DNA of 64,000 nucleotides. Origin: Clostridia bacterium. GTDB taxonomy: Bacteria > Bacillota > DTU025. The position numbers and the translations under genes are program-made. This document shows, one piece after another, positions 1 to 64,000 of this stretch (the first letter of the stretch is position 1; the number at the start of each line of letters is the position of its first letter). The DNA lies in NCBI GenBank assembly GCA_034926675.1, contig JAYFQW010000010.1:1-64000 (forward strand). The letters run 5' to 3'. Under the pieces are notes generated by a model. That model was not told where the DNA came from. It searched no databases and was given only the letters and a program-made list of their open reading frames with translations.

Positions 1-138
1 GTTCGTCGGGCCGGAGGTTTGCCGTCGGCTTCCTTCAGATTCCGCCTCGCGGCGGACACCCTTGCCTTAAGCTATGGCTACTGCTGCCTTCACCATCGGG
101 GACTTTCACCCCTCAGACAACGATCATGCCGGGCGCAC
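1..138 (-). mobile_element. Group IIC intron, 5' end (partial)
   Basis: Read on the minus strand, this stretch begins GTGCGCCCGGCAT at position 138 and continues with blocks such as GGTGAAAGTCCCC, GGCAAGGGTGTCC, GAATCTGAAGGAAGC and GGCAAACCTCCGG. These match, in the same order, the domain I 5' portion of bacterial group IIC introns as I remember the Oceanobacillus iheyensis crystal-structure intron. The rest of the ribozyme and any reverse transcriptase would lie beyond the left edge. The first intron base is 7 nt after a perfect hairpin, as expected for IIC introns, which insert behind terminator stem-loops. The short reading frames across it are not genes. Confidence 0.85.
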
Positions 139-145
139 CTATCGA

Positions 146-172
146 GTAGGGGGCGGTTCGTCCGCCCCCTAC
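146..172 (-). terminator. Perfect GC-rich hairpin, likely terminator and intron target
   Basis: An 11-bp perfect stem (146-156 with 162-172) closes a 5-nt loop. On the minus strand it starts 3 nt after the stop of the 152-codon ORF and is followed by TCGATAG and then the group IIC intron. The T-rich tail expected of a terminator is missing, which fits an intron having landed in or close to that tail. Confidence 0.7.
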
Positions 173-174
173 CT

Positions 175-633
175 CTATTTGAGTTCGTACGCGCTTCCAT
201 TGCTTCCACGTGCGTGCCCGAAGCCTGTGCTGTCTACTGCCGTTCCGTCCATGCTGGCGAGACGACACACCTCTTTGGCCTTGTCTTGCCCCCGCTTTGA
301 CGCACTTATCTGGTGAATCCAAATATCAACTGCCATTGGTCCGGCCTGGGATTCGGGGCATAACGGCCCCCACGTCCCAAGGGGTCTGATGGAGTATTGC
401 TCGACAAGGGTGTCGCCCCATGCTGCCCTGATGTCGACCCTGGCAAGTGGACCGCGCTGGGTCCGCGCTAAGGCAAGATAGCATGCGGTCGTCGCCGGTC
501 CACTCTCGGGTGTGCTAACCTCGCACACGATGTCGTTTCCGATTTGCAGGACGATGGCGACCGTGCCGCCTTCTGCGGCCACGATCTTTCTTCGGCGATC
601 CGCCAGCGATCCGCCAGCGATCCATTGCAGCAT
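175..633 (-). CDS. Unrecognised small protein or gene fragment
   Basis: A 152-codon frame ends at TAG 3 nt before the hairpin at 172. I recognise no family. Codon choice and composition from about residue 20 onward look like a real protein (for example VAIVLQIGNDIVCEV and WGDTLVEQYSIRPL). The first 10-20 residues run into short GATCCGCCAGC tandem repeats, so the annotated start is doubtful and the gene may be 5' truncated by the repeat zone. The placement of the terminator-like hairpin directly behind the stop is the best support that this is, or was, a transcribed gene. Confidence 0.4.
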   Translation of the reverse strand: MLQWIAGGSLADRRRKIVAAEGGTVAIVLQIGNDIVCEVSTPESGPATTACYLALARTQRGPLARVDIRAAWGDTLVEQYSIRPLGTWGPLCPESQAGPMAVDIWIHQISASKRGQDKAKEVCRLASMDGTAVDSTGFGHARGSNGSAYELK

Positions 634-640
634 TCAGTGG

Positions 641-800
641 CGCGGCGATGGCGCGCGCCCCGGTGTCGGGGCGAGTTTCTCATTTTTGAGCACAGCCCGA
701 TGGAAAATCCTCACGGATGAGAATCTGCATCTCCGATTTACCCAAAAATGAGAATCCCGCCCTCATCCCCCGCGATCGCCCGCCCGTACAAGCGCAGGCG
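641..800. repeat. 160-bp direct repeat, copy 1
   Basis: Nearly identical to 922-1081, with 3 mismatches over 160 positions by eye. It is preceded by three partial copies of an 11-bp GATCCGCCAGC unit (about 597-625). Inside the repeat, CTCATTTTTG (679-688) and CAAAAATGAG (743-752) form an inverted pair around an AT-richer core, so a transcript could fold into a long stem-loop. No coding function is apparent. Confidence 0.85.
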
Positions 801-921
801 AACCACAGGAGCATAGGCGGTAGGCGGCGCAACGGCGCCGCCATTCTTTAAGATCCAGCTACGCGCGTTGTGCCCACCGCGGGCTTCTTAGCGCCGGCGA
901 TCCGCCAGCGATCCATTGCAG

Positions 922-1081
922 CGCGGCGATGGCGCGCGCCCCGGTACCGGGGCGAGTTTCTCATTTTTGAGCACAGCCCGATGGAAAATCCTCACGAATG
1001 AGAATCTGCATCTCCGATTTACCCAAAAATGAGAATCCCGCCCTCATCCCCCGCGATCGCCCGCCCGTACAAGCGCAGGCG
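922..1081. repeat. 160-bp direct repeat, copy 2
   Basis: Second copy of the 641-800 repeat, offset by 281 bp. It carries the self-complementary CCCCGGTACCGGGG near its left side where copy 1 has a two-base change. It is also preceded by the GATCCGCCAGC unit (897-908). The 121 bp between the copies (801-921) hold no gene or motif I recognise. The repeat ends about 115 bp before the IS3-family orfA. Confidence 0.85.
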
Positions 1082-1197
1082 GACTATAAGGATGAATCAC
1101 TTAAGGTTCACCCCCCCCTTCGGGTCTGTTCGGCAAGTGGAAAGTGCATAGTGGGGGTGCGGACGAAATCCTGGACTTAACGGTCAGGAGGTAGTCC

Positions 1198-1850
1198 ATG
1201 CATTTGTATGAGGATCGGATGAAAGCAGTGAGACTCTACATCAAGTATGACTTCAGCGCTGCTGATACTGTCCGGGAGCTAGGATACCCAAATCGCAGAA
1301 TGCTAGTGCGATGGTACAAGGAGTACCAGGAGACAGGCGAATTGCGCGGGCAGTACTCGAGACAACCCCGGCACACCCCTGAACAGATGCAAGCTGCTGT
1401 GGACTACTATCTGGATCACGGACGCAGCATCAGCCGAACGGTTAGGACCGTAGGGTATCCATCTAGAGCGACGCTGAGGGGGTGGATTGATCAACTGGCC
1501 CCCGGGAAACGAAAGATCAGAATACGGCGTAGTGCTGGGGTGCATTTTTCCAAAGAGCAGAAGAGAAGCGCAGTGATTGAACTGTGCGCCAGGGAAGGAG
1601 CCGCCGCCTCCGTTGCTGAACAGCTTGGTGCCAGTAGGAACAGCCTATACAAATGGAAGACGGAACTACTCGGAGAGAAGGACGGAGGGGGCATGGGAGA
1701 ATCGCCTGAACGAACGATGCCCAAAGATCGGGATGCTCTGTTAGCAGAAATCGAATCCCTAGATAAACAGATATATCGAAGGCAGCTGGAACTAGACATA
1801 CTCAATGAGGCGGTGGAGATAGTAAAAAAGGACCGGAGCATCGATCCCCG
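1198..1850 (+). mobile_element. IS3-family insertion sequence remnant
   Basis: Only the OrfA part of an IS3-type element remains. The OrfB half and right terminal repeat are absent where Rhs-coding sequence begins (about 1850). I could not define the left inverted repeat with confidence. The region just upstream (1090-1197) contains a C8 run and an AGTGGGGGTG segment but no convincing pair of element ends. Confidence 0.65.
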
Positions 1851-1929
1851 AAAGCGCTGTTTGCCACGGTCGCAATCCCGAACGGCTCATACTCAAACCT
1901 CGCTGCAAGCTGCCCCGCGGCGTCCGTGA
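1198..1929 (+). CDS. IS3-family transposase OrfA, 3' truncated
   Basis: The N-terminus carries a helix-turn-helix (RMKAVRLYIKYDFSAADTVR, near residues 7-26), then WYKEYQETGEL, a second helix-turn-helix (residues ~120-155, LGASRNSLYKWK), and a leucine-zipper-like segment ending LELDILNEAVEIVKKD, the usual end of IS150/IS3-type OrfA. It is preceded by the ribosome-binding site GGAGGTAG. After about residue 217 the frame reads through foreign sequence, because the minus strand there encodes an Rhs fragment. No OrfB with the DDE integrase core follows. I therefore call it a non-autonomous IS remnant joined to an rhs remnant near position 1850. Confidence 0.8.
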   Translation: MHLYEDRMKAVRLYIKYDFSAADTVRELGYPNRRMLVRWYKEYQETGELRGQYSRQPRHTPEQMQAAVDYYLDHGRSISRTVRTVGYPSRATLRGWIDQLAPGKRKIRIRRSAGVHFSKEQKRSAVIELCAREGAAASVAEQLGASRNSLYKWKTELLGEKDGGGMGESPERTMPKDRDALLAEIESLDKQIYRRQLELDILNEAVEIVKKDRSIDPRKRCLPRSQSRTAHTQTSLQAAPRRP

Positions 1930-2345
1930 TGGTCCTCACCGAGCCCACCGCATCCGTATGTAGGAAGTAGGTCCGAGCAGGATCCGACCCCTGCCGCACC
2001 ACCTTGGCCATGTACTTCCCGTTCAGCACGAGATAACACGTGACGGTCATATCCTACTCCAGCACTGGCGGAGGTGGGGGTGGCGGAGGCGGCGTCTGTG
2101 GATCCACGGGTATTGGACCAATCGGATCATCGACTATTATGACGCCAGAAGCTGCGTCCGCCCAGCGAGTCGTACCGGGTGTGTGCAAGGATATGCGAAT
2201 CGTTGGCGGCATCCTTCCATTCCGCGAGGACGAATCGTCCGAGCCCGTCGTAGGTCTCGATGGCCCGGTGGCCTAGCTCATCGATGGTCTCGACCTGGCG
2301 CAGCAGATCATGATACACCCTAGTCCGCTCCGGAGCCTGTCCGCC
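1850..2345 (-). pseudogene. Rhs/YD-repeat protein fragments
   Basis: Two minus-strand frames carry Rhs signatures. 2345-2130 encodes a YD-repeat segment (ETIDELGHRAIETYDGLGRF followed by TRYDSLGG). 2045-1870 encodes the Rhs-associated core sequence (YFLHTDAVGSVRTITDAAGQ then FEYEPFG). They are in different frames and are separated by a low-complexity GGTGG-type run (2066-2092) that would read as polyproline. Rhs proteins are large polymorphic toxins or cell-surface proteins, so this is a decayed scrap with frameshifts and both ends missing. Confidence 0.75.
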
Positions 2346-2564
2346 TTGATGCTGAGGAGATGGACTTGGCGCAAATGAACATGTAGTCTCCCTCGGATAA
2401 GCCACTTGGTGAGCGAGTAATGGAACGATGGAGGGCATGGACTATTGCGATAGTGGCCAAATTCTGAATTTAGGATGATGATTTGACCTTTCGCCTGTGG
2501 ATTCCTTCATGTTGGCCACAGCGTAACAGGCGGGCCAGCGTGGACGAGCTGGACCCGTTGAGAA
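2346..2564. other. Intergenic stretch without recognisable gene
   Basis: Between the Rhs scraps and the terminator of the SLH gene I find no ORF with family features, no RNA signature and no repeat. It is probably decayed sequence at the edge of the accessory zone. Confidence 0.5.
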
Positions 2565-2597
2565 GAACGCCGGGGCCCCAAGGGGACCCCGGCGTTC
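2565..2597 (-). terminator. Rho-independent terminator after the SLH/coiled-coil gene
   Basis: On the minus strand a stem GAACGCCGGGGtcc / ggggCCCCGGCGTTC with a short CCTT loop is followed by TTCTC. It lies 74 bp past the stop of the SLH gene and probably ends the exbB-to-SLH operon. Confidence 0.75.
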
Positions 2598-2670
2598 CAG
2601 CTATCTACGCGATACTCCGTTTGCACTGGAAGAATCTCGATTGGGTAAGAGCCAGCGCAACGCGGCTGCG

Positions 2671-5280
2671 CTACTTGGATCCCGAGCCGATCAGCACTGC
2701 GATCAGCGCAGCAGCAGCGGCCAATCCGATCCAGAGCCCTGCTGAACCGCCCTTAGCAGCGGCGGCGTCCGCTTCGGCCTTCAGCCCCTCAAGCCTGCCT
2801 ACTCGACCTTCCAGCTCTTCGATACGGGATTGCAGCTTGATCTCACGTGCCTCTGCTTCCCATCTCTCGGCCACAAGGTCATCGGCGAACCTCTTCTTCA
2901 GTTCGTCCACACTGCCTTGCATCATCCGTTCCATGCTAGCGAGGCGCTCATCGATGGAGGCTATTCTGGTGTTGATGCTCTGAATCGATGCCTGCGCCTC
3001 GGAAAGCGAGAGTGATGTGCGGTTAAGCGAATCGCGGGTCTTCCCAAGGAGATCAGCTGCGTCGCGGATCAGCATTGCGTTCTCGATCACCTTGGCGCTG
3101 GTCTTCAATGCCTCCGCTTCGTTCTTCACGATCCTATCGGTGATGGACTTGGCGGTCTGGTCTAGGGACGCGGACAGCTCCGACAGCGCTGCACGCTGCT
3201 CAGAGTAATCCTTGCTAGTCCTGTCCGACATAGCTGCCAGGTCCGCTTCCACGCGAGCCGTGTAGGCGCGAAGGTCCTCGATGCTCTTGCGAATGGAGAC
3301 GAGGTCGGCGTTAACCGCATCGATGCGCACGCTCTCCGCCTGCAGCGTGGAGATGATTGCAGCATCTGCCAGCGCCGCCTTCTGGTCGAGGTCTGCCATC
3401 TTGGTTCCTGCAGAAGCCAAATCCTCGCGCAGCTTCTTCATCTCATCGAGGCGCGCCTGCTCCTCAAGGCCGATCCTTGACGCCAGAGAATCGGATGTGG
3501 CTGCAAGGGCCTTCGATCCTTCAGAAGCAACTGCGCCCATCTCGGCCCGAAGTGCACTGGCCATGGAAGCTGCCTCCGAGGCTAGCCTTGCGTCTCCGGC
3601 TTCTCTCGCCTGGCGCTCCGCGTTGGTGGAATCTGCGATCTTCGCAGACAGATCCCCTGTGGAGGCGGTGATCGCCTCGTACAGCTCCCCATCCCGCTTC
3701 GCGAGGGCTTCGTATTTGCTGTCCAAACTGAGGCCTAGAGCAGCGATTTCGGCGCCAATCTTCGAAGCCAATGCTCCATCCTCCTTGGCACGGGCCTGCT
3801 GCTCCGAGCTTACCGCGGCCATCGCGTCGGCAACGGCCTTACCAAGGAGCTCATCGCCTGCTTCACGCGCGAGCTTCTCCGCATCGAGCTGCCCTGCTAG
3901 CGCGGCAGAGGCATCGGCTGCTGCCTTCACGTAGGCGTCATACTCGGCCCGGAATCCCGAGAGAGACAGCGAGAGCCTGTCATCCGCCACGCCGCGCTCG
4001 GTTCTCTCTGAGTCGATCGCCGCTGAAAGCGATGCAGCGGTTGAGCTCTTCAGCTCTTCCTGCCCCCGACTGAAGCTCGACGCCCATTGTGCCAGTGCAT
4101 CCTCACGCGCCCTGCGCTCAGCTCCGAGCGCGGTGGTGTAATCGGCGACTGCTTTCGAAATCGCGGCGGATAGCGCCGCGTCGCGATCATCGAGTTCCTT
4201 CGTCATGGCGCTCATCGATAGACTGAGCCCCTTGGCGAGCTCATCATCCTTGGCCATCAGGGCGAGGCGGAGCCCGCCTAGGTCCAGCGAGAGCTTCTCG
4301 TCTCCCGATGCGCGGGCACGAGCTTCATCGTTCAGGCCGGCTTCAGCCCCAGCCTGTGCTGAGGCTATGGTGGAAGACAGCTCGGCCTTAGTCGCTGAGA
4401 GCTGCCCTCTGAGTTGATCAATGTCTTTCGTACATTCCGCACGTTCTGTAGCCAGCCTGGCCAGGAAGGCAGCGTCGAGAGCCGCATCTGCATCCCCTCT
4501 TGCCCTGGTTTCCTCCTGCATGGCCGCCGCAGCCCAAGCCCGCATGGCTTCGATGGACTTCAGTGCCCCATCCAGAGAGAGAGAGAGAGACTCCTGACGG
4601 GCCTGGGTGGAAGCGATCTGGGCTGCAGCCGCATCGATCTGGGATTTGTTGGCTACAACCGACTTCGTCATGTTCGTCAGTTCAGCCGTGACCCGCGAAT
4701 CAAGTTTCAGCCTATCCTGAGCTTCAGCCTTGGCGTCTGCAATAGCAGCAGCGAGCCGCTGGTCAGCCAGGTCCGCAGTCTTCACGATCTCCAGGGACAG
4801 CTGCTTTCGCTGATCTTCCAGTTTCACCGATATCTCGGCGTACTGCCGCGCCACCCTGGCGAGGCTGTCATTGGTGATGGCAATGCCGCTCTTCGCGTCG
4901 GAGGCTGCCTTCTCTATCTCAGCTAGCCGCGCCTGCATCACCGAAAGCTCGTCGCGGAGATTCGTCGATACCTGCCGAACGATCTCCATGTCCTGATCTG
5001 AAAGAGAGGTGCGTCCGGTCTCCGCATCTCGAAGGAACCGCGCAACTACGAAGGCAAGAAGGTACCTGCTTACGGGATCCTCTCCTCTAAACTGGCCGGA
5101 CTCGTACACTCCCATGTAGCCCTTGTTAACAAGCATTGTGACTGCGTCATATGCCCAGTGATCCTTTGGCACGTCGGTGGGCGCAACCGCAGGCGCCGCG
5201 AACGCGGCCGACGCCGCCACGGCAAGGATCAGCACCACGCTTATTGCCGCCGTGCACAGCCGCTTTGGGACCGCTCTCAT
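2671..5280 (-). CDS. SLH-domain long coiled-coil envelope protein (Omp-alpha-like tether)
   Basis: 869 residues. A signal peptide (residues ~1-29, ending AFA) is followed by one SLH domain (~32-85, containing DVPKDHWAYDAVTMLVNKGY). Then comes a ~740-residue alanine-rich coiled coil with recurring AREAGD/ARASGD-type motifs, and finally a hydrophobic segment (WIGLAAAAALIAVLIG) at the extreme C-terminus. SLH domains bind secondary polymers of peptidoglycan. SLH plus rod plus C-terminal membrane anchor is the layout of Thermotoga Omp-alpha, which links wall and outer membrane. The start chosen is the ATG with AGGAGGGG 5 nt upstream, not the longer frame. It is last in the exbB operon. The role as a spacer or tether is inference. 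Confidence 0.8.
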   Translation of the reverse strand: MRAVPKRLCTAAISVVLILAVAASAAFAAPAVAPTDVPKDHWAYDAVTMLVNKGYMGVYESGQFRGEDPVSRYLLAFVVARFLRDAETGRTSLSDQDMEIVRQVSTNLRDELSVMQARLAEIEKAASDAKSGIAITNDSLARVARQYAEISVKLEDQRKQLSLEIVKTADLADQRLAAAIADAKAEAQDRLKLDSRVTAELTNMTKSVVANKSQIDAAAAQIASTQARQESLSLSLDGALKSIEAMRAWAAAAMQEETRARGDADAALDAAFLARLATERAECTKDIDQLRGQLSATKAELSSTIASAQAGAEAGLNDEARARASGDEKLSLDLGGLRLALMAKDDELAKGLSLSMSAMTKELDDRDAALSAAISKAVADYTTALGAERRAREDALAQWASSFSRGQEELKSSTAASLSAAIDSERTERGVADDRLSLSLSGFRAEYDAYVKAAADASAALAGQLDAEKLAREAGDELLGKAVADAMAAVSSEQQARAKEDGALASKIGAEIAALGLSLDSKYEALAKRDGELYEAITASTGDLSAKIADSTNAERQAREAGDARLASEAASMASALRAEMGAVASEGSKALAATSDSLASRIGLEEQARLDEMKKLREDLASAGTKMADLDQKAALADAAIISTLQAESVRIDAVNADLVSIRKSIEDLRAYTARVEADLAAMSDRTSKDYSEQRAALSELSASLDQTAKSITDRIVKNEAEALKTSAKVIENAMLIRDAADLLGKTRDSLNRTSLSLSEAQASIQSINTRIASIDERLASMERMMQGSVDELKKRFADDLVAERWEAEAREIKLQSRIEELEGRVGRLEGLKAEADAAAAKGGSAGLWIGLAAAAALIAVLIGSGSK

Positions 5281-5310
5281 GGATACCCCTCCTAAGAACC
5301 GTTTCATATG

Positions 5311-7323
5311 CTAACGTGACACCTGCACCACGCAAGGGTCTGGGACAAGCTTCATCTGTGCGCCCGAACTGCTGCTCACAACCACATTCTCCACCACGAG
5401 GACTGCGTTTCCGAATCCCTTAGCAATGAAGTAAACCCTAGCGGCGCTTCCCCATGCGTTCATCGGCGCCGACAGCGTTCCTCCAACATCGCTCACCAGC
5501 CCCGGCGTGCTCCACGGTTCGCCTTCGGAGAAGCCTCGCACCTCATTGCCGTCAACGAACAGCGACCCGGCAGACACCATTGCGATATCCAGAAGCTTCG
5601 GGTCGTATCGCAGATCGAAGCTGATTGACTGAAGATCCGGGAGGTTAGTGACCATCACCTCCACCGTGACCACACTCCCAGCCGCTGCCTGCGATGGAGT
5701 CGGGGCAAGCCAGATCTTCGGGAGAAGCTCTGGAACTTGCAGGCGGATGCTGCCTGTCGAGTCCTTCAAGCCCGGCGCCTTCGCTGTCGCGCTGATCGTG
5801 TGCGTACCCGGTGCGGGTTCGCCTGAGAGCGTCCACGTTACCTCCTCACTCTCTCTCGCCTCGATGTGCCCTATGAGGAGTTCTCTGGAGTCGCCATTGC
5901 CGAGTGAGAAACCACCTATTGAGTCCATAATGACCCGTACCCAGTAGGCAGTGGATCCGCCGGTGTTCTCCACGTGCAGTCGCGCTCGGACCGGCCAGGG
6001 GAAACGCCTCTCCCCCTGCACGCGGAGGGGATCCTGGGGGATCATGTAGGCGAGCAGGCTCGGCGGCCCAACCACTTCGATCTCTCTGGATGCACGGTTG
6101 GAGTCGGCGTTGCTCGCAGACACCTGCACCACCAGAGATGATCGGCCTACGCCGCCCCAATCGGCTACAACCTGCCACGCTGCCTGTGATACCTGCCCGG
6201 GCTCCATGTCGCCAATGGTTCGCGACTGCTTCTGCCCTTCGGCCAGAGTGAACCCGAGAGGGAGCACAATGCTCGTCTCTACGTCGTGAGCAGGCCCTTC
6301 TCCAGTATTGTGGATGTATGCGACAGCGAGGAATGAACCTACCCCCGAGGGCGCAAGCCCCACTTCTGCAGGGGAGGTGAGCCCAAGAGCCAGCCTGCCC
6401 GGGGCGAGCGTAATGGCGCCCAATCCGTAGTATGTAACGTAATGGCGCACCTCACCTGGCGCCAGGAACGCCGGATCCCAGTACATCGCGGCTGCGGAAT
6501 CCAGGTCGGCCTCGAGTTCTCGCTTGAAGGGCTTCCCCGCTTCCATCTGAGCATCCCACAGCCTGTCAGCGTAGTTGCCCCAGTTCGAGAAGGACACCCT
6601 CGAAGGCGGTGTGAGCTCCCCGCCTATCATCGTCGCCTGTGACGTGATGGAGGGGTCCACAATGGAATCAAAGGCCTGCCAGTAATCGGGGATCTCGGAT
6701 CCAGACAGGATGGTGTCGGTGATGATCGCCGATTCTCCTGCACGAAGCGGCGCACCGTCATTCGCCCCAAGCATGGTGTCGAGGAGCACGCGCAGTCCGA
6801 CGCTGCGGGTCATGTTCCCCACATTCTCGACCGTGTAGTGGACACGGGCGGTGTCGGCATACCTTGTCGTGGGGCTCTTGACGAAGGACAATTCCTGGGT
6901 GACCAGGATGTCTCCTAGCCGATAGGAGCAAACGATCTTGTCGCCTGAGGCCTTCGGAGCCTCCACCGCCTCTCCATACCTACCGGCCCTGCCGGCCCTG
7001 CGGGTGGTCTTGCCGCCGAACACCCAATCCGTATCATCGATCTTCACGGTGGTGTACGAAGTCCATGGCGTCGGTCTGCCATATATGAGCGGCAGCCCAT
7101 CGTCGCCAGAGTTCCGCGGGTCTCCGCCTGTCGTCTCCACCCCGAATCTGCCCGCCTCGTTTGGGCCGGAGTTCACGATTATCTTGATGAACTGGTTCTG
7201 CACTGCAATTGGAGCGGCAGGAGCTTCGCTTGCCGCCGCACAGTGGCTACACGATAGAGAGAGAAACACCATGGCCAGCGCAGTGAACGTCGCCGCCAGC
7301 CATGTTCTCCAGGATAACCGCAT
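5311..7323 (-). CDS. Secreted cohesin-domain protein
   Basis: 670 residues with a signal peptide (about 1-31, ending CAAAS). A large N-terminal region of unknown fold (~35-320) is followed by two CARDB/DUF11-like segments (~325-530; motifs YIHNTGEGPAHDV and HVENTGGSTAYW). The C-terminal ~125 residues resemble a cohesin/bacterial Ig-like module (VTVEVMVTNLPDLQSISFDL then YDPKLLDI). Cohesins bind dockerins in cellulosomes, but no dockerin is visible here, so the module may simply be an adhesive surface domain. The gene overlaps nothing and lies 30 bp before the SLH gene and 23 bp after tonB, so it should be co-expressed with the ExbBD-TonB energiser. I see no catalytic motif. Confidence 0.65.
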   Translation of the reverse strand: MRLSWRTWLAATFTALAMVFLSLSCSHCAAASEAPAAPIAVQNQFIKIIVNSGPNEAGRFGVETTGGDPRNSGDDGLPLIYGRPTPWTSYTTVKIDDTDWVFGGKTTRRAGRAGRYGEAVEAPKASGDKIVCSYRLGDILVTQELSFVKSPTTRYADTARVHYTVENVGNMTRSVGLRVLLDTMLGANDGAPLRAGESAIITDTILSGSEIPDYWQAFDSIVDPSITSQATMIGGELTPPSRVSFSNWGNYADRLWDAQMEAGKPFKRELEADLDSAAAMYWDPAFLAPGEVRHYVTYYGLGAITLAPGRLALGLTSPAEVGLAPSGVGSFLAVAYIHNTGEGPAHDVETSIVLPLGFTLAEGQKQSRTIGDMEPGQVSQAAWQVVADWGGVGRSSLVVQVSASNADSNRASREIEVVGPPSLLAYMIPQDPLRVQGERRFPWPVRARLHVENTGGSTAYWVRVIMDSIGGFSLGNGDSRELLIGHIEARESEEVTWTLSGEPAPGTHTISATAKAPGLKDSTGSIRLQVPELLPKIWLAPTPSQAAAGSVVTVEVMVTNLPDLQSISFDLRYDPKLLDIAMVSAGSLFVDGNEVRGFSEGEPWSTPGLVSDVGGTLSAPMNAWGSAARVYFIAKGFGNAVLVVENVVVSSSSGAQMKLVPDPCVVQVSR

Positions 7324-7346
7324 TGTCGCAGGCACCTCCCCACACA

Positions 7347-8321
7347 TCAACCCTGGGGCTGATAAGAAGCGCGTTCGCTCTTCACCATCACGTCTCCGGT
7401 CCAGCCATCATAGCCGACACGCACGTCTAAGTAGTAGGCGTCTGCTCTCCCGGGCGTATTGTCCTCCCTGAATGACCAGCTGTTCACGGCCTTCAGGATG
7501 TACGACTCCATTTCCGAATTCGATGGACGCTTCAGGAATACGACCTGATCAACCGAACCGTCGGCTTTCACCCGAATTCGCACTACTGCCTCGCCCTGAC
7601 CCCTGATGTTAGCCACACTCTTTGGTATCCACACCCCGTGATCCTGCGGCCCGCCAGTGGAAATGATCATCGCGGCGCCCGTAGCATCGCCCGCAGGGTA
7701 ATCTGGCGAAGGGGGAGCAGGATGAACTGCAGCATCCACCTTCGCGGTTCCTGACCCTGGCGCGTCTCCCGACTTGTCTGACCCCTCTGGGGCCTTGGGC
7801 ACAGTCGTCACATCTGTGCTCGGCCGCGGTTCCGGTCCCGGCTTAGCTGCCATCTTCGCCTCAGGAGGAGTGGGAGGAGGCGCCACGTAGTTGCTCGATG
7901 CGCCTGTGAGCACGTCTGGGATCTGCGGTGTCGGCTCAGGGGTGCGGTCGGGAGGCGGCGTTGCCTGCCTCGGCTCCGATGTTTCCAGAGAAGGCTCGGC
8001 AGAAGGCTTCTTAGGCTCTGCGGCCTTTGCTTGCACGGGTTTCGCTGGTTCCGATTTCGGGTCTGGCGCCGTTCGCGGCGCAGTTGCCTTCGGGCCAAGC
8101 TTCTCAGCGGGCAGTTCGCGGACGTCCACGCCGTCAGGCACTGCGGCAACGGCCGGCTTGCCTTCAATGGTCGCTATCTCCACCACACCGGGCACGTCCA
8201 GCGGGATGTAATCGATCACCGGGGGTTCAGTGTACGGTATGAGAATCAGTATTGCGAGATGGACTGCAACCGATATGAGCAGGCTTCCGAGGTTCCCGCG
8301 TCCCTCTCGGCCATCTCTCAT
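7347..8321 (-). CDS. tonB: TonB-family energy transducer
   Basis: 324 residues. A short cytoplasmic start is followed by one membrane segment (~12-30, LLISVAVHLAILILIPY). Then comes a Pro/Ala/Lys/Glu-rich periplasm-spanning linker (~75-215) and a TonB C-terminal domain (~235-310) with VVRIRVKADGSVDQVVFLKR and AVNSWSF. TonB carries inner-membrane proton-motive force, gathered by ExbBD, to outer-membrane receptors or envelope machines. Its ATG overlaps the exbD stop (ATGA). No TonB-dependent receptor is in the window, so its client is unknown; the two secreted proteins downstream are candidates. Confidence 0.85.
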   Translation of the reverse strand: MRDGREGRGNLGSLLISVAVHLAILILIPYTEPPVIDYIPLDVPGVVEIATIEGKPAVAAVPDGVDVRELPAEKLGPKATAPRTAPDPKSEPAKPVQAKAAEPKKPSAEPSLETSEPRQATPPPDRTPEPTPQIPDVLTGASSNYVAPPPTPPEAKMAAKPGPEPRPSTDVTTVPKAPEGSDKSGDAPGSGTAKVDAAVHPAPPSPDYPAGDATGAAMIISTGGPQDHGVWIPKSVANIRGQGEAVVRIRVKADGSVDQVVFLKRPSNSEMESYILKAVNSWSFREDNTPGRADAYYLDVRVGYDGWTGDVMVKSERASYQPQG

Positions 8322-8743
8322 TGTCCACCACCGCCAGCCTGCGGTGCGCGCTCCACAGCAAGCGCAAGGTGGGCGCCTCCCGCCTTTCGAATGGCATCGA
8401 TGGTCTGAATGAGCCGTTCGTATCTGACGGATTTGTCCGCTTTGACGATCACAAGCCGATCAGCTTCCGCCCTCAGCCGGGGAACCAGGATCCGCGTCAG
8501 ATCCTCGTCTGACAAGATGCGATCGTCGAAGTAGATGCGCCCCTCGGCATCAACCCCGACCACTAGGTGCTGCTCTCTCAGATCCTTTGCAGTGGCGGCT
8601 CTGGGGAGCTCGAGTGGCATTCCGGCGGTCTCAGTCCGGAATGTGCCAAACACCATGAAGAACAGGACCAAGTAGAACATGATGTCGATCATCGGCAGGA
8701 TCTCGACCCGCAGACGGCGCCCCCTGCGGCTGTTCTCGAACAT
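8318..8743 (-). CDS. exbD: ExbD/TolR-family biopolymer transport protein
   Basis: 141 residues. A basic N-terminus precedes one membrane helix (~18-36) that carries the conserved aspartate in LPMIDIMFYLVLFF, the proton-path residue of the ExbD/TolR family. A periplasmic domain follows (VGVDAEGRIYFDDRILSDED and IVKADKSVRYERLIQTIDAI). It pairs with ExbB to power TonB. The start overlaps the exbB stop and the stop overlaps the tonB start, which points to translational coupling. Confidence 0.92.
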   Translation of the reverse strand: MFENSRRGRRLRVEILPMIDIMFYLVLFFMVFGTFRTETAGMPLELPRAATAKDLREQHLVVGVDAEGRIYFDDRILSDEDLTRILVPRLRAEADRLVIVKADKSVRYERLIQTIDAIRKAGGAHLALAVERAPQAGGGGQ

Positions 8744-9363
8744 CAGTTGGCCCCCCCGTCCGGCCCGGCGGTGATCGAGATGAGCTCGACCACGCGCCTC
8801 TCCATGTCGAGGATTCGATCATCAATCCTAATTGAGAGCCACGTGTACATCGCCATGAGCGGGGCCGCAACGATCAGGCCAGCCGCGGTAGTTATCATCG
8901 CCTCTCCGATTCCCCCTGATAGCTGGGCAGGTGTCGTGAGGTTCGCAAAAGCGGAGAGAACCTGGAAGCTCCTTATTAGCCCGGTTACAGTGCCGAGAAG
9001 TCCTAGAAGAGGCGCCAAAGTGACAAGCCCATCGAGGATGCTCATTCTCCGCTCCATCGCGGAGATCTCCTCTCTGCCAGTAAGCTCCAGAGAGTCCTTG
9101 ATGTACTGCCTCGGCTTGCCGTACGCGGCTATTGCCGTGCGGGCCAGAGCTGCCACTGGGCCTCTGGCGGCCTTGGCCGCCTGCATCGCCTCAACGGCCT
9201 GCCCCTGCGATAGGTGCGCCTTGACGGTGCGCATCAGGGTTTCTGAATTGGCTGGTATGAACACGAGCTGAATAAGCTTGTCGATGGAGACGGCCAGACC
9301 GATCACAGAGCAGAGGATGATCGGGTACATGACCGGTCCACCCATCGATATGTACTTGAGCAT
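8743..9363 (-). CDS. exbB: ExbB/TolQ/MotA-family proton channel protein
   Basis: 206 residues with three predicted membrane helices (~9-33, ~110-135, ~155-180). The family signature is APLLGLLGTVTGLIRSF followed by GGIGEAMITTAAGLIVAAP. It forms the proton channel with ExbD in the inner membrane. It is first in the exbB-exbD-tonB-cohesin-SLH operon, with GGAGG 10 nt before the ATG. The TolQ/TolR pair is an alternative, but a TonB-type protein follows rather than TolA. Confidence 0.92.
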   Translation of the reverse strand: MLKYISMGGPVMYPIILCSVIGLAVSIDKLIQLVFIPANSETLMRTVKAHLSQGQAVEAMQAAKAARGPVAALARTAIAAYGKPRQYIKDSLELTGREEISAMERRMSILDGLVTLAPLLGLLGTVTGLIRSFQVLSAFANLTTPAQLSGGIGEAMITTAAGLIVAAPLMAMYTWLSIRIDDRILDMERRVVELISITAGPDGGAN

Positions 9364-9484
9364 GCGAGCGGATCCTCCTTCACCTGCATATACACCTGCG
9401 GGGCATTACGGACAGTTGTCCATTCTTCTACGTCATCTGCCGGAATTCCTCTAGATTATCCGAGCAGATCCCGTTGGATCCGGC

Positions 9485-9526
9485 AAAAAACCAGCGCGGG
9501 CGAGCCTTGCCTGACCCACCCGCGCG
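9485..9526 (-). terminator. Rho-independent terminator after the dehydrogenase operon
   Basis: On the minus strand GCGCGGGTGG pairs with TCGCCCGCGC across an 11-nt loop, followed by TGGTTTTTTG. It lies about 60 bp after the stop of the FAD-dependent beta subunit gene and separates that operon from exbB. Confidence 0.85.
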
Positions 9527-9584
9527 TGCATGAATAGACGGATCATTGAATGCCTAGGCGCTGCTAAACGTTCCCGCGGCCGGG

Positions 9585-10739
9585 CTATCCGACCACGGTT
9601 GGCTCCAAGACCAGTTCTCCTCTTGCAAATCTGCCGGCATCGAGCATGCTGATGGGGATCGACGTCTTCCCCGTAAGTATAAGCTCTGAAAGGAGCACCC
9701 CAACGATGGGAGCAAGCATGAAGCCGTGGCCCGAGAAGCCATTCGCATTGTAGAAGCCGTGAACCGGGGGGCACTCTCCTAGGATCGGCTGGGCATCGGG
9801 AGACCGATCATACAGCCCGGCCCACTGCCGCACCACGCGGAGTTCGGCGAGGGGCGGCAGAATCGTCACGAGCTTCCGGGCCATCTCATCCAGGAATTCC
9901 ACAGAAGAGCGGATATTGAAGCTCTTCGGCTCACCTGGCATCCCAACTCCCATAATGAAGCTGCCGTGAGGTGTTTGCTGGCAGTAGAAGTCGTGATGGA
10001 ATGAGATCACCATCGGACCCATGCATGCATTCACAGGCTCGGTGATAAGGATCTGATGGCGTTCGCCATACACGGGAAGGTCGATGCCCGCCATGGACGC
10101 AATCTCGCCGGATCGAGCTCCGGCGCAGTTCACGACCGTATTGGTGCTGATCCTGCCCTTGTCGGTGACCACCGCCTGAATCCTATCACTTGATGTCTCT
10201 ATGCCGATCACACTGGTGTGGGTCTGAACCTCAACGCCAAGGCGGCGAGCCGCCTGCACGTAGGCGAATGTGGTATGAAATGGGTTCGCATGCCCGTCTT
10301 CCTGACAGAACGTAGCCCCAACAAGCCTGTCGAGGGATAGAAAAGGCACGATGCCCCTGGCCTCTTCGGGTGTCAGCGTTTTCACATCGATGTCGAGGCT
10401 CCGTTCAAGCTCGACGTTCTTCTTGAACTGGTTCCACTCGTGGTCGGAGTATGCGACCATGAGGTAACCGCTCTGCCGGAACTCCACACCCGGCCGGTAA
10501 TCGAGATACTCGTCCATCTTCTCGAAGATCCGAACAGCCTCCCGGGCCAGGATGCAGTTGTGCCTGGTCCCGAACTGCTGCCTCACTCCCGCTCCGCACC
10601 TTCCGGTGGATCCTGCGGCGGGAGTCGCCTTCTCGATCAGGACCACGTTCTTGCAGCCCGCACGGGCGAGCTCGAAGGCGACTGAGGCGCCTACCACGCC
10701 GGCGCCGATCACTACAACATCAGCGCTGTTCCTACTCAT
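9585..10739 (-). CDS. FAD-dependent amine/imino-acid oxidoreductase, beta subunit (DAO/HcnC-like)
   Basis: 384 residues of the D-amino-acid-oxidase fold. A Rossmann FAD site opens the protein (DVVVIGAGVVGASVAFELAR), GSTGRCGAGVRQQFGT is the expected flavin-contact loop, and GFYNANGFSGHGFMLAP near residue 345 is the C-terminal FAD motif. Homologues are the beta subunits of sarcosine oxidase, proline/hydroxyproline dehydrogenase and HcnC, which oxidise a secondary amine or imino acid and pass electrons to the alpha subunit. The substrate cannot be read from sequence. It overlaps the BFD gene by 8 nt and is last in the operon. Confidence 0.85.
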   Translation of the reverse strand: MSRNSADVVVIGAGVVGASVAFELARAGCKNVVLIEKATPAAGSTGRCGAGVRQQFGTRHNCILAREAVRIFEKMDEYLDYRPGVEFRQSGYLMVAYSDHEWNQFKKNVELERSLDIDVKTLTPEEARGIVPFLSLDRLVGATFCQEDGHANPFHTTFAYVQAARRLGVEVQTHTSVIGIETSSDRIQAVVTDKGRISTNTVVNCAGARSGEIASMAGIDLPVYGERHQILITEPVNACMGPMVISFHHDFYCQQTPHGSFIMGVGMPGEPKSFNIRSSVEFLDEMARKLVTILPPLAELRVVRQWAGLYDRSPDAQPILGECPPVHGFYNANGFSGHGFMLAPIVGVLLSELILTGKTSIPISMLDAGRFARGELVLEPTVVG

Positions 10740-11037
10740 CGCCTTCGCCTTCCTCTCCCTTGGCGATAGTCGATATCATGACCGGCCTTGACGGCGGCCT
10801 GAACGTGGGCATCTCAACATCTTCGATTTTCACTCCTAGAGCATTCGCGAGTTCCCTCGCAATCAGCTGCCTACAGGTCCTGCCCTGGCACTGGCCCATT
10901 CCAGCGCGGGAGACCCGCTTAATCTCATCAATGCTATGATACCCCTGAGCGATCAGGCGGCGAATCTCCGCCAGCGTAATGTCCTCACAACGGCATATAA
11001 TGGTGTTCTCATCCGCCCGGTTCGGCGCCTCGCTCAT
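10732..11037 (-). CDS. BFD-like [2Fe-2S] subunit
   Basis: 101 residues. The Cys pattern CRCED...CQGRTC is that of the bacterioferritin-associated ferredoxin (BFD) domain that binds a [2Fe-2S] cluster. In HcnB and several amine dehydrogenases this domain is fused to the C-terminus of the alpha subunit; here it is a separate gene. The start chosen is the ATG that overlaps the alpha stop (ATGA) and has GAGGGGGG upstream. A longer frame would begin 6 codons earlier. Confidence 0.85.
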   Translation of the reverse strand: MSEAPNRADENTIICRCEDITLAEIRRLIAQGYHSIDEIKRVSRAGMGQCQGRTCRQLIARELANALGVKIEDVEMPTFRPPSRPVMISTIAKGEEGEGDE

Positions 11038-12128
11038 TGCCAGCCCCCCTCGCATACCGTGGCGCAGCTAACGCCGTCGCATATCTTCTGCCCCGTGGGG
11101 CCGGAGCGTATCGCTGCAAGGTCCGCTTTCAGCTGCGCGAGGCGTTCGACGCTGCCGGAGCGCTCGAAGCCAAGGGATTTGGCCGCACATATTCCCGCGA
11201 TCTCTCCACTGATCATCGCAGAGCTTGCTTCCTCCACCCCGCCCGCGTCCCCTGCCACGTACACCGCTGGGTTTGATGTGCGCATATTCCCGTCGCGAAC
11301 AGGAACGTGGCCGCCCAGAACTGGGACGTACCTCATCTGGCAGTCGGTTTGCCACAGAAGATCCACCAAGGGAGTGAGGCCGACAGCGAGACATATCACA
11401 TCGCACTTGACCTCACGTTCGGCGCCTGGCACGGGCAGCCAACGGCTATCGAGCTCCACCGTGACAGCGCCGCGCACGCAATCATCGCCTAGCGCTTTGA
11501 CCACGGTGTGAGATGTCATTATCGGCACGCCGGCTCTTCTGAGCTTGGACGCGTGAACCAGGTATCCGCCGATACACGGCGCCGCTTCCAACACTGCCAC
11601 AACATTCACATGGGCCTGAAGCAGCTGGTAACTGACGATCAGGCCGATGTTGCCGGCGCCGATCATCAGCACCCGATCCCCAGGGACGACGCCGTATACG
11701 TTCATGAGGGTCTGGACTGCGCCTGCTCCGTACACACCTGGAATATCGTTGTTCTCGAAGGCCAGGGATTTCTCAGCTGCTCCAGTGGCGAGTATGAGCC
11801 GCTTCGGCTTCACCTTCACGAATTGCCTGTCGTTCTCGATAGTGAGCACACCGGAGTCGTAGTAGCCGGAGGCGTTGGCGCCCCACATGGTCTCTACGTT
11901 CGGGTGGTGCGCGAGCTTATCGGCGAATATGCCAGGGATCCTAATCCCGCGCGTTCCTGCGAACTGCCTCTCCGAACCGAAGAACTTGTGGGTCTGCTTG
12001 ACCAGCTGACCTCCAGGGACGTCGCTAGAGTCGATCACCAGCGTTTTCGCACCAGCGTCGGCACAGGCCAACGCGGCTGCAAGCCCCGCTGGGCCAGCGC
12101 CTACTACGGCGATATCGTACTCTCTCAA
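11034..12128 (-). CDS. FAD/NAD(P)-binding oxidoreductase, alpha subunit (HcnB-like)
   Basis: 364 residues with two dinucleotide-binding motifs: DIAVVGAGPAGLAAALACAD at the N-terminus and RVLMIGAGNIGLIV near residue 160. A YVAGDAGGVEEASSAMISGE motif near residue 290 is typical of the pyridine nucleotide-disulfide family. CDGVSCATVC at the C-terminus suggests a remnant cluster-proximal loop. It would pass electrons from the beta subunit through the Fe-S proteins to the respiratory chain or another acceptor. The start is TTG with GGGAGG upstream. Confidence 0.85.
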   Translation of the reverse strand: MREYDIAVVGAGPAGLAAALACADAGAKTLVIDSSDVPGGQLVKQTHKFFGSERQFAGTRGIRIPGIFADKLAHHPNVETMWGANASGYYDSGVLTIENDRQFVKVKPKRLILATGAAEKSLAFENNDIPGVYGAGAVQTLMNVYGVVPGDRVLMIGAGNIGLIVSYQLLQAHVNVVAVLEAAPCIGGYLVHASKLRRAGVPIMTSHTVVKALGDDCVRGAVTVELDSRWLPVPGAEREVKCDVICLAVGLTPLVDLLWQTDCQMRYVPVLGGHVPVRDGNMRTSNPAVYVAGDAGGVEEASSAMISGEIAGICAAKSLGFERSGSVERLAQLKADLAAIRSGPTGQKICDGVSCATVCEGGWQ

Positions 12129-12160
12129 CTAGGTCACCGTCCTCCCAGCCGTTCAACTGC

Positions 12161-12472
12161 CTAATCGACCGGCAGCTTGCCATGGCCCGTTTGTGTCTCG
12201 ACCACCATACCTTCCCTCAACGGCTCAGTGCACACCCTAACATTCGGCACACCATTCACAGTCATCAAGCAAGACGAGCAGTTCCCGATGGCACAAAAGA
12301 ACCCCCTCGCACGTCCCAGACCCGGACTGCGGCGGAGGACTCTCACTCCGGCAGCGTGGAGAGCGGCGGCTATAGGCTCTCCATCGGCTCCGGACATCTC
12401 CTTTCCGTCGAAAGTGAACCTCACTTCCTCGCCTGGCGGAAAGCTGAGTATTGGGTGTTCCTTAATTCGCAC
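12161..12472 (-). CDS. [2Fe-2S] ferredoxin-like subunit (HcnA-like, Fer2_4)
   Basis: 103 residues. Motifs GxxFCAIGNCSSCLMTVNG plus a distal Cys give the four ligands of a plant-type [2Fe-2S] cluster as found in HcnA and the small subunits of heterotetrameric sarcosine and proline dehydrogenases. It is first in the four-gene operon and starts at GTG. It follows recN by 70 bp, so read-through from the recN operon is possible. A short GC hairpin in the gap has no T tract. Confidence 0.82.
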   Translation of the reverse strand: MRIKEHPILSFPPGEEVRFTFDGKEMSGADGEPIAAALHAAGVRVLRRSPGLGRARGFFCAIGNCSSCLMTVNGVPNVRVCTEPLREGMVVETQTGHGKLPVD

Positions 12473-12542
12473 TGTCTTTGGCCACAGACCGCCGGGGTCG
12501 GCGGCCTGAGTCCTCCCTCCCCCGTTCGAGATGGCAATCCAC

Positions 12543-14300
12543 TTATGACTTCAACAAACCTCGATTAAGTCCTTCCAATCGCGGAATGAGCGTGAGCATC
12601 TCACGAGCGTGGGCCAGCGTAAGGTCTGATGGATTCTCACCCCCAAGCATTCTGGCTGTCTCAGCTACTCGCTCTTCAGGGTCGAGCTGCATCAGCCTGA
12701 CCTCGGTCCGTCCGCCTGTCTCGGCCTTCTCCACTTTGAAATGGATTCCCGCCACTGCTGCAATCTGGGGCAGATGCGTGACTGCCAGCACCTGTCGGAC
12801 TGATCCTATGGCTGCAAGCCTAGCTGCAACTGCCATGGAGGCCTCTCCTCCGATGCCCTGATCCACCTCGTCAAAGACCATGGTGGGCATGGCATCAGCC
12901 TCCGCCAGCACCGACTTTATGGCCAGCATCACCCTGGACATCTCCCCTCCGCTTGCAATCTTCGCGAGCGGCCTAGGATCCTCTCCACGGTTCGCTGAGA
13001 ACATGAACTCCACGTCATCGATGCCGTCAGGCCCTGCACAGCACTGCGCTCCATTCAGGAGCAGTGGAGATCCGGCATTGTTGCCACGCATCGCCACGCG
13101 GAAAACCGCACTGGGCATGGAAAGCCCCGTAAGCTCAAGGGAGACGTCCCGCTCCAGTTGCACCGCCGCTGTCGCCCTCAGGCGCGATAGTTTCTCAGCG
13201 GCCACGCCTAGCTTCACCGCGATATCCTCGACTGCCGCCTCCAGTTCAAAGGCACGCTCATCAGCAGTGGAGATGCCGGCCAGCTCGGCGCGAGCCGACG
13301 CGCCGTACTCCATAACATCTGCGAGGGAGTCGCCATACTTCCTCTTCAGCCTGGCGATTGCTGCAAGCCTTTCCTCGACTTCGCACAGGCGATCAGGGCT
13401 GAAGTCCACCGAATCCCGATAGGACCTCATGGCGCGGCCAGCATCTGCCGCCAGTTCGCACATGTTGGCCACGGCGTCGCGGGCCGATGCGAGAGAAGGA
13501 TCAATCCTGGCAGCGTAGTCCAGTTCAGAGAGTGCGTCGCCCAGCATATCTGCGGCAGCGTTCGAATCAGGGCTTGAGGACTCATACACCAGTTCATATG
13601 CGCGATCAACAGCCTGGCGCAGTTTCTCCGCGTTGGCCAGAACGGTCCGCTCCGCGGCCAGGATACAGTCCTCGCCTGGCTGTAGCCTTGCGGCCTCGAT
13701 CTCTCCGGCCTGGAACGAAAGGATGTCGGCTCGTTGCGCTCTCTCCCTCGCCAGAGCGCGAAGCGCCATGAGTTCACCCTCGCGCGCCCTCCACTCATCG
13801 TAGAGGCTCCGATATTGCCTCAGTGCCTCCCGGAGTTCGGCGCCTCCGAATGAATCGAGAAGCGCCCGGTGGCGCCGGGGCACAACCAGGGATTGGTAAT
13901 CTTGCTGCCCGTAAATGTCGACCAATTGCTCTCCGATACCTGCGAGGGCAGTTTGCGTCACAATTCTGCCATTCACCCGACACCTTGACCGGCCCTGCCG
14001 TGAGACCTCTCTGAAGACAACCATGGTTCCATCCGGCTCAGGCTCTATGCCCTGCTCTGCAAGGGCATTCTCCACGCCCGAGAGGCCAGATACATCGAAT
14101 ACCGCCTCCACAGTAGCCGACTCCTCGCCTACACGCACCGAATCGGCTGAGGCCCGTCCACCTAAAGCCAGGCCAAGACAGTCGATGACCAGTGACTTGC
14201 CCGCGCCAGTTTCACCCGTAAGCACGTTGAATCCATGCCCGAGCTTCACCCGCATGCGGTCGATGAGGGCGTAGTTTGCCACTTCCATTTCGATCAGCAT
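12543..14300 (-). CDS. recN: DNA repair protein RecN
   Basis: 585 residues, an SMC-like ATPase. The Walker A motif GETGAGKS lies near residue 31 (after YALIDRMRVKLGHGFNVLT). The centre is a long coiled coil. The C-terminal half has the ABC signature LAKIASGGEMSRVMLAI and Walker B TMVFDEVDQGIGG. RecN acts early at DNA double-strand breaks. The internal ATG at 14300 is chosen because it gives the family N-terminus MLIEMEVANYALI; the upstream 43 codons look non-coding and overlap argR. It forms the argR-recN pair common in Firmicutes. Confidence 0.95.
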   Translation of the reverse strand: MLIEMEVANYALIDRMRVKLGHGFNVLTGETGAGKSLVIDCLGLALGGRASADSVRVGEESATVEAVFDVSGLSGVENALAEQGIEPEPDGTMVVFREVSRQGRSRCRVNGRIVTQTALAGIGEQLVDIYGQQDYQSLVVPRRHRALLDSFGGAELREALRQYRSLYDEWRAREGELMALRALARERAQRADILSFQAGEIEAARLQPGEDCILAAERTVLANAEKLRQAVDRAYELVYESSSPDSNAAADMLGDALSELDYAARIDPSLASARDAVANMCELAADAGRAMRSYRDSVDFSPDRLCEVEERLAAIARLKRKYGDSLADVMEYGASARAELAGISTADERAFELEAAVEDIAVKLGVAAEKLSRLRATAAVQLERDVSLELTGLSMPSAVFRVAMRGNNAGSPLLLNGAQCCAGPDGIDDVEFMFSANRGEDPRPLAKIASGGEMSRVMLAIKSVLAEADAMPTMVFDEVDQGIGGEASMAVAARLAAIGSVRQVLAVTHLPQIAAVAGIHFKVEKAETGGRTEVRLMQLDPEERVAETARMLGGENPSDLTLAHAREMLTLIPRLEGLNRGLLKS

Positions 14301-14311
14301 AGCGCCGCCCC

Positions 14312-14770
14312 CTAGGGTTGCTTGCGGAACCTGTTGAGCCTCGACATTATATCTGGCGCGGCCTCCACCGGTTTGATCACCAGGATGATGGTATCGTCGC
14401 CTGCGAGGGTGCCAACTATCTGCGCCCACTCCAAGTCGTCAATGATCGCAGCGACAGCCTGAGCTGCGCCCTCCACCGTTTTCACTACGACCAGATTGAG
14501 GCTGTCCTCGATGTTGACTACAACATCGCGGAACATCCGCTCGATCCTGCGGTTGATGTCCTCCACGTTTCGCTCAGCCGGGATCGAGTAGCGATAGGTG
14601 CCGTTTCCCACCGGGACCTTGATGAGCCTGAGTTCCTTAATATCCCTGGATACCGTGGCCTGGGTCACCGCTATGCCATCCTGTGCCAGCTCAGCCGCGA
14701 GTTCTTCTTGAGTTTGGATGACCCTATTTCGAACGATGTCAAGGATACGCTGGTGTCGCCTTGCTTTCAC
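14312..14770 (-). CDS. argR: Arginine repressor
   Basis: 152 residues. The N-terminal winged helix (KARRHQRILDIVRNRVIQTQ... VTQATVSRDIKELRLIKVPV) binds DNA, and the C-terminal domain contains the arginine-binding and hexamerisation part (VGTLAGDDTIILVIK). It controls arginine metabolism genes, and in Firmicutes it often precedes recN as here. GTG at 14770 with GGGAGG 5 nt before it is preferred over an ATG nine codons upstream. Confidence 0.93.
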   Translation of the reverse strand: MKARRHQRILDIVRNRVIQTQEELAAELAQDGIAVTQATVSRDIKELRLIKVPVGNGTYRYSIPAERNVEDINRRIERMFRDVVVNIEDSLNLVVVKTVEGAAQAVAAIIDDLEWAQIVGTLAGDDTIILVIKPVEAAPDIMSRLNRFRKQP

Positions 14771-14798
14771 ATACGACCCTCCCGGCTGTCTGGGCACC

Positions 14799-15656
14799 CT
14801 AGAGACGGTCCTGTTTGAGCCGTTCCCTCAAGATGCCGTAGAAGTTCTTGGCCCTAGTCCTAATGAAACGCGTCACCTCTGGCGCTCTTCCAACAACAAT
14901 CTCGTCTTCCGACTCGAGCCTGAATCCCACCTGCCCATCCACAGTGACCGCCACCTCGTCATGCGTCGGCTCCACTACGACCCGAACCTGATCGGTGGCT
15001 GCGATAACGAGCGAACGCGAGAACAGGGTGTGAGGGCATATGGGTGTTACAAGGAGAACATCGATGCTTGGGTTGATAAGCGGACCGCCCGCGGAAAGAG
15101 AATACGCAGTTGAGCCTGTTGGGCTGGACACAATGACCCCGTCTGCCGGAAAAGTGACAAAGAACTCGTCGTTTACGTAGATATCCAATTTGACCATCCG
15201 AGAGAAGGCGCCCTTGCTGATGACTATGTCGTTCAACCCAGTGAATCTCGCGATATCGCGCCCGGCGCGCATCACAGTAGCCTCTACCATCATCCTTTCC
15301 TCGACTCGGTAGTCGCCGCTGACCAGCGCCTCCAATGCAGGTTCGATGCTATCGGGCTCCACCTCAGTGAGAAACCCAAGGTTCCCCATGTTCACGCCGA
15401 GTATGGGAATGCGACGATCCGCTGCCCTGCGGGCGACGGAAAGAAGCGTGCCGTCCCCGCCCAGCACTATCACACAGTCAATCCCATCAGGCAGAGGGCC
15501 TTCCCATCCTGAATCGGTCACCGTGTCGATTCCAGACCGGTTCATCCACTCTTCTACCTTGGCAGCAATCCTCGTTGCTTCAGGCTTGGTCCTTTGGACC
15601 ACTATTCCGGCCTTGTTCGTCGCAATCCCTCCCTTCCCGCGTGTTGAGGGATTCAT
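14799..15656 (-). CDS. nadK: NAD kinase
   Basis: 285 residues. Motifs CVIVLGGDGTLLSVAR, NMGNLGFLTEV and SSPTGSTAYSLSAGGPLINP define ATP-NAD kinases, which phosphorylate NAD to NADP. It lies between tlyA and argR, the standard Firmicute order. The start is uncertain: the ATG at 15656 overlaps the tlyA 3' end by 77 bp and has no clear ribosome-binding site, while an even longer frame is unlikely. A non-ATG start closer to ATNKAGIVVQR is possible. Confidence 0.92.
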   Translation of the reverse strand: MNPSTRGKGGIATNKAGIVVQRTKPEATRIAAKVEEWMNRSGIDTVTDSGWEGPLPDGIDCVIVLGGDGTLLSVARRAADRRIPILGVNMGNLGFLTEVEPDSIEPALEALVSGDYRVEERMMVEATVMRAGRDIARFTGLNDIVISKGAFSRMVKLDIYVNDEFFVTFPADGVIVSSPTGSTAYSLSAGGPLINPSIDVLLVTPICPHTLFSRSLVIAATDQVRVVVEPTHDEVAVTVDGQVGFRLESEDEIVVGRAPEVTRFIRTRAKNFYGILRERLKQDRL

Positions 15657-16500
15657 GGGCAACGGCCACGCATTCGGCAACCACCGAGCGACAATCATCG
15701 CCGATCCCCGGTTTCGACGCTGGAAACGCAGATTCTTCACGCCTGGCGCTGCCCTTGCTCAGATGCATCAGGAACTCGATGTTGCCCTGAGGACCCTTGA
15801 TTGGCGAAGCTGTGAATCCCATCACATGGAACCCCGCCTCCACGGCGTACCCGTACACCGCATTCAGAACCTCCTCGTGAACCTGGGCAGACCGCACCAC
15901 CCCGTGCTTGCCCACCTGCTCCCGGCCAGCCTCGAATTGCGGCTTCACCAGACACACTGCCGTGCAGTCCGGCACAGTCACCAGGTACAGAGCCGGAAGT
16001 ATCCTGGATAGCGAGATGAAAGAGACGTCTGCGGTCGCGAAATCAGGCCTCGGATCGAACATCCTGGGAGACAGACTGCGCCCGTTCGTCCTATCGAGCA
16101 CAACTACTCGGGGATCCTGCCTGAGTTCCCAGGCAAGCTGACCGTAGCCCACATCGACGCAGTACACGCGGGCGGCCCCACGTTTGAGAAGGACATCGGT
16201 GAATCCTCCGGTCGATGCGCCGACATCAACTGCTGTGACTCCATCAACATCGATACGAAAGACATCGAGAGCGTGCGCCAGCTTCTCGCCTCCGCGGGAC
16301 GCATACCTCGGACCGCCTTCTATCATGATTTCCGCATCGCACCTGACCATGGCGCCGGGCTTGTCTTCTCGAAGCCCATCAACGCGCACATTCCCAGCGA
16401 GAATCTCGCGCCTGCCTGCTTCACGACTCTCGGAGAGCCCTCTATCGATGATCAGCTGCTCAAGCTTGGCCTTGTGAGGCCGGTCACTTTGGCGAGGCAT
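15580..16500 (-). CDS. tlyA: TlyA-family rRNA methyltransferase / hemolysin-like protein
   Basis: 306 residues. An N-terminal S4 RNA-binding domain (LEQLIIDRGLSESREAGRRE) is followed by an FtsJ/RrmJ-type methyltransferase domain with SAM motif VDVGASTGGFTDVLLKRGA and KPQFEAGREQVGKHG. TlyA proteins 2'-O-methylate rRNA in mycobacteria; hemolysin is a historical name. The start at 16500 overlaps dxs by 17 nt. The C-terminal ~35 residues are an extension reaching into the nadK frame. Confidence 0.9.
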   Translation of the reverse strand: MPRQSDRPHKAKLEQLIIDRGLSESREAGRREILAGNVRVDGLREDKPGAMVRCDAEIMIEGGPRYASRGGEKLAHALDVFRIDVDGVTAVDVGASTGGFTDVLLKRGAARVYCVDVGYGQLAWELRQDPRVVVLDRTNGRSLSPRMFDPRPDFATADVSFISLSRILPALYLVTVPDCTAVCLVKPQFEAGREQVGKHGVVRSAQVHEEVLNAVYGYAVEAGFHVMGFTASPIKGPQGNIEFLMHLSKGSARREESAFPASKPGIGDDCRSVVAECVAVAHESLNTREGRDCDEQGRNSGPKDQA

Positions 16501-18400
16501 ATGAACCACCTGCGGCCGCCATGGCCGCCCTCGATTGCACCATGGCCTCGGCCACTGAGGCAATCCCACGTGCATCGAGGCCAAGAGAAGCAAGAATCGA
16601 ATCCCGGGATCCGTGTTCCACGAATCTATCAGGCAGCCCCATCGTTGATACCTGAAGGCCGGCGATATCCTCTGCCGCCAGGGCCTCAAGTACGCCGGAG
16701 CCGTAACCACCCATCGCACATCCGTCCTCACATGTGATTATCGCCCGCGTGAGCCTGGCGAATCTCACAAGCATATCGGAATCGATTGGCTTTGCGAACC
16801 GAGCATTCACCACTGCACAGTTTACGCCGTGCATCGATAGAATCCTGCTTGCCTCGAGAGCTTGCCACACCATCGGGCCGAGAGCAAACACTGCACAATC
16901 GGCGCCTTCCCGAAGGACCTCTGCCCTGCCTATGCCCATCGCCGACAGAGGGTAATTCACTTCAAGCCCTCTGCCAGGAGAGCGCGGATACCTGATGGCG
17001 CAGGGACCCGGCAGTGCAAGCCCTGTGTGGAGCATGGCAGCAAGCTCCTGCTCATCCTTTGGGGCCATCACAACCATCCCCGGGATGCTTCGCAGGAAGG
17101 CCACATCGAACGCGCCCTGGTGCGTGTAGCCGTCCTCGCCGACTACGCCCGCGCGGTCCACTGCGAACAGGACCGGGAGCTTCTGCAGAGCGACGTCGTG
17201 GATTATCTGATCGTAGGCCCGTTGGAGAAACGTTGAGTATATCGCAACCACCGGACGCAGCCCGGATGCCGCCAGCCCCGCAGCGAACGTGACTGCGTGC
17301 TCCTCCGCTATTCCAACATCGTGAAAGCGTTTGGGGTACGTGCGGGCGAAATCTCGAAGGCCGGTCCCATCGGTCATGGCCGCAGTTATGCCGATGATCC
17401 GCTGGTCCCGATCTGCGGCGCGGACCATGGCTTCTCCGAAGTGAGATGTGAAGGACCGCACTGGCTCGATGCGCTGTTCACCTGTGGCCACGACGAACGG
17501 CCCGGTTCCATGAAACCTTGATGGATTGGCCTCTGCCGGAGCGTATCCCTTTCCTTTGACGGTAATGGCGTGGATCAGGACTGGACCCCGCGCCTGCTTT
17601 GCATCTTCGATCGCACGCCGTACTGCCTTCACATTGTGCCCGTCTATCGGTCCTATGTACATGAAGCCTAGCTCTTCGAAGAACATGCCACTCAAGACAA
17701 GCTGTTTGACGCTCTGTTTCACCGCATGCGCTGAGCGGCTGAGAATCGGGCCTATCAAAGGGATGCTGAGCAGGGCCTGCTCAAGCCCTGATTTAAGCCT
17801 GCGGATCTTCGGGTTAGCCCGCAGTGAACCCAGGTAACTGGCGAGACCGCCTACGCTTTTGGATATTGACATTTCGTTGTCGTTCAAGACGACAATCAGA
17901 TCGGTTCCGGCATGGCCGGCGTGATTCATCGCCTCTAAGGCCATCCCTCCGCCCAGGGCGCCGTCGCCGATCACTGCCAGCACAGTGTAGTTCTCGCCTG
18001 CCAGGTCCCGTGCGATGGCCATTCCGAGGGCGGCGGATATGGATGTGCTGGAATGGCCGGTCCCGAAGGGATCGTAGATGCTCTCGTCACGCCTTGGGAA
18101 GCCGCTGATCCCGCCCTCCTGCCTTATGGAAGAGAATGCTTCTCTCCTTCCGGTGAGAAGCTTGTGCACATATGATTGGTGCCCAACATCCCAGATGATC
18201 TTGTCGCGAGGGGCGTCGAGCGCCATATGTATCGCCAAAGTGAGTTCCACAACGCCAAGGCTCGGGGCGAGATGCCCCCCAGTATTCGACAGAGTGTCAA
18301 CCATGTGCGCCCGTAGCTCTGCGGCGAGCTGGCGGGTCTCGAAATCGGTGAGCCCTTTGAGATCCGCGGGCTCGTCTACGCGCTCAAGGATACCGCTCAT
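16484..18400 (-). CDS. dxs: 1-deoxy-D-xylulose-5-phosphate synthase
   Basis: 638 residues. Thiamine-diphosphate-dependent condensation of pyruvate and glyceraldehyde-3-phosphate is the first step of the MEP isoprenoid pathway. Visible motifs are WDVGHQSYVHKLLTGR, VIGDGALGGGMALEAMNHAG (ThDP binding), DNEMSISKSVGG, YIGPIDGHN, GIAEEHAVTFAAGLA and YSTFLQRAYDQIIHDVALQ. The start is at MSGILERVDEPADLKGL, the family N-terminus; the preceding 46 codons overlap the oapA 3' end. It lies downstream of ispA, the OLE RNA region and oapA in an isoprenoid operon. Confidence 0.97.
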   Translation of the reverse strand: MSGILERVDEPADLKGLTDFETRQLAAELRAHMVDTLSNTGGHLAPSLGVVELTLAIHMALDAPRDKIIWDVGHQSYVHKLLTGRREAFSSIRQEGGISGFPRRDESIYDPFGTGHSSTSISAALGMAIARDLAGENYTVLAVIGDGALGGGMALEAMNHAGHAGTDLIVVLNDNEMSISKSVGGLASYLGSLRANPKIRRLKSGLEQALLSIPLIGPILSRSAHAVKQSVKQLVLSGMFFEELGFMYIGPIDGHNVKAVRRAIEDAKQARGPVLIHAITVKGKGYAPAEANPSRFHGTGPFVVATGEQRIEPVRSFTSHFGEAMVRAADRDQRIIGITAAMTDGTGLRDFARTYPKRFHDVGIAEEHAVTFAAGLAASGLRPVVAIYSTFLQRAYDQIIHDVALQKLPVLFAVDRAGVVGEDGYTHQGAFDVAFLRSIPGMVVMAPKDEQELAAMLHTGLALPGPCAIRYPRSPGRGLEVNYPLSAMGIGRAEVLREGADCAVFALGPMVWQALEASRILSMHGVNCAVVNARFAKPIDSDMLVRFARLTRAIITCEDGCAMGGYGSGVLEALAAEDIAGLQVSTMGLPDRFVEHGSRDSILASLGLDARGIASVAEAMVQSRAAMAAAGGSYASPK

Positions 18401-18446
18401 CGGCAGCGCATCGCTCCTCGCTGTACTCGTGTTCCCGTGGTTTCTG

Positions 18447-19052
18447 CTAGTGCCCATTTTTCTGTCGGCGCTTGTTCTTGCTCTTGCCACGCCCATCGCG
18501 ACCAATGATGGAGTTGAACGTGGCCGCCACCCGACCAACCTGCAGGATTACCCCATCGGCCGATTCGATGGCAAACCGCTTCCCCGCAGCCTTTCCTGCA
18601 ACCGTGAGAGCGGAGATGATGGCCACCGCCAGCGTAGGCAGGACTCTGGCCGCAAGGATGCGCGTGTGCATATCCGCTCCCCCAGTAGCTGCCACTGAGA
18701 AGCGAAGGACGATGGTGGCCCCAACGGCGCCGCTCACCGTCCCACATATGTCGCCCACGAAATCGTTACAGAAGCTCGCCACCGCAGGTGCGTTTCGTAC
18801 AAGCGCTAGAGCCTCCGTGGCGCCGTGCACCCTGTTCGCTGCCATGGCGTTCATCGGGGCCTCACTTGCGGCAGTGGCGGCAGTCCCGACTATGTCGAAG
18901 AGAATCCCCGCGCCAATGATAGCGATCAGAACACCGACGGAAAACCAGAGGCTCATGAACTCGGCGACCGCCCCGGATCCGGAACTCATGGCCGCCGACA
19001 GGACGAACGTCCACAGCCCGACGGCTAGGATGCGTCCAAACCCTTGTGACAA
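18447..19052 (-). CDS. oapA: OLE-associated membrane protein OapA
   Basis: 201 residues with about four hydrophobic segments and a basic C-terminal tail (GKSKNKRRQKNGH). Motifs IIGAGILFDIVGTAATAASE and NAPAVASFCNDFVGDICG match the Firmicute proteins encoded between ispA and dxs, sometimes labelled CorB- or DUF21-like. OapA binds the large OLE RNA and carries it to the membrane in Bacillus halodurans. The gene directly follows the 0.7-kb gene-free stretch assigned here to OLE RNA, the same arrangement. Start TTG with GAGGTGA 7 nt upstream. Confidence 0.8.
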   Translation of the reverse strand: MSQGFGRILAVGLWTFVLSAAMSSGSGAVAEFMSLWFSVGVLIAIIGAGILFDIVGTAATAASEAPMNAMAANRVHGATEALALVRNAPAVASFCNDFVGDICGTVSGAVGATIVLRFSVAATGGADMHTRILAARVLPTLAVAIISALTVAGKAAGKRFAIESADGVILQVGRVAATFNSIIGRDGRGKSKNKRRQKNGH

Positions 19053-19074
19053 GTGATCGTCACCTCATTGAAGG

Positions 19075-19700
19075 AACGGAAAAGATGATAGCTGATAGGT
19101 GGCAACACCCTGAGTAAATATTGTGACTTGAGGTCCAGTAGGTTTTCCCGTCTGTACACCCTGCCGTCGCCGGCGGGCGGTTTCCCTTTACGACAGGCGC
19201 TCCTCGTCGCCGAGAGAGCCACTGGATCGCCACTTAGTGCACACTGTAATCCTCAGGGTGTCCTTGATCTGAGACAGCCTAGGGGTTTTCCCCAGCGGTC
19301 CGAGCAATTCCTTAGCCTCTTTTGCAGGCGGGCTTTCAGGCAGCAAACGGTCCGTCTCCCTGGCCGGGGATACAGGGACCTGATACCCACCATCCTGCAC
19401 GTCCACTCAAGGCAGGCTACGCTGCACCCAACACAAATCGGCCCCAACAGCCAGTACCGAATGCAGGTTACCCCCAAGCCGTAGTATACCCACGAACTTG
19501 GGCCTCCACGGAAGCAGGGTCCACGCCCGCATGCCATTGCGGATCGCCCTACATCCTTAACCCCCAGCACCAGCCCCCAACTGGGCGTCGAAAGCCAGCA
19601 CAAGGGACTTCATCGATGTGCCCATCGGCGGTGTTTTAGCCCCGCCCTCAGGAACGCCTACTCCGACTAGGATACTGCGCCACCTATCAAGTTCACAAAA
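19075..19700 (-). ncRNA. ole: OLE RNA (ornate, large, extremophilic RNA), approximate limits
   Basis: The 723 bp between the DUF212 gene and oapA contain no credible protein gene. The gap has the size (OLE RNAs are ~600 nt), the position (ispA side upstream, oapA and dxs downstream) and the orientation of OLE RNA genes. The minus strand is rich in short self-complementary GC blocks. I assign it by synteny, not by checking the consensus base by base, so the ends are approximate. OLE RNA with OapA has been linked to stress tolerance and membrane localisation. Confidence 0.72.
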
Positions 19701-19775
19701 GATCATACCACAGAAGCTGGCATTATTCAATTACCGAGCGGCCTGGCGCCTGCCTGTTATCCTGTGGCCCGTGTA

Positions 19776-20234
19776 TCAGCGCCCAAGCAGATACCAGGCG
19801 GTCACGGCGCCCAGAATCGCGCCTGCAACTACCTCAAGAGGCGTGTGCCCTAGGAGCTCACGCAGCTTGCCGAAGGGTACATGCCCCTCGTCAAACATGG
19901 CGTCAACCAGCTGGTTTAGGACCCTAGCCTGCTTGCCTGCTGCTCGTCGCACACCCGCCGCATCGTACATCACCACCATGGCGAATACGAGCGCCATTGC
20001 GAACCCGGGCGAGTTCCAGCCTTCAGTTATGCCGATGCTTATGGCGAGGCCAGTCACAAAGGCCGAGTGGGAGCTTGGCATTCCGCCAGGCCCCACCAAC
20101 TTCGACCAGTCCAGCCTGTGGCCCCGCCGGATGCTGGTGAGCACCTTCAGGGCTTGTGCAATTGCCCACGCGGCCAAAGCTGCCCATAGATGGCGGTTGG
20201 CAAGTACTCCTGTGGTTACCGAAAACACTCTCAC
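19776..20234 (-). CDS. Divergent PAP2-family membrane protein (DUF212, YuiD-like)
   Basis: 152 residues. Motifs AWAIAQALKV, GGMPSSHSAFVTGLA, MYDAAGVRRAAGKQA and LGHTPLEVVAGAILG define the DUF212 group, related to acid phosphatase/PAP2 membrane enzymes. The PSSH motif resembles part of the PAP2 active site, but function is unproven; a lipid or prenyl-phosphate role would suit the isoprenoid neighbours. GTG at 20234 begins 1 nt after the ispA stop; the longer frame reaches 35 codons into ispA and is unlikely. Confidence 0.85.
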   Translation of the reverse strand: MRVFSVTTGVLANRHLWAALAAWAIAQALKVLTSIRRGHRLDWSKLVGPGGMPSSHSAFVTGLAISIGITEGWNSPGFAMALVFAMVVMYDAAGVRRAAGKQARVLNQLVDAMFDEGHVPFGKLRELLGHTPLEVVAGAILGAVTAWYLLGR

Positions 20235-20235
20235 A

Positions 20236-21195
20236 TCACCGTCTGTTGCATAATACGAGGTCAACCAGGTACAACATGCGATCCCCCGGCTCTCCGAAAC
20301 CCGTGGCCGCATCGCGAGCTGAACCTGCAAGGCAGCCAAGCCGTGCAGCGGCCGCGTCCTTGCCCCACACCGAAACCGACGTTAGCCGGCCGGCCTCTTC
20401 ATCCTGGGATTCGGCATCCTCGAGATCATCGCGGATCTGAAACGCAAGGCCAAAATCCCGTCCGAAGCGCGCAAGCGCAGATGTGCGCTTCAGGTCAGCA
20501 TCTCCCGGAGCGAGACCGCCTATGATGCCGCCCATGACTACAGCGCACTGAATCAGCTTGCCCGTCTTCAGGGTCTCCATCTTGGTCATCGTCTTCTCAG
20601 CGTCCGCTCCGCAAGAGGGAGGAGGCAGGATATCCAATGCCTGTCCGCCCGCCATGCCCAAGGCGCCTGCCGCCACGGAGAGTTCCCGGACACATGCACA
20701 CGCACGGTCAGCCCCCACAAGATCGACGAAGCAGGGGTCGCTGAGAACCTGAAACGCCAGCGTGAGCAGAGCATCTCCTGCCAGGAGGCCAAGCGCCTCT
20801 CCGAATGCCCTGTGGCAGGATGGCGCGCCGCGCCTGAAGTCATCGTCATCCATGCACGGCATGTCATCATGAACAAGGGAGTAGCAGTGAACAAGCTCCA
20901 CTGCTGCCGCAGGCCAGGCAGCAGCGTTCGCTCCTAGGCGGCTCAGGGAGTCTGGGTTCACGCTGATTCTGCGCTCCGCCCCAGTCGCAAGCGGGGCTAC
21001 GCCGCGGACAGCCTCGCTCGCAGCATACACAAGCGCGGGGCGGAGCCGCTTTCCCCCTGGGAACACGGAATACCTCATCGCCGAGTGGAGCCCTGACGAT
21101 AGCGGCCCCTGTGAGGGAATCACTGGAGGCAGGGCCCGGTCGAGCGCAGAGTTGACTTCCGCTGTCACCTGGGACAACCAACTATCGCCCTTCAC
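20236..21195 (-). CDS. ispA: Polyprenyl synthetase (farnesyl/geranylgeranyl diphosphate synthase)
   Basis: 319 residues. The first aspartate-rich motif is VHDDMPCMDDDDFRRG and the second is FQIRDDLED; GGKRLRPAL and LKTGKLIQCAV are also typical. It condenses isopentenyl diphosphate with allylic diphosphates to make C15-C20 prenyl chains. It has ATGA overlap with xseB and sits in the order nusB-xseA-xseB-ispA seen in Firmicutes. Product chain length cannot be decided by eye. Confidence 0.93.
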   Translation of the reverse strand: MKGDSWLSQVTAEVNSALDRALPPVIPSQGPLSSGLHSAMRYSVFPGGKRLRPALVYAASEAVRGVAPLATGAERRISVNPDSLSRLGANAAAWPAAAVELVHCYSLVHDDMPCMDDDDFRRGAPSCHRAFGEALGLLAGDALLTLAFQVLSDPCFVDLVGADRACACVRELSVAAGALGMAGGQALDILPPPSCGADAEKTMTKMETLKTGKLIQCAVVMGGIIGGLAPGDADLKRTSALARFGRDFGLAFQIRDDLEDAESQDEEAGRLTSVSVWGKDAAAARLGCLAGSARDAATGFGEPGDRMLYLVDLVLCNRR

Positions 21196-21452
21196 TCGCC
21201 GTCCTCCTCAGAGAGCATGTCGAGGTCATGCGCCGCTGTGATCTCGGTCGTTCCATCTTCCGATTCCAGGAGCACCTGCAGCTTTCCTGACGCCTCATCT
21301 AGGACTGCATTGCACTCCCTCGCGAGTTCCGCCCCTTCTGAAAACAGCTTCAGGGCGTCATCAAGAGGAAGATCGCCTCGATCAAGATCTGCAACTATCT
21401 TTTCCAGCCGCGTCAAGGCATCTTCAAACCTTGCCTTCTTCTTCGCACCCAT
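21192..21452 (-). CDS. xseB: Exodeoxyribonuclease VII small subunit
   Basis: 86 residues. The helical hairpin FEDALTRLEKIVADLDRGDL, PLDDALKLFSEGAELARECN is the XseB signature. It joins XseA to form exonuclease VII, which degrades single-stranded DNA. It lies between xseA (30 bp upstream) and ispA (4-nt overlap). Confidence 0.95.
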   Translation of the reverse strand: MGAKKKARFEDALTRLEKIVADLDRGDLPLDDALKLFSEGAELARECNAVLDEASGKLQVLLESEDGTTEITAAHDLDMLSEEDGE

Positions 21453-21482
21453 GATGACTGCTCCTCACTTACTCCACTGTGC

Positions 21483-22652
21483 CTACTCTGCTTCCGCCAG
21501 CTGACCATCATGGACTTCGCGCACAACGCATCCCAGGCCTCCGCGGCCCAACTGAACCAGGACTCCGTCTCCAACTCCCACCGCTCTCACATCCCGGAGG
21601 ATGGTCCCATCAGTCAGTCGGCACACGGAATACCCGCGATTCAGCACGGCCATGGGGTCCATGGCATCGAGCCTTCCAGAGAGGGCATTGAGCCTTTCCC
21701 GGCTTGAACTCAGCCTAGACTGAATCTTGTGCACAAGCCATCGACCGAGATCATCCACATGCTGGCGCCTCTGATCCACCATGCTTCGGATTTCCCGCCT
21801 CAGCCTGCTGCTCGCCAGCTCTACACGTTTCGCGTAGGCGATTGCGTCTGGAGCGACCATCTCTGCGGCTGCGGACGGGGTTGGCGCCCGAAGGTCAGCC
21901 GCGAAATCCGCGATGGTGAAGTCGGTCTCGTGGCCAACTGCTGACACAACCGGGATCCGCGATGCGCGAATGGCTCTGGCGACACGCTCATCGTTGAAAG
22001 CCCACAGATCCTCTACAGATCCCCCACCGCGCCCGACTATGAGCACGTCAGGTCTGTCCGCCGCGTTCACCTTGTTCGCAAGGCGAATCGCCGCCTCTAT
22101 GTTCTCAGGCGCCTGCTCACCCTGGACAAGAGAGGGGATCACCAGGATGTCCATCCCTGGCCATCTCCTGCGAGACACCTTGATGATATCCCTCAGGGCC
22201 GCTCCTGTGAGCGATGTGACCACACCTATGCACCGGGGGAATGTGGGAATCGCACGCTTTGACGCCTCGTCGAACAGGCCTTCAGCCGCGAGCCTCTCCT
22301 TGATCTGAAGGTACTGCAGGTAAAGCCCGCCTAGGCCAAAGGGTTCCATCACGTCGACGTAGAGCTGGTACTCCCCTGCCTGCTCATAGAGGCCGATGTG
22401 ACCGTGGGCCATCACTTCCATCCCATTGCCGGGACGGAAGCGGAGGCGTGCGTTTGCAGCGCGGAACATCACCGTTCGCAGGCGGGATCCAGCATCTTTC
22501 ATGGTGAAGTACATGTGCCCTGACGTATGATGCGTGAAGTTGGATATCTCGCCCTCAACCCACACATCATCGAGAACAGGGTCGCTTCCGATGGCATTGG
22601 CCACACGCCTTGTGACTTCGGATACAGTCATGGCAGCGTCATTGGCATGCAT
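21483..22652 (-). CDS. xseA: Exodeoxyribonuclease VII large subunit
   Basis: 389 residues. The N-terminal OB fold (VWVEGEISNFTHHTSGHMYF) is followed by the catalytic domain (RCIGVVTSLTGAALRDI; DVLIVGRGGGSVEDLWAFND; RIPVVSAVGHETDFTIADFA) and a coiled coil (LASSRLRREIRSMVDQRRQH). Slightly shorter than many homologues (~400-450) but complete. AGGAGGTG lies 10 nt before the ATG. It overlaps the TsaD-like gene by 14 nt. Confidence 0.96.
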   Translation of the reverse strand: MHANDAAMTVSEVTRRVANAIGSDPVLDDVWVEGEISNFTHHTSGHMYFTMKDAGSRLRTVMFRAANARLRFRPGNGMEVMAHGHIGLYEQAGEYQLYVDVMEPFGLGGLYLQYLQIKERLAAEGLFDEASKRAIPTFPRCIGVVTSLTGAALRDIIKVSRRRWPGMDILVIPSLVQGEQAPENIEAAIRLANKVNAADRPDVLIVGRGGGSVEDLWAFNDERVARAIRASRIPVVSAVGHETDFTIADFAADLRAPTPSAAAEMVAPDAIAYAKRVELASSRLRREIRSMVDQRRQHVDDLGRWLVHKIQSRLSSSRERLNALSGRLDAMDPMAVLNRGYSVCRLTDGTILRDVRAVGVGDGVLVQLGRGGLGCVVREVHDGQLAEAE

Positions 22653-23598
22653 AAAAGTGACGCACCTCCTGCCCGAGCAGGGCCGCCCCCACCGCGTTAT
22701 CGCCTGAGTATGCAGGTTCCGCGAACCGCACCTGCGCCCCTGGGACGAGCGAGCCGATGCTCGTCGTCATAATCTCTCTCACGATCGAATTGGAGGCCAC
22801 TCCTCCCGCGGCGAGCACGCAGTTGGCCCCTGTATGCATAAGCCCGGCCGCGCACAGTGAGGACATCGACCGGCCGATGCAGTCGAACACGGCCAAGGCA
22901 ATATCTTCAGTTCGCGCGCCAGCCTGAACAGAGCGGAGCGCCGCGGAACACGGGCCGGAGAAGCTCACTGAGAGCCCGCGAACAGCAACAGGCAGCCTGA
23001 GCGCACCGCCGGGGCAACCGCGAGCCATCGCTTCCAGGCCAGGCCCTGCCGGGAACGGAATCCCCAAGGCCACACCTACCCTGTCAACGAATTGCCCGGC
23101 GTTGAGATCCTCGGTTCCACCGATGAGATCGGACTCAAACACTCCGTGAACCGAAAGGAGCTCAGTGGTTCCGCCGGAAAGGTGAAGAGCAAGAAAGCCG
23201 CCGTTCTGGTCCATTCCGGCGGACCATGATGCGGCGGCAATGTGCCCTTCCTGGTGGGATACCTCAACGCATCGCGCAGACAACGCCGAGGCGATCGAGC
23301 GGCCATACCCCGCCGATGCCATGAATACGGGCATGTATGAGCCCTCTGCCCTGCGAGGCCAGGCGCTCGCCGCTACATTGGATACCTCGAACCCGCCTTC
23401 GCGTGCTGCGCCGAATGCCTCCCCGATCAGGGCCGGAAGGTTCCTCACATGCTGGAAAAGCGCATCTGACTGCCGAAGCCCGCAAGCCCCATCGGGCACC
23501 CTGAGCGGAATCCTACCATCGAAAACCAGATCATCGCCTGACACAAGCGCGACCGAAGTCGTGTAGCAACTCGTGTCAAGCCCGAGGCTCGCCTGCAT
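22639..23598 (-). CDS. TsaD/Kae1-like ASKHA ATPase paralog
   Basis: 319 residues of the Gcp/TsaD fold. SLGLDTSCYTTSVALVSG resembles the TsaD N-terminus, VSHQEGHIAAA has the metal-binding HxxxH pair, and VLAAGGVASNSIVRE plus YSGDNAVGAALLG supply later motifs. The conserved GPGL segment of true TsaD is replaced by AWPRRAEGSYMPVFMA, so this is probably the Firmicute paralog found beside nusB/xseA rather than the tRNA t6A enzyme. Function unknown. The ATG with GGAGG at 23598 is preferred; it overlaps nusB by 23 nt. Confidence 0.75.
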   Translation of the reverse strand: MQASLGLDTSCYTTSVALVSGDDLVFDGRIPLRVPDGACGLRQSDALFQHVRNLPALIGEAFGAAREGGFEVSNVAASAWPRRAEGSYMPVFMASAGYGRSIASALSARCVEVSHQEGHIAAASWSAGMDQNGGFLALHLSGGTTELLSVHGVFESDLIGGTEDLNAGQFVDRVGVALGIPFPAGPGLEAMARGCPGGALRLPVAVRGLSVSFSGPCSAALRSVQAGARTEDIALAVFDCIGRSMSSLCAAGLMHTGANCVLAAGGVASNSIVREIMTTSIGSLVPGAQVRFAEPAYSGDNAVGAALLGQEVRHFYACQ

Positions 23599-24061
23599 CG
23601 CCGCCTCCATCACCGCTCCGCGCGTCGCTTTCGCCACCCGAACCACCCTTGATCATCTCAGCGAGGCTTCCGAGGATGCCATTCACGAACCTCGATGACT
23701 CGGCGCTGCCATAGAGCCTGGCGATCTCCACCGCCTCATCGATGGAGGCAGCCACAGGCGCGTCATGGAGATACAACATCTCGAAGACGGCGATACGCAT
23801 CACATTCCGATCGGTCGGCGACATCCGGTCCACGGCCCAATCTCGGGCGAGTCGCGCAATGACATCATCGATCTCTTTGAGCTTCGACACCACTCCGAAC
23901 ACAAGCGTCTTGGCAAATAGCTGGGCACGCTCAGGCAGGTCAAGATCTGGCGAGCCCGCCACCGCGAACTCGCAAGCCTGTTCAGGTGAGGATCCGGATA
24001 TGTCCATCTGATAAAGAGCCCTCATAGCGGCCTCGCGGGCCCTGCGCCTATCAGTGCGCAT
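23576..24061 (-). CDS. nusB: Transcription antitermination factor NusB
   Basis: 161 residues. MRTDRRRAREAAMRALYQMD begins the fold; DWAVDRMSPTDRNVMRIAVF and SIDEAVEIARLYGSAESSRF, VNGILG complete it. NusB binds boxA of rRNA leaders with S10. A Gly/Asp/Glu-rich tail of ~25 residues is extra. The start has AGGAGTGG 7 nt before the ATG. First gene of the nusB-xse-isp run. Confidence 0.95.
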   Translation of the reverse strand: MRTDRRRAREAAMRALYQMDISGSSPEQACEFAVAGSPDLDLPERAQLFAKTLVFGVVSKLKEIDDVIARLARDWAVDRMSPTDRNVMRIAVFEMLYLHDAPVAASIDEAVEIARLYGSAESSRFVNGILGSLAEMIKGGSGGESDARSGDGGGDAGEPRA

Positions 24062-24077
24062 GCCAATACCACTCCTG

Positions 24078-24317
24078 TCAGTCGCGCGGCCTGCCAAACC
24101 GCCGAGCCAAATCATCTTTCACATCGTCGTTGACATCTATGTACCTGCCTATCATGAAGCCGAGAGCTACGAAAAACAGAAAGGCCAAGGCCCTCCAGAA
24201 ACCAGCCACGATCACCAGCAGGCCGAAAACCGCTCCAGCCGCCGCGCCGATAATCGAACCGGCGCGATCCTCAGGAATGTTCCAGTGGTTGCTCCCGAAC
24301 CCAGGCATACGGGTCAC
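24078..24317 (-). CDS. DUF2273 small membrane protein
   Basis: 79 residues with two predicted membrane helices (~20-40 and ~42-60; IIGAAAGAVFGLLVIVAGFW, ALAFLFFVALGFMIGRYID). DUF2273 proteins accompany Asp23/AmaP in Firmicutes and are thought to help anchor that envelope-stress complex. It lies 17 bp after amaP. Confidence 0.88.
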   Translation of the reverse strand: MTRMPGFGSNHWNIPEDRAGSIIGAAAGAVFGLLVIVAGFWRALAFLFFVALGFMIGRYIDVNDDVKDDLARRFGRPRD

Positions 24318-24334
24318 CTCTCCGCGAGCCGCCC

Positions 24335-24874
24335 CTACACTCGGGGCCTGTTGTGATCGGATGCCACTCCCCGCACTACTGTGTGGACCGATCTCACAGG
24401 CACTCCGACGGCGGCGTTAATGGCGTCGGCAAGCTGCTTCTCCAGTTGCTCGCATACCTCGGTAATGCTGACGTCAGGATATACTTGCACCCTGGAGAAT
24501 ACCCTGATTCCTTCGTTATCGCCATCTGCAGTTGCTTCAACATCGCGTATGCCTCTGACCTGCCGAGCCGTTCTGCGTGCAATGGTCTCAATGGCCGCCA
24601 TGGATACGCGGACCTCACCGAGGTCGGTGCTCACCACGATGTCGCGCTCACCCCTGTCGGACTTCAGCGCCAGCATCACCACGTAGAGCATCACTAAAAC
24701 GACGAGAATCGACGCAAGGACCGTGATGACCCGGTTGGAAGTGAGCGCATCATAGAAGGCGATGGCGAAATCATTGGGAAACGATCCGCCGGATCCAGAG
24801 GCAAGAATCACTACTGAGAGAAACGCCATTACCGCAACGGAGATGACAAGGACTACTCTGTCAATCGTTTTCAA
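24335..24874 (-). CDS. amaP: Alkaline shock response membrane anchor protein AmaP
   Basis: 179 residues. Two N-terminal membrane helices (~7-27 and ~50-72) precede a cytoplasmic domain (VVSTDLGEVRVSMAAIETIA, RRTARQVRGI, VSITEVCEQLEKQLADAI) that resembles Asp23. AmaP recruits Asp23 to the membrane in staphylococci. TTG at 24874 with GAGGTGG 6-7 nt before it is chosen; the longer frame begins 16 codons upstream. Middle gene of the asp23-amaP-DUF2273 trio. Confidence 0.85.
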   Translation of the reverse strand: MKTIDRVVLVISVAVMAFLSVVILASGSGGSFPNDFAIAFYDALTSNRVITVLASILVVLVMLYVVMLALKSDRGERDIVVSTDLGEVRVSMAAIETIARRTARQVRGIRDVEATADGDNEGIRVFSRVQVYPDVSITEVCEQLEKQLADAINAAVGVPVRSVHTVVRGVASDHNRPRV

Positions 24875-24927
24875 GCTTCGCCACCTCACCCAATACCCAT
24901 CTCTGCCTGTGCGGCCACCCATGGCGC

Positions 24928-25311
24928 CTATCGCACACGCACCTCTCCGGGCGCATCCTTATCTTCAAAGAAAACGCTTGTTACGTGGACATTCACTTCA
25001 ACCACGTCGAGACCAGTCATAACCTCTATCGCCTGCTTAACGTTCTTCTGCACCTGGGCGCAGATTTCCGGTATCACTGCTCCATACTTGACCACAACAG
25101 ACAGATCGACTGCGGCTTCCCGCTCGCCCACCTCAACCTTGACGCCGCGGGAAAGGTTCTTCTTGCCCCACAGCTCACTTATTCCGTCGGCGAGCCCGCC
25201 GCCCATCCCGGCGATGCCTTCCACTTCAGTCGCCGCTAGGCCCGCGACGACTGCGACAACCTCATTGGTGATCTTAACCGAGCCCAGGCTTGGCCTGTCT
25301 TCCAATCCCAT
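24928..25311 (-). CDS. Asp23/Gls24 family envelope stress protein
   Basis: 127 residues. Motifs GSVKITNEVVAVVAGLAATE, VEGIAGMGGG, VDLSVVVKYGAVIPEICAQV and VNVHV are diagnostic of the Asp23 family (YloU/YqhY type). Cytoplasmic, probably held at the membrane by AmaP. First gene of its operon, with a TATAAT element 64-69 bp upstream. Confidence 0.92.
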   Translation of the reverse strand: MGLEDRPSLGSVKITNEVVAVVAGLAATEVEGIAGMGGGLADGISELWGKKNLSRGVKVEVGEREAAVDLSVVVKYGAVIPEICAQVQKNVKQAIEVMTGLDVVEVNVHVTSVFFEDKDAPGEVRVR

Positions 25312-25374
25312 TCCACACACCCCCTGGCAGCCGCCAGACGATCATTGGCAGTCAGTGGCGGGCCGCGTAAGTGT

Positions 25375-25380
25375 ATTATA
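25375..25380 (-). promoter_or_regulatory. -10 element upstream of asp23
   Basis: A perfect TATAAT on the minus strand lies about 64 bp before the Asp23 start, in the gap that separates it from spoIIIAH. The matching -35 is poor, so the promoter call rests on the -10 and its position. Confidence 0.5.
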
Positions 25381-25413
25381 GCAGATGAATTCACCGTATG
25401 ACGCGATTATCCT

Positions 25414-25995
25414 TCACCTAGCACACTCTACGATAGTGATCTTCCTAAGTTCCACTCCGGTTGCGCGGGATACGGCATCTCCTATCTGCGTTGCGCCTGC
25501 CTCTTCAAGTCTTCCCGACTTCACGACCACACACGCGCCTGCATCCGACAGAGACACGACGGCATCGAGATATCCTTTTGCCCGTATCATGCTCTCAGCC
25601 TCGAATTCGCGCCTGGCGCGATCTGCGGTTGCGAGCAATGCTTCGGAGGCCCGCTTTCGAACTCCTGCGTCTGCTCCCGGATTTGACGCAAGCATCTCGA
25701 TCGTCTCAATCTCCCGGGAGCGGGCGCGCTCCCGCTCGAACTTGTAGTCGTCGAAGAAGCCCGGTTCGAGCGGAGTGACGATGGGAGGATCCACAGGCGC
25801 AATTGCCTGATGCTCACTGGTCTCCTCCGCCGCAGGCTGGGCTTCAGACGTCGCCGCCGGCGCACCAGCCATCTTGGTTCTGGCCAGGCCCGCCTTCAAC
25901 ACCGCTCCTGCTATCAGCGAGGCTACTGCCAGCGCCACCAGGGTATATGAACCCCGTGGACACTTCCGATTGGGGACAATCACTCTCGCCGGCAT
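25414..25995 (-). CDS. spoIIIAH: Stage III sporulation protein AH
   Basis: 193 residues. One N-terminal membrane helix (~17-34, YTLVALAVASLIAGAVL), a Pro/Glu-rich linker, then the ring-forming YscJ/FliF-like domain (FKFERERARSREIETIEMLA-like helix; GYLDAVVSLSDAGACVVVKS; EAGATQIGDAVSRATGVELR). AH spans the intermembrane space and meets SpoIIQ in the forespore channel. The ATG at 25995 has AGGAGG 9 nt upstream and is preferred over a GTG overlapping the AG stop. Last gene of the operon. Confidence 0.92.
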   Translation of the reverse strand: MPARVIVPNRKCPRGSYTLVALAVASLIAGAVLKAGLARTKMAGAPAATSEAQPAAEETSEHQAIAPVDPPIVTPLEPGFFDDYKFERERARSREIETIEMLASNPGADAGVRKRASEALLATADRARREFEAESMIRAKGYLDAVVSLSDAGACVVVKSGRLEEAGATQIGDAVSRATGVELRKITIVECAR

Positions 25996-26015
25996 TGCCG
26001 AGAGCCTCCTATCTG

Positions 26016-26708
26016 TCACTTCCTAGTTGTGGCCACGAAAACGCGGTGCGCTGGCATTGCCAGGAGAGTTTCGGCCGCAAGCGACAGCTCTCGCCTTACA
26101 CGAGGATCTGAAGCTCCCGGGGCCACTACGAGCACGCCCACTACGGCCGGGGCATCCTCCCTCACTAGAATGGGTGACTGACCTCGGCCAGAACCGGGGT
26201 CAGCCGCCAGGACAATCTCCCTGGTGATTCGCTTCTCAACGGATTTGCTTCCAGTTCCTGTTTTGTCGGGCTCTTCCGTAGTCCTGTCCTCAGAGATTGT
26301 GTTGGCCGCGTACTCTCGGGACGTGCTTCCTCTGAGGGTTATCTCCACACTGACAGTCCCGGCCCCGTCAATTCTAGACAGGATTCCTGCGATCCTTCCC
26401 TCCAGATCAGCGCGGTACGCATCCAGAACACGCCCATCGGCGCTCATTCCAGATCCCGATACGGCCTGGCTAGCGGTTGAGGCCGCCACTGCATCATCAG
26501 TGAGTCCGAGTCCAGGGGCGTTCGGCCCAGGCGAACTGGTGCTAGTCGAATCCGGCCGCGCGACGGCGCCCGCGATGATCAGTATCACCCCGAGAGCCGC
26601 CATGGCTATCATGGACTTGAGCCGCGGGATCTTGGATAAGTCAAATCGAGTCCCCTTGTCCCCGTTCACGAACGACCCCTCCCCGTAATGCTCATCCTGC
26701 AATGCCAT
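26016..26708 (-). CDS. spoIIIAG: Stage III sporulation protein AG
   Basis: 230 residues. One membrane helix (~32-50, MIAMAALGVILIIAGAVA), a variable linker, and a ring domain with AGTVSVEITLRGSTSREYAA, KTGTGSKSVEKRITREIVLA and VRRELSLAAETLLAMPAHRV. AG makes a large ring in the mother-cell membrane of the feeding-tube channel. It starts directly behind the AF stop. Confidence 0.93.
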   Translation of the reverse strand: MALQDEHYGEGSFVNGDKGTRFDLSKIPRLKSMIAMAALGVILIIAGAVARPDSTSTSSPGPNAPGLGLTDDAVAASTASQAVSGSGMSADGRVLDAYRADLEGRIAGILSRIDGAGTVSVEITLRGSTSREYAANTISEDRTTEEPDKTGTGSKSVEKRITREIVLAADPGSGRGQSPILVREDAPAVVGVLVVAPGASDPRVRRELSLAAETLLAMPAHRVFVATTRK

Positions 26709-27236
26709 TCATCTCGCACTGACAAATCTTGCCGGCACTGACAGCGCAGACGCCACGACTGCCGCTACGTCCTGCGCACTCTCGGCGGTTCCTCCGCCGC
26801 GCATGTCAATCCGGATCCACTCCAGCTCTCCTCCGCGAGATAGTGATGCCGACACCTTCCATGACGATGCAGCATCGCCGTATTCCCGCAGGAGCGCCTC
26901 TGATGCCTGCACTTCGAACAGACGTGCGGCTAACCTCGGGGCGAGGTCTTCGGATGGATCGCGAGTTCCGATGGACTGCGACATGACGGCAGCTCGGGAC
27001 CTTACGTCCTCCCGGCCAGCCAACGCGGTTTCGGAGGTTCGAGACCATTGGTCGAACGCGAACCCCAGCGTTCCGCCTAATGACACGATGGGGGAGATCA
27101 CCGCAGCTATCACCGCAATTCCTATGACGATATCGACCAATCGTTTCATGTCCGACCGGGGAACGAGCATCTCAAGGAAGGTCACAAGCAGCACCAGAGA
27201 GGCTATTCCCTTCACCCACCCGGATATCGCATCCAC
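26709..27236 (-). CDS. spoIIIAF: Stage III sporulation protein AF
   Basis: 175 residues. VDAISGWVKGIASLVLLVTF and a second helix (RLVDIVIGIAVIAAVISPIV) are the paired N-terminal membrane helices of the family, followed by a soluble domain. GTG at 27236 with GGGGGGTG just before it gives the family N-terminus (DAxSGWV); the longer frame adds 12 residues that do not fit. Confidence 0.93.
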   Translation of the reverse strand: MDAISGWVKGIASLVLLVTFLEMLVPRSDMKRLVDIVIGIAVIAAVISPIVSLGGTLGFAFDQWSRTSETALAGREDVRSRAAVMSQSIGTRDPSEDLAPRLAARLFEVQASEALLREYGDAASSWKVSASLSRGGELEWIRIDMRGGGTAESAQDVAAVVASALSVPARFVSAR

Positions 27237-27275
27237 CTTCGCACCCCCCAACCGGAAGCACCGTCCACGCAACTA

Positions 27276-28490
27276 TCACCGCACTGCCGCGATCACGCCT
27301 CCAAGCCCGATCATGAGGGAAATGCAGATGAAGAACATCAGACCGACGGTCGCAACTGACACACACAGTGAGGTGATCGAGTTTGCCAGCTCAGAAAGGC
27401 AATCGGACACTCTGGCGTCGCCAAGGGGCTGCGTAATTGCCGCCCCGGCCCTGAATAGGAACATTATCGCTGCTATCTTGATCACCGGATGCAGGCACAC
27501 GACCGCGAGCGCCGCCAGGCCGAAGGCGCCGAGCGCCCCCCTGATCATCATCGACGACGTAGCCACCAAATCGATGGCATCTCCGAATACCTTGCCCACA
27601 ACAGGAATCATGCTTCCCGAGAGGAACTTCGCAGCCTTCGCCGCGGCAGCATCCGAAACCGACGCCAGTCCTCCCCTGACCCCGGCAGCGGCGACAAACA
27701 CAGTGGACACAAGGCCAAGCACTGTGAGCGACCAGGATCGGAGAAGCCCGGCGAGGCGAGATACTTGCTTTCGCCCACTGATATCCCCAACCAGAGTAAG
27801 CGTAGCCGCAAGCAGCAGGAGCGGGATCACCGTGCTCTTCACTACGGTCGCAACGGCAGACGTGGCCGCGAGCATCATCGGAGACACGACGGCAGCAGAG
27901 GCGATCCCGCCTGACGCCGCGAGCAGCGCCGTGAGGGATGGAATCATGGCGTACATGAAGGACATCATCTGGTCAACCGCTCCAGTGGCGATGTGCGACG
28001 CCAGGGAGAACGCGTTCACCCCGATCGCCACAATCACCATGTAGCAGACTGACCAGGCAACGGCGGCGGGTCCCTCGCCTCCAAGACCATCTCCAAGCAC
28101 CGTAAGCAGCGCGCAGACCACAGCTATCACAATGAGTTCGCCGAGGAGCCTGAGATTGAGCTTCACTTCGCCGAGAAGGAGCGATGCCGCGTCCCGCGCC
28201 AGGCGCCCTGCATCGAACAGGCCGGATCCGTGGTTTGAGATTATCTCCCTGATATCGAAGCGGGGCATGTGCTCGGCCATGTCCCTATCGATTTCGGCGA
28301 CGAACTCCTCAATGGATCGAAGGTCTAGCGATGACAGCTCACGGTCGACGGCCTCTTGTGCGACATCCATGGGCGCCGCCACGTCGCCGACCGTTCCCCC
28401 GGCCGCTCCAACCCCACTGGCCCACACCAGGCTCAGGGCGGCGATCGCGAGGGCAGAGGCGGCCATAGCTCGCGCGCACCGCGAACTCAC
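27276..28490 (-). CDS. spoIIIAE: Stage III sporulation protein AE
   Basis: 404 residues. A signal-like N-terminus is followed by a soluble stretch and 7-8 membrane helices (for example LLGELIVIAVVCALLTVLGD, VCYMVIVAIGVNAFSLASHI, LTVLGLVSTVFVAAAGVRGG). AE is a polytopic core of the mother-cell channel complex. GTG start overlaps the AD stop (4 nt). Confidence 0.94.
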   Translation of the reverse strand: MSSRCARAMAASALAIAALSLVWASGVGAAGGTVGDVAAPMDVAQEAVDRELSSLDLRSIEEFVAEIDRDMAEHMPRFDIREIISNHGSGLFDAGRLARDAASLLLGEVKLNLRLLGELIVIAVVCALLTVLGDGLGGEGPAAVAWSVCYMVIVAIGVNAFSLASHIATGAVDQMMSFMYAMIPSLTALLAASGGIASAAVVSPMMLAATSAVATVVKSTVIPLLLLAATLTLVGDISGRKQVSRLAGLLRSWSLTVLGLVSTVFVAAAGVRGGLASVSDAAAAKAAKFLSGSMIPVVGKVFGDAIDLVATSSMMIRGALGAFGLAALAVVCLHPVIKIAAIMFLFRAGAAITQPLGDARVSDCLSELANSITSLCVSVATVGLMFFICISLMIGLGGVIAAVR

Positions 28491-28876
28491 GACGGAAGCA
28501 CCCTGAACACCAGCTCGAGAAGGGCGAACATCAGTGGAACGGACATCATCAGGATCAGCACCTTCCCTGCCAGCTCTACCTTGGAAGCGAGCGCGCCCTC
28601 ACCTGCGTCTCTGCACACCTGCGCCCCAAATGCGGCGAGGTAGGCCACGCCCACCACTCGGAGCACTGTGTCGAGGTAGATCCTGCTCACGCCGGCTGCA
28701 TCTGCAAGCTGGGTCAGTACAGAGACGAATTGCGCAAGGCGGGACGCTGCCATCATGAACACCACTACCCCAACGGCGGCCGAGAGCGCCACAGCAATGT
28801 CGGAGCGTGTTTGACGGACTATCGTCAGGAGGACAGTTCCAAGCAAGGCAAGCCCCACGATCTGCAGAATTTCCAT
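28487..28876 (-). CDS. spoIIIAD: Stage III sporulation protein AD
   Basis: 129 residues with about four membrane helices (MEILQIVGLALLGTVLLTIV; SAAVGVVVFMMAASRLAQFV; YLAAFGAQVCRDAGEGALAS; LILMMSVPLMFALLELVF). The start at MEILQI is the family start; the 100-codon upstream extension is on top of spoIIIAC and is not coding. It lies 11 bp after spoIIIAC. Confidence 0.94.
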   Translation of the reverse strand: MEILQIVGLALLGTVLLTIVRQTRSDIAVALSAAVGVVVFMMAASRLAQFVSVLTQLADAAGVSRIYLDTVLRVVGVAYLAAFGAQVCRDAGEGALASKVELAGKVLILMMSVPLMFALLELVFRVLPS

Positions 28877-28887
28877 GTTTTGCGCCC

Positions 28888-29085
28888 TCACCAGAGCTTG
28901 AAGACAGACCGAACGCTCGAAAGGAGTTCCTCTATGTGCTGGATGAGCATGAGAAAGACGACCACCAATCCGGCGGAGGCGACCAGGAACGAGTATTCCT
29001 CCTTGCCCTGTTGCTTGAGGATGGTGCATAGGACAGACACTAGCACTCCTACTCCCGCTATCCTCAAGATCAGATCCAAGCCCAA
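28888..29085 (-). CDS. spoIIIAC: Stage III sporulation protein AC
   Basis: 65 residues with two membrane helices (LILRIAGVGVLVSVLCTILK and FLVASAGLVVVFLMLI) separated by QQGKEEY, exactly the family pattern. Part of the membrane core of the channel complex. It is 54 bp downstream of spoIIIAB. Confidence 0.94.
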   Translation of the reverse strand: MGLDLILRIAGVGVLVSVLCTILKQQGKEEYSFLVASAGLVVVFLMLIQHIEELLSSVRSVFKLW

Positions 29086-29139
29086 TGTGTGGCCCTCCTC
29101 CCGGTTGCCGACTGGACTCGGCCCCGCCTTTGGCGTGGC

Positions 29140-29655
29140 TCACAGAACCGCCAAGACCACCATTCCTCCTATGAGGAAGCCCATGGCCGACCACAGCCGG
29201 CAGTTCCTGCGAGCAGCCTCCTCAGCCGCAAGCCGCCGTCTCTCAATGCGCTGCGACGCGAGGGCAATGTGCCGGCATTGGTCTCGAGCGCTTGAAGCCC
29301 CGAGGGCCTGCCCCAGCGCAGCAAGGTCCTCCGCGCCGTCTACCTGTCCATCTTCCTCGAGGGCGACTCGAAGGCACTCCCCTGCGCTGCCTGTGCCGCC
29401 CTCCTCAAGCAGAACGGCCGCGCGGCAAAGGCCACGGCCGGCCGCACCCCCGGCTGCCGCACCGGCCCTTCGCATCGCGGCCGCAAGCCGGTTCGAGCCG
29501 TAGGAGATCTCAGTCTCCAGGGCAGAGAGTGCAGTGATCCACGACGCCAGGTCCCGCTCCCGGGCTCTGTAGGAATCGGCGACGGCAAGCCCAGCGAAGC
29601 CGCACGCTCCAACCGTCACCGCGGCGCCAACTAATCTCAGAATGGCGCAGATCAT
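29140..29655 (-). CDS. spoIIIAB: Stage III sporulation protein AB
   Basis: 171 residues. N-terminal membrane helix (ILRLVGAAVTVGACGFAGLA), then a helical soluble part (YRARERDLASWITALSALET, EISYGSNRLAAAM) and a C-terminal hydrophobic helix (LWSAMGFLIGGMVVLAVL). The layout resembles GspF-type proteins, with which AB is compared. ATGA overlap with spoIIIAA. Confidence 0.92.
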   Translation of the reverse strand: MICAILRLVGAAVTVGACGFAGLAVADSYRARERDLASWITALSALETEISYGSNRLAAAMRRAGAAAGGAAGRGLCRAAVLLEEGGTGSAGECLRVALEEDGQVDGAEDLAALGQALGASSARDQCRHIALASQRIERRRLAAEEAARRNCRLWSAMGFLIGGMVVLAVL

Positions 29656-30734
29656 CTGCCGCCTCCAGGGGCCGCATTCCCAAGCCGGAACGGATGTGGG
29701 GCCAGATCGGCCCCTGTTGAGAGATCCATCACACGCTCGCAGGTGCCTAAGCCGAGCGAGCGTCCTAGCACGATCGCTATTCTGAAGATCCCGCTCCCAA
29801 GGATCTGTCCGAGCGGGCGCCTCTTGAATGCGTCCTCAAGCCCCCCAGCATGTGCACTTGCAATCACAGCCACCCCGCATCTGGCGGCCTCGGCTATGGC
29901 TTCCACATCCTCATCCCGACCGATCTCGTCGGTGACGATCACCTGTGGAGACATCGATCTGATCAGCATCATGATCCCCTTCGCCTTCGGGCACCCATCG
30001 AGCACGTCAGCTCTTGGGCCCACATCGTTCTGGGGGACTCCGTCGATGCACGCAGCTATCTCCGACCTCTCGTCGGCAACACCCACCGTCCACGCACGGG
30101 TCACTTTGCCTTCGCGCGCGGGCATCGCGTCAGAGCCCTGCTCTGCCCGATCGATACCCCACGATAGGCATCTTGCGATGTCGCGAAGGACGGTGGTTTT
30201 GCCGAGCCCAGGCGCGGACAGAACCAGTGCGCTTTCGGGCCCGGACCTATCTGGGCCGAGAATATACGGCATCAGGCCATCGGCTGCGCCGAGGATCTGT
30301 CGGGCCACCCTGTAGTTCATGCTGGATAGGTCCCGTTGGGTCCGAACACGGCCTTCATCAAGGACCGCACGGCCCACAAGTCCTACTCGGTGCCCGCCGC
30401 GGATTGTGACGAAGCCCTCCGCAAGCTCGTGCTCTACCGCGTATATGGAACAGTCGGTCACCAGCCTGAGAGCGGCCTCCCATTCACCCTCGCTCACAAA
30501 AACTGGCTGAACGCCGGGTTGGGCAGAACGGGCATCGGCAAGCAGGCAACCGTTTGAGCACACGTGGAAATCGCCTTCTGGCGCCGACCCCATCACAGTC
30601 CGTCCTCGCCTGAGTCGAATCTCAGTGAGCCGGGCCCGCATAGCGGGAGTGATGGCGCGAACCGCCTCGCGGGCGCGAGGTGGGAGCGCCGGGCATATCT
30701 GCTCAATCACTGGGTCGCATGGATGGTGATCCAA
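29652..30734 (-). CDS. spoIIIAA: Stage III sporulation protein AA (ATPase)
   Basis: 360 residues. GspE-like ATPase fold with LTEIRLRRGR near the start, GFVTIRGGHRVGLVGRAV, Walker A SAPGLGKTTVLRDIARCLSW and a Walker B region QVIVTDEIGRDEDVEAIAEA. It powers the mother-cell to forespore channel. TTG at 30734 with GGGAGG 6 nt upstream is chosen over the longer frame, whose extra 31 codons run into the efp terminator hairpin. First gene of spoIIIAA-AH. Confidence 0.93.
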   Translation of the reverse strand: MDHHPCDPVIEQICPALPPRAREAVRAITPAMRARLTEIRLRRGRTVMGSAPEGDFHVCSNGCLLADARSAQPGVQPVFVSEGEWEAALRLVTDCSIYAVEHELAEGFVTIRGGHRVGLVGRAVLDEGRVRTQRDLSSMNYRVARQILGAADGLMPYILGPDRSGPESALVLSAPGLGKTTVLRDIARCLSWGIDRAEQGSDAMPAREGKVTRAWTVGVADERSEIAACIDGVPQNDVGPRADVLDGCPKAKGIMMLIRSMSPQVIVTDEIGRDEDVEAIAEAARCGVAVIASAHAGGLEDAFKRRPLGQILGSGIFRIAIVLGRSLGLGTCERVMDLSTGADLAPHPFRLGNAAPGGGR

Positions 30735-30761
30735 GGCTGTCCTCCCAAGACATGCTATGGA

Positions 30762-30790
30762 ATCATACGCACTGACCGCGGGATTATTCC
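30762..30790 (-). promoter_or_regulatory. Candidate SigE-type promoter for spoIIIA
   Basis: On the minus strand GGAATAAT, a 13-bp gap and CGTATGAT resemble the -35 and -10 of mother-cell SigE promoters. The pair lies 28-56 bp before the chosen spoIIIAA start, where B. subtilis also has a SigE promoter. The match is partial and by eye. Confidence 0.4.
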
Positions 30791-30800
30791 AGTACGTACG

Positions 30801-30835
30801 AAAAGCGGCCGCGCTGGCATTCAGCACCGCCGCTT
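30801..30835 (-). terminator. Probable terminator of efp
   Basis: On the minus strand AAGCGGC and GCCGCTT enclose an inner GCTG/CAGC pair and are followed by TT and a short CG. It sits 33 bp after the efp stop, before the spoIIIA promoter. The stem is bulged and the T tract short. Confidence 0.5.
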
Positions 30836-30867
30836 ACATAGAGCCTCGAGTTGCCCCGCCTGTGCAG

Positions 30868-31425
30868 CTACACGCGTTCCAGGTACTGGTGCGTGCGGGT
30901 ATCGACCCTGATCTTCTCGCCCTCCTGGATGAAGAGAGGAACCTGCACAACTGCGCCGGTTTCCAACTTCGCGGGTTTCGTGCCTCCTGACGCAGTGTCG
31001 CCTCGGAGGCCCGGGTCAGTCTGGACGATCACGAGTTCCACGAAGTTCGGAAGCTCCACTCCGAAGGGCGCTCCCTGGTAGAACTGAACTCCGATGATCA
31101 TGTTCTCCTTCAGATACTTAATGGCGTCGCCTAGCAGATCAACCCCAAGGGCGATCTGCTCGAAGGAGGTCTGATCCATGAAGAAATACTCTCCGCCGGA
31201 CTCGTACAAGAACTGCATGTCCCTGTAGTCGATCTGCGCTTTCGGGAGTTTCTCTCCCGCCCTGAACGTGGTCTCGATTATTCCACCGGTGATGACATTT
31301 CGGAGTTTGGTCCTCACAAAGGCCGGGCCCTTTCCGGGTTTCACATGCTGGAAGTCGACTACTGCCCAGACCCCGCCCTCCCATTCGACGGTCTGCCCGG
31401 TTCTGAGATCGTTCGTAGAGATCAT
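30868..31425 (-). CDS. efp: Elongation factor P
   Basis: 185 residues in three beta-barrel domains. The N-terminal KOW-like domain has [20 protein letters not shown] with the lysine at the tip of the loop that is modified in many bacteria; the C-terminal OB domain has [20 protein letters not shown] and [23 protein letters not shown] rescues ribosomes at polyproline stretches, which are frequent in this window (TonB and PilP linkers). It follows the M24 peptidase by 15 bp. Confidence 0.97.
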
Positions 31426-31440
31426 TGGAACTCCCCCTGC

Positions 31441-32499
31441 CTACAGTTGGATAAGGTCTTTCGTTGATTCATACAAAACCCTGGCCTCGCCGTCGGTTAT
31501 GACAACAAGGTCCTCAATCCTGACGCCGCCCCAGCCTGGTATGTACACCCCTGGTTCAACTGATATTACCATTCCCGGCTTGATGACAGTAGAATCAGTA
31601 GGAGAGAACCTAGGACTCTCATGGATCTCAAGGCCTACTGCGTGCCCCAGGCCGTGCCCGAAGTGATCGCCATGGCCCGCAGCAGCGATTATGCTGCGCG
31701 ATGCCTGATCCACGGCCTGGCCAGTGAGGCCTGGCCTCGCGGCGGCAAGGCCAGCCAGCTGAGCGCGGAGGACCAGGTCGTAGATTGCCCTCTGTTCATC
31801 AGTGGGCTTGCCCACAACAACCGTGCGGGTCATGTCAGACGTGTAGCGCTTGAGGAATCCGCCGAAATCGAGGGTAACCATATCCCCCGCCCGTATCGGC
31901 TTGTCCGACGCAACGCCGTGAGGCATCGCGCCGCGCGGGCCGGAGGCGACTATAATGTCGAAGCTGGGCGTCATATTGTGCTTCACCATGAACGCAGTGA
32001 GCTCAGTTGCGACCTCAATCTCCGTGACGCCAGGCTTGATGAAGCCTAGGATATGGCTGAAGGCCTTGTCGGTGAGCCTGCAGGCCTCGGCGATCAGCTC
32101 CACCTCAGCCGGACTCTTCAGCATTCGCAGTGACTCCACCGCACCCTTTGTCGGGACCATCTCCACCCCTTCGAGTGCTTTCCCGATGGCATCGTACTCA
32201 CTGAAGGTCATCCGCTCTGATTCGAACCCGAGCCTGTGAATGCCCATCTCCCTGACCACCTGGAGAAGGGTATCGGTCATTGGGCTTCCGTGCATGATCA
32301 CACGGTAGTCCGGGCACTGTTGCTTCGCCTGTTCCACGTAGCGAAAATCCGTCACCAGGGCAGCGTCGCTTGAGCTGATTACCAGCATAGCGGAGGTTCC
32401 TGAGAATCCGCTCATGTAGTAGCGGTTCTCTCGGCCGCTGATAAGGATTCCGTCGATGCCGCGCTCTGCGAAGAGAGCTCGGAACCTGCCGAGTTTCAT
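31441..32499 (-). CDS. Xaa-Pro aminopeptidase (M24 family)
   Basis: 352 residues. Creatinase-like N-terminal domain, then the pita-bread metallopeptidase domain. Metal ligands are visible as VTLDFGGFLKRYTSDMTRTV (two Asp), GHGLGHAVGLEIHESP (His), and Glu in SVEPGVYIPGWGGVRIEDLV. It removes N-terminal residues ahead of proline. The ATG at 32499 with GGGAGG 6 nt upstream is used. The PepQ-efp pair is common in Firmicutes. Confidence 0.93.
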   Translation of the reverse strand: MKLGRFRALFAERGIDGILISGRENRYYMSGFSGTSAMLVISSSDAALVTDFRYVEQAKQQCPDYRVIMHGSPMTDTLLQVVREMGIHRLGFESERMTFSEYDAIGKALEGVEMVPTKGAVESLRMLKSPAEVELIAEACRLTDKAFSHILGFIKPGVTEIEVATELTAFMVKHNMTPSFDIIVASGPRGAMPHGVASDKPIRAGDMVTLDFGGFLKRYTSDMTRTVVVGKPTDEQRAIYDLVLRAQLAGLAAARPGLTGQAVDQASRSIIAAAGHGDHFGHGLGHAVGLEIHESPRFSPTDSTVIKPGMVISVEPGVYIPGWGGVRIEDLVVITDGEARVLYESTKDLIQL

Positions 32500-32625
32500 A
32501 CACATGCCTCCCAAGAAATCACTCTACCACAATGGCGAACCCTGGGCAACGGCCCAGCGGAAGCGACTAGCTGATGCTCAGCAAGCGCAGCAACCGCAGC
32601 TGCACCGGCCGCCTGGAACGAAGAA

Positions 32626-32647
32626 GCGCGAGGCTGCGGCCTCGCGC
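32626..32647 (-). terminator. Terminator after the pilus secretin gene
   Basis: A 9-bp perfect stem (GCGCGAGGC / GCCTCGCGC) with a 4-nt loop, followed on the minus strand by TTCTTCGTT. It lies 97 bp after the pilQ stop and closes the pilus locus ahead of the M24 peptidase gene. Confidence 0.65.
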
Positions 32648-32743
32648 CTCATTATCAAGCTCGACTCCTGTGTGGCGCGCTCGATTCCTCATCGGTGGGG
32701 ATGCAGCCGACCTTCGGCCGCCTAGGCGTCCGGGAGTGCGCCG

Positions 32744-35700
32744 CTACTTGCCAATTGGGGCGCCCATTACGACAACTGGGAACTTGTCGTTCGCCACCGG
32801 CGCAGAGAGGGTCGGACGCTGTCCGGGCCTGATCTGCCAGGCGGTTATCAGCATCACTATCTCCGTGTTCTTCGATGTCGTAGTCCGCTTCTTGAAGAAC
32901 TCTCCGAAGATCGGCAAGTCTCCGAGGATAGGCACCTTGGCAAGACTTTGGATCTCATCCCGGTGCACCAGGCCGCCGATGACTGCGGTCTCACCGCTCT
33001 TCACCGATACTACCGTCTCAAGCTCTCGAGTGCGTATCTGCGGGTAGTTCTGGGGAGTCCAACCCACGATTGAGCTTATCACAGGCTTCACCGTGGTCGT
33101 GATCATGCCGTCGTCGCTCACCTTGGGAGTGATGGACAGCTCGATTCCGGCATCGATGAATTGCACTGTGTTGACTGCCTGCCCCTCCTGAACCTCCTGC
33201 ACTATCACGGGGATCCTGTCGCCTATCAGGATCTTTCCCATCTTGCCGTCAACGGTGAACGTGTGTTGGCGGCTGATGAGGGTGGCGGCGCCGGATTCCT
33301 CAAGCGCAGTGAGATTCGTCATGAAATCGAGGCTCACCGACGCCCACTCCCCGAGCGCGTTCTCTCCAAACTTGATGCCAGAGAACGACCAGTCAAGGCC
33401 GAGCTTTTGCGCGGCGTCGACGTTTATCTCCTCGAGCCTCGCCTCTATCAGGACCTGAGGCAGCTCCTGATCAAACGCCTCTATGAGCTGCACCGCCCTG
33501 CCCTGCTCCGATTCGCTCGCTCGCACGATCACTGAAGACGTGCGGGAGTCCGACGTGATGTCGCCCTTGATGAAGCTGGCGAGGCCGCTCTTCACGTCGG
33601 CGGGAACCGCATAGTTCAGCCTATACACCCTCGTAACGACTGGATCGGGCTCAGCGGCATTAACGGACGGAACATCGAGGCTCTTGACCACCGACTCCAC
33701 ATCCGTCATCGCGGCCTCAGGCGCCATGACGATCAGGGATTTTGTCCTGTCATCCGCCTGAACCTTGCCTGACGGCACTACCAGACCAAGGGCGGTGCGA
33801 ATCTCAGACGCAGACGCATGGGCGAGCCTGAACACCCTCATTACATCTGGCGGCGGGGCCGGCAGTTCCGGCGTCGGCGGAGCGGAGACTGAAATGTCGA
33901 GGCTGGCCACAAGTTCGCGCACTCGTGCATGAACAGACGGCGCGGCTTTTACCAGCAGGGTGTTGGTTCTGAGTTCCACCTGCACATCCGCTGCTGGCGC
34001 CAGGAGGCCAACAGCAGCCCTGATGGACTCGGCGGATGCGTTTGCCATGCGGTAGGCCACAACCTCCGCAGGCTCTGGCTGCGCAGGCGGCACGGCAATT
34101 GGCTCAGGCGTAGGCATCGCCACCTCAACATCGAGCTTCCCGATGACCTGCATCGCCTTGGCGAGCTTGGATTGGGTGGTCGCAAACACCAGCGAGTTAG
34201 TGCGCTCATCCACCGTAATGCTATCTCCGGGAATGATAGGCGCCAGAGCCTCACGAACCTTTGCTGCAGGAGCGTACGCAAGCTTGATCACCTGCAAAGC
34301 CTCTGGATCGGCAGCCTGCGCCGGCTGCTGGAGGAGCGCCTCCGGGGCATCCTTGACGGCAGGTTCATGCTCTCCCTGGATTGGCGAGGCCACCTCGACA
34401 TCCAGTTCACGGATTACCATCTTCGCCTGCTCCCTCTGGGCCGAGGTCCCCACGATCACAATGGACCCAGTGCGCTCGTCGATGCTCAGTTTGGATGCTG
34501 GCATGGTGGGCGCCAGGGCCTCCCTCACCCTCGCCGGCTGAGCATAGGATAGCTTCACAACCTCGGCGATCTCAGGCTCTGGCTCACGTGGAGTTGGCGC
34601 AGCCTGCTTCTCCTGAACCTGCAAAGCTGGAATTGGCTCAGGCGCCTTCGGCGCGGCCACGTCGAGAAGAGCCACTATCTCTGCGGCCCGGGCCAGGTCA
34701 TCAGGAACGCCGACCACCAGAACTGAGTTGGTTCTGGCGTCCGCCTGAATAGAGTCAGGCGAAATGACCAGCCCAAGCGCTGATTTCACCGAAACCGGAT
34801 CAGCTTCGGCAAGCCTGAACACGCGGACTGTCCTCACAGGAGACGCGGGAGACGGCACGAGAGACGGCGCAGCGGCCACGGGCTCAGTTTCGGCCAGAGC
34901 CGGTGCATCGACGAATGCCACCATCTCTTTCGCGCGGGAGAGTTCCTCTTCCGTTGCATACACCAGGACGGAGTTCGTCCTGACATCCGCCTGAACGGCA
35001 CCGACCGGAAGCACAAGGGAAAGCGCTTCCTTGACCGCCAGGGCATCCGCATTCACAAGCCGCAGCGCCTGCAGGACCTTCGCAGGCGCGAGAGACTCAG
35101 GCGCGGCAGTCTTCTGCGGCTCAGGCGCAACCTCGGCCTTCATCACGGGCTGCTTCTCCACCGCAGGCACATACGCGTCGAGCTCCGCGATGATCCTCCT
35201 GGCCTGGTCTCTCTGGGACGAGGTTCCCATGATAACTACCGATGAGGTTCGCTCGTCAACTGAGACCTTAGCCAGCGGAAGCATTGGCAAGAGAGCTTCA
35301 CGCACCTTGGAGGGCAGCGCGTAAGCCAGGCGAACCACTTCTGCCGTTTCCGGTTCTGAACTTGGCTTCGCAGACTGGGCCGACTCGGTCTTCTCGAGAG
35401 CCTCCACTGGCGGGGCCTCGATATCCATCGCGGCCACGATCTCGGAAGCCAGCGCCAGCTCATCAGGGGTTCCGAATACCAGAAGCGACCCGGTTTTCTG
35501 ATCGGCCTGCGCCCCATCAGGCGACATCACCAGCGAAAGCGCGCTTCGAACCGAGTTCGGCTCTGCGTAGGCAAGCCGGAATACCCGAAGTGACCTGGCA
35601 GGCGGCGACGCCTGAGGTTCTGCCGGGGCTTTCGCCTCAGCGGACTCCTTCGGCGCCATTGGTATGTCTATCAGGGATACGACTTCCTGGACCCTCGCGA

Positions 35701-36997
35701 TCTCATCGGGAGACGCTCTGAGGATCAGTGAGTTCGTTCTCTGGTCAACACTGACTCTCGTCTGATCCAGAACAATGCTCAGCGCGGTGCGAGCCTTGTC
35801 GGCCTCCGCCCAGGCGAGCCTGATCACCTTCACAGCCTCTGCCGCCGGAGCAGCCTGCGGCTGAGTGACCGTCGCGTCCGCCTCATGCCGCCCAGAGGCT
35901 GCAAAGGCCGCTTCCGCTGTGGGTGCAGAAACACCCACGGCGGCATCAGGCGGCGCTGCGTCCACCTGGGCGATGATCTGCAGCGCTCTCTCCCGTGACG
36001 CCTCGTCCAACAGCATCACAAGGGTGTTCGTTCGCCCGTCAGCCTGCATCTTGTCGCGAGAGACCAATATGGAGAGAAGCCCGGCAACGGCGTCTGCCGG
36101 TGCATACTTGAGCTTCACTACCTCAAGCGACTCGAGGCGCGGAGCGGGGGCCTGTTGTAAAGCGGCTGCCAGTGCCGCCTCTGCCTGCGCCTTCGCGATT
36201 GCCTCCTGGGAATCGAGCTTCTCAGGGACAGGAATGTCGATGGCTGCGATGATCTCAGCTGCCTGTGCCAGCTGTTCTGGACCTGCTACTACAAGAACGG
36301 AATTGGTGCGCACATCGATACCCACAGTGCCCGTTGGAAGCGCCAAACCCAGAGCAGTTTTCGCAGAGGCTGGATCCGAATGCTGGAGCCGGAATACCCT
36401 AAGCGACGGCCTCGCCTCCGGCTTGGGCGCAGGGGCGGGCTCAGCCGGAACGATGGCCTCGGGAGGAGGTCCAACCGGAACGTCGAGCATGGCAATGATC
36501 TGCCGGATACTCTGCATATCAGCCGCGCTTCCGCGGGCGACAATAGAGTTGCTTCTGGCGTCAGGCTGGATCTTCCCTGTGCCCACCGATAGCTCCAGGG
36601 CTGGGACCACATCGGCAGTTTTTGCGTATGTAAGGGCGAACTTTTCAAGCAGGACTTTTTCGAATCCCCCTGCTGCCGCACCGGGCGGCGTAACTATCAG
36701 GCTCGATCCGACGATCCTGTACTCCACGCCAGTCGTGTACGCAACTAGCTTCAAGGCCTCGTCTATGCCCAGGTCCTTCAGGCGGATGGTGAGCGTGCCG
36801 CGGACCGCAGGATCGAGGACGATGTTCATGTTGCCCAGCTCAGCAAGGGCTCGGAACACCTCTGAGATCTCGGCGCCTTTGAGGTCGAGGCTCACTCGGC
36901 CGGCCTGCTCCCCGGCCACAGCCGGAACGGCGAAGATCAGACAAAGCAACAGCACAATCCCGTATATCGCCTGTCGTGCGTATCCGGCCTTTCTCAT
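32744..36997 (-). CDS. pilQ: Giant type IV pilus secretin with ~13 repeated N1 modules (PilQ-like)
   Basis: 1417 residues, about twice a usual PilQ. Signal peptide (~1-28), an STN/N0-like domain (~32-100, DLKGAEISEVFRALAELGNM), then about 13 tandem secretin N1 modules of ~80 residues (110-1181), each with a core such as VFRLAYAEP...V.ALSLVM, a short turn DxRTNSVLV and an alpha helix ending in I..LD, joined by Pro/Ala/Glu linkers. The secretin gate domain is ~1182-1400 with SRQHTFTVDGKMGKILIGDR and VPILGDLPIFGEFF. Secretins form outer-membrane pores for pili. Typical secretins have one to a few N1 modules. It has ATGA overlap with the pilP-like gene and a strong GGAGGTGA. Confidence 0.92.
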   Translation of the reverse strand: MRKAGYARQAIYGIVLLLCLIFAVPAVAGEQAGRVSLDLKGAEISEVFRALAELGNMNIVLDPAVRGTLTIRLKDLGIDEALKLVAYTTGVEYRIVGSSLIVTPPGAAAGGFEKVLLEKFALTYAKTADVVPALELSVGTGKIQPDARSNSIVARGSAADMQSIRQIIAMLDVPVGPPPEAIVPAEPAPAPKPEARPSLRVFRLQHSDPASAKTALGLALPTGTVGIDVRTNSVLVVAGPEQLAQAAEIIAAIDIPVPEKLDSQEAIAKAQAEAALAAALQQAPAPRLESLEVVKLKYAPADAVAGLLSILVSRDKMQADGRTNTLVMLLDEASRERALQIIAQVDAAPPDAAVGVSAPTAEAAFAASGRHEADATVTQPQAAPAAEAVKVIRLAWAEADKARTALSIVLDQTRVSVDQRTNSLILRASPDEIARVQEVVSLIDIPMAPKESAEAKAPAEPQASPPARSLRVFRLAYAEPNSVRSALSLVMSPDGAQADQKTGSLLVFGTPDELALASEIVAAMDIEAPPVEALEKTESAQSAKPSSEPETAEVVRLAYALPSKVREALLPMLPLAKVSVDERTSSVVIMGTSSQRDQARRIIAELDAYVPAVEKQPVMKAEVAPEPQKTAAPESLAPAKVLQALRLVNADALAVKEALSLVLPVGAVQADVRTNSVLVYATEEELSRAKEMVAFVDAPALAETEPVAAAPSLVPSPASPVRTVRVFRLAEADPVSVKSALGLVISPDSIQADARTNSVLVVGVPDDLARAAEIVALLDVAAPKAPEPIPALQVQEKQAAPTPREPEPEIAEVVKLSYAQPARVREALAPTMPASKLSIDERTGSIVIVGTSAQREQAKMVIRELDVEVASPIQGEHEPAVKDAPEALLQQPAQAADPEALQVIKLAYAPAAKVREALAPIIPGDSITVDERTNSLVFATTQSKLAKAMQVIGKLDVEVAMPTPEPIAVPPAQPEPAEVVAYRMANASAESIRAAVGLLAPAADVQVELRTNTLLVKAAPSVHARVRELVASLDISVSAPPTPELPAPPPDVMRVFRLAHASASEIRTALGLVVPSGKVQADDRTKSLIVMAPEAAMTDVESVVKSLDVPSVNAAEPDPVVTRVYRLNYAVPADVKSGLASFIKGDITSDSRTSSVIVRASESEQGRAVQLIEAFDQELPQVLIEARLEEINVDAAQKLGLDWSFSGIKFGENALGEWASVSLDFMTNLTALEESGAATLISRQHTFTVDGKMGKILIGDRIPVIVQEVQEGQAVNTVQFIDAGIELSITPKVSDDGMITTTVKPVISSIVGWTPQNYPQIRTRELETVVSVKSGETAVIGGLVHRDEIQSLAKVPILGDLPIFGEFFKKRTTTSKNTEIVMLITAWQIRPGQRPTLSAPVANDKFPVVVMGAPIGK

Positions 36998-37602
36998 CTG
37001 TGCTCACCTCCGAGTTGGTATCTGAGCTCCTTGCCTAGGAAGCTCACGGTTATGGAGTCATCGGTGATGGATTTGACCACACCGCCATGGTAGGGCGAAT
37101 CGCCAATGCCAAGCATCTGCGTCTGCCCGTCCACAGAAAGCAGTGCTATCTTACGGAAATCGGCGCCGATCACCCCGGTTAGCGTCGCCTGCGGCGGTTC
37201 CGGCTCGGGAGAAGGGGGGGGCGGCGGCGCGGAGGGCTGCTCCGGCTCGAGGACGATCTTCACGGGTTCAGGCGCCAGCGACTGAAACGGATCCCATCGG
37301 CCTGAACCAATAGGAGCGATCTCTTCCTCCGCCCGATTCGATCCCAGCGCGTCGCTTCGCTTGAGGAGCGGCTCGAGCTTCGGAGCAAGCCTTCCCGCAA
37401 TCACAGGCATCGGCTCGGTGGGATTGACGAGGCCAAGCTTGATGGCGCCTCCGTGACTCATGAACCATACGAACCACGTGAGGGCAAGCGCCAGGATCAC
37501 CAGGGATGCGATGGGCATCGCGCCGTATCGCCTCGCCTTTCCCCGCTCCGGCGCCACACCGGCTTCGGGGTCATTTCTTTGCTCCGTTTGGCCCAGATCC
37601 AT
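36994..37602 (-). CDS. pilP: PilP/GspC-like pilus periplasmic linker protein
   Basis: 202 residues. One membrane helix (~33-50, MPIASLVILALALTWFVWFM), a proline-rich stretch encoded by a run of eight C (37214-37221), and a C-terminal HR/PDZ-like domain (TLTGVIGADFRKIALLSVDG, MLGIGDSPYHGGVVKSITDD, VSFLGKELRYQL). This is the architecture of PilP/GspC, which couples the inner-membrane complex to the secretin. The membrane helix rather than a lipobox is GspC-like. Overlaps pilO by 32 nt and pilQ by 4 nt. Confidence 0.75.
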   Translation of the reverse strand: MDLGQTEQRNDPEAGVAPERGKARRYGAMPIASLVILALALTWFVWFMSHGGAIKLGLVNPTEPMPVIAGRLAPKLEPLLKRSDALGSNRAEEEIAPIGSGRWDPFQSLAPEPVKIVLEPEQPSAPPPPPSPEPEPPQATLTGVIGADFRKIALLSVDGQTQMLGIGDSPYHGGVVKSITDDSITVSFLGKELRYQLGGEHR

Positions 37603-38212
37603 CGCCAACCTGATCACCGCCTTTCGCCCGCACGTAGGTAGTCATCTGCACTGTGGCCGATATGAGGCCTTCGGGGCCTTTGGATAGCTTGTCCTGCCAA
37701 GCGACGCCGCTTTCCGGAGACTCGGCCCTTGCGTTCAACGTGAAGCCATTCATGTTGATCACCCTGGGGAGGGCGTCAAGGCCTTCAACGAAGTCGAGAA
37801 TGTCGTTGTACTTCCCCACGATGCTCGCCGTGACCTGGACTTCCACGTACCTGCCTCGCTCCTTGCGTGCGCCCATGGTGATGTCGAGAATAGATGTGCC
37901 GGTCTTCCTAGAGACCGACTCAATGTCCCGGTACAGGTAGTGGATCGCGTCCTCCGATGGAACGAGATTCTCAAAACCTTCAAGCTCCGCGATAGCCGCT
38001 GAGAGCTCCTCCTCCGCTGCAGGCGCCCTTTTCAACTTGGACAGGTTGATAGTGAGCTTCGTGCCCTCATCGGCAAGCTGCGACTTCACCGAATCGTACT
38101 TCGCCGCCTGAGGCGCGAAGACGTAAGTGTAAAGCCCGGCCGCCGCGACCACGCACAGCAGGATGATCAAGAGCTTCTGCTGCTTCGGACTTCCTCCAAT
38201 CGCCAAGGCCAT
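37571..38212 (-). CDS. pilO: Type IV pilus alignment protein PilO
   Basis: 213 residues. Short cytoplasmic tail, one membrane helix (KLLIILLCVVAAAGLYTYVF), a coiled coil, and a ferredoxin-like periplasmic domain (VSRKTGTSILDITMGARKER; YVEVQVTASIVGKYNDILDF, VEGLDALPRVINM). PilO pairs with PilN in the inner-membrane alignment complex. The ATG at 38212 with GGGAGGTG 6 nt upstream replaces the longer frame. Confidence 0.88.
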   Translation of the reverse strand: MALAIGGSPKQQKLLIILLCVVAAAGLYTYVFAPQAAKYDSVKSQLADEGTKLTINLSKLKRAPAAEEELSAAIAELEGFENLVPSEDAIHYLYRDIESVSRKTGTSILDITMGARKERGRYVEVQVTASIVGKYNDILDFVEGLDALPRVINMNGFTLNARAESPESGVAWQDKLSKGPEGLISATVQMTTYVRAKGGDQVGDGSGPNGAKK

Positions 38213-38217
38213 GCGCC

Positions 38218-38763
38218 TCACCTCCCTGGCTCTACCGCGCATTCAACATCAAAAGCGTAGACCCGGGCATCACCTGCCATGGATAGCTTCATCGACCCCA
38301 CCCGAACTCCTGAGAACAACGGGGAGGCCTCCATGGCCAGGGCGGCCCTGGCTACCGACTCCAGCGAAAAGGCAGCAGCATCGACAGCAATGATCCGTTC
38401 AGGGGCAGCTGATAGAGATGACAGCCAGACATCCTGCGGAAGTATGCGCCTGACCTCCCGGAGGACTCTTCCCGACGCAATGCCCTCCGACTTGATCGCA
38501 CGAGCCTCGTCGATGAGAATCTGTATTTCCTTCGAACGCATCTGCACCTTCGTAAGCACGTCCATGTCTTGCTGCATGGAAGCAAGCTGCGCCTGCACCT
38601 GCCTTACTTCCTTCTCCATCTGTACAATGGAGAAGTGCCTGTAGGCGTAGAGGGCCGAGGCGCCGACCACTATCAGCTCAAGAACGACAATAGTGATGAG
38701 CTTCCTCGGCGTGACCCGCGGTCTGGCCTGTTCGCGATGTGGAAGGAGGTTGATCTTGGTCAT
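38218..38763 (-). CDS. pilN: Type IV pilus assembly protein PilN
   Basis: 181 residues. It opens with the family motif TKINLLPHREQ, which docks PilM, followed by one membrane helix (~21-42) and a coiled coil (VQMEKEVRQVQAQLASMQQD), then a periplasmic domain (ILPQDVWLSSLSAAPER). It overlaps pilM by 4 nt and is 5 bp before pilO. Confidence 0.93.
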   Translation of the reverse strand: MTKINLLPHREQARPRVTPRKLITIVVLELIVVGASALYAYRHFSIVQMEKEVRQVQAQLASMQQDMDVLTKVQMRSKEIQILIDEARAIKSEGIASGRVLREVRRILPQDVWLSSLSAAPERIIAVDAAAFSLESVARAALAMEASPLFSGVRVGSMKLSMAGDARVYAFDVECAVEPGR

Positions 38764-39887
38764 GAATCAGCCACCTCCCGAAGGGCAAGTCCGATCCCAA
38801 CGGCTAGCATCGGCCCGAGTGTTGCAAGATCGCCTTTCGACAAGAGCTTCGGACTGATCGCGAGGTTTCGGAGAGCGTCGCCTCTCCAGGTGGCCAGGCC
38901 GAGCTCTGCGGCGAAATACCGGTCGAGCCCCTCAAGCACAGACCCGCCGCCAGTGAGAACCACGCCAGTGACGCCCGCGTCCTGGCTTCTGGCCTCAAGC
39001 TGCAGATCGTGGTAGTCAAGCGACCTTCGCACATCCACCGCGATTGACGATGCCACTTGAAACACCGCATCCACTATCGCTCGGCCCCTATCGTCCGTCA
39101 CGGGGCATTCGGATTCGTCTTCATACAGCCGAGCCTCGTCGATCTTGATCTGTTCGGCCTCATCGAAGCTCACGCCCAACCGCTCCGCTATTGCGGCAGT
39201 GAACGAATTCCCTCCTGTGGGCACGATCCGGGTGAACCTGAGCCTCTCGCCCTCTGCGATCACGATATCGGTGGTGCCCGCTCCAATGTCGATGTATGCC
39301 GTAGCTGCCCGCCCAGCCTTGGCTGAGTCTCCCTTCGGCTCCCAACGCAAGGCCCGCAGCACCGTAAATGGCTGCACATCGATGGCTATGGGACTGAGCC
39401 CTGCGAGTTCGATCGCTTTCACATGCGAATCCACGAGCCTCTTCTGAGAGGCCACGAGCATGACCTCCATATCCGGCGCATTCGGATCGGCCATCCCGTC
39501 GATGATCTCGAAATCCACCACGGCCTCTTCGATCGGGTAGGGGATGTACTTCTGCCCCTCCCACTTCAGAGCCTCGCGAACTTCCTCCGCAGGCATCCGC
39601 GGGAACTTCACGTGCCTAGCGATCACGCCCTGCCCGGCGATGGCCGCAACCACCTGCTCCGACTTGAAGCGCCCAGCGGCAAGCCCGGCCTTGATCGCCT
39701 CAGCCACCAGCTCCGGCTGAGTAATCATGCCATCCTTCACTGCGTTCGCAGGCGTGAGCTGAACCGCCGCGCGGGCAAGCTGAACCGTTCCGGCCTTGCT
39801 TATGAGTTCAACGAGCTTGATCCGGCTCGTGCCTATGTCGAGCCCAACCATGCTCTTGGACTGCTTCGAAAATAGGTTCCATGGCAC
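38760..39887 (-). CDS. pilM: Type IV pilus assembly protein PilM
   Basis: 375 residues, actin-like ATPase fold. Phosphate 1 motif MVGLDIGTSRIKLVEL, GRAATAYIDIGAGTTDIVIA for phosphate 2, and GVVLTGGGSVLEGLDRYFAA for the adenosine motif. PilM sits on the cytoplasmic face and binds the PilN tail. GTG at 39887 with AGGGGGTG 7 nt upstream is chosen. First gene of the pilMNOPQ block. Confidence 0.93.
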   Translation of the reverse strand: MPWNLFSKQSKSMVGLDIGTSRIKLVELISKAGTVQLARAAVQLTPANAVKDGMITQPELVAEAIKAGLAAGRFKSEQVVAAIAGQGVIARHVKFPRMPAEEVREALKWEGQKYIPYPIEEAVVDFEIIDGMADPNAPDMEVMLVASQKRLVDSHVKAIELAGLSPIAIDVQPFTVLRALRWEPKGDSAKAGRAATAYIDIGAGTTDIVIAEGERLRFTRIVPTGGNSFTAAIAERLGVSFDEAEQIKIDEARLYEDESECPVTDDRGRAIVDAVFQVASSIAVDVRRSLDYHDLQLEARSQDAGVTGVVLTGGGSVLEGLDRYFAAELGLATWRGDALRNLAISPKLLSKGDLATLGPMLAVGIGLALREVADS

Positions 39888-39963
39888 CCGCCAGCACCCC
39901 CTAGGAGGAATCCATGCATGGGCATGCATATTACAATATGATTCGCCCTGTTCTGGGGAATTC

Positions 39964-40716
39964 CTACTCCCATCCGAGCAATCTCAATGCGAGATGTCCA
40001 AAGTAGACCGACAGCGCTCCTGCAATCGCCAGGAACGGACCAAACGGCATAGGATCTCGCCGTTTTTGCTTTCCACTGGCAATCCGCGCAATTCCAACAA
40101 TCGCGCCAAACAAAGATCCGGCGAATAGGACCAGAAGCCCCAGCTTCCACCCAAGAAATGCACCGACCATGGCCATGAGCTTCACGTCTCCCCCGCCCAT
40201 CCCACCGCGGCTGGCCGTTCCCACAATCCACACGACCCCGCCGCATACAATAAGGCCGATGAGAGAGAACGCAAACGACGACTGAGGAACGAATAGCGAG
40301 AAGATGAGCCCTGCAGCGATCCCAGGATACGTAATGGAATTCGGGATGAGGCCGGTGTTGATATCGGCAAAACAGGCGACAATCAGAAGTGATATGAACG
40401 CAGACCAGCATAGGCTGGTTATTGTAGGCCCGAAGGCCGCCATCGTCAAAGCAAAAAAGACCCCGGTGATGAGCTCCACCAGGGGATACTGCGGTGATAT
40501 GCGAGCGGAGCAGTAACGGCATCTGCCGCGCAGGGCGACGTAACTTGCCACCGGAACCAGATCCCGCGGCTTGAGCGCGGCCCCGCACGCGGGGCAAGCC
40601 GATCCAGGCCAGGCGATGGATTTACGTCCCGGGAGGCGGCAGATGCAGACGTTCAGGAAACTGCCGACGAGGAGGCCGAGCACAAACGCGAAGGATTCAG
40701 ATAGCAACAGCAACAC
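39964..40716 (-). CDS. pilD: Prepilin peptidase/N-methyltransferase PilD
   Basis: About 250 residues with 7-8 membrane helices. The N-terminal methyltransferase domain has FAFVLGLLVGSFLNVCICRL and a zinc ribbon with two CxxC pairs (CPACG, CRYCS). Catalytic aspartates lie in FADINTGLIPNSITYPG and GGMGGGDVKLMAMVGAFLGW. It cleaves and methylates prepilins such as PilA next door. The start is uncertain: GTG at 40716 or a TTG at 40785 right behind a hairpin; neither has a strong ribosome-binding site. Confidence 0.9.
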   Translation of the reverse strand: MLLLLSESFAFVLGLLVGSFLNVCICRLPGRKSIAWPGSACPACGAALKPRDLVPVASYVALRGRCRYCSARISPQYPLVELITGVFFALTMAAFGPTITSLCWSAFISLLIVACFADINTGLIPNSITYPGIAAGLIFSLFVPQSSFAFSLIGLIVCGGVVWIVGTASRGGMGGGDVKLMAMVGAFLGWKLGLLVLFAGSLFGAIVGIARIASGKQKRRDPMPFGPFLAIAGALSVYFGHLALRLLGWE

Positions 40717-40786
40717 CCTTTGCTGGATTCGCTTCGGAAAACGCACGACAACACGCAGCAGAGACAGCTCGTCCACCTGCTGCAAA

Positions 40787-40813
40787 CCCGAGCGACCATG
40801 ATGGTCGCCCGGG
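40787..40813 (-). terminator. Hairpin between pilA and pilD
   Basis: CCCGAGCGACCAT and ATGGTCGCCCGGG pair with one mismatch and are followed by TTTG on the minus strand. It lies 41 bp after the pilin stop. Such a weak terminator would let the pilin message outnumber the downstream pilD-pilM message. Confidence 0.5.
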
Positions 40814-40853
40814 CAGCGCAGGCGTGGCGCAATCAGAATTGGGAAACCGAATC

Positions 40854-41207
40854 CTAGTTGTTGTGGGGGTGCTTAGCACTAGCGCAGCTGACGACGCCTC
40901 CCGCGAGAGTATAGACGGTCGTTTTGTCGGCCGGGCACGTCGTCAATGAGTCAATGTTCTCAATGTACGGATTGCCATCTCGGTCTGCCAGAGTAGCGGG
41001 CAGCAGATTCGCGGGGTACTCTCCGTACTCAGCATAATACATGCTGACAGCCGTCTGGACAGTACGTAGGTTCGCATCACAGGCAGCCTCGCGTGCCTTG
41101 TCGGTCATGCCCTTGTACGCGGGCACTCCAACTGCAGCCAGCACCCCGATTATCACGATGACGATCATCAGCTCCATCAGCGTGAAGCCCTTCTCGTTCT
41201 TTATCAT
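40854..41207 (-). CDS. pilA: Type IV major pilin-like protein
   Basis: 117 residues. Leader MIKNEKG is followed by the mature start FTLMELMIVIVIIGVLAAVG with Glu5, so PilD should cut after Gly7. A short globular domain has two cysteines (CPADK... VSC) that may form the D-loop disulfide. It is the only pilin seen in the window. A very strong GGAAGGAGGTGA precedes the ATG, in keeping with high expression, and a hairpin lies in the gap to pilC (41266-41283). Confidence 0.95.
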   Translation of the reverse strand: MIKNEKGFTLMELMIVIVIIGVLAAVGVPAYKGMTDKAREAACDANLRTVQTAVSMYYAEYGEYPANLLPATLADRDGNPYIENIDSLTTCPADKTTVYTLAGGVVSCASAKHPHNN

Positions 41208-41293
41208 CCTGTTTCACCTCCTTCCAACATGGCATTGTTCCACACAATCGATTAGCAGCTCGTCCGGCGCCGACCGGACGCCTAGAATTGCAG

Positions 41294-42526
41294 CTACATG
41301 GAAATGTTCACCATGTTGAACATCGGCATCATGACGGCTGCTACTATCAAACCCGCGAAAACCCCTATCACGAGGATAATCGCAGGCTCGATGGCCGTTG
41401 TGAGGTTCTTCACCGCATAGTCGACTTCTTGATCATAGAAGTCAGCGGTCTTTATGAGCATATCGTCGAGGGCGCCTGTCTCCTCGCCGATGCCTACCAT
41501 GTGCGCGAGCATCGGGGGGAATATCTTCGACTGCCGGAGCGGCCTCGCAAGCCCCTGCCCATCGCGAACTGATGCCTTGGCCGCCCTCACCGTGTCCTTC
41601 ACAACCGAGTTTCCCGATACTCTATCTAGGAGATCCAGCGCCTGCAGCATGGGCACTCCGCTCTGCACCAGCATCCCGAAGGTCCGTGCGAACTGCGCCG
41701 TGTTATCCTTTCGAACCAGCACTCCTACCGCGGGTATGCGCAGCACCGTCTGGTCAAACCAGCCCTTGCCGGCGCCGTGCACGTAGTGAAGGAAGAAGTA
41801 GACTCCGACCGCGGGCGCCCCGAAGTAGATGTACCAGAAATGCTGCATGCTAGTGCCGAAGGCGAAGAGTATTCGAGTTATGGCCGGCAATTCCATGTTG
41901 AACCCCTTGAACATGTCGATGAAGGTGGGCAGCACGAACATCATAAGCGCCGTGATGGCTATTGCCGCTACGCCCACCAGAATAGCCGGGTAAACAAGGG
42001 CGCCCTTGACCTTGCCCCTGACCTCCACCTGCTTTTCGAAGTGCTTAGCGACTCTGTCAAGCACTGCGTCAAGGGATCCTGACGCTTCTCCGGCCTCCAC
42101 CATGTAGATGAACAGTGGCGGAAACGCGGTTGGGAACTTCGCCAGGGAGTTCGAGAACGTCTCTCCAGCCTCTACACTCCTACGAACTTCGTTTATGAGC
42201 TCGCGCACCGAGGGCGCTTCTATTTGCTGCACAAGTATGTTCAGGGCCTGCACGAGGGATATCCCCGAGCCGATCATTGTCGCAAGTTGGCGCGAAATTA
42301 GGGATAGCTGCACAACTCCGATATGCTTTGCGGGCGCGCCTTTCTTCGCAGTGCCGCCTATGGGGGCGTCAAACACGGACGCACGCTTCGCAGTGATCGA
42401 AGTTGGCATGAGCCCCTGGTTCCTAAGGCGTTCCGCCACGGCGGCGGCGTTCTCCGCCTCCATCGAACCCTCGACTACCTTGCCGTATGAGTCGCGTCCA
42501 CGATAGGACCATGAGATGCTCGCCAT
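41294..42526 (-). CDS. pilC: Type IV pilus inner-membrane platform protein PilC
   Basis: 410 residues with duplicated GspF/PilC domains. YRGRDSYGKVVEGSMEAEN at the start, then FSRQLATMIGSGISLVQAL-like helix (QLSLISRQLATMIGSGIS), FIYMVEAGEASGSLDAVLDR, and the second copy QFARTFGMLVQSGVPMLQAL with MLAHMVGIGEETGALDDMLI. Three membrane helices. It links motor ATPases to the pilus. GGAGGTGATCC precedes the ATG. It sits 33 bp after pilT. Confidence 0.95.
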   Translation of the reverse strand: MASISWSYRGRDSYGKVVEGSMEAENAAAVAERLRNQGLMPTSITAKRASVFDAPIGGTAKKGAPAKHIGVVQLSLISRQLATMIGSGISLVQALNILVQQIEAPSVRELINEVRRSVEAGETFSNSLAKFPTAFPPLFIYMVEAGEASGSLDAVLDRVAKHFEKQVEVRGKVKGALVYPAILVGVAAIAITALMMFVLPTFIDMFKGFNMELPAITRILFAFGTSMQHFWYIYFGAPAVGVYFFLHYVHGAGKGWFDQTVLRIPAVGVLVRKDNTAQFARTFGMLVQSGVPMLQALDLLDRVSGNSVVKDTVRAAKASVRDGQGLARPLRQSKIFPPMLAHMVGIGEETGALDDMLIKTADFYDQEVDYAVKNLTTAIEPAIILVIGVFAGLIVAAVMMPMFNMVNISM

Positions 42527-42559
42527 GGTGGATCACCTCCCTCGATTCGGACCCCCTGG

Positions 42560-43630
42560 CTACATCATCCGCGCCGGATCCGCAAGCCTCCGGAATTCCT
42601 CGGGGTCAGACGCATGCACCAGGGCTTCATCACGGGTTATCAGGCCACGCGCAACCATGTCGCGAAGGGCCATGTCCAGGCTTTGCATCCCGAACTTGGC
42701 GCCAGTTTGCAGCACCGAGTATATCTGATGGGTCTTCCCTTCTCGGATCAGGTTGCGGACTGCCGGCGTGGCGACCAGGACCTCGACTGCGATGACCCTG
42801 CCAGTGCCGTCTGCCCTCGGCATTAATGTTTGCGATGCGACCCCCTGAAGCACCGACGCCAACTGGATCCTGACCTGCTGCTGCTGGTGCGGGGGGAACT
42901 GGTCGATCACCCTGTCTACAGTCTGCACAGTGTCGTTGGTGTGCAGAGTCGCGAAAACCAGGTGCCCAGTCTCAGCAGCAGTCAACGCGATAGACGTTGT
43001 CTCCAGGTCGCGCATCTCGCCTACGAGTATGACATCCGGGTCCTCCCGAAGCGCAGAGCGGAGAGCAGCCGCGAACGATCTCGTATCCGAACCCACCTCA
43101 CGCTGGTTGATCATGCTCTTGTTGTGCTTATGCAGGTACTCGATCGGGTCCTCCAGCGTGATGATGTGGCACTGCCTTTCGTTGTTGATGATGTCAATCA
43201 GCGATGCGAGAGTAGTGGATTTCCCGCTTCCAGTAGGGCCGGTCACCAGCACCATTCCCCGAGGCTTGTCCGCAAATGTGCGGACCACGGCCGGAAGGCC
43301 AAGCTCATCGAGGGAGCGAATCTTCGTTGGGATCACACGTGCAGCAGCTCCGATGGATCCTCGCTGAGTGTAGGCATTCACCCTGAACCTGGCCACTTTG
43401 GGCATGCCGTAGGAGAAGTCGACCTCTCCTAGTGTATCGAAGGTCTCCCTGACTTTGGGGTTCATCATCGCGAGCACCATTTCCGCGCTGTCCGCCGGCA
43501 GTAACTTTGGCCTGCCGGCCAGGGGTTTCAGTATCCCCATCACCCGCACCATGGGAGGCAATCCCACCGTTATGTGCAGATCAGAAGCTCCTAGGTTGAC
43601 CGCCTCAAGGAGCAGTTCGTCGATGGTCAC
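42560..43630 (-). CDS. pilT: Pilus retraction ATPase PilT
   Basis: 356 residues. Walker A VLVTGPTGSGKSTTLASLID, His box and Asp box ITLEDPIEYLHKHNKSMINQ, Walker B EDPDVILVGEMRDLETTSIA, and AGHLVFATLHTND-type motif (ETGHLVFATLHTND). PilT depolymerises pili to drive twitching. GTG start. It follows pilB across a 155-bp gap with its own -10 element, so separate control is possible. Confidence 0.96.
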   Translation of the reverse strand: MTIDELLLEAVNLGASDLHITVGLPPMVRVMGILKPLAGRPKLLPADSAEMVLAMMNPKVRETFDTLGEVDFSYGMPKVARFRVNAYTQRGSIGAAARVIPTKIRSLDELGLPAVVRTFADKPRGMVLVTGPTGSGKSTTLASLIDIINNERQCHIITLEDPIEYLHKHNKSMINQREVGSDTRSFAAALRSALREDPDVILVGEMRDLETTSIALTAAETGHLVFATLHTNDTVQTVDRVIDQFPPHQQQQVRIQLASVLQGVASQTLMPRADGTGRVIAVEVLVATPAVRNLIREGKTHQIYSVLQTGAKFGMQSLDMALRDMVARGLITRDEALVHASDPEEFRRLADPARMM

Positions 43631-43697
43631 TCAATCACCGTCCACAAGTGAGCGATTGCGGTGCCTAGAGAGGATTATCGGCAATCGCATGCACATG

Positions 43698-43703
43698 ATT
43701 ATA
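43698..43703 (-). promoter_or_regulatory. -10 element upstream of pilT
   Basis: A perfect TATAAT on the minus strand 68 bp before the pilT start, inside the only sizeable gap (43631-43785) of the pilus locus. The -35 is not convincing. The rest of the gap shows no gene or riboswitch motif that I recognise. Confidence 0.4.
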
Positions 43704-43785
43704 GCTCAACCTATAGAATCCGGGAAGAACGACGCCTGATTCGGAATATGGCCGTCCATGTCCATTCCCCAGCGCATCGGGGGTT

Positions 43786-45525
43786 CTATGTATCCCCGCC
43801 GGCGGCTACGCGCATCACCTCATCAATTGTGGTAATGCGCCTGCGAACCTTCTCAGCCCCATCCTCTATGAGCCGCCTCATCCCGTGTTCGCGGGCGATT
43901 GCCCCGAGTGCGTCCGACGATGCGCTCTTGGCGATCGCCTGGCGGATGGGTTCGTTCACATTCATGATCTCATGTATCGCCGTCCGCCCGGAGTAGCCGG
44001 TGTTCCCGCACTGCCTGCAGCCCTTGCCCCGCACTAGTGTGCTGGGAAGTCCGAGCCCCGGCTCATCGGACAGCCCGTTAGTAGTCCGAAGCCACCTTCC
44101 CCACGACTCCGCGTCGGGAGTGTACTCCTCTGCACAGTGGGAGCACACCCTGCGCACCAGGCGCTGGGAGAGCACGCAGATGAGAGATGAAGCCACCAGG
44201 AACGGCTCGGCGCCCATATCGGAGAGCCTCACGGTTGCGCCAGGCGCATCGTTGGTATGCAGGGTGGAGAGAACCAGGTGCCCCGTGAGGGCCGCGTTCA
44301 CCGCAATTCCTGCAGTCTCGCCATCGCGGATCTCGCCTACCATGATGATATCCGGGTCCTGCCGCAGCATGGAGCGAAGCCCTGAAGCGAAAGTGAGCCC
44401 GGCCTTTACGTTGGTCTGAACCTGGTTCACCCCATCGAGCCTGAACTCCACTGGGTCTTCCACCGTGATGATGTTCTTATCGTCGGAGTTGAGCTTGTTG
44501 AGGGAGGCATAGAGCGTCTGGGTCTTGCCGCTTCCGGTCGGGCCAGTCACTAGCAGGATCCCGTATGGATGGGACAAGGCCCTATCCCACAGCTCAAGGT
44601 TATCCGGGAGGAATCCAAGCTGCTCCAGCCGAACCTGCGCGCCGCGCTTGAACAGCACCCGGCACACGACTTTCTCCCCGTAGAGCGTTGGCAATGTGGA
44701 AACTCGGAGGTCGATCTCCTCCCCCTCCACCTTCAGCTGGACTCGGCCATCCTGAGGCACTCGCCTCTCTGCGATATCCATGTTCGACATGATCTTAAAC
44801 CGAGATGCAATAGCAGCGCGGGTTCCTCGGGGGGTCTTCATGATTTCCCGAAGCATTCCATCCACTCGGTACCGTACCCTGACCGAGCCCGCCTGCGGCT
44901 CTACATGAATATCGGAGGCGCGCTCCCGCACCGCCTGGGAGATGATCATGTTCACAAGGCGCACTACGGGCGCCTCATCCACCAGTTCTCGCAGGCGATC
45001 GAGGCCGATCTCCTCTTCCTCTCCGGTAAGCTCTACGCCCTCGCCGGAGTAATCCTCAAGATCCCGCACGACCTGGTCGAGATCCTCAGAGGATCCGTAG
45101 TACTGCTCTAGCGCCCGCTGGATCTCATCTTCAGCAGCCACCACCGGCTCAACGTCGAGCCCAGTGGCGAGCTTCACATCGTCGATGGCGAACACGTTCA
45201 ACGGATCAGCCATGGCAAGAGTGAGCTTCTTCCCGGAGAGCTCCAGAGCGAGCACTCTATGCCTTCGAGCCATGGCCTCCGGAACCAGCTTGATCACCTC
45301 ATCGGAGATAACATACTCCGGAAGGCTGACGCGCTTCACCCCGAGCTGATGCTCGAGAACTCCAGCCAAGGCCGATTCGGAAGTGTATCCGAGTTTCACC
45401 AGGATTCGGCCAAGCCTCTCCCCGGTGCGGCGCTGGACTTCCAGAGCCTCATCAAGCTGAGCTAACGTGAGTGCGCCAGCTTCCAGCAGTACATCGCCAA
45501 CTCGTTTGTGACCAGGGCGCGCCAA
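43786..45525 (-). CDS. pilB: Pilus extension ATPase PilB
   Basis: 579 residues. N-terminal MshEN (GspE II) domain (VGDVLLEAGALTLAQLDEAL; LGRILVKLGYTSESALAGVL), then the ATPase core: ERASDIHVEPQAGSVRVRYR, Walker A LLVTGPTGSGKTQTLYASLN, VEDPVEFRLDGVNQVQTN, Walker B DPDIIMVGEIRDGETAGIA. Four cysteines (CSHC, CRQC) form the zinc site. MshEN domains of some PilB/MshE bind c-di-GMP. TTG start. First gene of the pilus locus. Confidence 0.96.
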   Translation of the reverse strand: MARPGHKRVGDVLLEAGALTLAQLDEALEVQRRTGERLGRILVKLGYTSESALAGVLEHQLGVKRVSLPEYVISDEVIKLVPEAMARRHRVLALELSGKKLTLAMADPLNVFAIDDVKLATGLDVEPVVAAEDEIQRALEQYYGSSEDLDQVVRDLEDYSGEGVELTGEEEEIGLDRLRELVDEAPVVRLVNMIISQAVRERASDIHVEPQAGSVRVRYRVDGMLREIMKTPRGTRAAIASRFKIMSNMDIAERRVPQDGRVQLKVEGEEIDLRVSTLPTLYGEKVVCRVLFKRGAQVRLEQLGFLPDNLELWDRALSHPYGILLVTGPTGSGKTQTLYASLNKLNSDDKNIITVEDPVEFRLDGVNQVQTNVKAGLTFASGLRSMLRQDPDIIMVGEIRDGETAGIAVNAALTGHLVLSTLHTNDAPGATVRLSDMGAEPFLVASSLICVLSQRLVRRVCSHCAEEYTPDAESWGRWLRTTNGLSDEPGLGLPSTLVRGKGCRQCGNTGYSGRTAIHEIMNVNEPIRQAIAKSASSDALGAIAREHGMRRLIEDGAEKVRRRITTIDEVMRVAAGGDT

Positions 45526-45624
45526 GGCCTGTTCCCCCGTTCCCTAAATGGCTAAAGATACAGGTTCTACGCGCACACTCCTATTCCTCCTCGAAAACCC
45601 ATGCATGCCAAGGGAAACTGCTGA

Positions 45625-46830
45625 TTATCCGCGCTTCGGCCCGAGAGAGAGGCACACGCGATCGAGGATTTCGTGGGCCAGGGTGAGCTTAGTCATGGAG
45701 GGAAGCGCCTCAGGCTCAAGGCCTGGACGCAGTATTGTGACGGTGTTCTCGTCTGCTCCGAAGGGTGACGACGGGCCTCCCACAGCGTTGACCACGACCA
45801 TGTCCAAATTCTTCGCGTCGAGCTTCGACTGAGCATGGGCAATGATGTCGTCGGTCTCAGCTGCGAACCCGACAACGGTGCGATTGCCCTTTGCACGGCC
45901 GATCTCAGCTATGATGTCGGAGGTGCGGGCAAGCTCCAGGTTCATCTCGCCATCTGACTTCTTGATCTTCGACTCGTTGTAGTGGGCAGGGCGATAGTCG
46001 GCGACCGCAGCCGCGCCGATCACGATATCGGCTTCGCGTGCGGCCTTGATTGTCGCCTCGCGCATCTGGGCTGCAGACTCCACCATGAGAAGTTCGCATC
46101 CCTCTGGGCGATCAAGAGCCACGGGCCCAGACACCAGCGTAACTTCCGCGCCCCTGGCCCCGGCGGCCCAGGCGATCGCGTAGCCCATCTTGCCCGAGGA
46201 ACGGTTGCCGATGAACCTGACAGGGTCGATGTGCTCGTGAGTGGGGCCAGCAGTCACCACTACTCTTCGCCCGACAAGCGCAGGCCGCCCTTTCGATGCC
46301 AGCATGTGCATGGCGAACTCCGTTATCCGGTCAGGCTCTGCCATCCGCCCAACGCCGACGTCTCCACAGGCGAGCCTCCCGCACTCGGGGCCGATGAAAC
46401 GGCGCCCGAGCGATTTGAGGGACTCGATGTTCCGCTGAACTATGGGATTCGCGTACATGCCCACATTCATGGCAGGTGCGATCAGTACAGGCGCCCGCGT
46501 GGCCATGACAGTAGTTGTGAGAAGGTCGTCGGCAATGCCCGACGCAAGCTTCCCGATGAAGTTGGCCGTGGCCGGGGCTATCACGAAGAGGTCCGCCGCT
46601 TCCGAAAGGGAAACATGCTTCACGTTCCACTGGCCGGGTTCAGCAAACAAATCGATGCTCACTGGATTTCCAGTGAGCGTGCGATACGTAAGCGGCGCAA
46701 CGAACTCGCACGCCGACTTGGTCATTATGACCTGCACATCAACACCGCGCTTGGTGAGCGCACTAGCCACTAGTGAGGCTTTAGCAGCAGCGATGCCGCC
46801 GGTGACTCCAAACACACATGCCGCGCACAT
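45625..46830 (-). CDS. coaBC: Bifunctional phosphopantothenoylcysteine decarboxylase/synthetase
   Basis: 401 residues. The CoaC flavoprotein half has GVTGGIAAAKASLVASAL, the active-site His in WNVKHVSLSEAADLFVIAPA, and PAMNVGMYANP. The CoaB half has VTAGPTHEHIDPVRFIGNRS, GAAAVADYRP and KIKK. It makes 4'-phosphopantetheine for coenzyme A. The start at 46830 (1 nt after the rpoZ stop, AGGGA upstream) gives MCAACVFGVTGG; the longer frame runs inside rpoZ. Confidence 0.95.
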   Translation of the reverse strand: MCAACVFGVTGGIAAAKASLVASALTKRGVDVQVIMTKSACEFVAPLTYRTLTGNPVSIDLFAEPGQWNVKHVSLSEAADLFVIAPATANFIGKLASGIADDLLTTTVMATRAPVLIAPAMNVGMYANPIVQRNIESLKSLGRRFIGPECGRLACGDVGVGRMAEPDRITEFAMHMLASKGRPALVGRRVVVTAGPTHEHIDPVRFIGNRSSGKMGYAIAWAAGARGAEVTLVSGPVALDRPEGCELLMVESAAQMREATIKAAREADIVIGAAAVADYRPAHYNESKIKKSDGEMNLELARTSDIIAEIGRAKGNRTVVGFAAETDDIIAHAQSKLDAKNLDMVVVNAVGGPSSPFGADENTVTILRPGLEPEALPSMTKLTLAHEILDRVCLSLGPKRG

Positions 46831-46831
46831 C

Positions 46832-47098
46832 TTATCCCTGATTCGCGCCTGCGCGGGCGTGCTTTGCATAGTCGGCATGATCCCATGGCGCCGATGCGTC
46901 ATCAAGGGAAGGTCTGTAGTAAGTAACTTTCCCTTCCTGAATCTCGCGCATTGCACGGGTCACAGGCTTCTCAAGGCCATAGTCGCCCCTCTTTTGCTGG
47001 AAGTCCATGATCTGCCTCGCGCGCTTCGCAGTCATGACCACCAGCGTGTAGCGGGAGTCAACCTTGGTTATTAGGTCTTCCAATGGGGTTCGAATCAA
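46832..47098 (-). CDS. rpoZ: RNA polymerase omega subunit
   Basis: About 88 residues. IRTPLEDLITKVDSRYTLVV, MTAKRARQI and GLEKPVTRAMREIQEGKVTY are the omega signature; omega assists RNA polymerase assembly. The start is unsure: TTG at 47098 fits the family N-terminus with AAGGAGG 12 nt away, while an ATG at 47122 is also open. It sits between gmk and coaBC as in most Firmicutes. Confidence 0.92.
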   Translation of the reverse strand: MIRTPLEDLITKVDSRYTLVVMTAKRARQIMDFQQKRGDYGLEKPVTRAMREIQEGKVTYYRPSLDDASAPWDHADYAKHARAGANQG

Positions 47099-47207
47099 CT
47101 GATCTGGACGCCTCCTTGACATCAATGCCCTTGCATCACATGAAGCCCCCTTCATCCGTCGCACTTCCAGAGCGGCGTCAGGCAGGCCCCCGCAACAGCC
47201 ATCTACG

Positions 47208-47855
47208 CTAGGATCCCGTAGACTCGATTAAATCACGGATATGGCCTTCGCAATCGCAACGGGGAACACGGGCGCGTTCCGCGAGTATGATCGCCTTGAC
47301 TCGCTCCACGGCTGAGGCGAGATCGGAGTTCAACACGACGTAGTCGTATCGGAAGACCTCCCGTACCTCCTGCACAGCCACGGCGAGCCGGCGTTCAATC
47401 GCCTCGCGCGATTCGGATCCGCGCCTCTCGATCCTCGCCCGAAGCTCAGCGATGGACGGCGGCATGAGGAAAACAAAGATCGCCTCAGGCATCGAACGGC
47501 GGACCTGTATGGCCCCGCTTATCTCGATGTCCATGATCACATCCTCGCCCGCCGCAAGCTTCTCGTCAACAAAGGCCTTCGGAGTGCCGTACAGATTGCC
47601 GCAGAACTCGGCCGTCTCAAGAAAGCCGCCCTGTTCCATCCTGGCCTCAAACGCCCCACGCGAAAGGAAGAAGTAGTTCAACCCATTTGACTCGCCTATG
47701 CGAGGCGCGCGGGTAGTGGCTGAGATGGAGTAAGCGAGGCCGGGAACCTCCGCTCTCACCCTCGCGAGAACGGAGTTCTTGCCCGACCCAGACGGGCCTG
47801 AGAGAACGATCAGGTTCCCACGGGTTCTGGGCAAATCACTTTGTGCTGGCAACAT
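47208..47855 (-). CDS. gmk: Guanylate kinase
   Basis: 215 residues. P-loop LIVLSGPSGSGKNSVLARVR, then YSISATTRAPRIGESNGLNY with the GMP-binding arginines, FLETAEFCGNLYGTPKAFVD and DIEISGAIQVRRSMPEAIFV. It phosphorylates GMP. The residue after the P-loop lysine is Asn instead of the common Ser/Gly. ATG at 47855 lies 10 bp after remA with GAGG upstream. Confidence 0.94.
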   Translation of the reverse strand: MLPAQSDLPRTRGNLIVLSGPSGSGKNSVLARVRAEVPGLAYSISATTRAPRIGESNGLNYFFLSRGAFEARMEQGGFLETAEFCGNLYGTPKAFVDEKLAAGEDVIMDIEISGAIQVRRSMPEAIFVFLMPPSIAELRARIERRGSESREAIERRLAVAVQEVREVFRYDYVVLNSDLASAVERVKAIILAERARVPRCDCEGHIRDLIESTGS

Positions 47856-47865
47856 GTGGCGGCCT

Positions 47866-48132
47866 CTACTCCCGTCCAACCGCATCGGCGTCCTTAGCTT
47901 CCACCCGGTGCGCAACGGTTTCAGGCTGCACTGCGGATAGAATCACATGCCCGCTATCGGCGACCATCACAGCACGGGTCCGCCGTCCGTAGGTGGCGTC
48001 GACAAGCATGCCGCGTTCCCGGCACTCCTGGATTATCCTTTTAATCGGCGCCGACTCAGGGCTGACAATTGCTACGAGTCGATTTGCGGCTACTATGTTC
48101 CCAAAGCCGATATTGACGAGCTTGATGGCCAC
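47866..48132 (-). CDS. remA: RemA/DUF370 family regulator
   Basis: 88 residues. [31 protein letters not shown] and [20 protein letters not shown] are the RemA signature. RemA is a DNA-binding ring protein that activates biofilm matrix genes in B. subtilis. It lies between ihf and gmk, its normal place. The C-terminal ~12 residues are extra. Confidence 0.93.
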
Positions 48133-48143
48133 GGCCCATCCCC

Positions 48144-48458
48144 CTACTTGGCCAACTTCTTCAGTAGGGCTTCCTTCTGCCTGACGCCTAGCCCCTGAAC
48201 CCTCCGGCTCTCATCGATGCCGATCTCCTCCATGATCTGACGGGATCTGACCCTGCCGATCCGGGGAAGCGACTCCAGAAGGTAGGCGACGCGCATCTTT
48301 CCGATGACCTCGTCCTCTGCCTTGCCGAGAATCTCCTCGAGGCCCATCTGCCCGGCCTTCAGGTTCTCGCGAATCTGAGCCCTCTTGCTCCTGACCTCCT
48401 GCGCCTTCTTGAGTGCTGCGTCTTTCTGTTCAGGTGAAAGCTTAGGGAGACTGTTCAC
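48144..48458 (-). CDS. Integration host factor, actinobacterial (MihF) type
   Basis: 104 residues. A helical N-terminus ([20 protein letters not shown]) is followed by [20 protein letters not shown] and [20 protein letters not shown], the helix-two-turn-helix of MihF proteins, which bind DNA non-specifically and act in nucleoid structure and site-specific recombination. It is inserted between yicC and remA. The family is best known in Actinobacteria but also appears in some GC-rich Firmicutes. Confidence 0.85.
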
Positions 48459-48504
48459 TCAACCGCACCTCCTGTTTAGTGATGGGAATGCCGATCAGCC
48501 GCGT

Positions 48505-49383
48505 TCACTCGATGTTCTGAATCTGCTCGCGAACCTTCTCCAATTCCGCTTTGATCTCCACCACCAGGGCGGAGACATTCGAATCCTGGGATTTCGACGC
48601 GATTGTGTTTGCCTCGCGGTTCATTTCCTGCGTTATGAAGTCAAGCTTCTTTCCCACGCTCCCGCGCTCGCGAGCCGAAGCGCGGAACTGCGCAATGTGG
48701 GAGCGGAAGCGAACCGTTTCCTCGGTGTAATCGCATCTATCGGCGAACAGAGCCACTTCCGTGGCAAGCCTGGCCTCATCGACCCTAACATCCACGGCCA
48801 TGTCCGCAACACGGCGGGCAAGCCGTGCACGGTAGGCTTCTACAGAATTCGGCGCGTGGGCCCCAACTTCCTGTAGTGTTTGGTCAATTCTCTCTATTCT
48901 ATGCGCAATATCACTCTCGAGCCTTTCGCCCTCTGCCCTGCGCATCGATTCCAGCTGCGTGAGGGCCTCTCCAAGCGGTGAGGAGAGCATCGCCCACATC
49001 TCCTCCGCCCCTAGCGACGTTTCGCTGACCGTGATCACATCAGGCAGAGCCGCAAGGGTTTCGACTGACACAGAAGGTGAGAGTGAAAGCTCCCGAGCGA
49101 GACTAGCCAGGCCTTCAGAGTAAGCGCGTGCGAGGTGCATATCGAACAGCACAGTCCTAAGTGTATCACCGCGCCGTTCCACCGACACTGACACATCAAC
49201 TTTGCCCCTTGCGATTCTCTCCGATACAAGCGACCTCACCTTATCTTCAACTGGAGAGAACTCCCTGGGCATCCGTATGGATAGGTCGAGGTATCTATGG
49301 TTAAGCGACCTGACTTCCACTGAGACCGCCCTGCCATCGACCGAGCCTTCGGCACGGCCGAAACCTGTCATACTCGTCAACAT
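48505..49383 (-). CDS. yicC: YicC/YloC-family endoribonuclease-like protein
   Basis: 292 residues. MLTSMTGFGRAEGSVDGRAV opens the family; VEVRSLNHRYLDLSIRMPRE, a central coiled segment, and C-terminal KKLDFITQEMNREANTIASK complete it. YicC homologues have RNase activity on small RNAs in E. coli. The ATG at 49383 is chosen over an upstream start 18 codons earlier. First gene of yicC-ihf-remA-gmk-rpoZ-coaBC. Confidence 0.93.
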   Translation of the reverse strand: MLTSMTGFGRAEGSVDGRAVSVEVRSLNHRYLDLSIRMPREFSPVEDKVRSLVSERIARGKVDVSVSVERRGDTLRTVLFDMHLARAYSEGLASLARELSLSPSVSVETLAALPDVITVSETSLGAEEMWAMLSSPLGEALTQLESMRRAEGERLESDIAHRIERIDQTLQEVGAHAPNSVEAYRARLARRVADMAVDVRVDEARLATEVALFADRCDYTEETVRFRSHIAQFRASARERGSVGKKLDFITQEMNREANTIASKSQDSNVSALVVEIKAELEKVREQIQNIE

Positions 49384-49423
49384 GAGCTGGAGCTCACATC
49401 CCTTTTGCAGTCCCGTGCAGCCC

Positions 49424-49453
49424 ATTGTACTATACAAACCCCAGCTGCATCAA
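49424..49453 (-). promoter_or_regulatory. SigA-type promoter of the yicC-coaBC operon
   Basis: TTGATG (49453-49448), an 18-bp spacer and TACAAT (49429-49424) on the minus strand, about 40 bp before the yicC start and after the Ca2+ ATPase stop. A reasonable housekeeping promoter by eye. Confidence 0.6.
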
Positions 49454-49501
49454 GTGTTCACGCTGAACTCCAGCTTGCGGGACATATGTTTTCCGGAACC
49501 C

Positions 49502-52348
49502 TTATTCCACCTGCGTGCGCGAATTCCTGCTTGCACCAGCAGGCTGACTGCATTTTTCCCCCGTTTCGCGTGATTCAGACTGCCTGGAGAGGGCATTTGC
49601 GCGTCGAAGAGCCCGGTACACGGACCTGGCCGCAGCCGTGAGAACCGATGACCAACCGGACAGGAACAGCACCAGCACCCAGTCGATAACGGTGAGCTGG
49701 CAAGTTCCCAGAAACGCCCTGCCGGCGCCTGTGTGGATTCCGGCTGCCTGCAGCACCACACTGATGGCTGCCGCAGCAAGGAGGAACCTGTTCGTTCCGA
49801 GTCCGATCTCGCTAAGTGCTCGCCGCTCCGATCGGCAATGGAAAACGTAGATGAGCTGAGACATCACCAATGTTGAGAAGGCCATGGTCCGTGCGGTCTC
49901 AAGATCGTGGCCAAGCCACATGCCCGCAAGGAGATAGCAGCAGATCGTGCATATCCCTATGAACGTGCCCTGGACCATGATCCGGAGCCCCAGCCCACCC
50001 GCGAACACTCCTTCATCGGGGCGCCGCGGAGGGCGGGACATAGTATCAGGGTCAGTGGGATCCGCAGCCAAGGCCATTGCGGGAAGCCCGTCAGTTAGGA
50101 GATTCATCCACAGGAGCTGTATCGGGGTAAGGGGCATCGGAAGCCCGCCTACCGCTGCAATGAACATGGTGAGCACCTCTCCCACATTGCTTGCCAGTAG
50201 ATAGCGGATGAACTTCCGGATGTTGTCGTATATTGATCGGCCCTCTTCCACCGCTGCGATGATCGTGGCGTAATTGTCATCAGACAACACCATCGCAGAT
50301 GCCTCACGCGCCACATCCGTGCCTGTGCGTCCCATGGCAATTCCGATATCCGCCTCGCGGATGGCGGGAGCATCGTTCACTCCATCCCCGGTCATGGCCA
50401 CCACATGCCCACGGGCCTTAAGGGCCCTCACGATCCGGAGTTTGTGCGCAGGCGCCACCCTTGCGAACACCCCGATGCCGTCAACGATCTGCTCAAGGTC
50501 CCTATCGCTCATCTGGTCGAGTTCTTCGCCACACAATACGAGCCGCAGACCTCCGTCGGACGCCGCACCCGTGGACAGTCCTATCTCCCGCGCCACCGCC
50601 TCAGCCGTGGCTGCATGGTCCCCTGTTATCATCACAGTCCTTATCCCTGCCTGCCGCGCCAAGGCCACAGAGCGAGCGGCCTCCGGTCGAGGCGGGTCCA
50701 TCATTCCCACCAGCCCTAGGAACACGAGTCGCGCCCCTACGGCAGGCGCCCCGCCCTGTCCTTCGGATATGAGGTTGCCGGGTGCGTACGCCAGTGCAAG
50801 GACTCTCATCGACCGTGACGCCATTGCCGCTGCCCCAGCCGCCACAGTCGCGTCGAACCTCCGTTCACGGGGTATGCGGCCCACAGCCGCCGCGTCCGCA
50901 CCTCCCGACGACATCCTGGAATCGCACAGATCGAGGACGACCTGGGGAGCGCCCTTCACGAAGGTGAATATCCCATCAGGCCCGTCGCACGCAACTGCCA
51001 TCATTCGCCTCTCCGGCTCGAACGGAATCTCCGCTACTCGCGCGTGCTTACTGGCGAGCCTCAACAGGTCGCCGCCTCCCTTCCGAGCCAGGGCCAGGAG
51101 CGCGCCCTCGGTGGGATCGCCCACCACTTCCCAATGGCCGCGTCCTCCATCCCTGGTCCACGAAAGGGCGGCATCGTTGCACAGTGCAGCGCACATCAGG
51201 AGGTTTCGAAGTGTGGGGTCCGCAGCCGGCTTGATCTCCCTTGCAGCCTGCAGGAATCGTCCATCCGGCGAATAGCCGGCGCCTGTGACGGTGATCTCGC
51301 GCCCTATCAGATCGATGGCAACGGCAGTCATCTCGTTCTGAGTAAGGGTTCCCGTCTTGTCGGCGCATATCACCGTCGCGCACCCAAGCGCCTCCACTGC
51401 GGATAGCTTTCTCACTATCGCCCGCCTTCTGCTCATGCGCTGAACCCCCAGGGCGAGGCTTACTGTGACTATGGCAGGAAGCCCCTCCGGGATTGCGGCC
51501 ACTGCGAGGCTCACTCCGGCAAGGAACATGGCATGAGCGGGCTCTCCCCTCGCCACGCCTATAGCTGCAACTGCGCCACAGATTGCCAGGCACCCTGCAA
51601 CAAGCCACTTGCCCAGCTGCGCCAGGCGACGCTGGAGTGGCGTATCGCCCTCTGACGCCTCACTCATCATGCCCGCAATCCTGCCCATCTCCGTGTCCAT
51701 GCCGGTCGCTGTTGTGATCGCCACACCGCGGCCCCTGGTGAGAACGGTGCCTGCGTGAACCATGTTGAGCCTCTCCGGCGCAGGCGCCGACTCCCGCATT
51801 ATCGCACTGGAATCCTTGCGAACAGGCCGGGATTCACCGGTGAGCACCGACTCGTCCACTTCCACTCCGTGGCATTCCACGAGCCTCGCATCGGCGGGCG
51901 CCCGGTCTCCCGAGTTCAGAATCAGGATGTCTCCTGGCACAACATTAGCAGCGTCGATCACCAAGAGCGCCCCATCCCTCAGCACAGTGGCGTGGGGCGC
52001 TGCCAGGCGGCGGAGCGCCGCGAGAGCACGCTCTGCCCGGAACTCCTGGACGAAGCCAAGAGCAGCATTGAGGATCACAATGGCTAGTATCGCGAATACA
52101 TCCTGGTATTCCCCGAGATATGCTGACACCGCAGTGGCGCCGAGGAGCACTAGGACCATGAAGTCCTGGAACTGGCTTACGAGAATCCCTATCACAGACG
52201 GGCCACGGGCCATTCTCAGCAGATTTAGGCCGTACGCCGCGAGCCTTTGTGCTGCATCACGCGAATCCAGGCCATCCGCAACGGATGTTTCCAACTCCCT
52301 CTCGACTACCCCAATCGACGCCGAGTGCCACACGGCTTTGTCGGGCAT
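49502..52348 (-). CDS. P-type Ca2+-transporting ATPase
   Basis: 948 residues with a complete P-type layout. Actuator motif VDESVLTGESRPVRKD, M4 VAAIPEGLPAIVTVSLALG, phosphorylation site ICADKTGTLTQNEM, VMITGDHAATAEAVAREIGL, hinge AMTGDGVNDAPAIREADIGI, M5 LLASNVGEVLTMF and M6 LLWMNLLTDGLPAMALAADP. The Glu of M4, Asn and Glu of M5 and Asn/Asp of M6 match calcium-site residues of SERCA/PMR1 pumps. It exports Ca2+. ATG at 52348 is used. It is divergent from rqcH. Confidence 0.93.
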   Translation of the reverse strand: MPDKAVWHSASIGVVERELETSVADGLDSRDAAQRLAAYGLNLLRMARGPSVIGILVSQFQDFMVLVLLGATAVSAYLGEYQDVFAILAIVILNAALGFVQEFRAERALAALRRLAAPHATVLRDGALLVIDAANVVPGDILILNSGDRAPADARLVECHGVEVDESVLTGESRPVRKDSSAIMRESAPAPERLNMVHAGTVLTRGRGVAITTATGMDTEMGRIAGMMSEASEGDTPLQRRLAQLGKWLVAGCLAICGAVAAIGVARGEPAHAMFLAGVSLAVAAIPEGLPAIVTVSLALGVQRMSRRRAIVRKLSAVEALGCATVICADKTGTLTQNEMTAVAIDLIGREITVTGAGYSPDGRFLQAAREIKPAADPTLRNLLMCAALCNDAALSWTRDGGRGHWEVVGDPTEGALLALARKGGGDLLRLASKHARVAEIPFEPERRMMAVACDGPDGIFTFVKGAPQVVLDLCDSRMSSGGADAAAVGRIPRERRFDATVAAGAAAMASRSMRVLALAYAPGNLISEGQGGAPAVGARLVFLGLVGMMDPPRPEAARSVALARQAGIRTVMITGDHAATAEAVAREIGLSTGAASDGGLRLVLCGEELDQMSDRDLEQIVDGIGVFARVAPAHKLRIVRALKARGHVVAMTGDGVNDAPAIREADIGIAMGRTGTDVAREASAMVLSDDNYATIIAAVEEGRSIYDNIRKFIRYLLASNVGEVLTMFIAAVGGLPMPLTPIQLLWMNLLTDGLPAMALAADPTDPDTMSRPPRRPDEGVFAGGLGLRIMVQGTFIGICTICCYLLAGMWLGHDLETARTMAFSTLVMSQLIYVFHCRSERRALSEIGLGTNRFLLAAAAISVVLQAAGIHTGAGRAFLGTCQLTVIDWVLVLFLSGWSSVLTAAARSVYRALRRANALSRQSESRETGEKCSQPAGASRNSRTQVE

Positions 52349-52399
52349 TGGCCTGACCACCTTTCGAAGCAGATCATGTCCATAGATTCCTATGGCCTT

Positions 52400-52429
52400 T
52401 TGACCGGGTTCATACGCGGGTGCTATACT
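52400..52429 (+). promoter_or_regulatory. SigA-type promoter of rqcH
   Basis: TTGACC (52400-52405), 18 bp, TATACT (52424-52429), then 29 bp to the rqcH ATG with AAGGGGTG as ribosome-binding site. It lies in the 110-bp divergent gap with the Ca2+ ATPase. Confidence 0.7.
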
Positions 52430-52458
52430 ATCAACTGCATCGAAAAGGGGTGTACGCC

Positions 52459-54363
52459 ATGGAGATCGACGGCATCACACTCTCCGCCGCCGTACAGGAG
52501 ATATCCCGTGAGCTCGCAGGGACCAAGATCGACCGGGTGCAATCGCCCACTCGCGATTCCATACTGATCTCCGCCGGACGCGGGCGCTCGGGTTCACTCC
52601 TGATATCCGCGTCGCCTTCAGGCGCGAGGGCGCACCTGACTATTGCGCCGCCGTCATCGCTTCCAGAGCCCACCACCTTCTGCATGCTCTTGCGCAAGCA
52701 TCTGGTGGGTGGAAGGATAGTGGAGGCGAGGCAGGAGGGACTGGACCGCATCCTCGCGCTGCGAGTGGAAGGCTGGGCTGATTCCGAGCCATCCCAGAAC
52801 AAGTTGCTTATCGCCGAGATGATGGGGCGACGGTCGAATATGATCCTCACGGACATGGATGGCCGCATTCTCGACGCTGTGCACAGAGTGGACCAGTCGG
52901 TAAACCGCTACCGGGAGATCCTGCCAGGGGTTCAATACATCCCCCCGCCTCCCATCGACAGGCCCAGCCCTATGACGGCATCTCGGGAGGAGTTCGCAGC
53001 GTCCCTCGCGAGGTTCGCGGGGCGAACCCACACCGGGAGCATTGCGGAAGCCGTGTGGTCCTCCTACTCGGGGCTGGGGCGCGTGATAGGAGCCGAGCTT
53101 GCCTTCAAGGCGGGCCTTGATCCGAAACGGCCGGCAGCAGGGCTGGGCGGCGCCGAGATCGAGCGCCTCTGGAAGGAGTTCTCCGATTTCTGCTCGCAGG
53201 TCAGATCCGGAATGCTGGTGTTCGAAGCCGCGTTCGACAAGGCTGATGGAGCGGCTATTGCCTTCTGCCCGTGCGGCCTTTCCCACCAGGCGGCGTCTCA
53301 CCGGATTGAGGCGTTCGGTTCCGCCTGCGCCATGCTGGATTCGTGTTATTCTGGCGCAGAGGCCAGCGAGAGGCTCGCGGCGCGCAAGCGGACAATTCTT
53401 CGCGAAGCAGCAACCCACCTTGAGCGCGCTCGGCGAAAACTTGCCACACAGAGGGATGAGCTCGCTTCTGCACAGTCCGATGCCTCGCTCCGGCGATCAG
53501 GCGAGCTTCTCACCGCGAGCTTGAACATCCTGGGACGCGGCCCCATGGGTCGAAGTCACGTTCTTCTGGTGGACTACTACGACCCTGACATGCCTGAAGT
53601 GGAGATCGAGGTGGATCCCACCATGTCTGCATCACAGAACGCTCAGGCCATCTTCGCGCGATACGCCAGGTCCCGCCGGGCAATCGAGACTATATCAGCG
53701 AACCTAGCCTCGACTGAGAGTGAAGCAGTCTATCTCGAGGGTGTGCATGGCCTATTGGAGATGGCAGATTCTGAAGAGGAGTTCTCTCAGATTGTGCTTG
53801 AGCTTGAGGCTCTCGGGTATGTGGAAGGCGCCGGGGATGCAGCCGGGCGAGCCGGCGCCAAACGAGGGACCAGAGGATCCAAGGCCGGACGGGGCGGCGC
53901 CCGGGGGCGCTCAGGCAGTGTGCGCGCCGCGTCCACTCACATGCCATCCCGAATCCAGGCCGAATCGGGCCATGTCATATACGTGGGCAGGAACAATCTC
54001 CAGAACGACCAGCTCACAATGAAACTCGCCCGCGATGGCGATCTGTGGTTCCATGCTAAGGACGTCTCAGGCTCTCACGTGGTGATAAGGCGTCGAGGCG
54101 CAGAGCAGGTTCCTCAGGAAACGATATACGCGGCGGCAATGCTCGCTGCCTACTACAGCAGGGCCAGGATGTCATCGAATGCGCCTGTAGACTATACCGA
54201 AAAGCGCAATGTGCATAAACCCAGGGGAGCAAGGCCAGGAATGGTCGTGTATGAGAACCACAGGACCATATGGGTAACCCCGTCAAGGGAGGAGCTTTCC
54301 AAGGCCCTGGGCCTCGGCAGCGGCGGCCTGGCGTGGGAGCATGATGACCCCTCGCCCAGATAG
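52459..54363 (+). CDS. rqcH: Ribosome quality control protein RqcH (NFACT family)
   Basis: 634 residues. N-terminal NFACT-N domain (MEIDGITLSAAVQEISRELA; RIVEARQEGLDRILALRVEG; LLIAEMMGRRSNMILTDMDG), central coiled coils, a Gly/Arg-rich linker (~475-505), and the NFACT-R domain (VIYVGRNNLQNDQLTMKLAR; DLWFHAKDVSGSHVVIRRRG). RqcH adds alanine tails to stalled peptides on 50S subunits; older labels call it fibronectin-binding protein. Only confident host gene on the plus strand; its 3' end overlaps the convergent capA-like gene by 81 bp. Confidence 0.94.
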   Translation: MEIDGITLSAAVQEISRELAGTKIDRVQSPTRDSILISAGRGRSGSLLISASPSGARAHLTIAPPSSLPEPTTFCMLLRKHLVGGRIVEARQEGLDRILALRVEGWADSEPSQNKLLIAEMMGRRSNMILTDMDGRILDAVHRVDQSVNRYREILPGVQYIPPPPIDRPSPMTASREEFAASLARFAGRTHTGSIAEAVWSSYSGLGRVIGAELAFKAGLDPKRPAAGLGGAEIERLWKEFSDFCSQVRSGMLVFEAAFDKADGAAIAFCPCGLSHQAASHRIEAFGSACAMLDSCYSGAEASERLAARKRTILREAATHLERARRKLATQRDELASAQSDASLRRSGELLTASLNILGRGPMGRSHVLLVDYYDPDMPEVEIEVDPTMSASQNAQAIFARYARSRRAIETISANLASTESEAVYLEGVHGLLEMADSEEEFSQIVLELEALGYVEGAGDAAGRAGAKRGTRGSKAGRGGARGRSGSVRAASTHMPSRIQAESGHVIYVGRNNLQNDQLTMKLARDGDLWFHAKDVSGSHVVIRRRGAEQVPQETIYAAAMLAAYYSRARMSSNAPVDYTEKRNVHKPRGARPGMVVYENHRTIWVTPSREELSKALGLGSGGLAWEHDDPSPR

Positions 54364-55557
54364 GTTCAGGATGTCCGTGCCACGGCTTGCGGACCACCTG
54401 GAAAGCCTCCATAGAGCTATCCTGGCCGCCCACGCAGTGAGCGGCCGCGGTCGGCACTCCTCGATCCTCACTGGAACAGCCTCTGCCTGCGAAACCCGGT
54501 CGCGGGAGAACGCGACTCGAGCCATCATGCTCTCGACGGTGTCGGGCTTCTTCTGATCGAACACGAAGTTGCCAAGGGAGTAGAAGATGATCCCGCCGTG
54601 GTATACCTCAACGGGCTGCAGTACGTGAGGATGGTGCCCTATTGCCAGGCTTGCCCCGGCGTCGATGGCTGTGTGCGCAAGGCTCACCTGCCGATCCGCA
54701 GGCATGTGGACGTACTCGTCGCCCCAATGGAATGAGACCACCACATGGTCTGCGATCCTCTTCGCCCTTGCCACATCTTCCGAGACCATCGCGGCGTTGG
54801 CCGGCGCCACGCCAGGCTTGTTGACTCCTGCCAGAAAACGCACCGGGTGAGTGACTGACCAGTATATCTCCGCAAACTCAGAGTACCCGAGGAAGGCGAA
54901 TGTGATGCCGTTCTTCCTCAGCAACACCGGCCTGCGCGCCTCCCACATATCCGCCCCGCCTCCGCACCCCGCGATTCCATTCGCCCAGAGCACATCAACA
55001 GTATCGGAAAATGCGGATTCGCCGTAATCGAGGATGTGGTTGTTGGCCAGGCTCACCACGTCAATGCCGGCAGTGGCCAGCTTCTCTCCGAAGCATGGAT
55101 CCGACCGGAACCATATGCCCTTCCCAGGGATCCGCGCCCCGCTATTGGATAACGGTGATTCCAGATTCACGAAAGCAATGTCCGCTGATGAAAGCGTATC
55201 CGTCACCGCCGCGAGAGGCCAATCCGTCCCTCGGTCCTTACACACCTTCGCGACACCGCGGTCGAACACCACATCCCCGCACGCCACCAGCAGCACATCA
55301 GAAGGCTGTGCCGCCGCGGAAGCGAGCATCCTAACCGCCTCACCAGACACGCCAAGCTCTCCGGCAGCGGCCAGCCTGCTGGCGTCTGTATCACCTGGTC
55401 CTCCCGGGACCAGCAAGCTCGTAGCGGGTCAGGTAGGAGCAGGGCCGTCGCGAGCTCCGCATCCCGCCATGGAGGCAGCCAGCGCCATTACTGCACAGAT
55501 CACCAGCCCGGCCAGGCATCTGGAGACCAAGGGCCCAATGCGCCATCGCCGCAACAC
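54283..55557 (-). pseudogene. CapA-family lipoprotein gene with in-frame UGA
   Basis: From GTG at 55557 a 42-codon segment encodes a lipoprotein signal (hydrophobic LAGLVICAVMALAASMAGC with a lipobox ending at Cys33). TGA at 55431-55429 stops it, and the same frame then runs open to 54283. That downstream part (~370 residues from about 55416) is a CapA/PgsA-type domain: VLLVACGDVVFDRGVAKVCK, NLESPLSNSG, LANNHILDYG, VVSFHWGDEYVHMPADRQVS and IGHHPHVLQPVEVYHGGIIF, YSLGNFVFDQ. CapA proteins take part in polyglutamate capsule synthesis; function here is unknown. Either a nonsense mutation, a base error, or a second start (TTG at 55416) making an unexported form. It follows purB directly. Confidence 0.75.
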
Positions 55558-55589
55558 CTCTGATCATCTCCCCCGCTCTTGTTGTGGGA

Positions 55590-56882
55590 TCACAGCCCAA
55601 ACCTTGCAAACACCTCATCCACGCGGGATAAGGCGCGTGTGTAGTCGAAACAGACTTCGAGCGCCTCATGTGGGATCATCGCAGACACGTGAGGTTCCTC
55701 CTCGATGAGCTTTCGGAAATCCATGCGCTCAGCCCACGCTTTCATGGCAGCCCTCTGCACGATCTCGTAGGCCTGTTCGCGGAGCATCCCCGCGCCCACC
55801 AAAGCCAGCAAGACCTCACCCGAGAAGATGAGCCCCCGCGTGAACTCGATGTTCTCAGCCATCCTATCCGGGCGCACCTCGAGGTTGCGCACTATCCACG
55901 TGGTCTTCCTCAGCATGTAGTCGAGGAGTATTGTGGAATCGGGCACGATGATCCTCTCCACTGAGGAATGAGAGATGTCCCGCTCATGCCACAGGGCAAC
56001 GTCCTCCATTGCAGCCATCGCATTGCCGCGCAAGACTCTCGCCAGGCCGGCTATTCGCTCGCACAGCACCGGATTCCGCTTGTGCGGCATGGCAGACGAT
56101 CCCTTCTGCCCGCGGGCGAACGGCTCTGCTGCTTCACCGATTTCGGTCCTCTGCAGCGACCTTATCTCCGTCGCGAGTTTCTCAAGGGAGCATCCAACGA
56201 TGGCGATCTGGGCCATGTACTCCGCATGCCTATCACGCTGCAGTATCTGACTGGATACCCGAGCCGGAGCAAGGCCCATCTTGCCACATACATATGCTTC
56301 GATCTCCGGAGGAACATTCGCATACGTGCCGACTGCGCCGGAGATCTTCCCGACGCTCACCCCATCTCGCGCCCTGATGAGCCGTTCCCGGTCGCGCTCC
56401 AGCTCTGAGAGGTACAACAGGAGTTTGAGCCCGAACGTAGTGGGCTCGGCCTGCATCCCGTGAGTGCGCCCGATCATCGGGGTATGCTTATGGCGAACTG
56501 CCTGCTCCCTCAGAGCATCGATGAGAGAATTGATGTCGGTGATCAGCCCGTCAGCCGCCTGTCTCATCAGATATGCGAAAGCGGTGTCGACCACGTCTGA
56601 AGAGGTCATGCCCAGGTGTATGTATTTCGAGGCGTCTCCCACCTTCTCCGCGACGGCGGTGAGAAACGCGATCACGTCGTGATTCACAGTCTCCTCGATT
56701 TCCAGCACTCGCTCCACATCGAAGCCCGCGCGCTCCCGGATCTGGGACAACGCATCACTCGGAATCCTGCCTGAGGCCGCCCATGCCTCACACGCGAGCA
56801 CCTCGATGGAAAGCCATGTCTCGTATTTCCTCCGGTCGGTCCATAGTTCCCTCATATCCGGATAGCCGTACCGTTCTATCAT
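55590..56882 (-). CDS. purB: Adenylosuccinate lyase
   Basis: 430 residues. Motifs IHLGMTSSDVVDTAFAYLMR, MIGRTHGMQAEPTTFGLKLL and the fumarase/lyase signature KGSSAMPHKRNPVLCERIAG, with WHERDISHSSVERIIVPDST. It cleaves SAICAR and adenylosuccinate in purine synthesis. No other pur genes are near. It lies 38 bp after rluD. Confidence 0.96.
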   Translation of the reverse strand: MIERYGYPDMRELWTDRRKYETWLSIEVLACEAWAASGRIPSDALSQIRERAGFDVERVLEIEETVNHDVIAFLTAVAEKVGDASKYIHLGMTSSDVVDTAFAYLMRQAADGLITDINSLIDALREQAVRHKHTPMIGRTHGMQAEPTTFGLKLLLYLSELERDRERLIRARDGVSVGKISGAVGTYANVPPEIEAYVCGKMGLAPARVSSQILQRDRHAEYMAQIAIVGCSLEKLATEIRSLQRTEIGEAAEPFARGQKGSSAMPHKRNPVLCERIAGLARVLRGNAMAAMEDVALWHERDISHSSVERIIVPDSTILLDYMLRKTTWIVRNLEVRPDRMAENIEFTRGLIFSGEVLLALVGAGMLREQAYEIVQRAAMKAWAERMDFRKLIEEEPHVSAMIPHEALEVCFDYTRALSRVDEVFARFGL

Positions 56883-56920
56883 GCGTGTTCAAGCCTCCAA
56901 TCCAGCCCGCCGAGGGGGCT

Positions 56921-57868
56921 CTACCGAGCTTTCCGCGGCCCGCGAGCTCTCAGTGCATGGAGGGCGGTTTCCATGTCATCGGGCATCGGGGCCTCGAAGC
57001 TCATGTTCTCTCCGGTTCGGGGGTGGACGAACTCGATTCGGAACGCGTGTAGGGCCTGAGCTCGAAGGCCTAGCTCTCCAACCACTCCGCCGTAGGTCGG
57101 ATCGCCCGCTACAGGCCTCCCGATGTACTGCATGTGCACCCTTATCTGGTGTGTTCTGCCAGTCTCCAGTTTCGCCCTTATCAGAGTGTAGTCGCCATAC
57201 CTCTCCTCAACGTGGAATCGGGTTACTGCCCTCCTCCCGCCTACCGACACGGTCTGGCGTTTTCTATCCACAGGGCGCCGGGCGATTGGAGCATCCACGA
57301 CCCCATCGTCTTCAGCCACATTCCCTCTGAGGATGGCCAGGTAATGCCTGCCAACTCGATGCGCGGCCAGGTCAGCCGCGAGCCCTAAGTGAGCGATGTC
57401 GTTTTTCGCTACAAGCATTACGCCAGAAGTATCCCGATCAAGCCGATGCACGATCCCCGGCCGCAGCACGCCTCCTATGCCAGACAGGCCAATTCCTGCT
57501 CCAAGAAGAGCATTAACAAGGGTTCCAGTCTTGCGGCCAGCTCCTGGATGCACAGCCATCCCTCTCGGCTTGTTGATAACCATGATGTCGCCATCTTCGT
57601 AGATGATGTCGACATGGATCGCCTGAGGCTCCAGCCAGGCCGGCTCGGGCTTGGGAGGAGGGATCTCCACCTCGATGCTCTCACCGGGCTTCACCTTGTA
57701 TGAAGGCTTCTTCTCGATTCTGCCATCGACCCTTACCCTGCCATCCTCGATAAGCTTCTGCACAAAAGAACGCGAAGGAGCAGCCCGCTCCTTCGCAAGG
57801 TACACATCAAGCCTGGATAGCTCGTCGGCCTCGGCCGGCGAGAATGTGAACACTTTCTCGGCGTTCAT
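56921..57868 (-). CDS. rluD: RluD/RluA-family pseudouridine synthase
   Basis: 315 residues. S4 domain (SRLDVYLAKE; SRSFVQKLIEDGRVRVDGRI), then the catalytic domain with VINKPRGMAVHPGAG, the active-site aspartate in RPGIVHRLDRDTSGVMLVAK and KLETGRTHQIRVHM. It modifies 23S rRNA uridines. The ATG at 57868 avoids overlap with lgt. It is the usual companion of lspA in Firmicutes. Confidence 0.94.
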   Translation of the reverse strand: MNAEKVFTFSPAEADELSRLDVYLAKERAAPSRSFVQKLIEDGRVRVDGRIEKKPSYKVKPGESIEVEIPPPKPEPAWLEPQAIHVDIIYEDGDIMVINKPRGMAVHPGAGRKTGTLVNALLGAGIGLSGIGGVLRPGIVHRLDRDTSGVMLVAKNDIAHLGLAADLAAHRVGRHYLAILRGNVAEDDGVVDAPIARRPVDRKRQTVSVGGRRAVTRFHVEERYGDYTLIRAKLETGRTHQIRVHMQYIGRPVAGDPTYGGVVGELGLRAQALHAFRIEFVHPRTGENMSFEAPMPDDMETALHALRARGPRKAR

Positions 57869-57896
57869 CTCGCCATCTCGTTCCACCACTGCAAAC

Positions 57897-58679
57897 CTAT
57901 GCCTTGGTGGAAGGCTTCGCCCGATTCGCCCCAGCAGATGGGGTCGAGGAGGCGCGGGAGTACACGGAGACGACTCCGAATGCGAGTATGCCAAGGATTA
58001 CGCAGAGCACCTGCGTAGAGGTGAATGGAGCGAAGTAATCCCGCGGGGATTCCCGCCAGAACTCTACGATAAACCTAGCGACCGAGTAGAAGCCCACGTA
58101 CAGCCAGAGGATCTCGCCCTCGAACTTCTTCTTTGCCTCGATCGCTAGCAGTACGAACAGGATGATGACACTGTAGATTGCCGAATAGATCTGGGTTGGA
58201 TGGCGCAAGATCCCATCTCCGGCGGCCTTCATAGCCCACGCCACGTGGCTCTCCACTCCGTAGCAGCACCCGTTCAGTAGGCAGCCAATGCGGACTATGG
58301 CGTAACCCAGAGCCACTGCAGGAGCAATCACATCAGCCATGCTGCCGATCTGCACCTTCTGTTTCTTGCAGTACATGATCCCCACCAGTGCGCCGCCTGC
58401 CAGACCGCCGAAGAACGAGAGCCCTCCATCGCGCATATAGAACACGCTGACGGGACGGGCGGCATACTCTCCGATGTTGAGCAGAACGTACAGGATTCTC
58501 GCAAACAAGATCGATCCAATGCATACGAAGAGCGCGAGGTCGATAATATTGTCTGAGCTGATACCCTTCTTCTTGCCCCGCGATGAGGCGAACAATGTGC
58601 CTGCCACGAACGCGAGGGCGAGAGAAAGGCCCCACGAGTAGACCGGAAGCTTCCAAAGCTTGAACAGAACAGGATACAC
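57897..58679 (-). CDS. lgt: Prolipoprotein diacylglyceryl transferase
   Basis: 260 residues, seven membrane helices. YSWGLSLALAFVAGTLFASS, YMRDGGLSFFGGLAGGALVG, AIVRIGCLLNGCCYGVESHV (Lgt signature), HPTQIYSAIY and FIVEFWRE. It attaches diacylglycerol to lipobox cysteines, the step before LspA, whose gene is 3 bp upstream. Confidence 0.95.
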   Translation of the reverse strand: MYPVLFKLWKLPVYSWGLSLALAFVAGTLFASSRGKKKGISSDNIIDLALFVCIGSILFARILYVLLNIGEYAARPVSVFYMRDGGLSFFGGLAGGALVGIMYCKKQKVQIGSMADVIAPAVALGYAIVRIGCLLNGCCYGVESHVAWAMKAAGDGILRHPTQIYSAIYSVIILFVLLAIEAKKKFEGEILWLYVGFYSVARFIVEFWRESPRDYFAPFTSTQVLCVILGILAFGVVSVYSRASSTPSAGANRAKPSTKA

Positions 58680-58682
58680 TAA

Positions 58683-59144
58683 CTACTCCTCCTTCCGACC
58701 GGGGACGCGCAAGATCCACAGCAGGATCAGGGCGACCCCAAGAACGATGGCGCTATCAGCTAGGTTGAAGATTGGCCACGGACTGATCTCGACGAAATCC
58801 ACCACACTCGAAAATCGAATCCTATCGATGAGGTTGCCCACTGCACCGCCTAAGCCAAGCGCAAGCCCGGTCCGAACAGGCCACTCCCGTTTGGGGATCC
58901 GCTGGTGGAAAACCAGAACAAGCGCCGCCGCAAGCAGCGTCGCCGCAGTAAAAAGGTTCTGTTTGTTCTGAAGCATGCCGAACGCCGCTCCGGCGTTCCG
59001 AACGTGCGTAATGCGAACGAACCCCCCGAGGCACGGCACGACCTCGTAGAGATCAAGGCGCCGCATGATCACTGCTTTAGATATCTGGTCGAGAAGAACA
59101 ACCCACGAAGATATCAGGAAAAGCGCCACAGCTCCCAACTCCAT
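58683..59144 (-). CDS. lspA: Lipoprotein signal peptidase II
   Basis: 153 residues, four membrane helices. VVLLDQISKAVIMR, VRITHVRNAGAAFGMLQNKQ, and the catalytic aspartates in LGGAVGNLIDRIRFSSVVDF. It removes the signal peptide of diacylglyceryl prolipoproteins. The adjacent lspA-lgt pair could act on the CapA-like lipoprotein signal encoded 3 kb downstream. Confidence 0.95.
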   Translation of the reverse strand: MELGAVALFLISSWVVLLDQISKAVIMRRLDLYEVVPCLGGFVRITHVRNAGAAFGMLQNKQNLFTAATLLAAALVLVFHQRIPKREWPVRTGLALGLGGAVGNLIDRIRFSSVVDFVEISPWPIFNLADSAIVLGVALILLWILRVPGRKEE

Positions 59145-59250
59145 AGCCCGCCCAAGGTTCGATCAGTATTGTAACACACCTGCTAATCGCCGTAAACTGC
59201 GCTCCAGTCGCCCCGTCCGTCGCCCGCGTCCGTCGCCCAGTCGCCAGCGC

Positions 59251-59817
59251 TTACCTGGCATCAGGGCCGCCGGATCCAAACGATTCCTCGTCCTGCGGGC
59301 TGTTGGCAGTCCCATACTCAGCCAATTCGTCCCATATGTCCTCTCCGTGGATGCCTGGATCATCGTAAGCATGGGCGGTGCTCCTGCCTCCGAACGGAGG
59401 TCTGATGACCTCCTCCTCGATTGGCCTGGATGTGCCTGTTCCCACAGGAGATGGACTGCGCGCGCCGCACTCGGCGCAGCTCGCGGCCCAGGGTATGGCA
59501 TGAAGACGCTCCTCGGGTATGTCGATGCCGCAGCGTACGCACTTGCCGTAGGTTCCGCTCTCCACCCGGTCGAGCGCCGCGTCGATCTGCGCGAGTGTGT
59601 CTTCACCATGGTTTATGAGCCCTAGGCTGATGGAGCGCATCTCCAGAGCGGAGCTACTGTCGCCGGTGTGATTATCGTAGCTTGACAGTTCGCCGCTCCA
59701 CTCCGACTCTGGCCGGTCGAACTCCGCCGCCTTCTCAACGCCCTCGATCCTCTCTGTCGCCTTAGCTCTTGCCGCAGCCAGTTTCGCCTTGAAGATGCCA
59801 AGAGATGCCGGATCCAT
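59251..59817 (-). CDS. DksA/TraR-type zinc-finger protein (YteA family)
   Basis: 188 residues. Helical N-terminus (LGIFKAKLAAARAKATERIE), TLAQIDAALDRVESGTYGKC, then a four-Cys zinc finger (CVRCG ... CAECG, residues ~115-140). The acidic tail is variable. Relatives include DksA and the sporulation-associated YteA/YlyA group, which act on RNA polymerase. It is first in line before lspA, 106 bp away. Confidence 0.85.
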   Translation of the reverse strand: MDPASLGIFKAKLAAARAKATERIEGVEKAAEFDRPESEWSGELSSYDNHTGDSSSALEMRSISLGLINHGEDTLAQIDAALDRVESGTYGKCVRCGIDIPEERLHAIPWAASCAECGARSPSPVGTGTSRPIEEEVIRPPFGGRSTAHAYDDPGIHGEDIWDELAEYGTANSPQDEESFGSGGPDAR

Positions 59818-59864
59818 GTGCGTCCCTCCGTGTGTTACTGCCTGCAGGTGTCGAGGGTGTGCGT

Positions 59865-60164
59865 CTATGATCGGTAGTGCTCGACGAATTTCACGATGTC
59901 TGCTATGAGCTTCCCTATGATGGGCACATTCAGTTCAATCACGACAGACAGGATGTAGAGAAAGACCGCCATGAGGACCGATGCCCCGATAGCTATGCCG
60001 AAGCCCCTGGCTATGCCTGCAACGAAGTTGAACCAGGCCACCCTTCGGGGTGAGCGCATGAACTCCACATACTCCGCCACGCTGGCGTCGTCGAGGCGCT
60101 TCGCAAGCTCAGCTAGGCTCACGATCAGGGAGTCTACTCTGCCGCGCCCCCGTCTTCTACGCAC
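59865..60164 (-). CDS. DUF5665 membrane protein
   Basis: 99 residues. A basic N-terminus, then LAELAKRLDDASVAEYVEFM, RSPRRVAWFNFVAGIARGFG and a membrane helix (IAIGASVLMAVFLYILSVVI). This pattern is seen in small Firmicute membrane proteins of unknown function encoded near division genes. It lies between divIVA and the DksA-like gene. Confidence 0.78.
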   Translation of the reverse strand: MRRRRGRGRVDSLIVSLAELAKRLDDASVAEYVEFMRSPRRVAWFNFVAGIARGFGIAIGASVLMAVFLYILSVVIELNVPIIGKLIADIVKFVEHYRS

Positions 60165-60234
60165 CCGTTACACCTCATGGGGGCTAGTCTTCCCGGGTGC
60201 GGCAGATTTGTTTCATCTCGACTCCCCCGAAAGC

Positions 60235-60714
60235 TCACTCTCGAGTAGCGGCGGCCTGCCTAACACCGAAATCGGAGGCGCTGCTATCGAGCATTTCCAG
60301 GTAGGCTTCGAGGATAGCTTTCATGCGCGCGCGAACCGTGCCCTCCTGGGCCGTTAGGTCGGCGAGGCGCTTCTCCTGGGTGCGAACCCTGTCTTCCATC
60401 TTGTCGAAGGCCTCGGCAGCCTGGAGTTCCGCCCTCTCCACGATGAGCTTAGCCTTCTCCTCGGCGTTTCTCCTCGTCTGCTCAGCTGCCTGCTGGGCTG
60501 TGAGCAGGGTCTGCTTTAGTGTTTCGCTGATTCCATCGGTATGCTCCTGCTGCTCCGACAGGACCTTGACCTTCTCTCGGAGCTCGGTGCTCTCCCGGTA
60601 TAGCTGGTCGTAGCTCTGCCCCACCAGGTCGAGGAACTCGTCCACTTCCCTGGCGTCGTACCGGCCGAATCGAGTGGAGAACTGCTTGGAATGCACCTCA
60701 AGTGGTGTGAGCAT
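60235..60714 (-). CDS. divIVA: DivIVA family cell-division/polarity protein
   Basis: 159 residues. LTPLEVHSKQFSTRFGRYDA and REVDEFLDLVGQSYDQLYRE form the membrane-curvature-sensing N-terminus; the rest is coiled coil. In sporulating Firmicutes DivIVA marks poles and septa. It overlaps ylmH by 17 nt. sepF and the yggT-like gene, often in this cluster, are absent. Confidence 0.94.
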   Translation of the reverse strand: MLTPLEVHSKQFSTRFGRYDAREVDEFLDLVGQSYDQLYRESTELREKVKVLSEQQEHTDGISETLKQTLLTAQQAAEQTRRNAEEKAKLIVERAELQAAEAFDKMEDRVRTQEKRLADLTAQEGTVRARMKAILEAYLEMLDSSASDFGVRQAAATRE

Positions 60715-61498
60715 GTGGCGCCTCCTCCCGAGTGTTTGGGGTGTACACGGAGTATCGCTTGAGGATCACGGAGATGCGCCCGCGCTTGGTCTCACCTGGG
60801 ACTTCCTCAACCACCAGCCTGCCGCGGCCGCGGCAGACAACCACATCGCCAGGGGACACACGCGATGACGGCGAATCGGCCATAATTCCGTTCACCTTGA
60901 ACCTGCCTGCCTTGATCTCCTGCGCGAGCCTTGTGCGGGACGCAGGGAATCCAGCGCCCGCAACAGCATCGAGCCTCATGGACGCCACCGTTGCTCTGAT
61001 GGCCTTCGCAGCCTGCCCGGGAAAGGATACCTCCGCGATATCCAGTTCGCACAGGTCATCTCCGTGTTGCCGGGTCCGCGCTTCCGCTGTGGGATGTCTG
61101 AAGGCCGAAGACGAGATGACTCCCTGCCATCCCGCATCGGAGCGGAAGATGTCTCCTATTTCATCTCTCACGACGCCCAGCCCGCGCAGTGCTGCAATCA
61201 CAGCGGCGTCATCATCCCACTGCTCCCCGAGGGGCCTCAAGTAGAAGAACGATATCTCCGGGTCATATGTTTCATCGGGGAAACCCGATGGCATCACTGC
61301 GAGCCTCTTGCGCTGTGCTCCTCTGTACCCTCCGTAGAACCTGGCCCTTACATCGGAAGCGGACGCCAGGGCTTGCCTGGCGGCATCCTGGCTTTCCTGG
61401 TCAAGAAATCCTGTGAGCGCCGGCACTCCTGACTGCGCCGCTTGCGATGCGCTATCCATCACAGTGGCAACGAATTGCTCCCCTCGCTCCTCCTGCAT
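60698..61498 (-). CDS. ylmH: YlmH-like S4-domain RNA-binding protein
   Basis: 266 residues. LTGFLDQESQDAARQAL and YGGYRGAQRKRLAVMPSGFP are typical of the YlmH N-terminal part; GVVRDEIGDIFRSDAGWQGV the middle; the S4 domain is near 185-245 (ASMRLDAVAGAGFPASRTRL, AQEIKAGRFKVNG). YlmH has been tied to ribosome-associated quality control together with RqcH, which is also in this window. It sits between yggS and divIVA. Confidence 0.9.
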   Translation of the reverse strand: MQEERGEQFVATVMDSASQAAQSGVPALTGFLDQESQDAARQALASASDVRARFYGGYRGAQRKRLAVMPSGFPDETYDPEISFFYLRPLGEQWDDDAAVIAALRGLGVVRDEIGDIFRSDAGWQGVISSSAFRHPTAEARTRQHGDDLCELDIAEVSFPGQAAKAIRATVASMRLDAVAGAGFPASRTRLAQEIKAGRFKVNGIMADSPSSRVSPGDVVVCRGRGRLVVEEVPGETKRGRISVILKRYSVYTPNTREEAPHAHTT

Positions 61499-61513
61499 TG
61501 ATACACCTCGATC

Positions 61514-62224
61514 TCAGTAAGTCCGTGGGCCGAATATCGCGGACCCCACCCTGACGATCGTCGCCCCTTCTTCGACGGCTACTGCGTAGTCGCCGGACAT
61601 CCCCATGGAAATATGGTCAAGAGACACGTTGCTCAGACGCAACCCTGAGAGATCCTGGACTAGCCTGCGCGCCTCGCGGAAAACGGGCCGAGCCAACTCC
61701 GGGTCAGCTGAGTACGGCGCGATTGTCATGATGCCGCGCATTCGGAGATGCTCGTACTTCGGCATTCCGATGGCGAATGCCCGGGCATCCTCAGGCCTGA
61801 TGCCGGATTTCGTAGCCTCTCCCGAGATATTCACCTGGAGCAGCACATCCAGAGTCCGGCCCATCGCCTCGCACTTCCGGTTGAGCTCATCCGCGAGTTC
61901 CTCCGAATCCAGTGAGTGGACGATGGTGAACAACTCAGCGGCGCGCTTGGCCTTGTTCCTCTGCAGATGCCCAACGAGATGCCATACCAGGCGACTCCCG
62001 GCGCCTGCTGCAGCCGAAACCAGAGGGATCTTCAAAGTGGCCTCCTGAACCCTGTTCTCGCCTAGATCCTGCACTCCGGCGGATACCGCCTCCGTGATCC
62101 GCGATGCATCAACGTTCTTGGTGATCGCCACCAGCATCACTTCTGACGCACTCCGCCCGGACCTGCCTGCCGCACAGGCGATGGCCTCGCGCACGTGTTC
62201 GATGTTATCCGAAATGGATGCCAA
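61514..62224 (-). CDS. yggS: YggS-family PLP homeostasis protein
   Basis: 236 residues, alanine-racemase-like barrel. VMLVAITKNVDASRITEAVS holds the PLP lysine, LGENRVQEA, WHLVGHLQRNKAKRAAELF, LLQVNISGEATKSGI, LSMGMSGDY-type phosphate site (ISMGMSGDYAVAVEEGATIV) and VRVGSAIFGPR. TTG at 62224 with GAGGTGG 7 nt upstream is preferred over the GTG five codons earlier. First known division-cluster gene here. Confidence 0.94.
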   Translation of the reverse strand: MASISDNIEHVREAIACAAGRSGRSASEVMLVAITKNVDASRITEAVSAGVQDLGENRVQEATLKIPLVSAAAGAGSRLVWHLVGHLQRNKAKRAAELFTIVHSLDSEELADELNRKCEAMGRTLDVLLQVNISGEATKSGIRPEDARAFAIGMPKYEHLRMRGIMTIAPYSADPELARPVFREARRLVQDLSGLRLSNVSLDHISMGMSGDYAVAVEEGATIVRVGSAIFGPRTY

Positions 62225-62302
62225 AGATGCCCACCTCACGTAAGGCTAGATATTCTCCGTCCGAGCGACTATTCCTCTGTTTTGCAGCACTTATGGGCCC
62301 AG

Positions 62303-63568
62303 TCACAGCCTAACTCGCACTCGATCGCCCTCGCGGATTCCCTCGACTACTGCTTCAGACCCGTTTCTCCCCAGCACCGACACCTTCTTCAGGGTGTATC
62401 TGTCGGAGCGCAGGACGTATACAGCATCTGAGTCGCCTGTGCGCACCAGCGCGCTTTCGGGGACTACCACCCCGCCCACGTAGTCGGTGACCAGATCCAC
62501 CCGTTCGGTGCGCAGATTGGTGAGGGATGCAGCATATCTATCCATGGCGACGTGGATCGCCCATGTATTGTCCCCCAGATCCTCGCGTTTCCGCGTTTCC
62601 AGGATCGTGGCGCCTACTGCCTCAGACGCAAGCCTGGGAAAGCGCACTCTCACTCGCTGCGCCCGCCTGGGCGCGGCCCCCTCCCGGTAATTCGCGAAGA
62701 TGACGAGATTCGTCTGGTAATTCTGCACCTCTCGGAACACTGCCATCCCTGCTGACACCTGCTCTCCCTCGGCGCAGTCCCTTGAGACTGCGCCTGGGGC
62801 CCCGGGGTCCGCATTCAGCAGATCGGGATTGCCCGGCCTGTACACCGACTCGAGCCCATCCATATGCCGGGAGATCAGCGCGGATTCGCTAGCGCGAAGG
62901 ACCGCGGACGCGCGTGCTGAGGCAGCATTCGATTCACTCTTAGCGCTGGCTGCCTCGGCCGCGGCGGCGCGGGATTCCTCCTGAATCCGGGCAAGCGACG
63001 ACTCCGCCTCGCGCTCCCTTGCTCTGAGCGCCGACAGTTCCGAACGGGCCTTATTCGCGTTCTTGGTATCTTTTCGCTCTTCGTACGCCTTGGCTTCTTC
63101 CTCTTTCAATGCCATCTGAACGCGGATTGTCGATATACGCTCCCGTTCCCGCCTCTCTCTCAGCGAGGAATCGACGGCGGATCGGTTCGCGTTGTCATTG
63201 GATTCGGAAGGCTGCTGCTTGGGTGTTCCAGTGGCAGATTGGTCGCGAATCTCCGCGACTACAGTTCCCGGAGCTGCCATCTCGCCTTCGCCGACAGCGT
63301 AGTGAAGCACCCCGCTGATTGGGGTGATAGCGACGCTCTCATCCCGTACTATAACTGCTCTAGCAGGGATTGAAATCTCGATGAAGCCGTTTCGTGCGAC
63401 TGCGGCCTGGGTGAATCGACCAGCCAGATTGCCTCGGATGGTGGCCAAGAGAACATAAGACAGGACCGCGACCACCGCGATGGCCACGGCCAGCATGAAG
63501 AGGTTCAGGGCACGCTCGGCAGCCGTACGTTCCTGAACCCTGCGTCGACCGCTGATCAGATTGTTCAT
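62303..63568 (-). CDS. HlyD-like membrane-anchored adaptor protein
   Basis: 421 residues. Basic start, one membrane helix (~20-45, LNLFMLAVAIAVVAVLSYVL), a barrel/lipoyl-like part (VRDESVAITPISGVLHYAVG, EGEMAAPGTVVAEI), a long coiled coil (~120-230), the returning half (RPGNPDLLNAD... GEQVSAGMAVFREVQ), and a C-terminal barrel (VPESALVRTGDSDAVYVLRS). This is the HlyD/RND adaptor layout. Such genes often precede yggS in Clostridia. No partner transporter is in the window. ATG at 63568, GAGGAG upstream. Confidence 0.8.
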   Translation of the reverse strand: MNNLISGRRRVQERTAAERALNLFMLAVAIAVVAVLSYVLLATIRGNLAGRFTQAAVARNGFIEISIPARAVIVRDESVAITPISGVLHYAVGEGEMAAPGTVVAEIRDQSATGTPKQQPSESNDNANRSAVDSSLRERRERERISTIRVQMALKEEEAKAYEERKDTKNANKARSELSALRAREREAESSLARIQEESRAAAAEAASAKSESNAASARASAVLRASESALISRHMDGLESVYRPGNPDLLNADPGAPGAVSRDCAEGEQVSAGMAVFREVQNYQTNLVIFANYREGAAPRRAQRVRVRFPRLASEAVGATILETRKREDLGDNTWAIHVAMDRYAASLTNLRTERVDLVTDYVGGVVVPESALVRTGDSDAVYVLRSDRYTLKKVSVLGRNGSEAVVEGIREGDRVRVRL

Positions 63569-63616
63569 GGCGCTCGATCTCCTCGTACTCCGGTGCAAGC
63601 TGGACCTCATGCAGCA

Positions 63617-63625
63617 ATTATATCA
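63617..63625 (-). promoter_or_regulatory. Extended -10 promoter before the HlyD-like gene
   Basis: TGATATAAT on the minus strand is an extended -10 (TGN plus TATAAT), overlapping the stop codon of the Hint-domain gene and 49 bp upstream of the HlyD-like start. No good -35 is visible, as is usual for extended -10 promoters. Confidence 0.55.
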
Positions 63626-64000
63626 CATGCACCTCACGAGGAATTCATTCGCCACGAGTGTGTGGTCCTCCGTATCGATCTCATATATGTATCCCAGATA
63701 GCCTGTGGTCCGATCGACAGAAAGGACGCCGTAGGCTCGATACTGAGCCTCCAAGTTCACGAGCGGCGCTTTCTTGCCTAGTTTCGGCGGATCCCTCATG
63801 AGCAGGGCATCTCCTGCCTTGAGTTCCTGGGCCTGAAGGATTGCCTCATCCACGCCGCGCCTCACCACGAGTTTCTGCTCTCCGGTGAGGGACAGCCTGC
63901 CTAGTCGTGTTTTCACGTGAAAGAGAGGCTCTCCCTCCCATAGCTGCCTCCGCCCGATTGAGAGGAGTTCGGTCCATCCGGCGCGGGTAAGCACTTTGAA
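63623..64000 (-). CDS. Hint-domain (intein/hedgehog-like) protein, C-terminal part
   Basis: Open to the window edge, so the N-terminus is missing; 125 codons are seen. KVLTRAGWTELLSIGRR, VKTRLGRLSLTGEQKLVV, LQAQELKAGDALLM and YEIDTEDHTLVANEFLVRC follow the block order of Hint domains (inteins, hedgehog). The TxxH histidine of block B reads TGEQ and the terminal His-Asn reads Arg-Cys followed by Met-stop, so protein splicing chemistry looks lost or altered. It could be a degenerate intein, a BIL-like domain, or a non-splicing Hint protein. Confidence 0.6.
   Translation of the reverse strand, partial: FKVLTRAGWTELLSIGRRQLWEGEPLFHVKTRLGRLSLTGEQKLVVRRGVDEAILQAQELKAGDALLMRDPPKLGKKAPLVNLEAQYRAYGVLSVDRTTGYLGYIYEIDTEDHTLVANEFLVRCM

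Follow-up and report, generated by a model that had tools for sequence, protein, structure and literature searches.

We propose, with a probability of about 0.74, that tandem duplication of N1 domains has extended the periplasmic part of a pilus secretin in a diderm lineage of Bacillota, and that rings stacked from these domains guide the pilus across an unusually wide periplasm. The gene was located on the reverse strand at positions 32744-36997 of the window, by which we refer to the whole stretch of 64,000 nucleotides that was analyzed. It is an open reading frame of 1417 aa with an ATG start, whose profile matches identify the product as PilQ, the secretin of type IV pili; the protein comprises an N0 domain, 13 N1 modules and a secretin domain. 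The 11 to 16 N1 modules per secretin found in this order far exceed those of Thermus PilQ, which has five plus N0 and was the longest among the described secretins that we met in the open-access literature. They suggest a way in which a trans-envelope machine can respond to a change in the distance between the membranes.

Domain architecture and genomic context of PilQ

The Secretin_N family of Pfam matched 13 stretches of PilQ (412.6 bits, E 2e-126), and the C-terminal gate and barrel domain was recognized as Secretin, PF00263 (131.6 bits, residues 1231-1386, positions 32840-33307). The N0 domain at residues 34-108 (36674-36898), which precedes the N1 array, was recognized from STN and GspD_N0 matches at residues 37-104, with an STN score of 28.5 bits at a cut-off of 28.4. 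The protein passed the curated NCBIfam model for PilQ, TIGR02515 (332 bits, cut-off 284), but not the GspD model TIGR02517 (337.9 bits, cut-off 351.35), and the GspD, SctC, MshL, and HofQ models all scored below their own cut-offs. Type II secretins of the GspD/XcpQ type (5wq7, 6i1x, 4e9j) share the N0-N1-N2-N3-gate plan, and their N domains match those of PilQ in both sequence and fold, but they contain only three N1-type domains.

A hidden Markov model built from the PilQ modules recovered the same 13 units, each with a score of 71-87 bits. The array covered residues 117-1182, in total 1066 aa with a mean period of 84 aa, and the turn [DE]x[RQK][TS][NGSK][ST] was present in every module. The original prediction of about 13 tandem N1 modules over some 1070 residues, each of about 80 residues with a DxRTNS-like turn, was thereby borne out, including in the comparison of the modules with Secretin_N that it had suggested as a check.

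Counted from the N-terminus and delimited by the module model, modules 1 to 4 were located at residues 117-179 (36461-36649; 79 bits), 199-260 (36218-36403; 86 bits), 291-352 (35942-36127; 72 bits), and 389-450 (35648-35833; 82 bits). They were followed by modules 5 and 6 at residues 470-531 (35405-35590) and 553-613 (35159-35341), module 7 at residues 642-703 (34889-35074; 77 bits), modules 8 and 9 at residues 724-786 (34640-34828) and 812-872 (34382-34564), and module 10 at residues 901-962 (34112-34297). Modules 11, 12, and 13 were located at residues 979-1041 (33875-34063), 1053-1114 (33656-33841), and 1123-1182 (33452-33631), the last of which adjoins the gate; for modules 10 to 13 the predicted structure was also used.

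The modules were predicted to adopt a beta-alpha-beta-beta-alpha fold that matched solved secretins in the structure comparison, and for both modeled segments of PilQ the best match was the Deinococcus radiodurans PilQ DR_0774 (PDB 8co1). The models cover monomer segments, in which the placement of the domains relative to each other is unreliable (pTM 0.25-0.47). Judged by the family model, the predicted fold and the structure comparison, the modules are N1 domains, and a different fold was ruled out by the same evidence. DR_0774 is likewise from a diderm outside the Proteobacteria, but at a length of 740 aa it would contain far fewer N domains. It was also noted that KH and YscD gave side matches to the modules; no stretch passed alone, and they look like fold neighbors.

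The pilQ gene closes a pilA-D-M-N-O-P-Q gene run, in which all genes are on the reverse strand. Immediately upstream of pilQ was a pilP-like gene (36994-37617), recognized from its position, a transmembrane segment and a weak T2SSC match, and encoding a linker of ~80 aa and a C-terminal HR-like domain. It was preceded by pilO (37571-38242; PF04350, 52.8 bits), pilN (38218-38763; PF05137, 38.4 bits), pilM (38760-39929; PF11104, 171.7 bits), the prepilin peptidase gene pilD (39964-40785; PF01478, PF06750), and a gene for a pilin with an N-methylation motif (40854-41207; PF07963). Also on this strand was a gene for a pilus ATPase of the T2SSE family and of PilT-like size (42560-43630; PF00437, 168 bits). 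PilN, PilO, and PilP were of ordinary size. A gene for BamA was found in the genome, and the host lineage is a diderm, spore-gene-bearing member of the Bacillota.

Module duplication and module number in relatives

The pairwise identities among the modules were mostly 20% to 45%, with a maximum of 60%. Modules 5 and 6 resembled modules 8 and 9, respectively, with identities of 60% and 57%, compared to a typical value of about 33%. In other families of the order, different interior modules had been expanded according to a module tree, which was inferred from few columns and has many weak inner forks. In the same tree, module 11 had positional orthologs in 2 families (f1 and f2), and modules 12 and 13 had them across the whole order. 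On these sequence comparisons, the interior modules arose through duplication and the end modules are positional orthologs. The suggestion that the array grew by duplication of units of several modules was thus correct in substance, but the 2 submotifs on which it was based, VFRLAxA and VVxLxYA, did not strictly alternate.

The PilQ proteins of 6 other genomes in the order contained 11 to 16 N1 modules, where a comparison of module number across strains had originally been suggested, and no complete pilQ gene with fewer than 11 modules was present among the sampled genomes of the order. Pilus-linked PilQ proteins sampled elsewhere in the phylum contained 1 to 5. Other long secretins in the phylum (700-1050 aa) were considered as parallels and not counted, as most had neither N1 matches nor an adjoining PilM. 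A search of genome contigs for related loci returned the same MAGs only.

Tether length and the periplasmic span of the pilus

A gene at positions 2671-5307 on the reverse strand encoded an Omp-alpha-like outer-membrane tether with a signal sequence, an N-terminal SLH domain (29.1 bits), a coil of ~740 aa, and a hydrophobic C-terminal transmembrane segment. The coiled coil was judged by composition (0 Pro) rather than by a dedicated program, and would be ~110 nm long if straight. The protein is likened to Omp-alpha/OmpA1 of Thermotoga maritima by its domain plan of SLH, long coil, and hydrophobic C-terminus, but the coil of the latter is only 316 aa, or ~50 nm (PMC3387000). Tether coils measured 501-813 aa in the order and ~100 aa in the majority of genomes whose PilQ has a single N1.

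We used the length of the tether coil as a ruler of envelope width, and defined the periplasmic span of the pilus as PilQ plus accessory rings plus the PilP linker. The span was strongly correlated with coil length (rho 0.94, n=28 genomes; 0.88 by family), also in independent contrasts (r 0.80) and in 16 held-out genomes for which the prediction had been written beforehand (rho 0.89), which brings the related genomes covered to 44. The PilP-linker term was added after outliers had been seen, and then passed the held-out test. Genome G197, in which the start of pilQ is uncertain and the gene overlaps with that for the accessory protein, was excluded from the regression. OmpM-type porin tethers were not used, as dividing them into coil and barrel on the basis of their aromatic content gave unstable results. 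The association of the array with a wide periplasm and the SLH tether, as first proposed, is supported by these correlations.

Outside the order, the number of N1 modules alone was insufficient as a ruler (rho 0.38, n=21), since in other lineages length is gained through a longer PilP or an additional, separate ring protein, and compensation by PilP and accessory proteins was therefore examined. Lineages with long rods and few N1 modules had either a PilP with a very long linker (e.g. G012, G078, most of f51, and G091) or an extra N0-N1 protein with its own HR-like adaptor and without a gate domain (G332, G110, G144, G245, G258, and G197), which is apparently stacked under PilQ. Such gate-less proteins suggest that secretin rings can come as separate, stackable parts. 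In G012 (L047), PilQ has the same operon position as here and its single N1 scored 76-77 bits with the module model of the order, but there a PilP linker of ~233 aa spans the remaining distance. It seems fairly likely that the periplasmic length of the pilus machine in diderm Bacillota co-evolves with the tethers via at least 3 interchangeable routes, namely N1 duplication, a long disordered PilP linker, and a separate N0-N1 protein. If this is true, the span would provide a sequence-only ruler of envelope width for uncultured members of the group.

Proposed stacked rings and competing explanations

Tandem N1 duplication would lengthen the periplasmic part of the outer-membrane PilQ, and the 13 N1 modules and N0 would most likely stack as a long series of rings on the secretin pore, bringing N0 down to the ordinary-sized PilMNOP platform in the inner membrane. 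The pilus would thereby be guided across a gap set by SLH coiled-coil tethers that are several times longer than usual, and the 13 modules probably let it cross this gap. The rings themselves, the contact between N0 and PilP, and a periplasmic width of roughly 75-130 nm are inferences. Two results speak against this reading: 14 rings at 2.5-5 nm plus the gate amount to 45-80 nm, less than the 110 nm of a straight tether, and the number of N1 modules did not significantly track coil length within the order (rho 0.30, n=7).

The closest precedent is the PilQ of Thermus thermophilus, a protein of 757 aa in which N0-N5 form six stacked rings around a channel of ~35 nm in a periplasm of ~70 nm (PMC5745081, PMC4463427). 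In both pilus secretins, N0 is followed by several N domains of the beta-alpha-beta-beta-alpha fold before the gate, and the very wide periplasm of Thermus is predicted for the present bacterium too. However, Thermus PilQ has five N1-type domains instead of 13, and the long Thermus PilW (292 aa), which has been attributed to the wide periplasm, contrasts with the ordinary length of PilP here. The statement that known secretins carry one to a few N1 domains should accordingly read up to five plus N0; no secretin with more than 6 N domains was found in the open-access literature searched.

An unlikely alternative is that only the last 1-3 modules stack, and that the others are folded beads on flexible linkers, which would tether the pore to the platform in parallel across a variable gap. 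The linkers between the PilQ modules (6-35 aa, in total 249 aa) consist to 65% of P/A/E/Q and increase in length in the direction of the inner membrane, and a rigid tube is not required, since a disordered PilP linker bridges the same gap in other lineages. The wide-periplasm reading of the original prediction is supported, but a continuous rigid tube is putative, as the Pro/Ala/Glu-rich linkers could render parts of the array flexible. On the other hand, N0-N5 of Thermus do stack as rings, the linkers in L037 and L038 are uniformly short (6-14 aa) and compatible with stacking, and 13 folded domains would be costlier than a plain disordered linker.

It is much less plausible that unequal crossing-over enlarged the array neutrally, such that its length has no function. 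In favor of this, the interior modules were duplicated independently across families and the module number varies, but the lower limit of 11 modules, the conserved array ends, and the co-variation of span and tether across families and held-out genomes argue against it. Slightly less credible again is that the extra modules serve to bind DNA, the pilus, peptidoglycan, or something else. Partner binding is a known property of secretin N domains, and PilQ of Neisseria has been reported to bind DNA; the modules have nevertheless diverged from each other, no surface motif common to them was noticed apart from the fold and the turn, and binding gives no reason for the relation to tether length or for the replacement by PilP linkers elsewhere. 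Finally, an assembly error, which the original prediction had named as a concern and which repeats in a draft of 90 contigs could cause by collapsing or expanding reads into a false array, is excluded as far as the sequence allows, since the DNA copies of the modules were just 62-75% alike over 32 nt and hence too diverged for confusion at the read level, the frame was open throughout, and similar arrays were present in the 6 other assemblies.

Architecture and setting of the window PilQ

The pilQ secretin ORF (32744-36997, minus strand) starts with ATG and encodes a protein of 1417 amino acids, in which Pfam models identified an STN/N0 domain at residues 37-104, 13 separate Secretin_N stretches (412.6 bits) and the Secretin domain at residues 1231-1386. 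An HMM made of the modules returned exactly 13 modules over residues 117-1182, in agreement with the original prediction of about 13 tandem N1 modules. The modules recur with a mean period of 83.8 amino acids and are joined by linkers of 6-35 amino acids rich in P, A, E and Q. The curated NCBIfam cut-off was passed by the PilQ model, and the GspD model scored under its own. Duplicated reads were ruled out as the source of the array, because the DNA copies were at most 75% alike over 32 nt and the modules at most 60% identical to one another in amino acid sequence.

AlphaFold2 was run on 2 segments, modules 10-13 with the gate and N0 with modules 1-4. Each module was predicted to fold as beta-alpha-beta-beta-alpha with pLDDT values mostly of about 75-88, while low scores marked the N0 region, the linkers and a large part of the gate, and the domain-to-domain arrangement was unreliable (pTM 0.47 and 0.25). 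A Foldseek search against the PDB retrieved secretins, with Deinococcus radiodurans 8co1 first, followed by GspD-type structures.

Located upstream of pilQ on the same strand were a pilP-like gene, pilO, pilN, pilM, pilD, a pilin gene and a gene for a T2SSE-type ATPase. Downstream were genes for an M24 peptidase and, judging by sequence, a putative elongation factor P, as well as spoIIIAA, which identifies the host as a member of the Bacillota bearing spore genes. Since BamA was found and LptD was undetected in the window genome, an outer membrane is expected, perhaps one lacking classical LPS. LptD was matched in none of 7 genomes (the window genome G000, G001, G003, G008, G009, G012 and G091), though BamA was present in them, and the outer membrane of all 7 may thus lack classical LPS. 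The window genome also contained 3 more secretins on contigs C62, C84 and C35 (L041-L043), with open frames of 421-583 amino acids, one N1-like match each and no PilM nearby.

Distribution and history of the module array

A secretin was identified in 103 of the 399 sampled genomes of the phylum, and the examined pilus-linked PilQ proteins outside the order contained 1-5 N1 modules. Six other genomes of the family or order contained 11 (G001 and G003), 13 (G009 and G011), 16 (G008) and at least 13 modules (G002, in which the gene is cut by the contig end). The named genomes of the order, which include Clostridia bacterium DTU025, Firmicutes UBA5389 and ADurb.Bin153, are draft metagenome assemblies. 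Searches of the open-access literature turned up no secretin containing over 6 N domains.

Modules 5 and 6 of the window PilQ resembled modules 8 and 9, with 60% and 57% identity. In a tree of 90 modules, window module 5 shared a group with module 8 and module 6 with module 9, and modules 4, 6, 7, 8 and 10 of the loci L037/L038 clustered. Positions 12 and 13 formed one-per-genome groups over the whole order and position 11 over families f1 and f2 (SH-aLRT 96-99 for positions 11-13), with a weaker group for module 1 (SH-aLRT 87). The array ends are therefore older than the family split, and the interior modules have been duplicated separately. The suggestion that the array grew by duplication of multi-module units was thus right in substance.

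Pilus span and tether length

The SLH tether gene (2671-5307, minus strand) encodes a protein of 878 amino acids, in which a signal and a single SLH domain precede a proline-free stretch of about 740 residues, and the C-terminus contains a membrane helix. The protein follows the plan of Thermotoga Omp-alpha, in which a 316-amino acid coil sets a gap of about 50 nm (PMC3387000); the window coil could reach about 110 nm if each residue adds 0.1485 nm. Orthologous SLH rods served as the ruler for envelope width, with coil length inferred from the SLH-to-TM interval and the absence of proline. OmpM-type SLH porins measured 1100-1330 amino acids in the order (L129, on contig C81 of G000; L140-L142, L273-L276) versus about 570-800 in many diderm relatives; their length is a possible second ruler, in which coil and barrel are not reliably separable.

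In the first 28 genomes, coil length correlated with the number of N1 modules in the pilus-linked PilQ (rho 0.74). The correlation was weak outside the order (rho 0.38), because G012, G078, G332 and G110 pair long rods with few N1 modules. Their operons compensate by a PilP linker or an accessory ring protein. The PilP proteins of G012 and G078 contained a disordered linker of about 235 amino acids, and in G332, G110 and G197 the pilO-pilQ interval encoded an extra gate-less protein that combines N0 and N1 domains with an HR-like end, and PilO had its own HR-like C-terminus; the HR assignments are based on sequence likeness and weak matches (PilP and T2SSC, E about 0.02-0.1). Such gate-less N0/N1 proteins are likely stand-alone, stackable rings. 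Thermus PilW, a PilP counterpart, has recently been described as about 60% longer than PilP, "likely" due to a wider periplasm (PMC13039148), and is the direct precedent of the linker route. Thermotoga secretins may be long as well.

With accessory rings and the PilP linker added, the correlation with coil length rose to rho 0.94 (n = 28); it was 0.87 among the 21 genomes from outside the order and 0.88 when each family supplied one point (n = 14). Spans were measured between domain matches, since stop-to-stop ORFs leave some N-termini too long; the linker was fixed at 80 amino acids for accessory-ring genomes, G002 and G208, and the missing N0 of G002 was set to about 90.

Because the PilP-linker term was introduced after the outliers had been seen, a held-out check was made. 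The prediction was set down before 20 unused operons were fetched, at a time when coil lengths were roughly known from ORF sizes and the pilus operons were not. In the 16 genomes with the needed genes, span again followed coil length (Spearman 0.89, p = 4e-6), and the pooled values were 0.89 (44 genomes) and 0.87 (17 families). In independent contrasts, calculated on a quick tree of the PilQ core that offered few strictly independent pairs, r was 0.80 (p = 5e-11). The PilP-slot ORF of G091 (coil 643 amino acids) encoded 638 amino acids with a low-complexity linker of about 481 (L293:2845-4758, plus strand). In family f51 the coils measured 233-284 and the linkers 198-300 amino acids, with an extra ring protein instead of the long linker in G258, and G144 and G245 (coil 313) combined extra ring proteins with a PilQ of N0-N1-N0-N1 type. 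The 4 held-out genomes with coils of 90-103 amino acids were all short.

Gate-less proteins with N0/STN and Secretin_N domains and an HR-like end were located in the pilO-pilQ interval at L213:3162-4376 (minus), L197:2374-3300 (minus), L188:5860-7251 (plus), L290:2866-3831 (plus), L291:2815-3753 (plus) and L292:2797-3762 (plus).

Probable reach of the proposed ring stack

The window genome combines a 13-module PilQ with PilP, PilO and PilN of ordinary size and a long tether, and these lengths co-vary among genomes. The N1 rings would be stacked as in Thermus PilQ N0-N5, where 6 rings form a channel of about 35 nm in a periplasm of about 70 nm (PMC5745081, PMC4463427), with N0 meeting PilP at the platform and the pilus led through the tube. 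With ring heights of 2.5-5 nm, a range of our choice of which about 5 derives from Thermus, 14 rings and a gate of about 10 nm would span 45-80 nm, short of a straight 110-nm rod; either the linkers stretch, the rod is tilted, or the array is partly flexible. L037/L038 had the shortest linkers in the order (sum 103 amino acids) and the shortest rods (501-512 amino acids), a post hoc comparison of few points.

Adjoining the tether gene in this Bacillota genome was a segment (7347-9363, minus strand) encoding an ExbB-ExbD pair over the Pfam cut-offs and a TonB-like protein with a weak TonB_C match. The tether and TonB-like genes are separated by a gene (5311-7350, minus strand) for a 679-amino acid exported protein with a cohesin-type domain.
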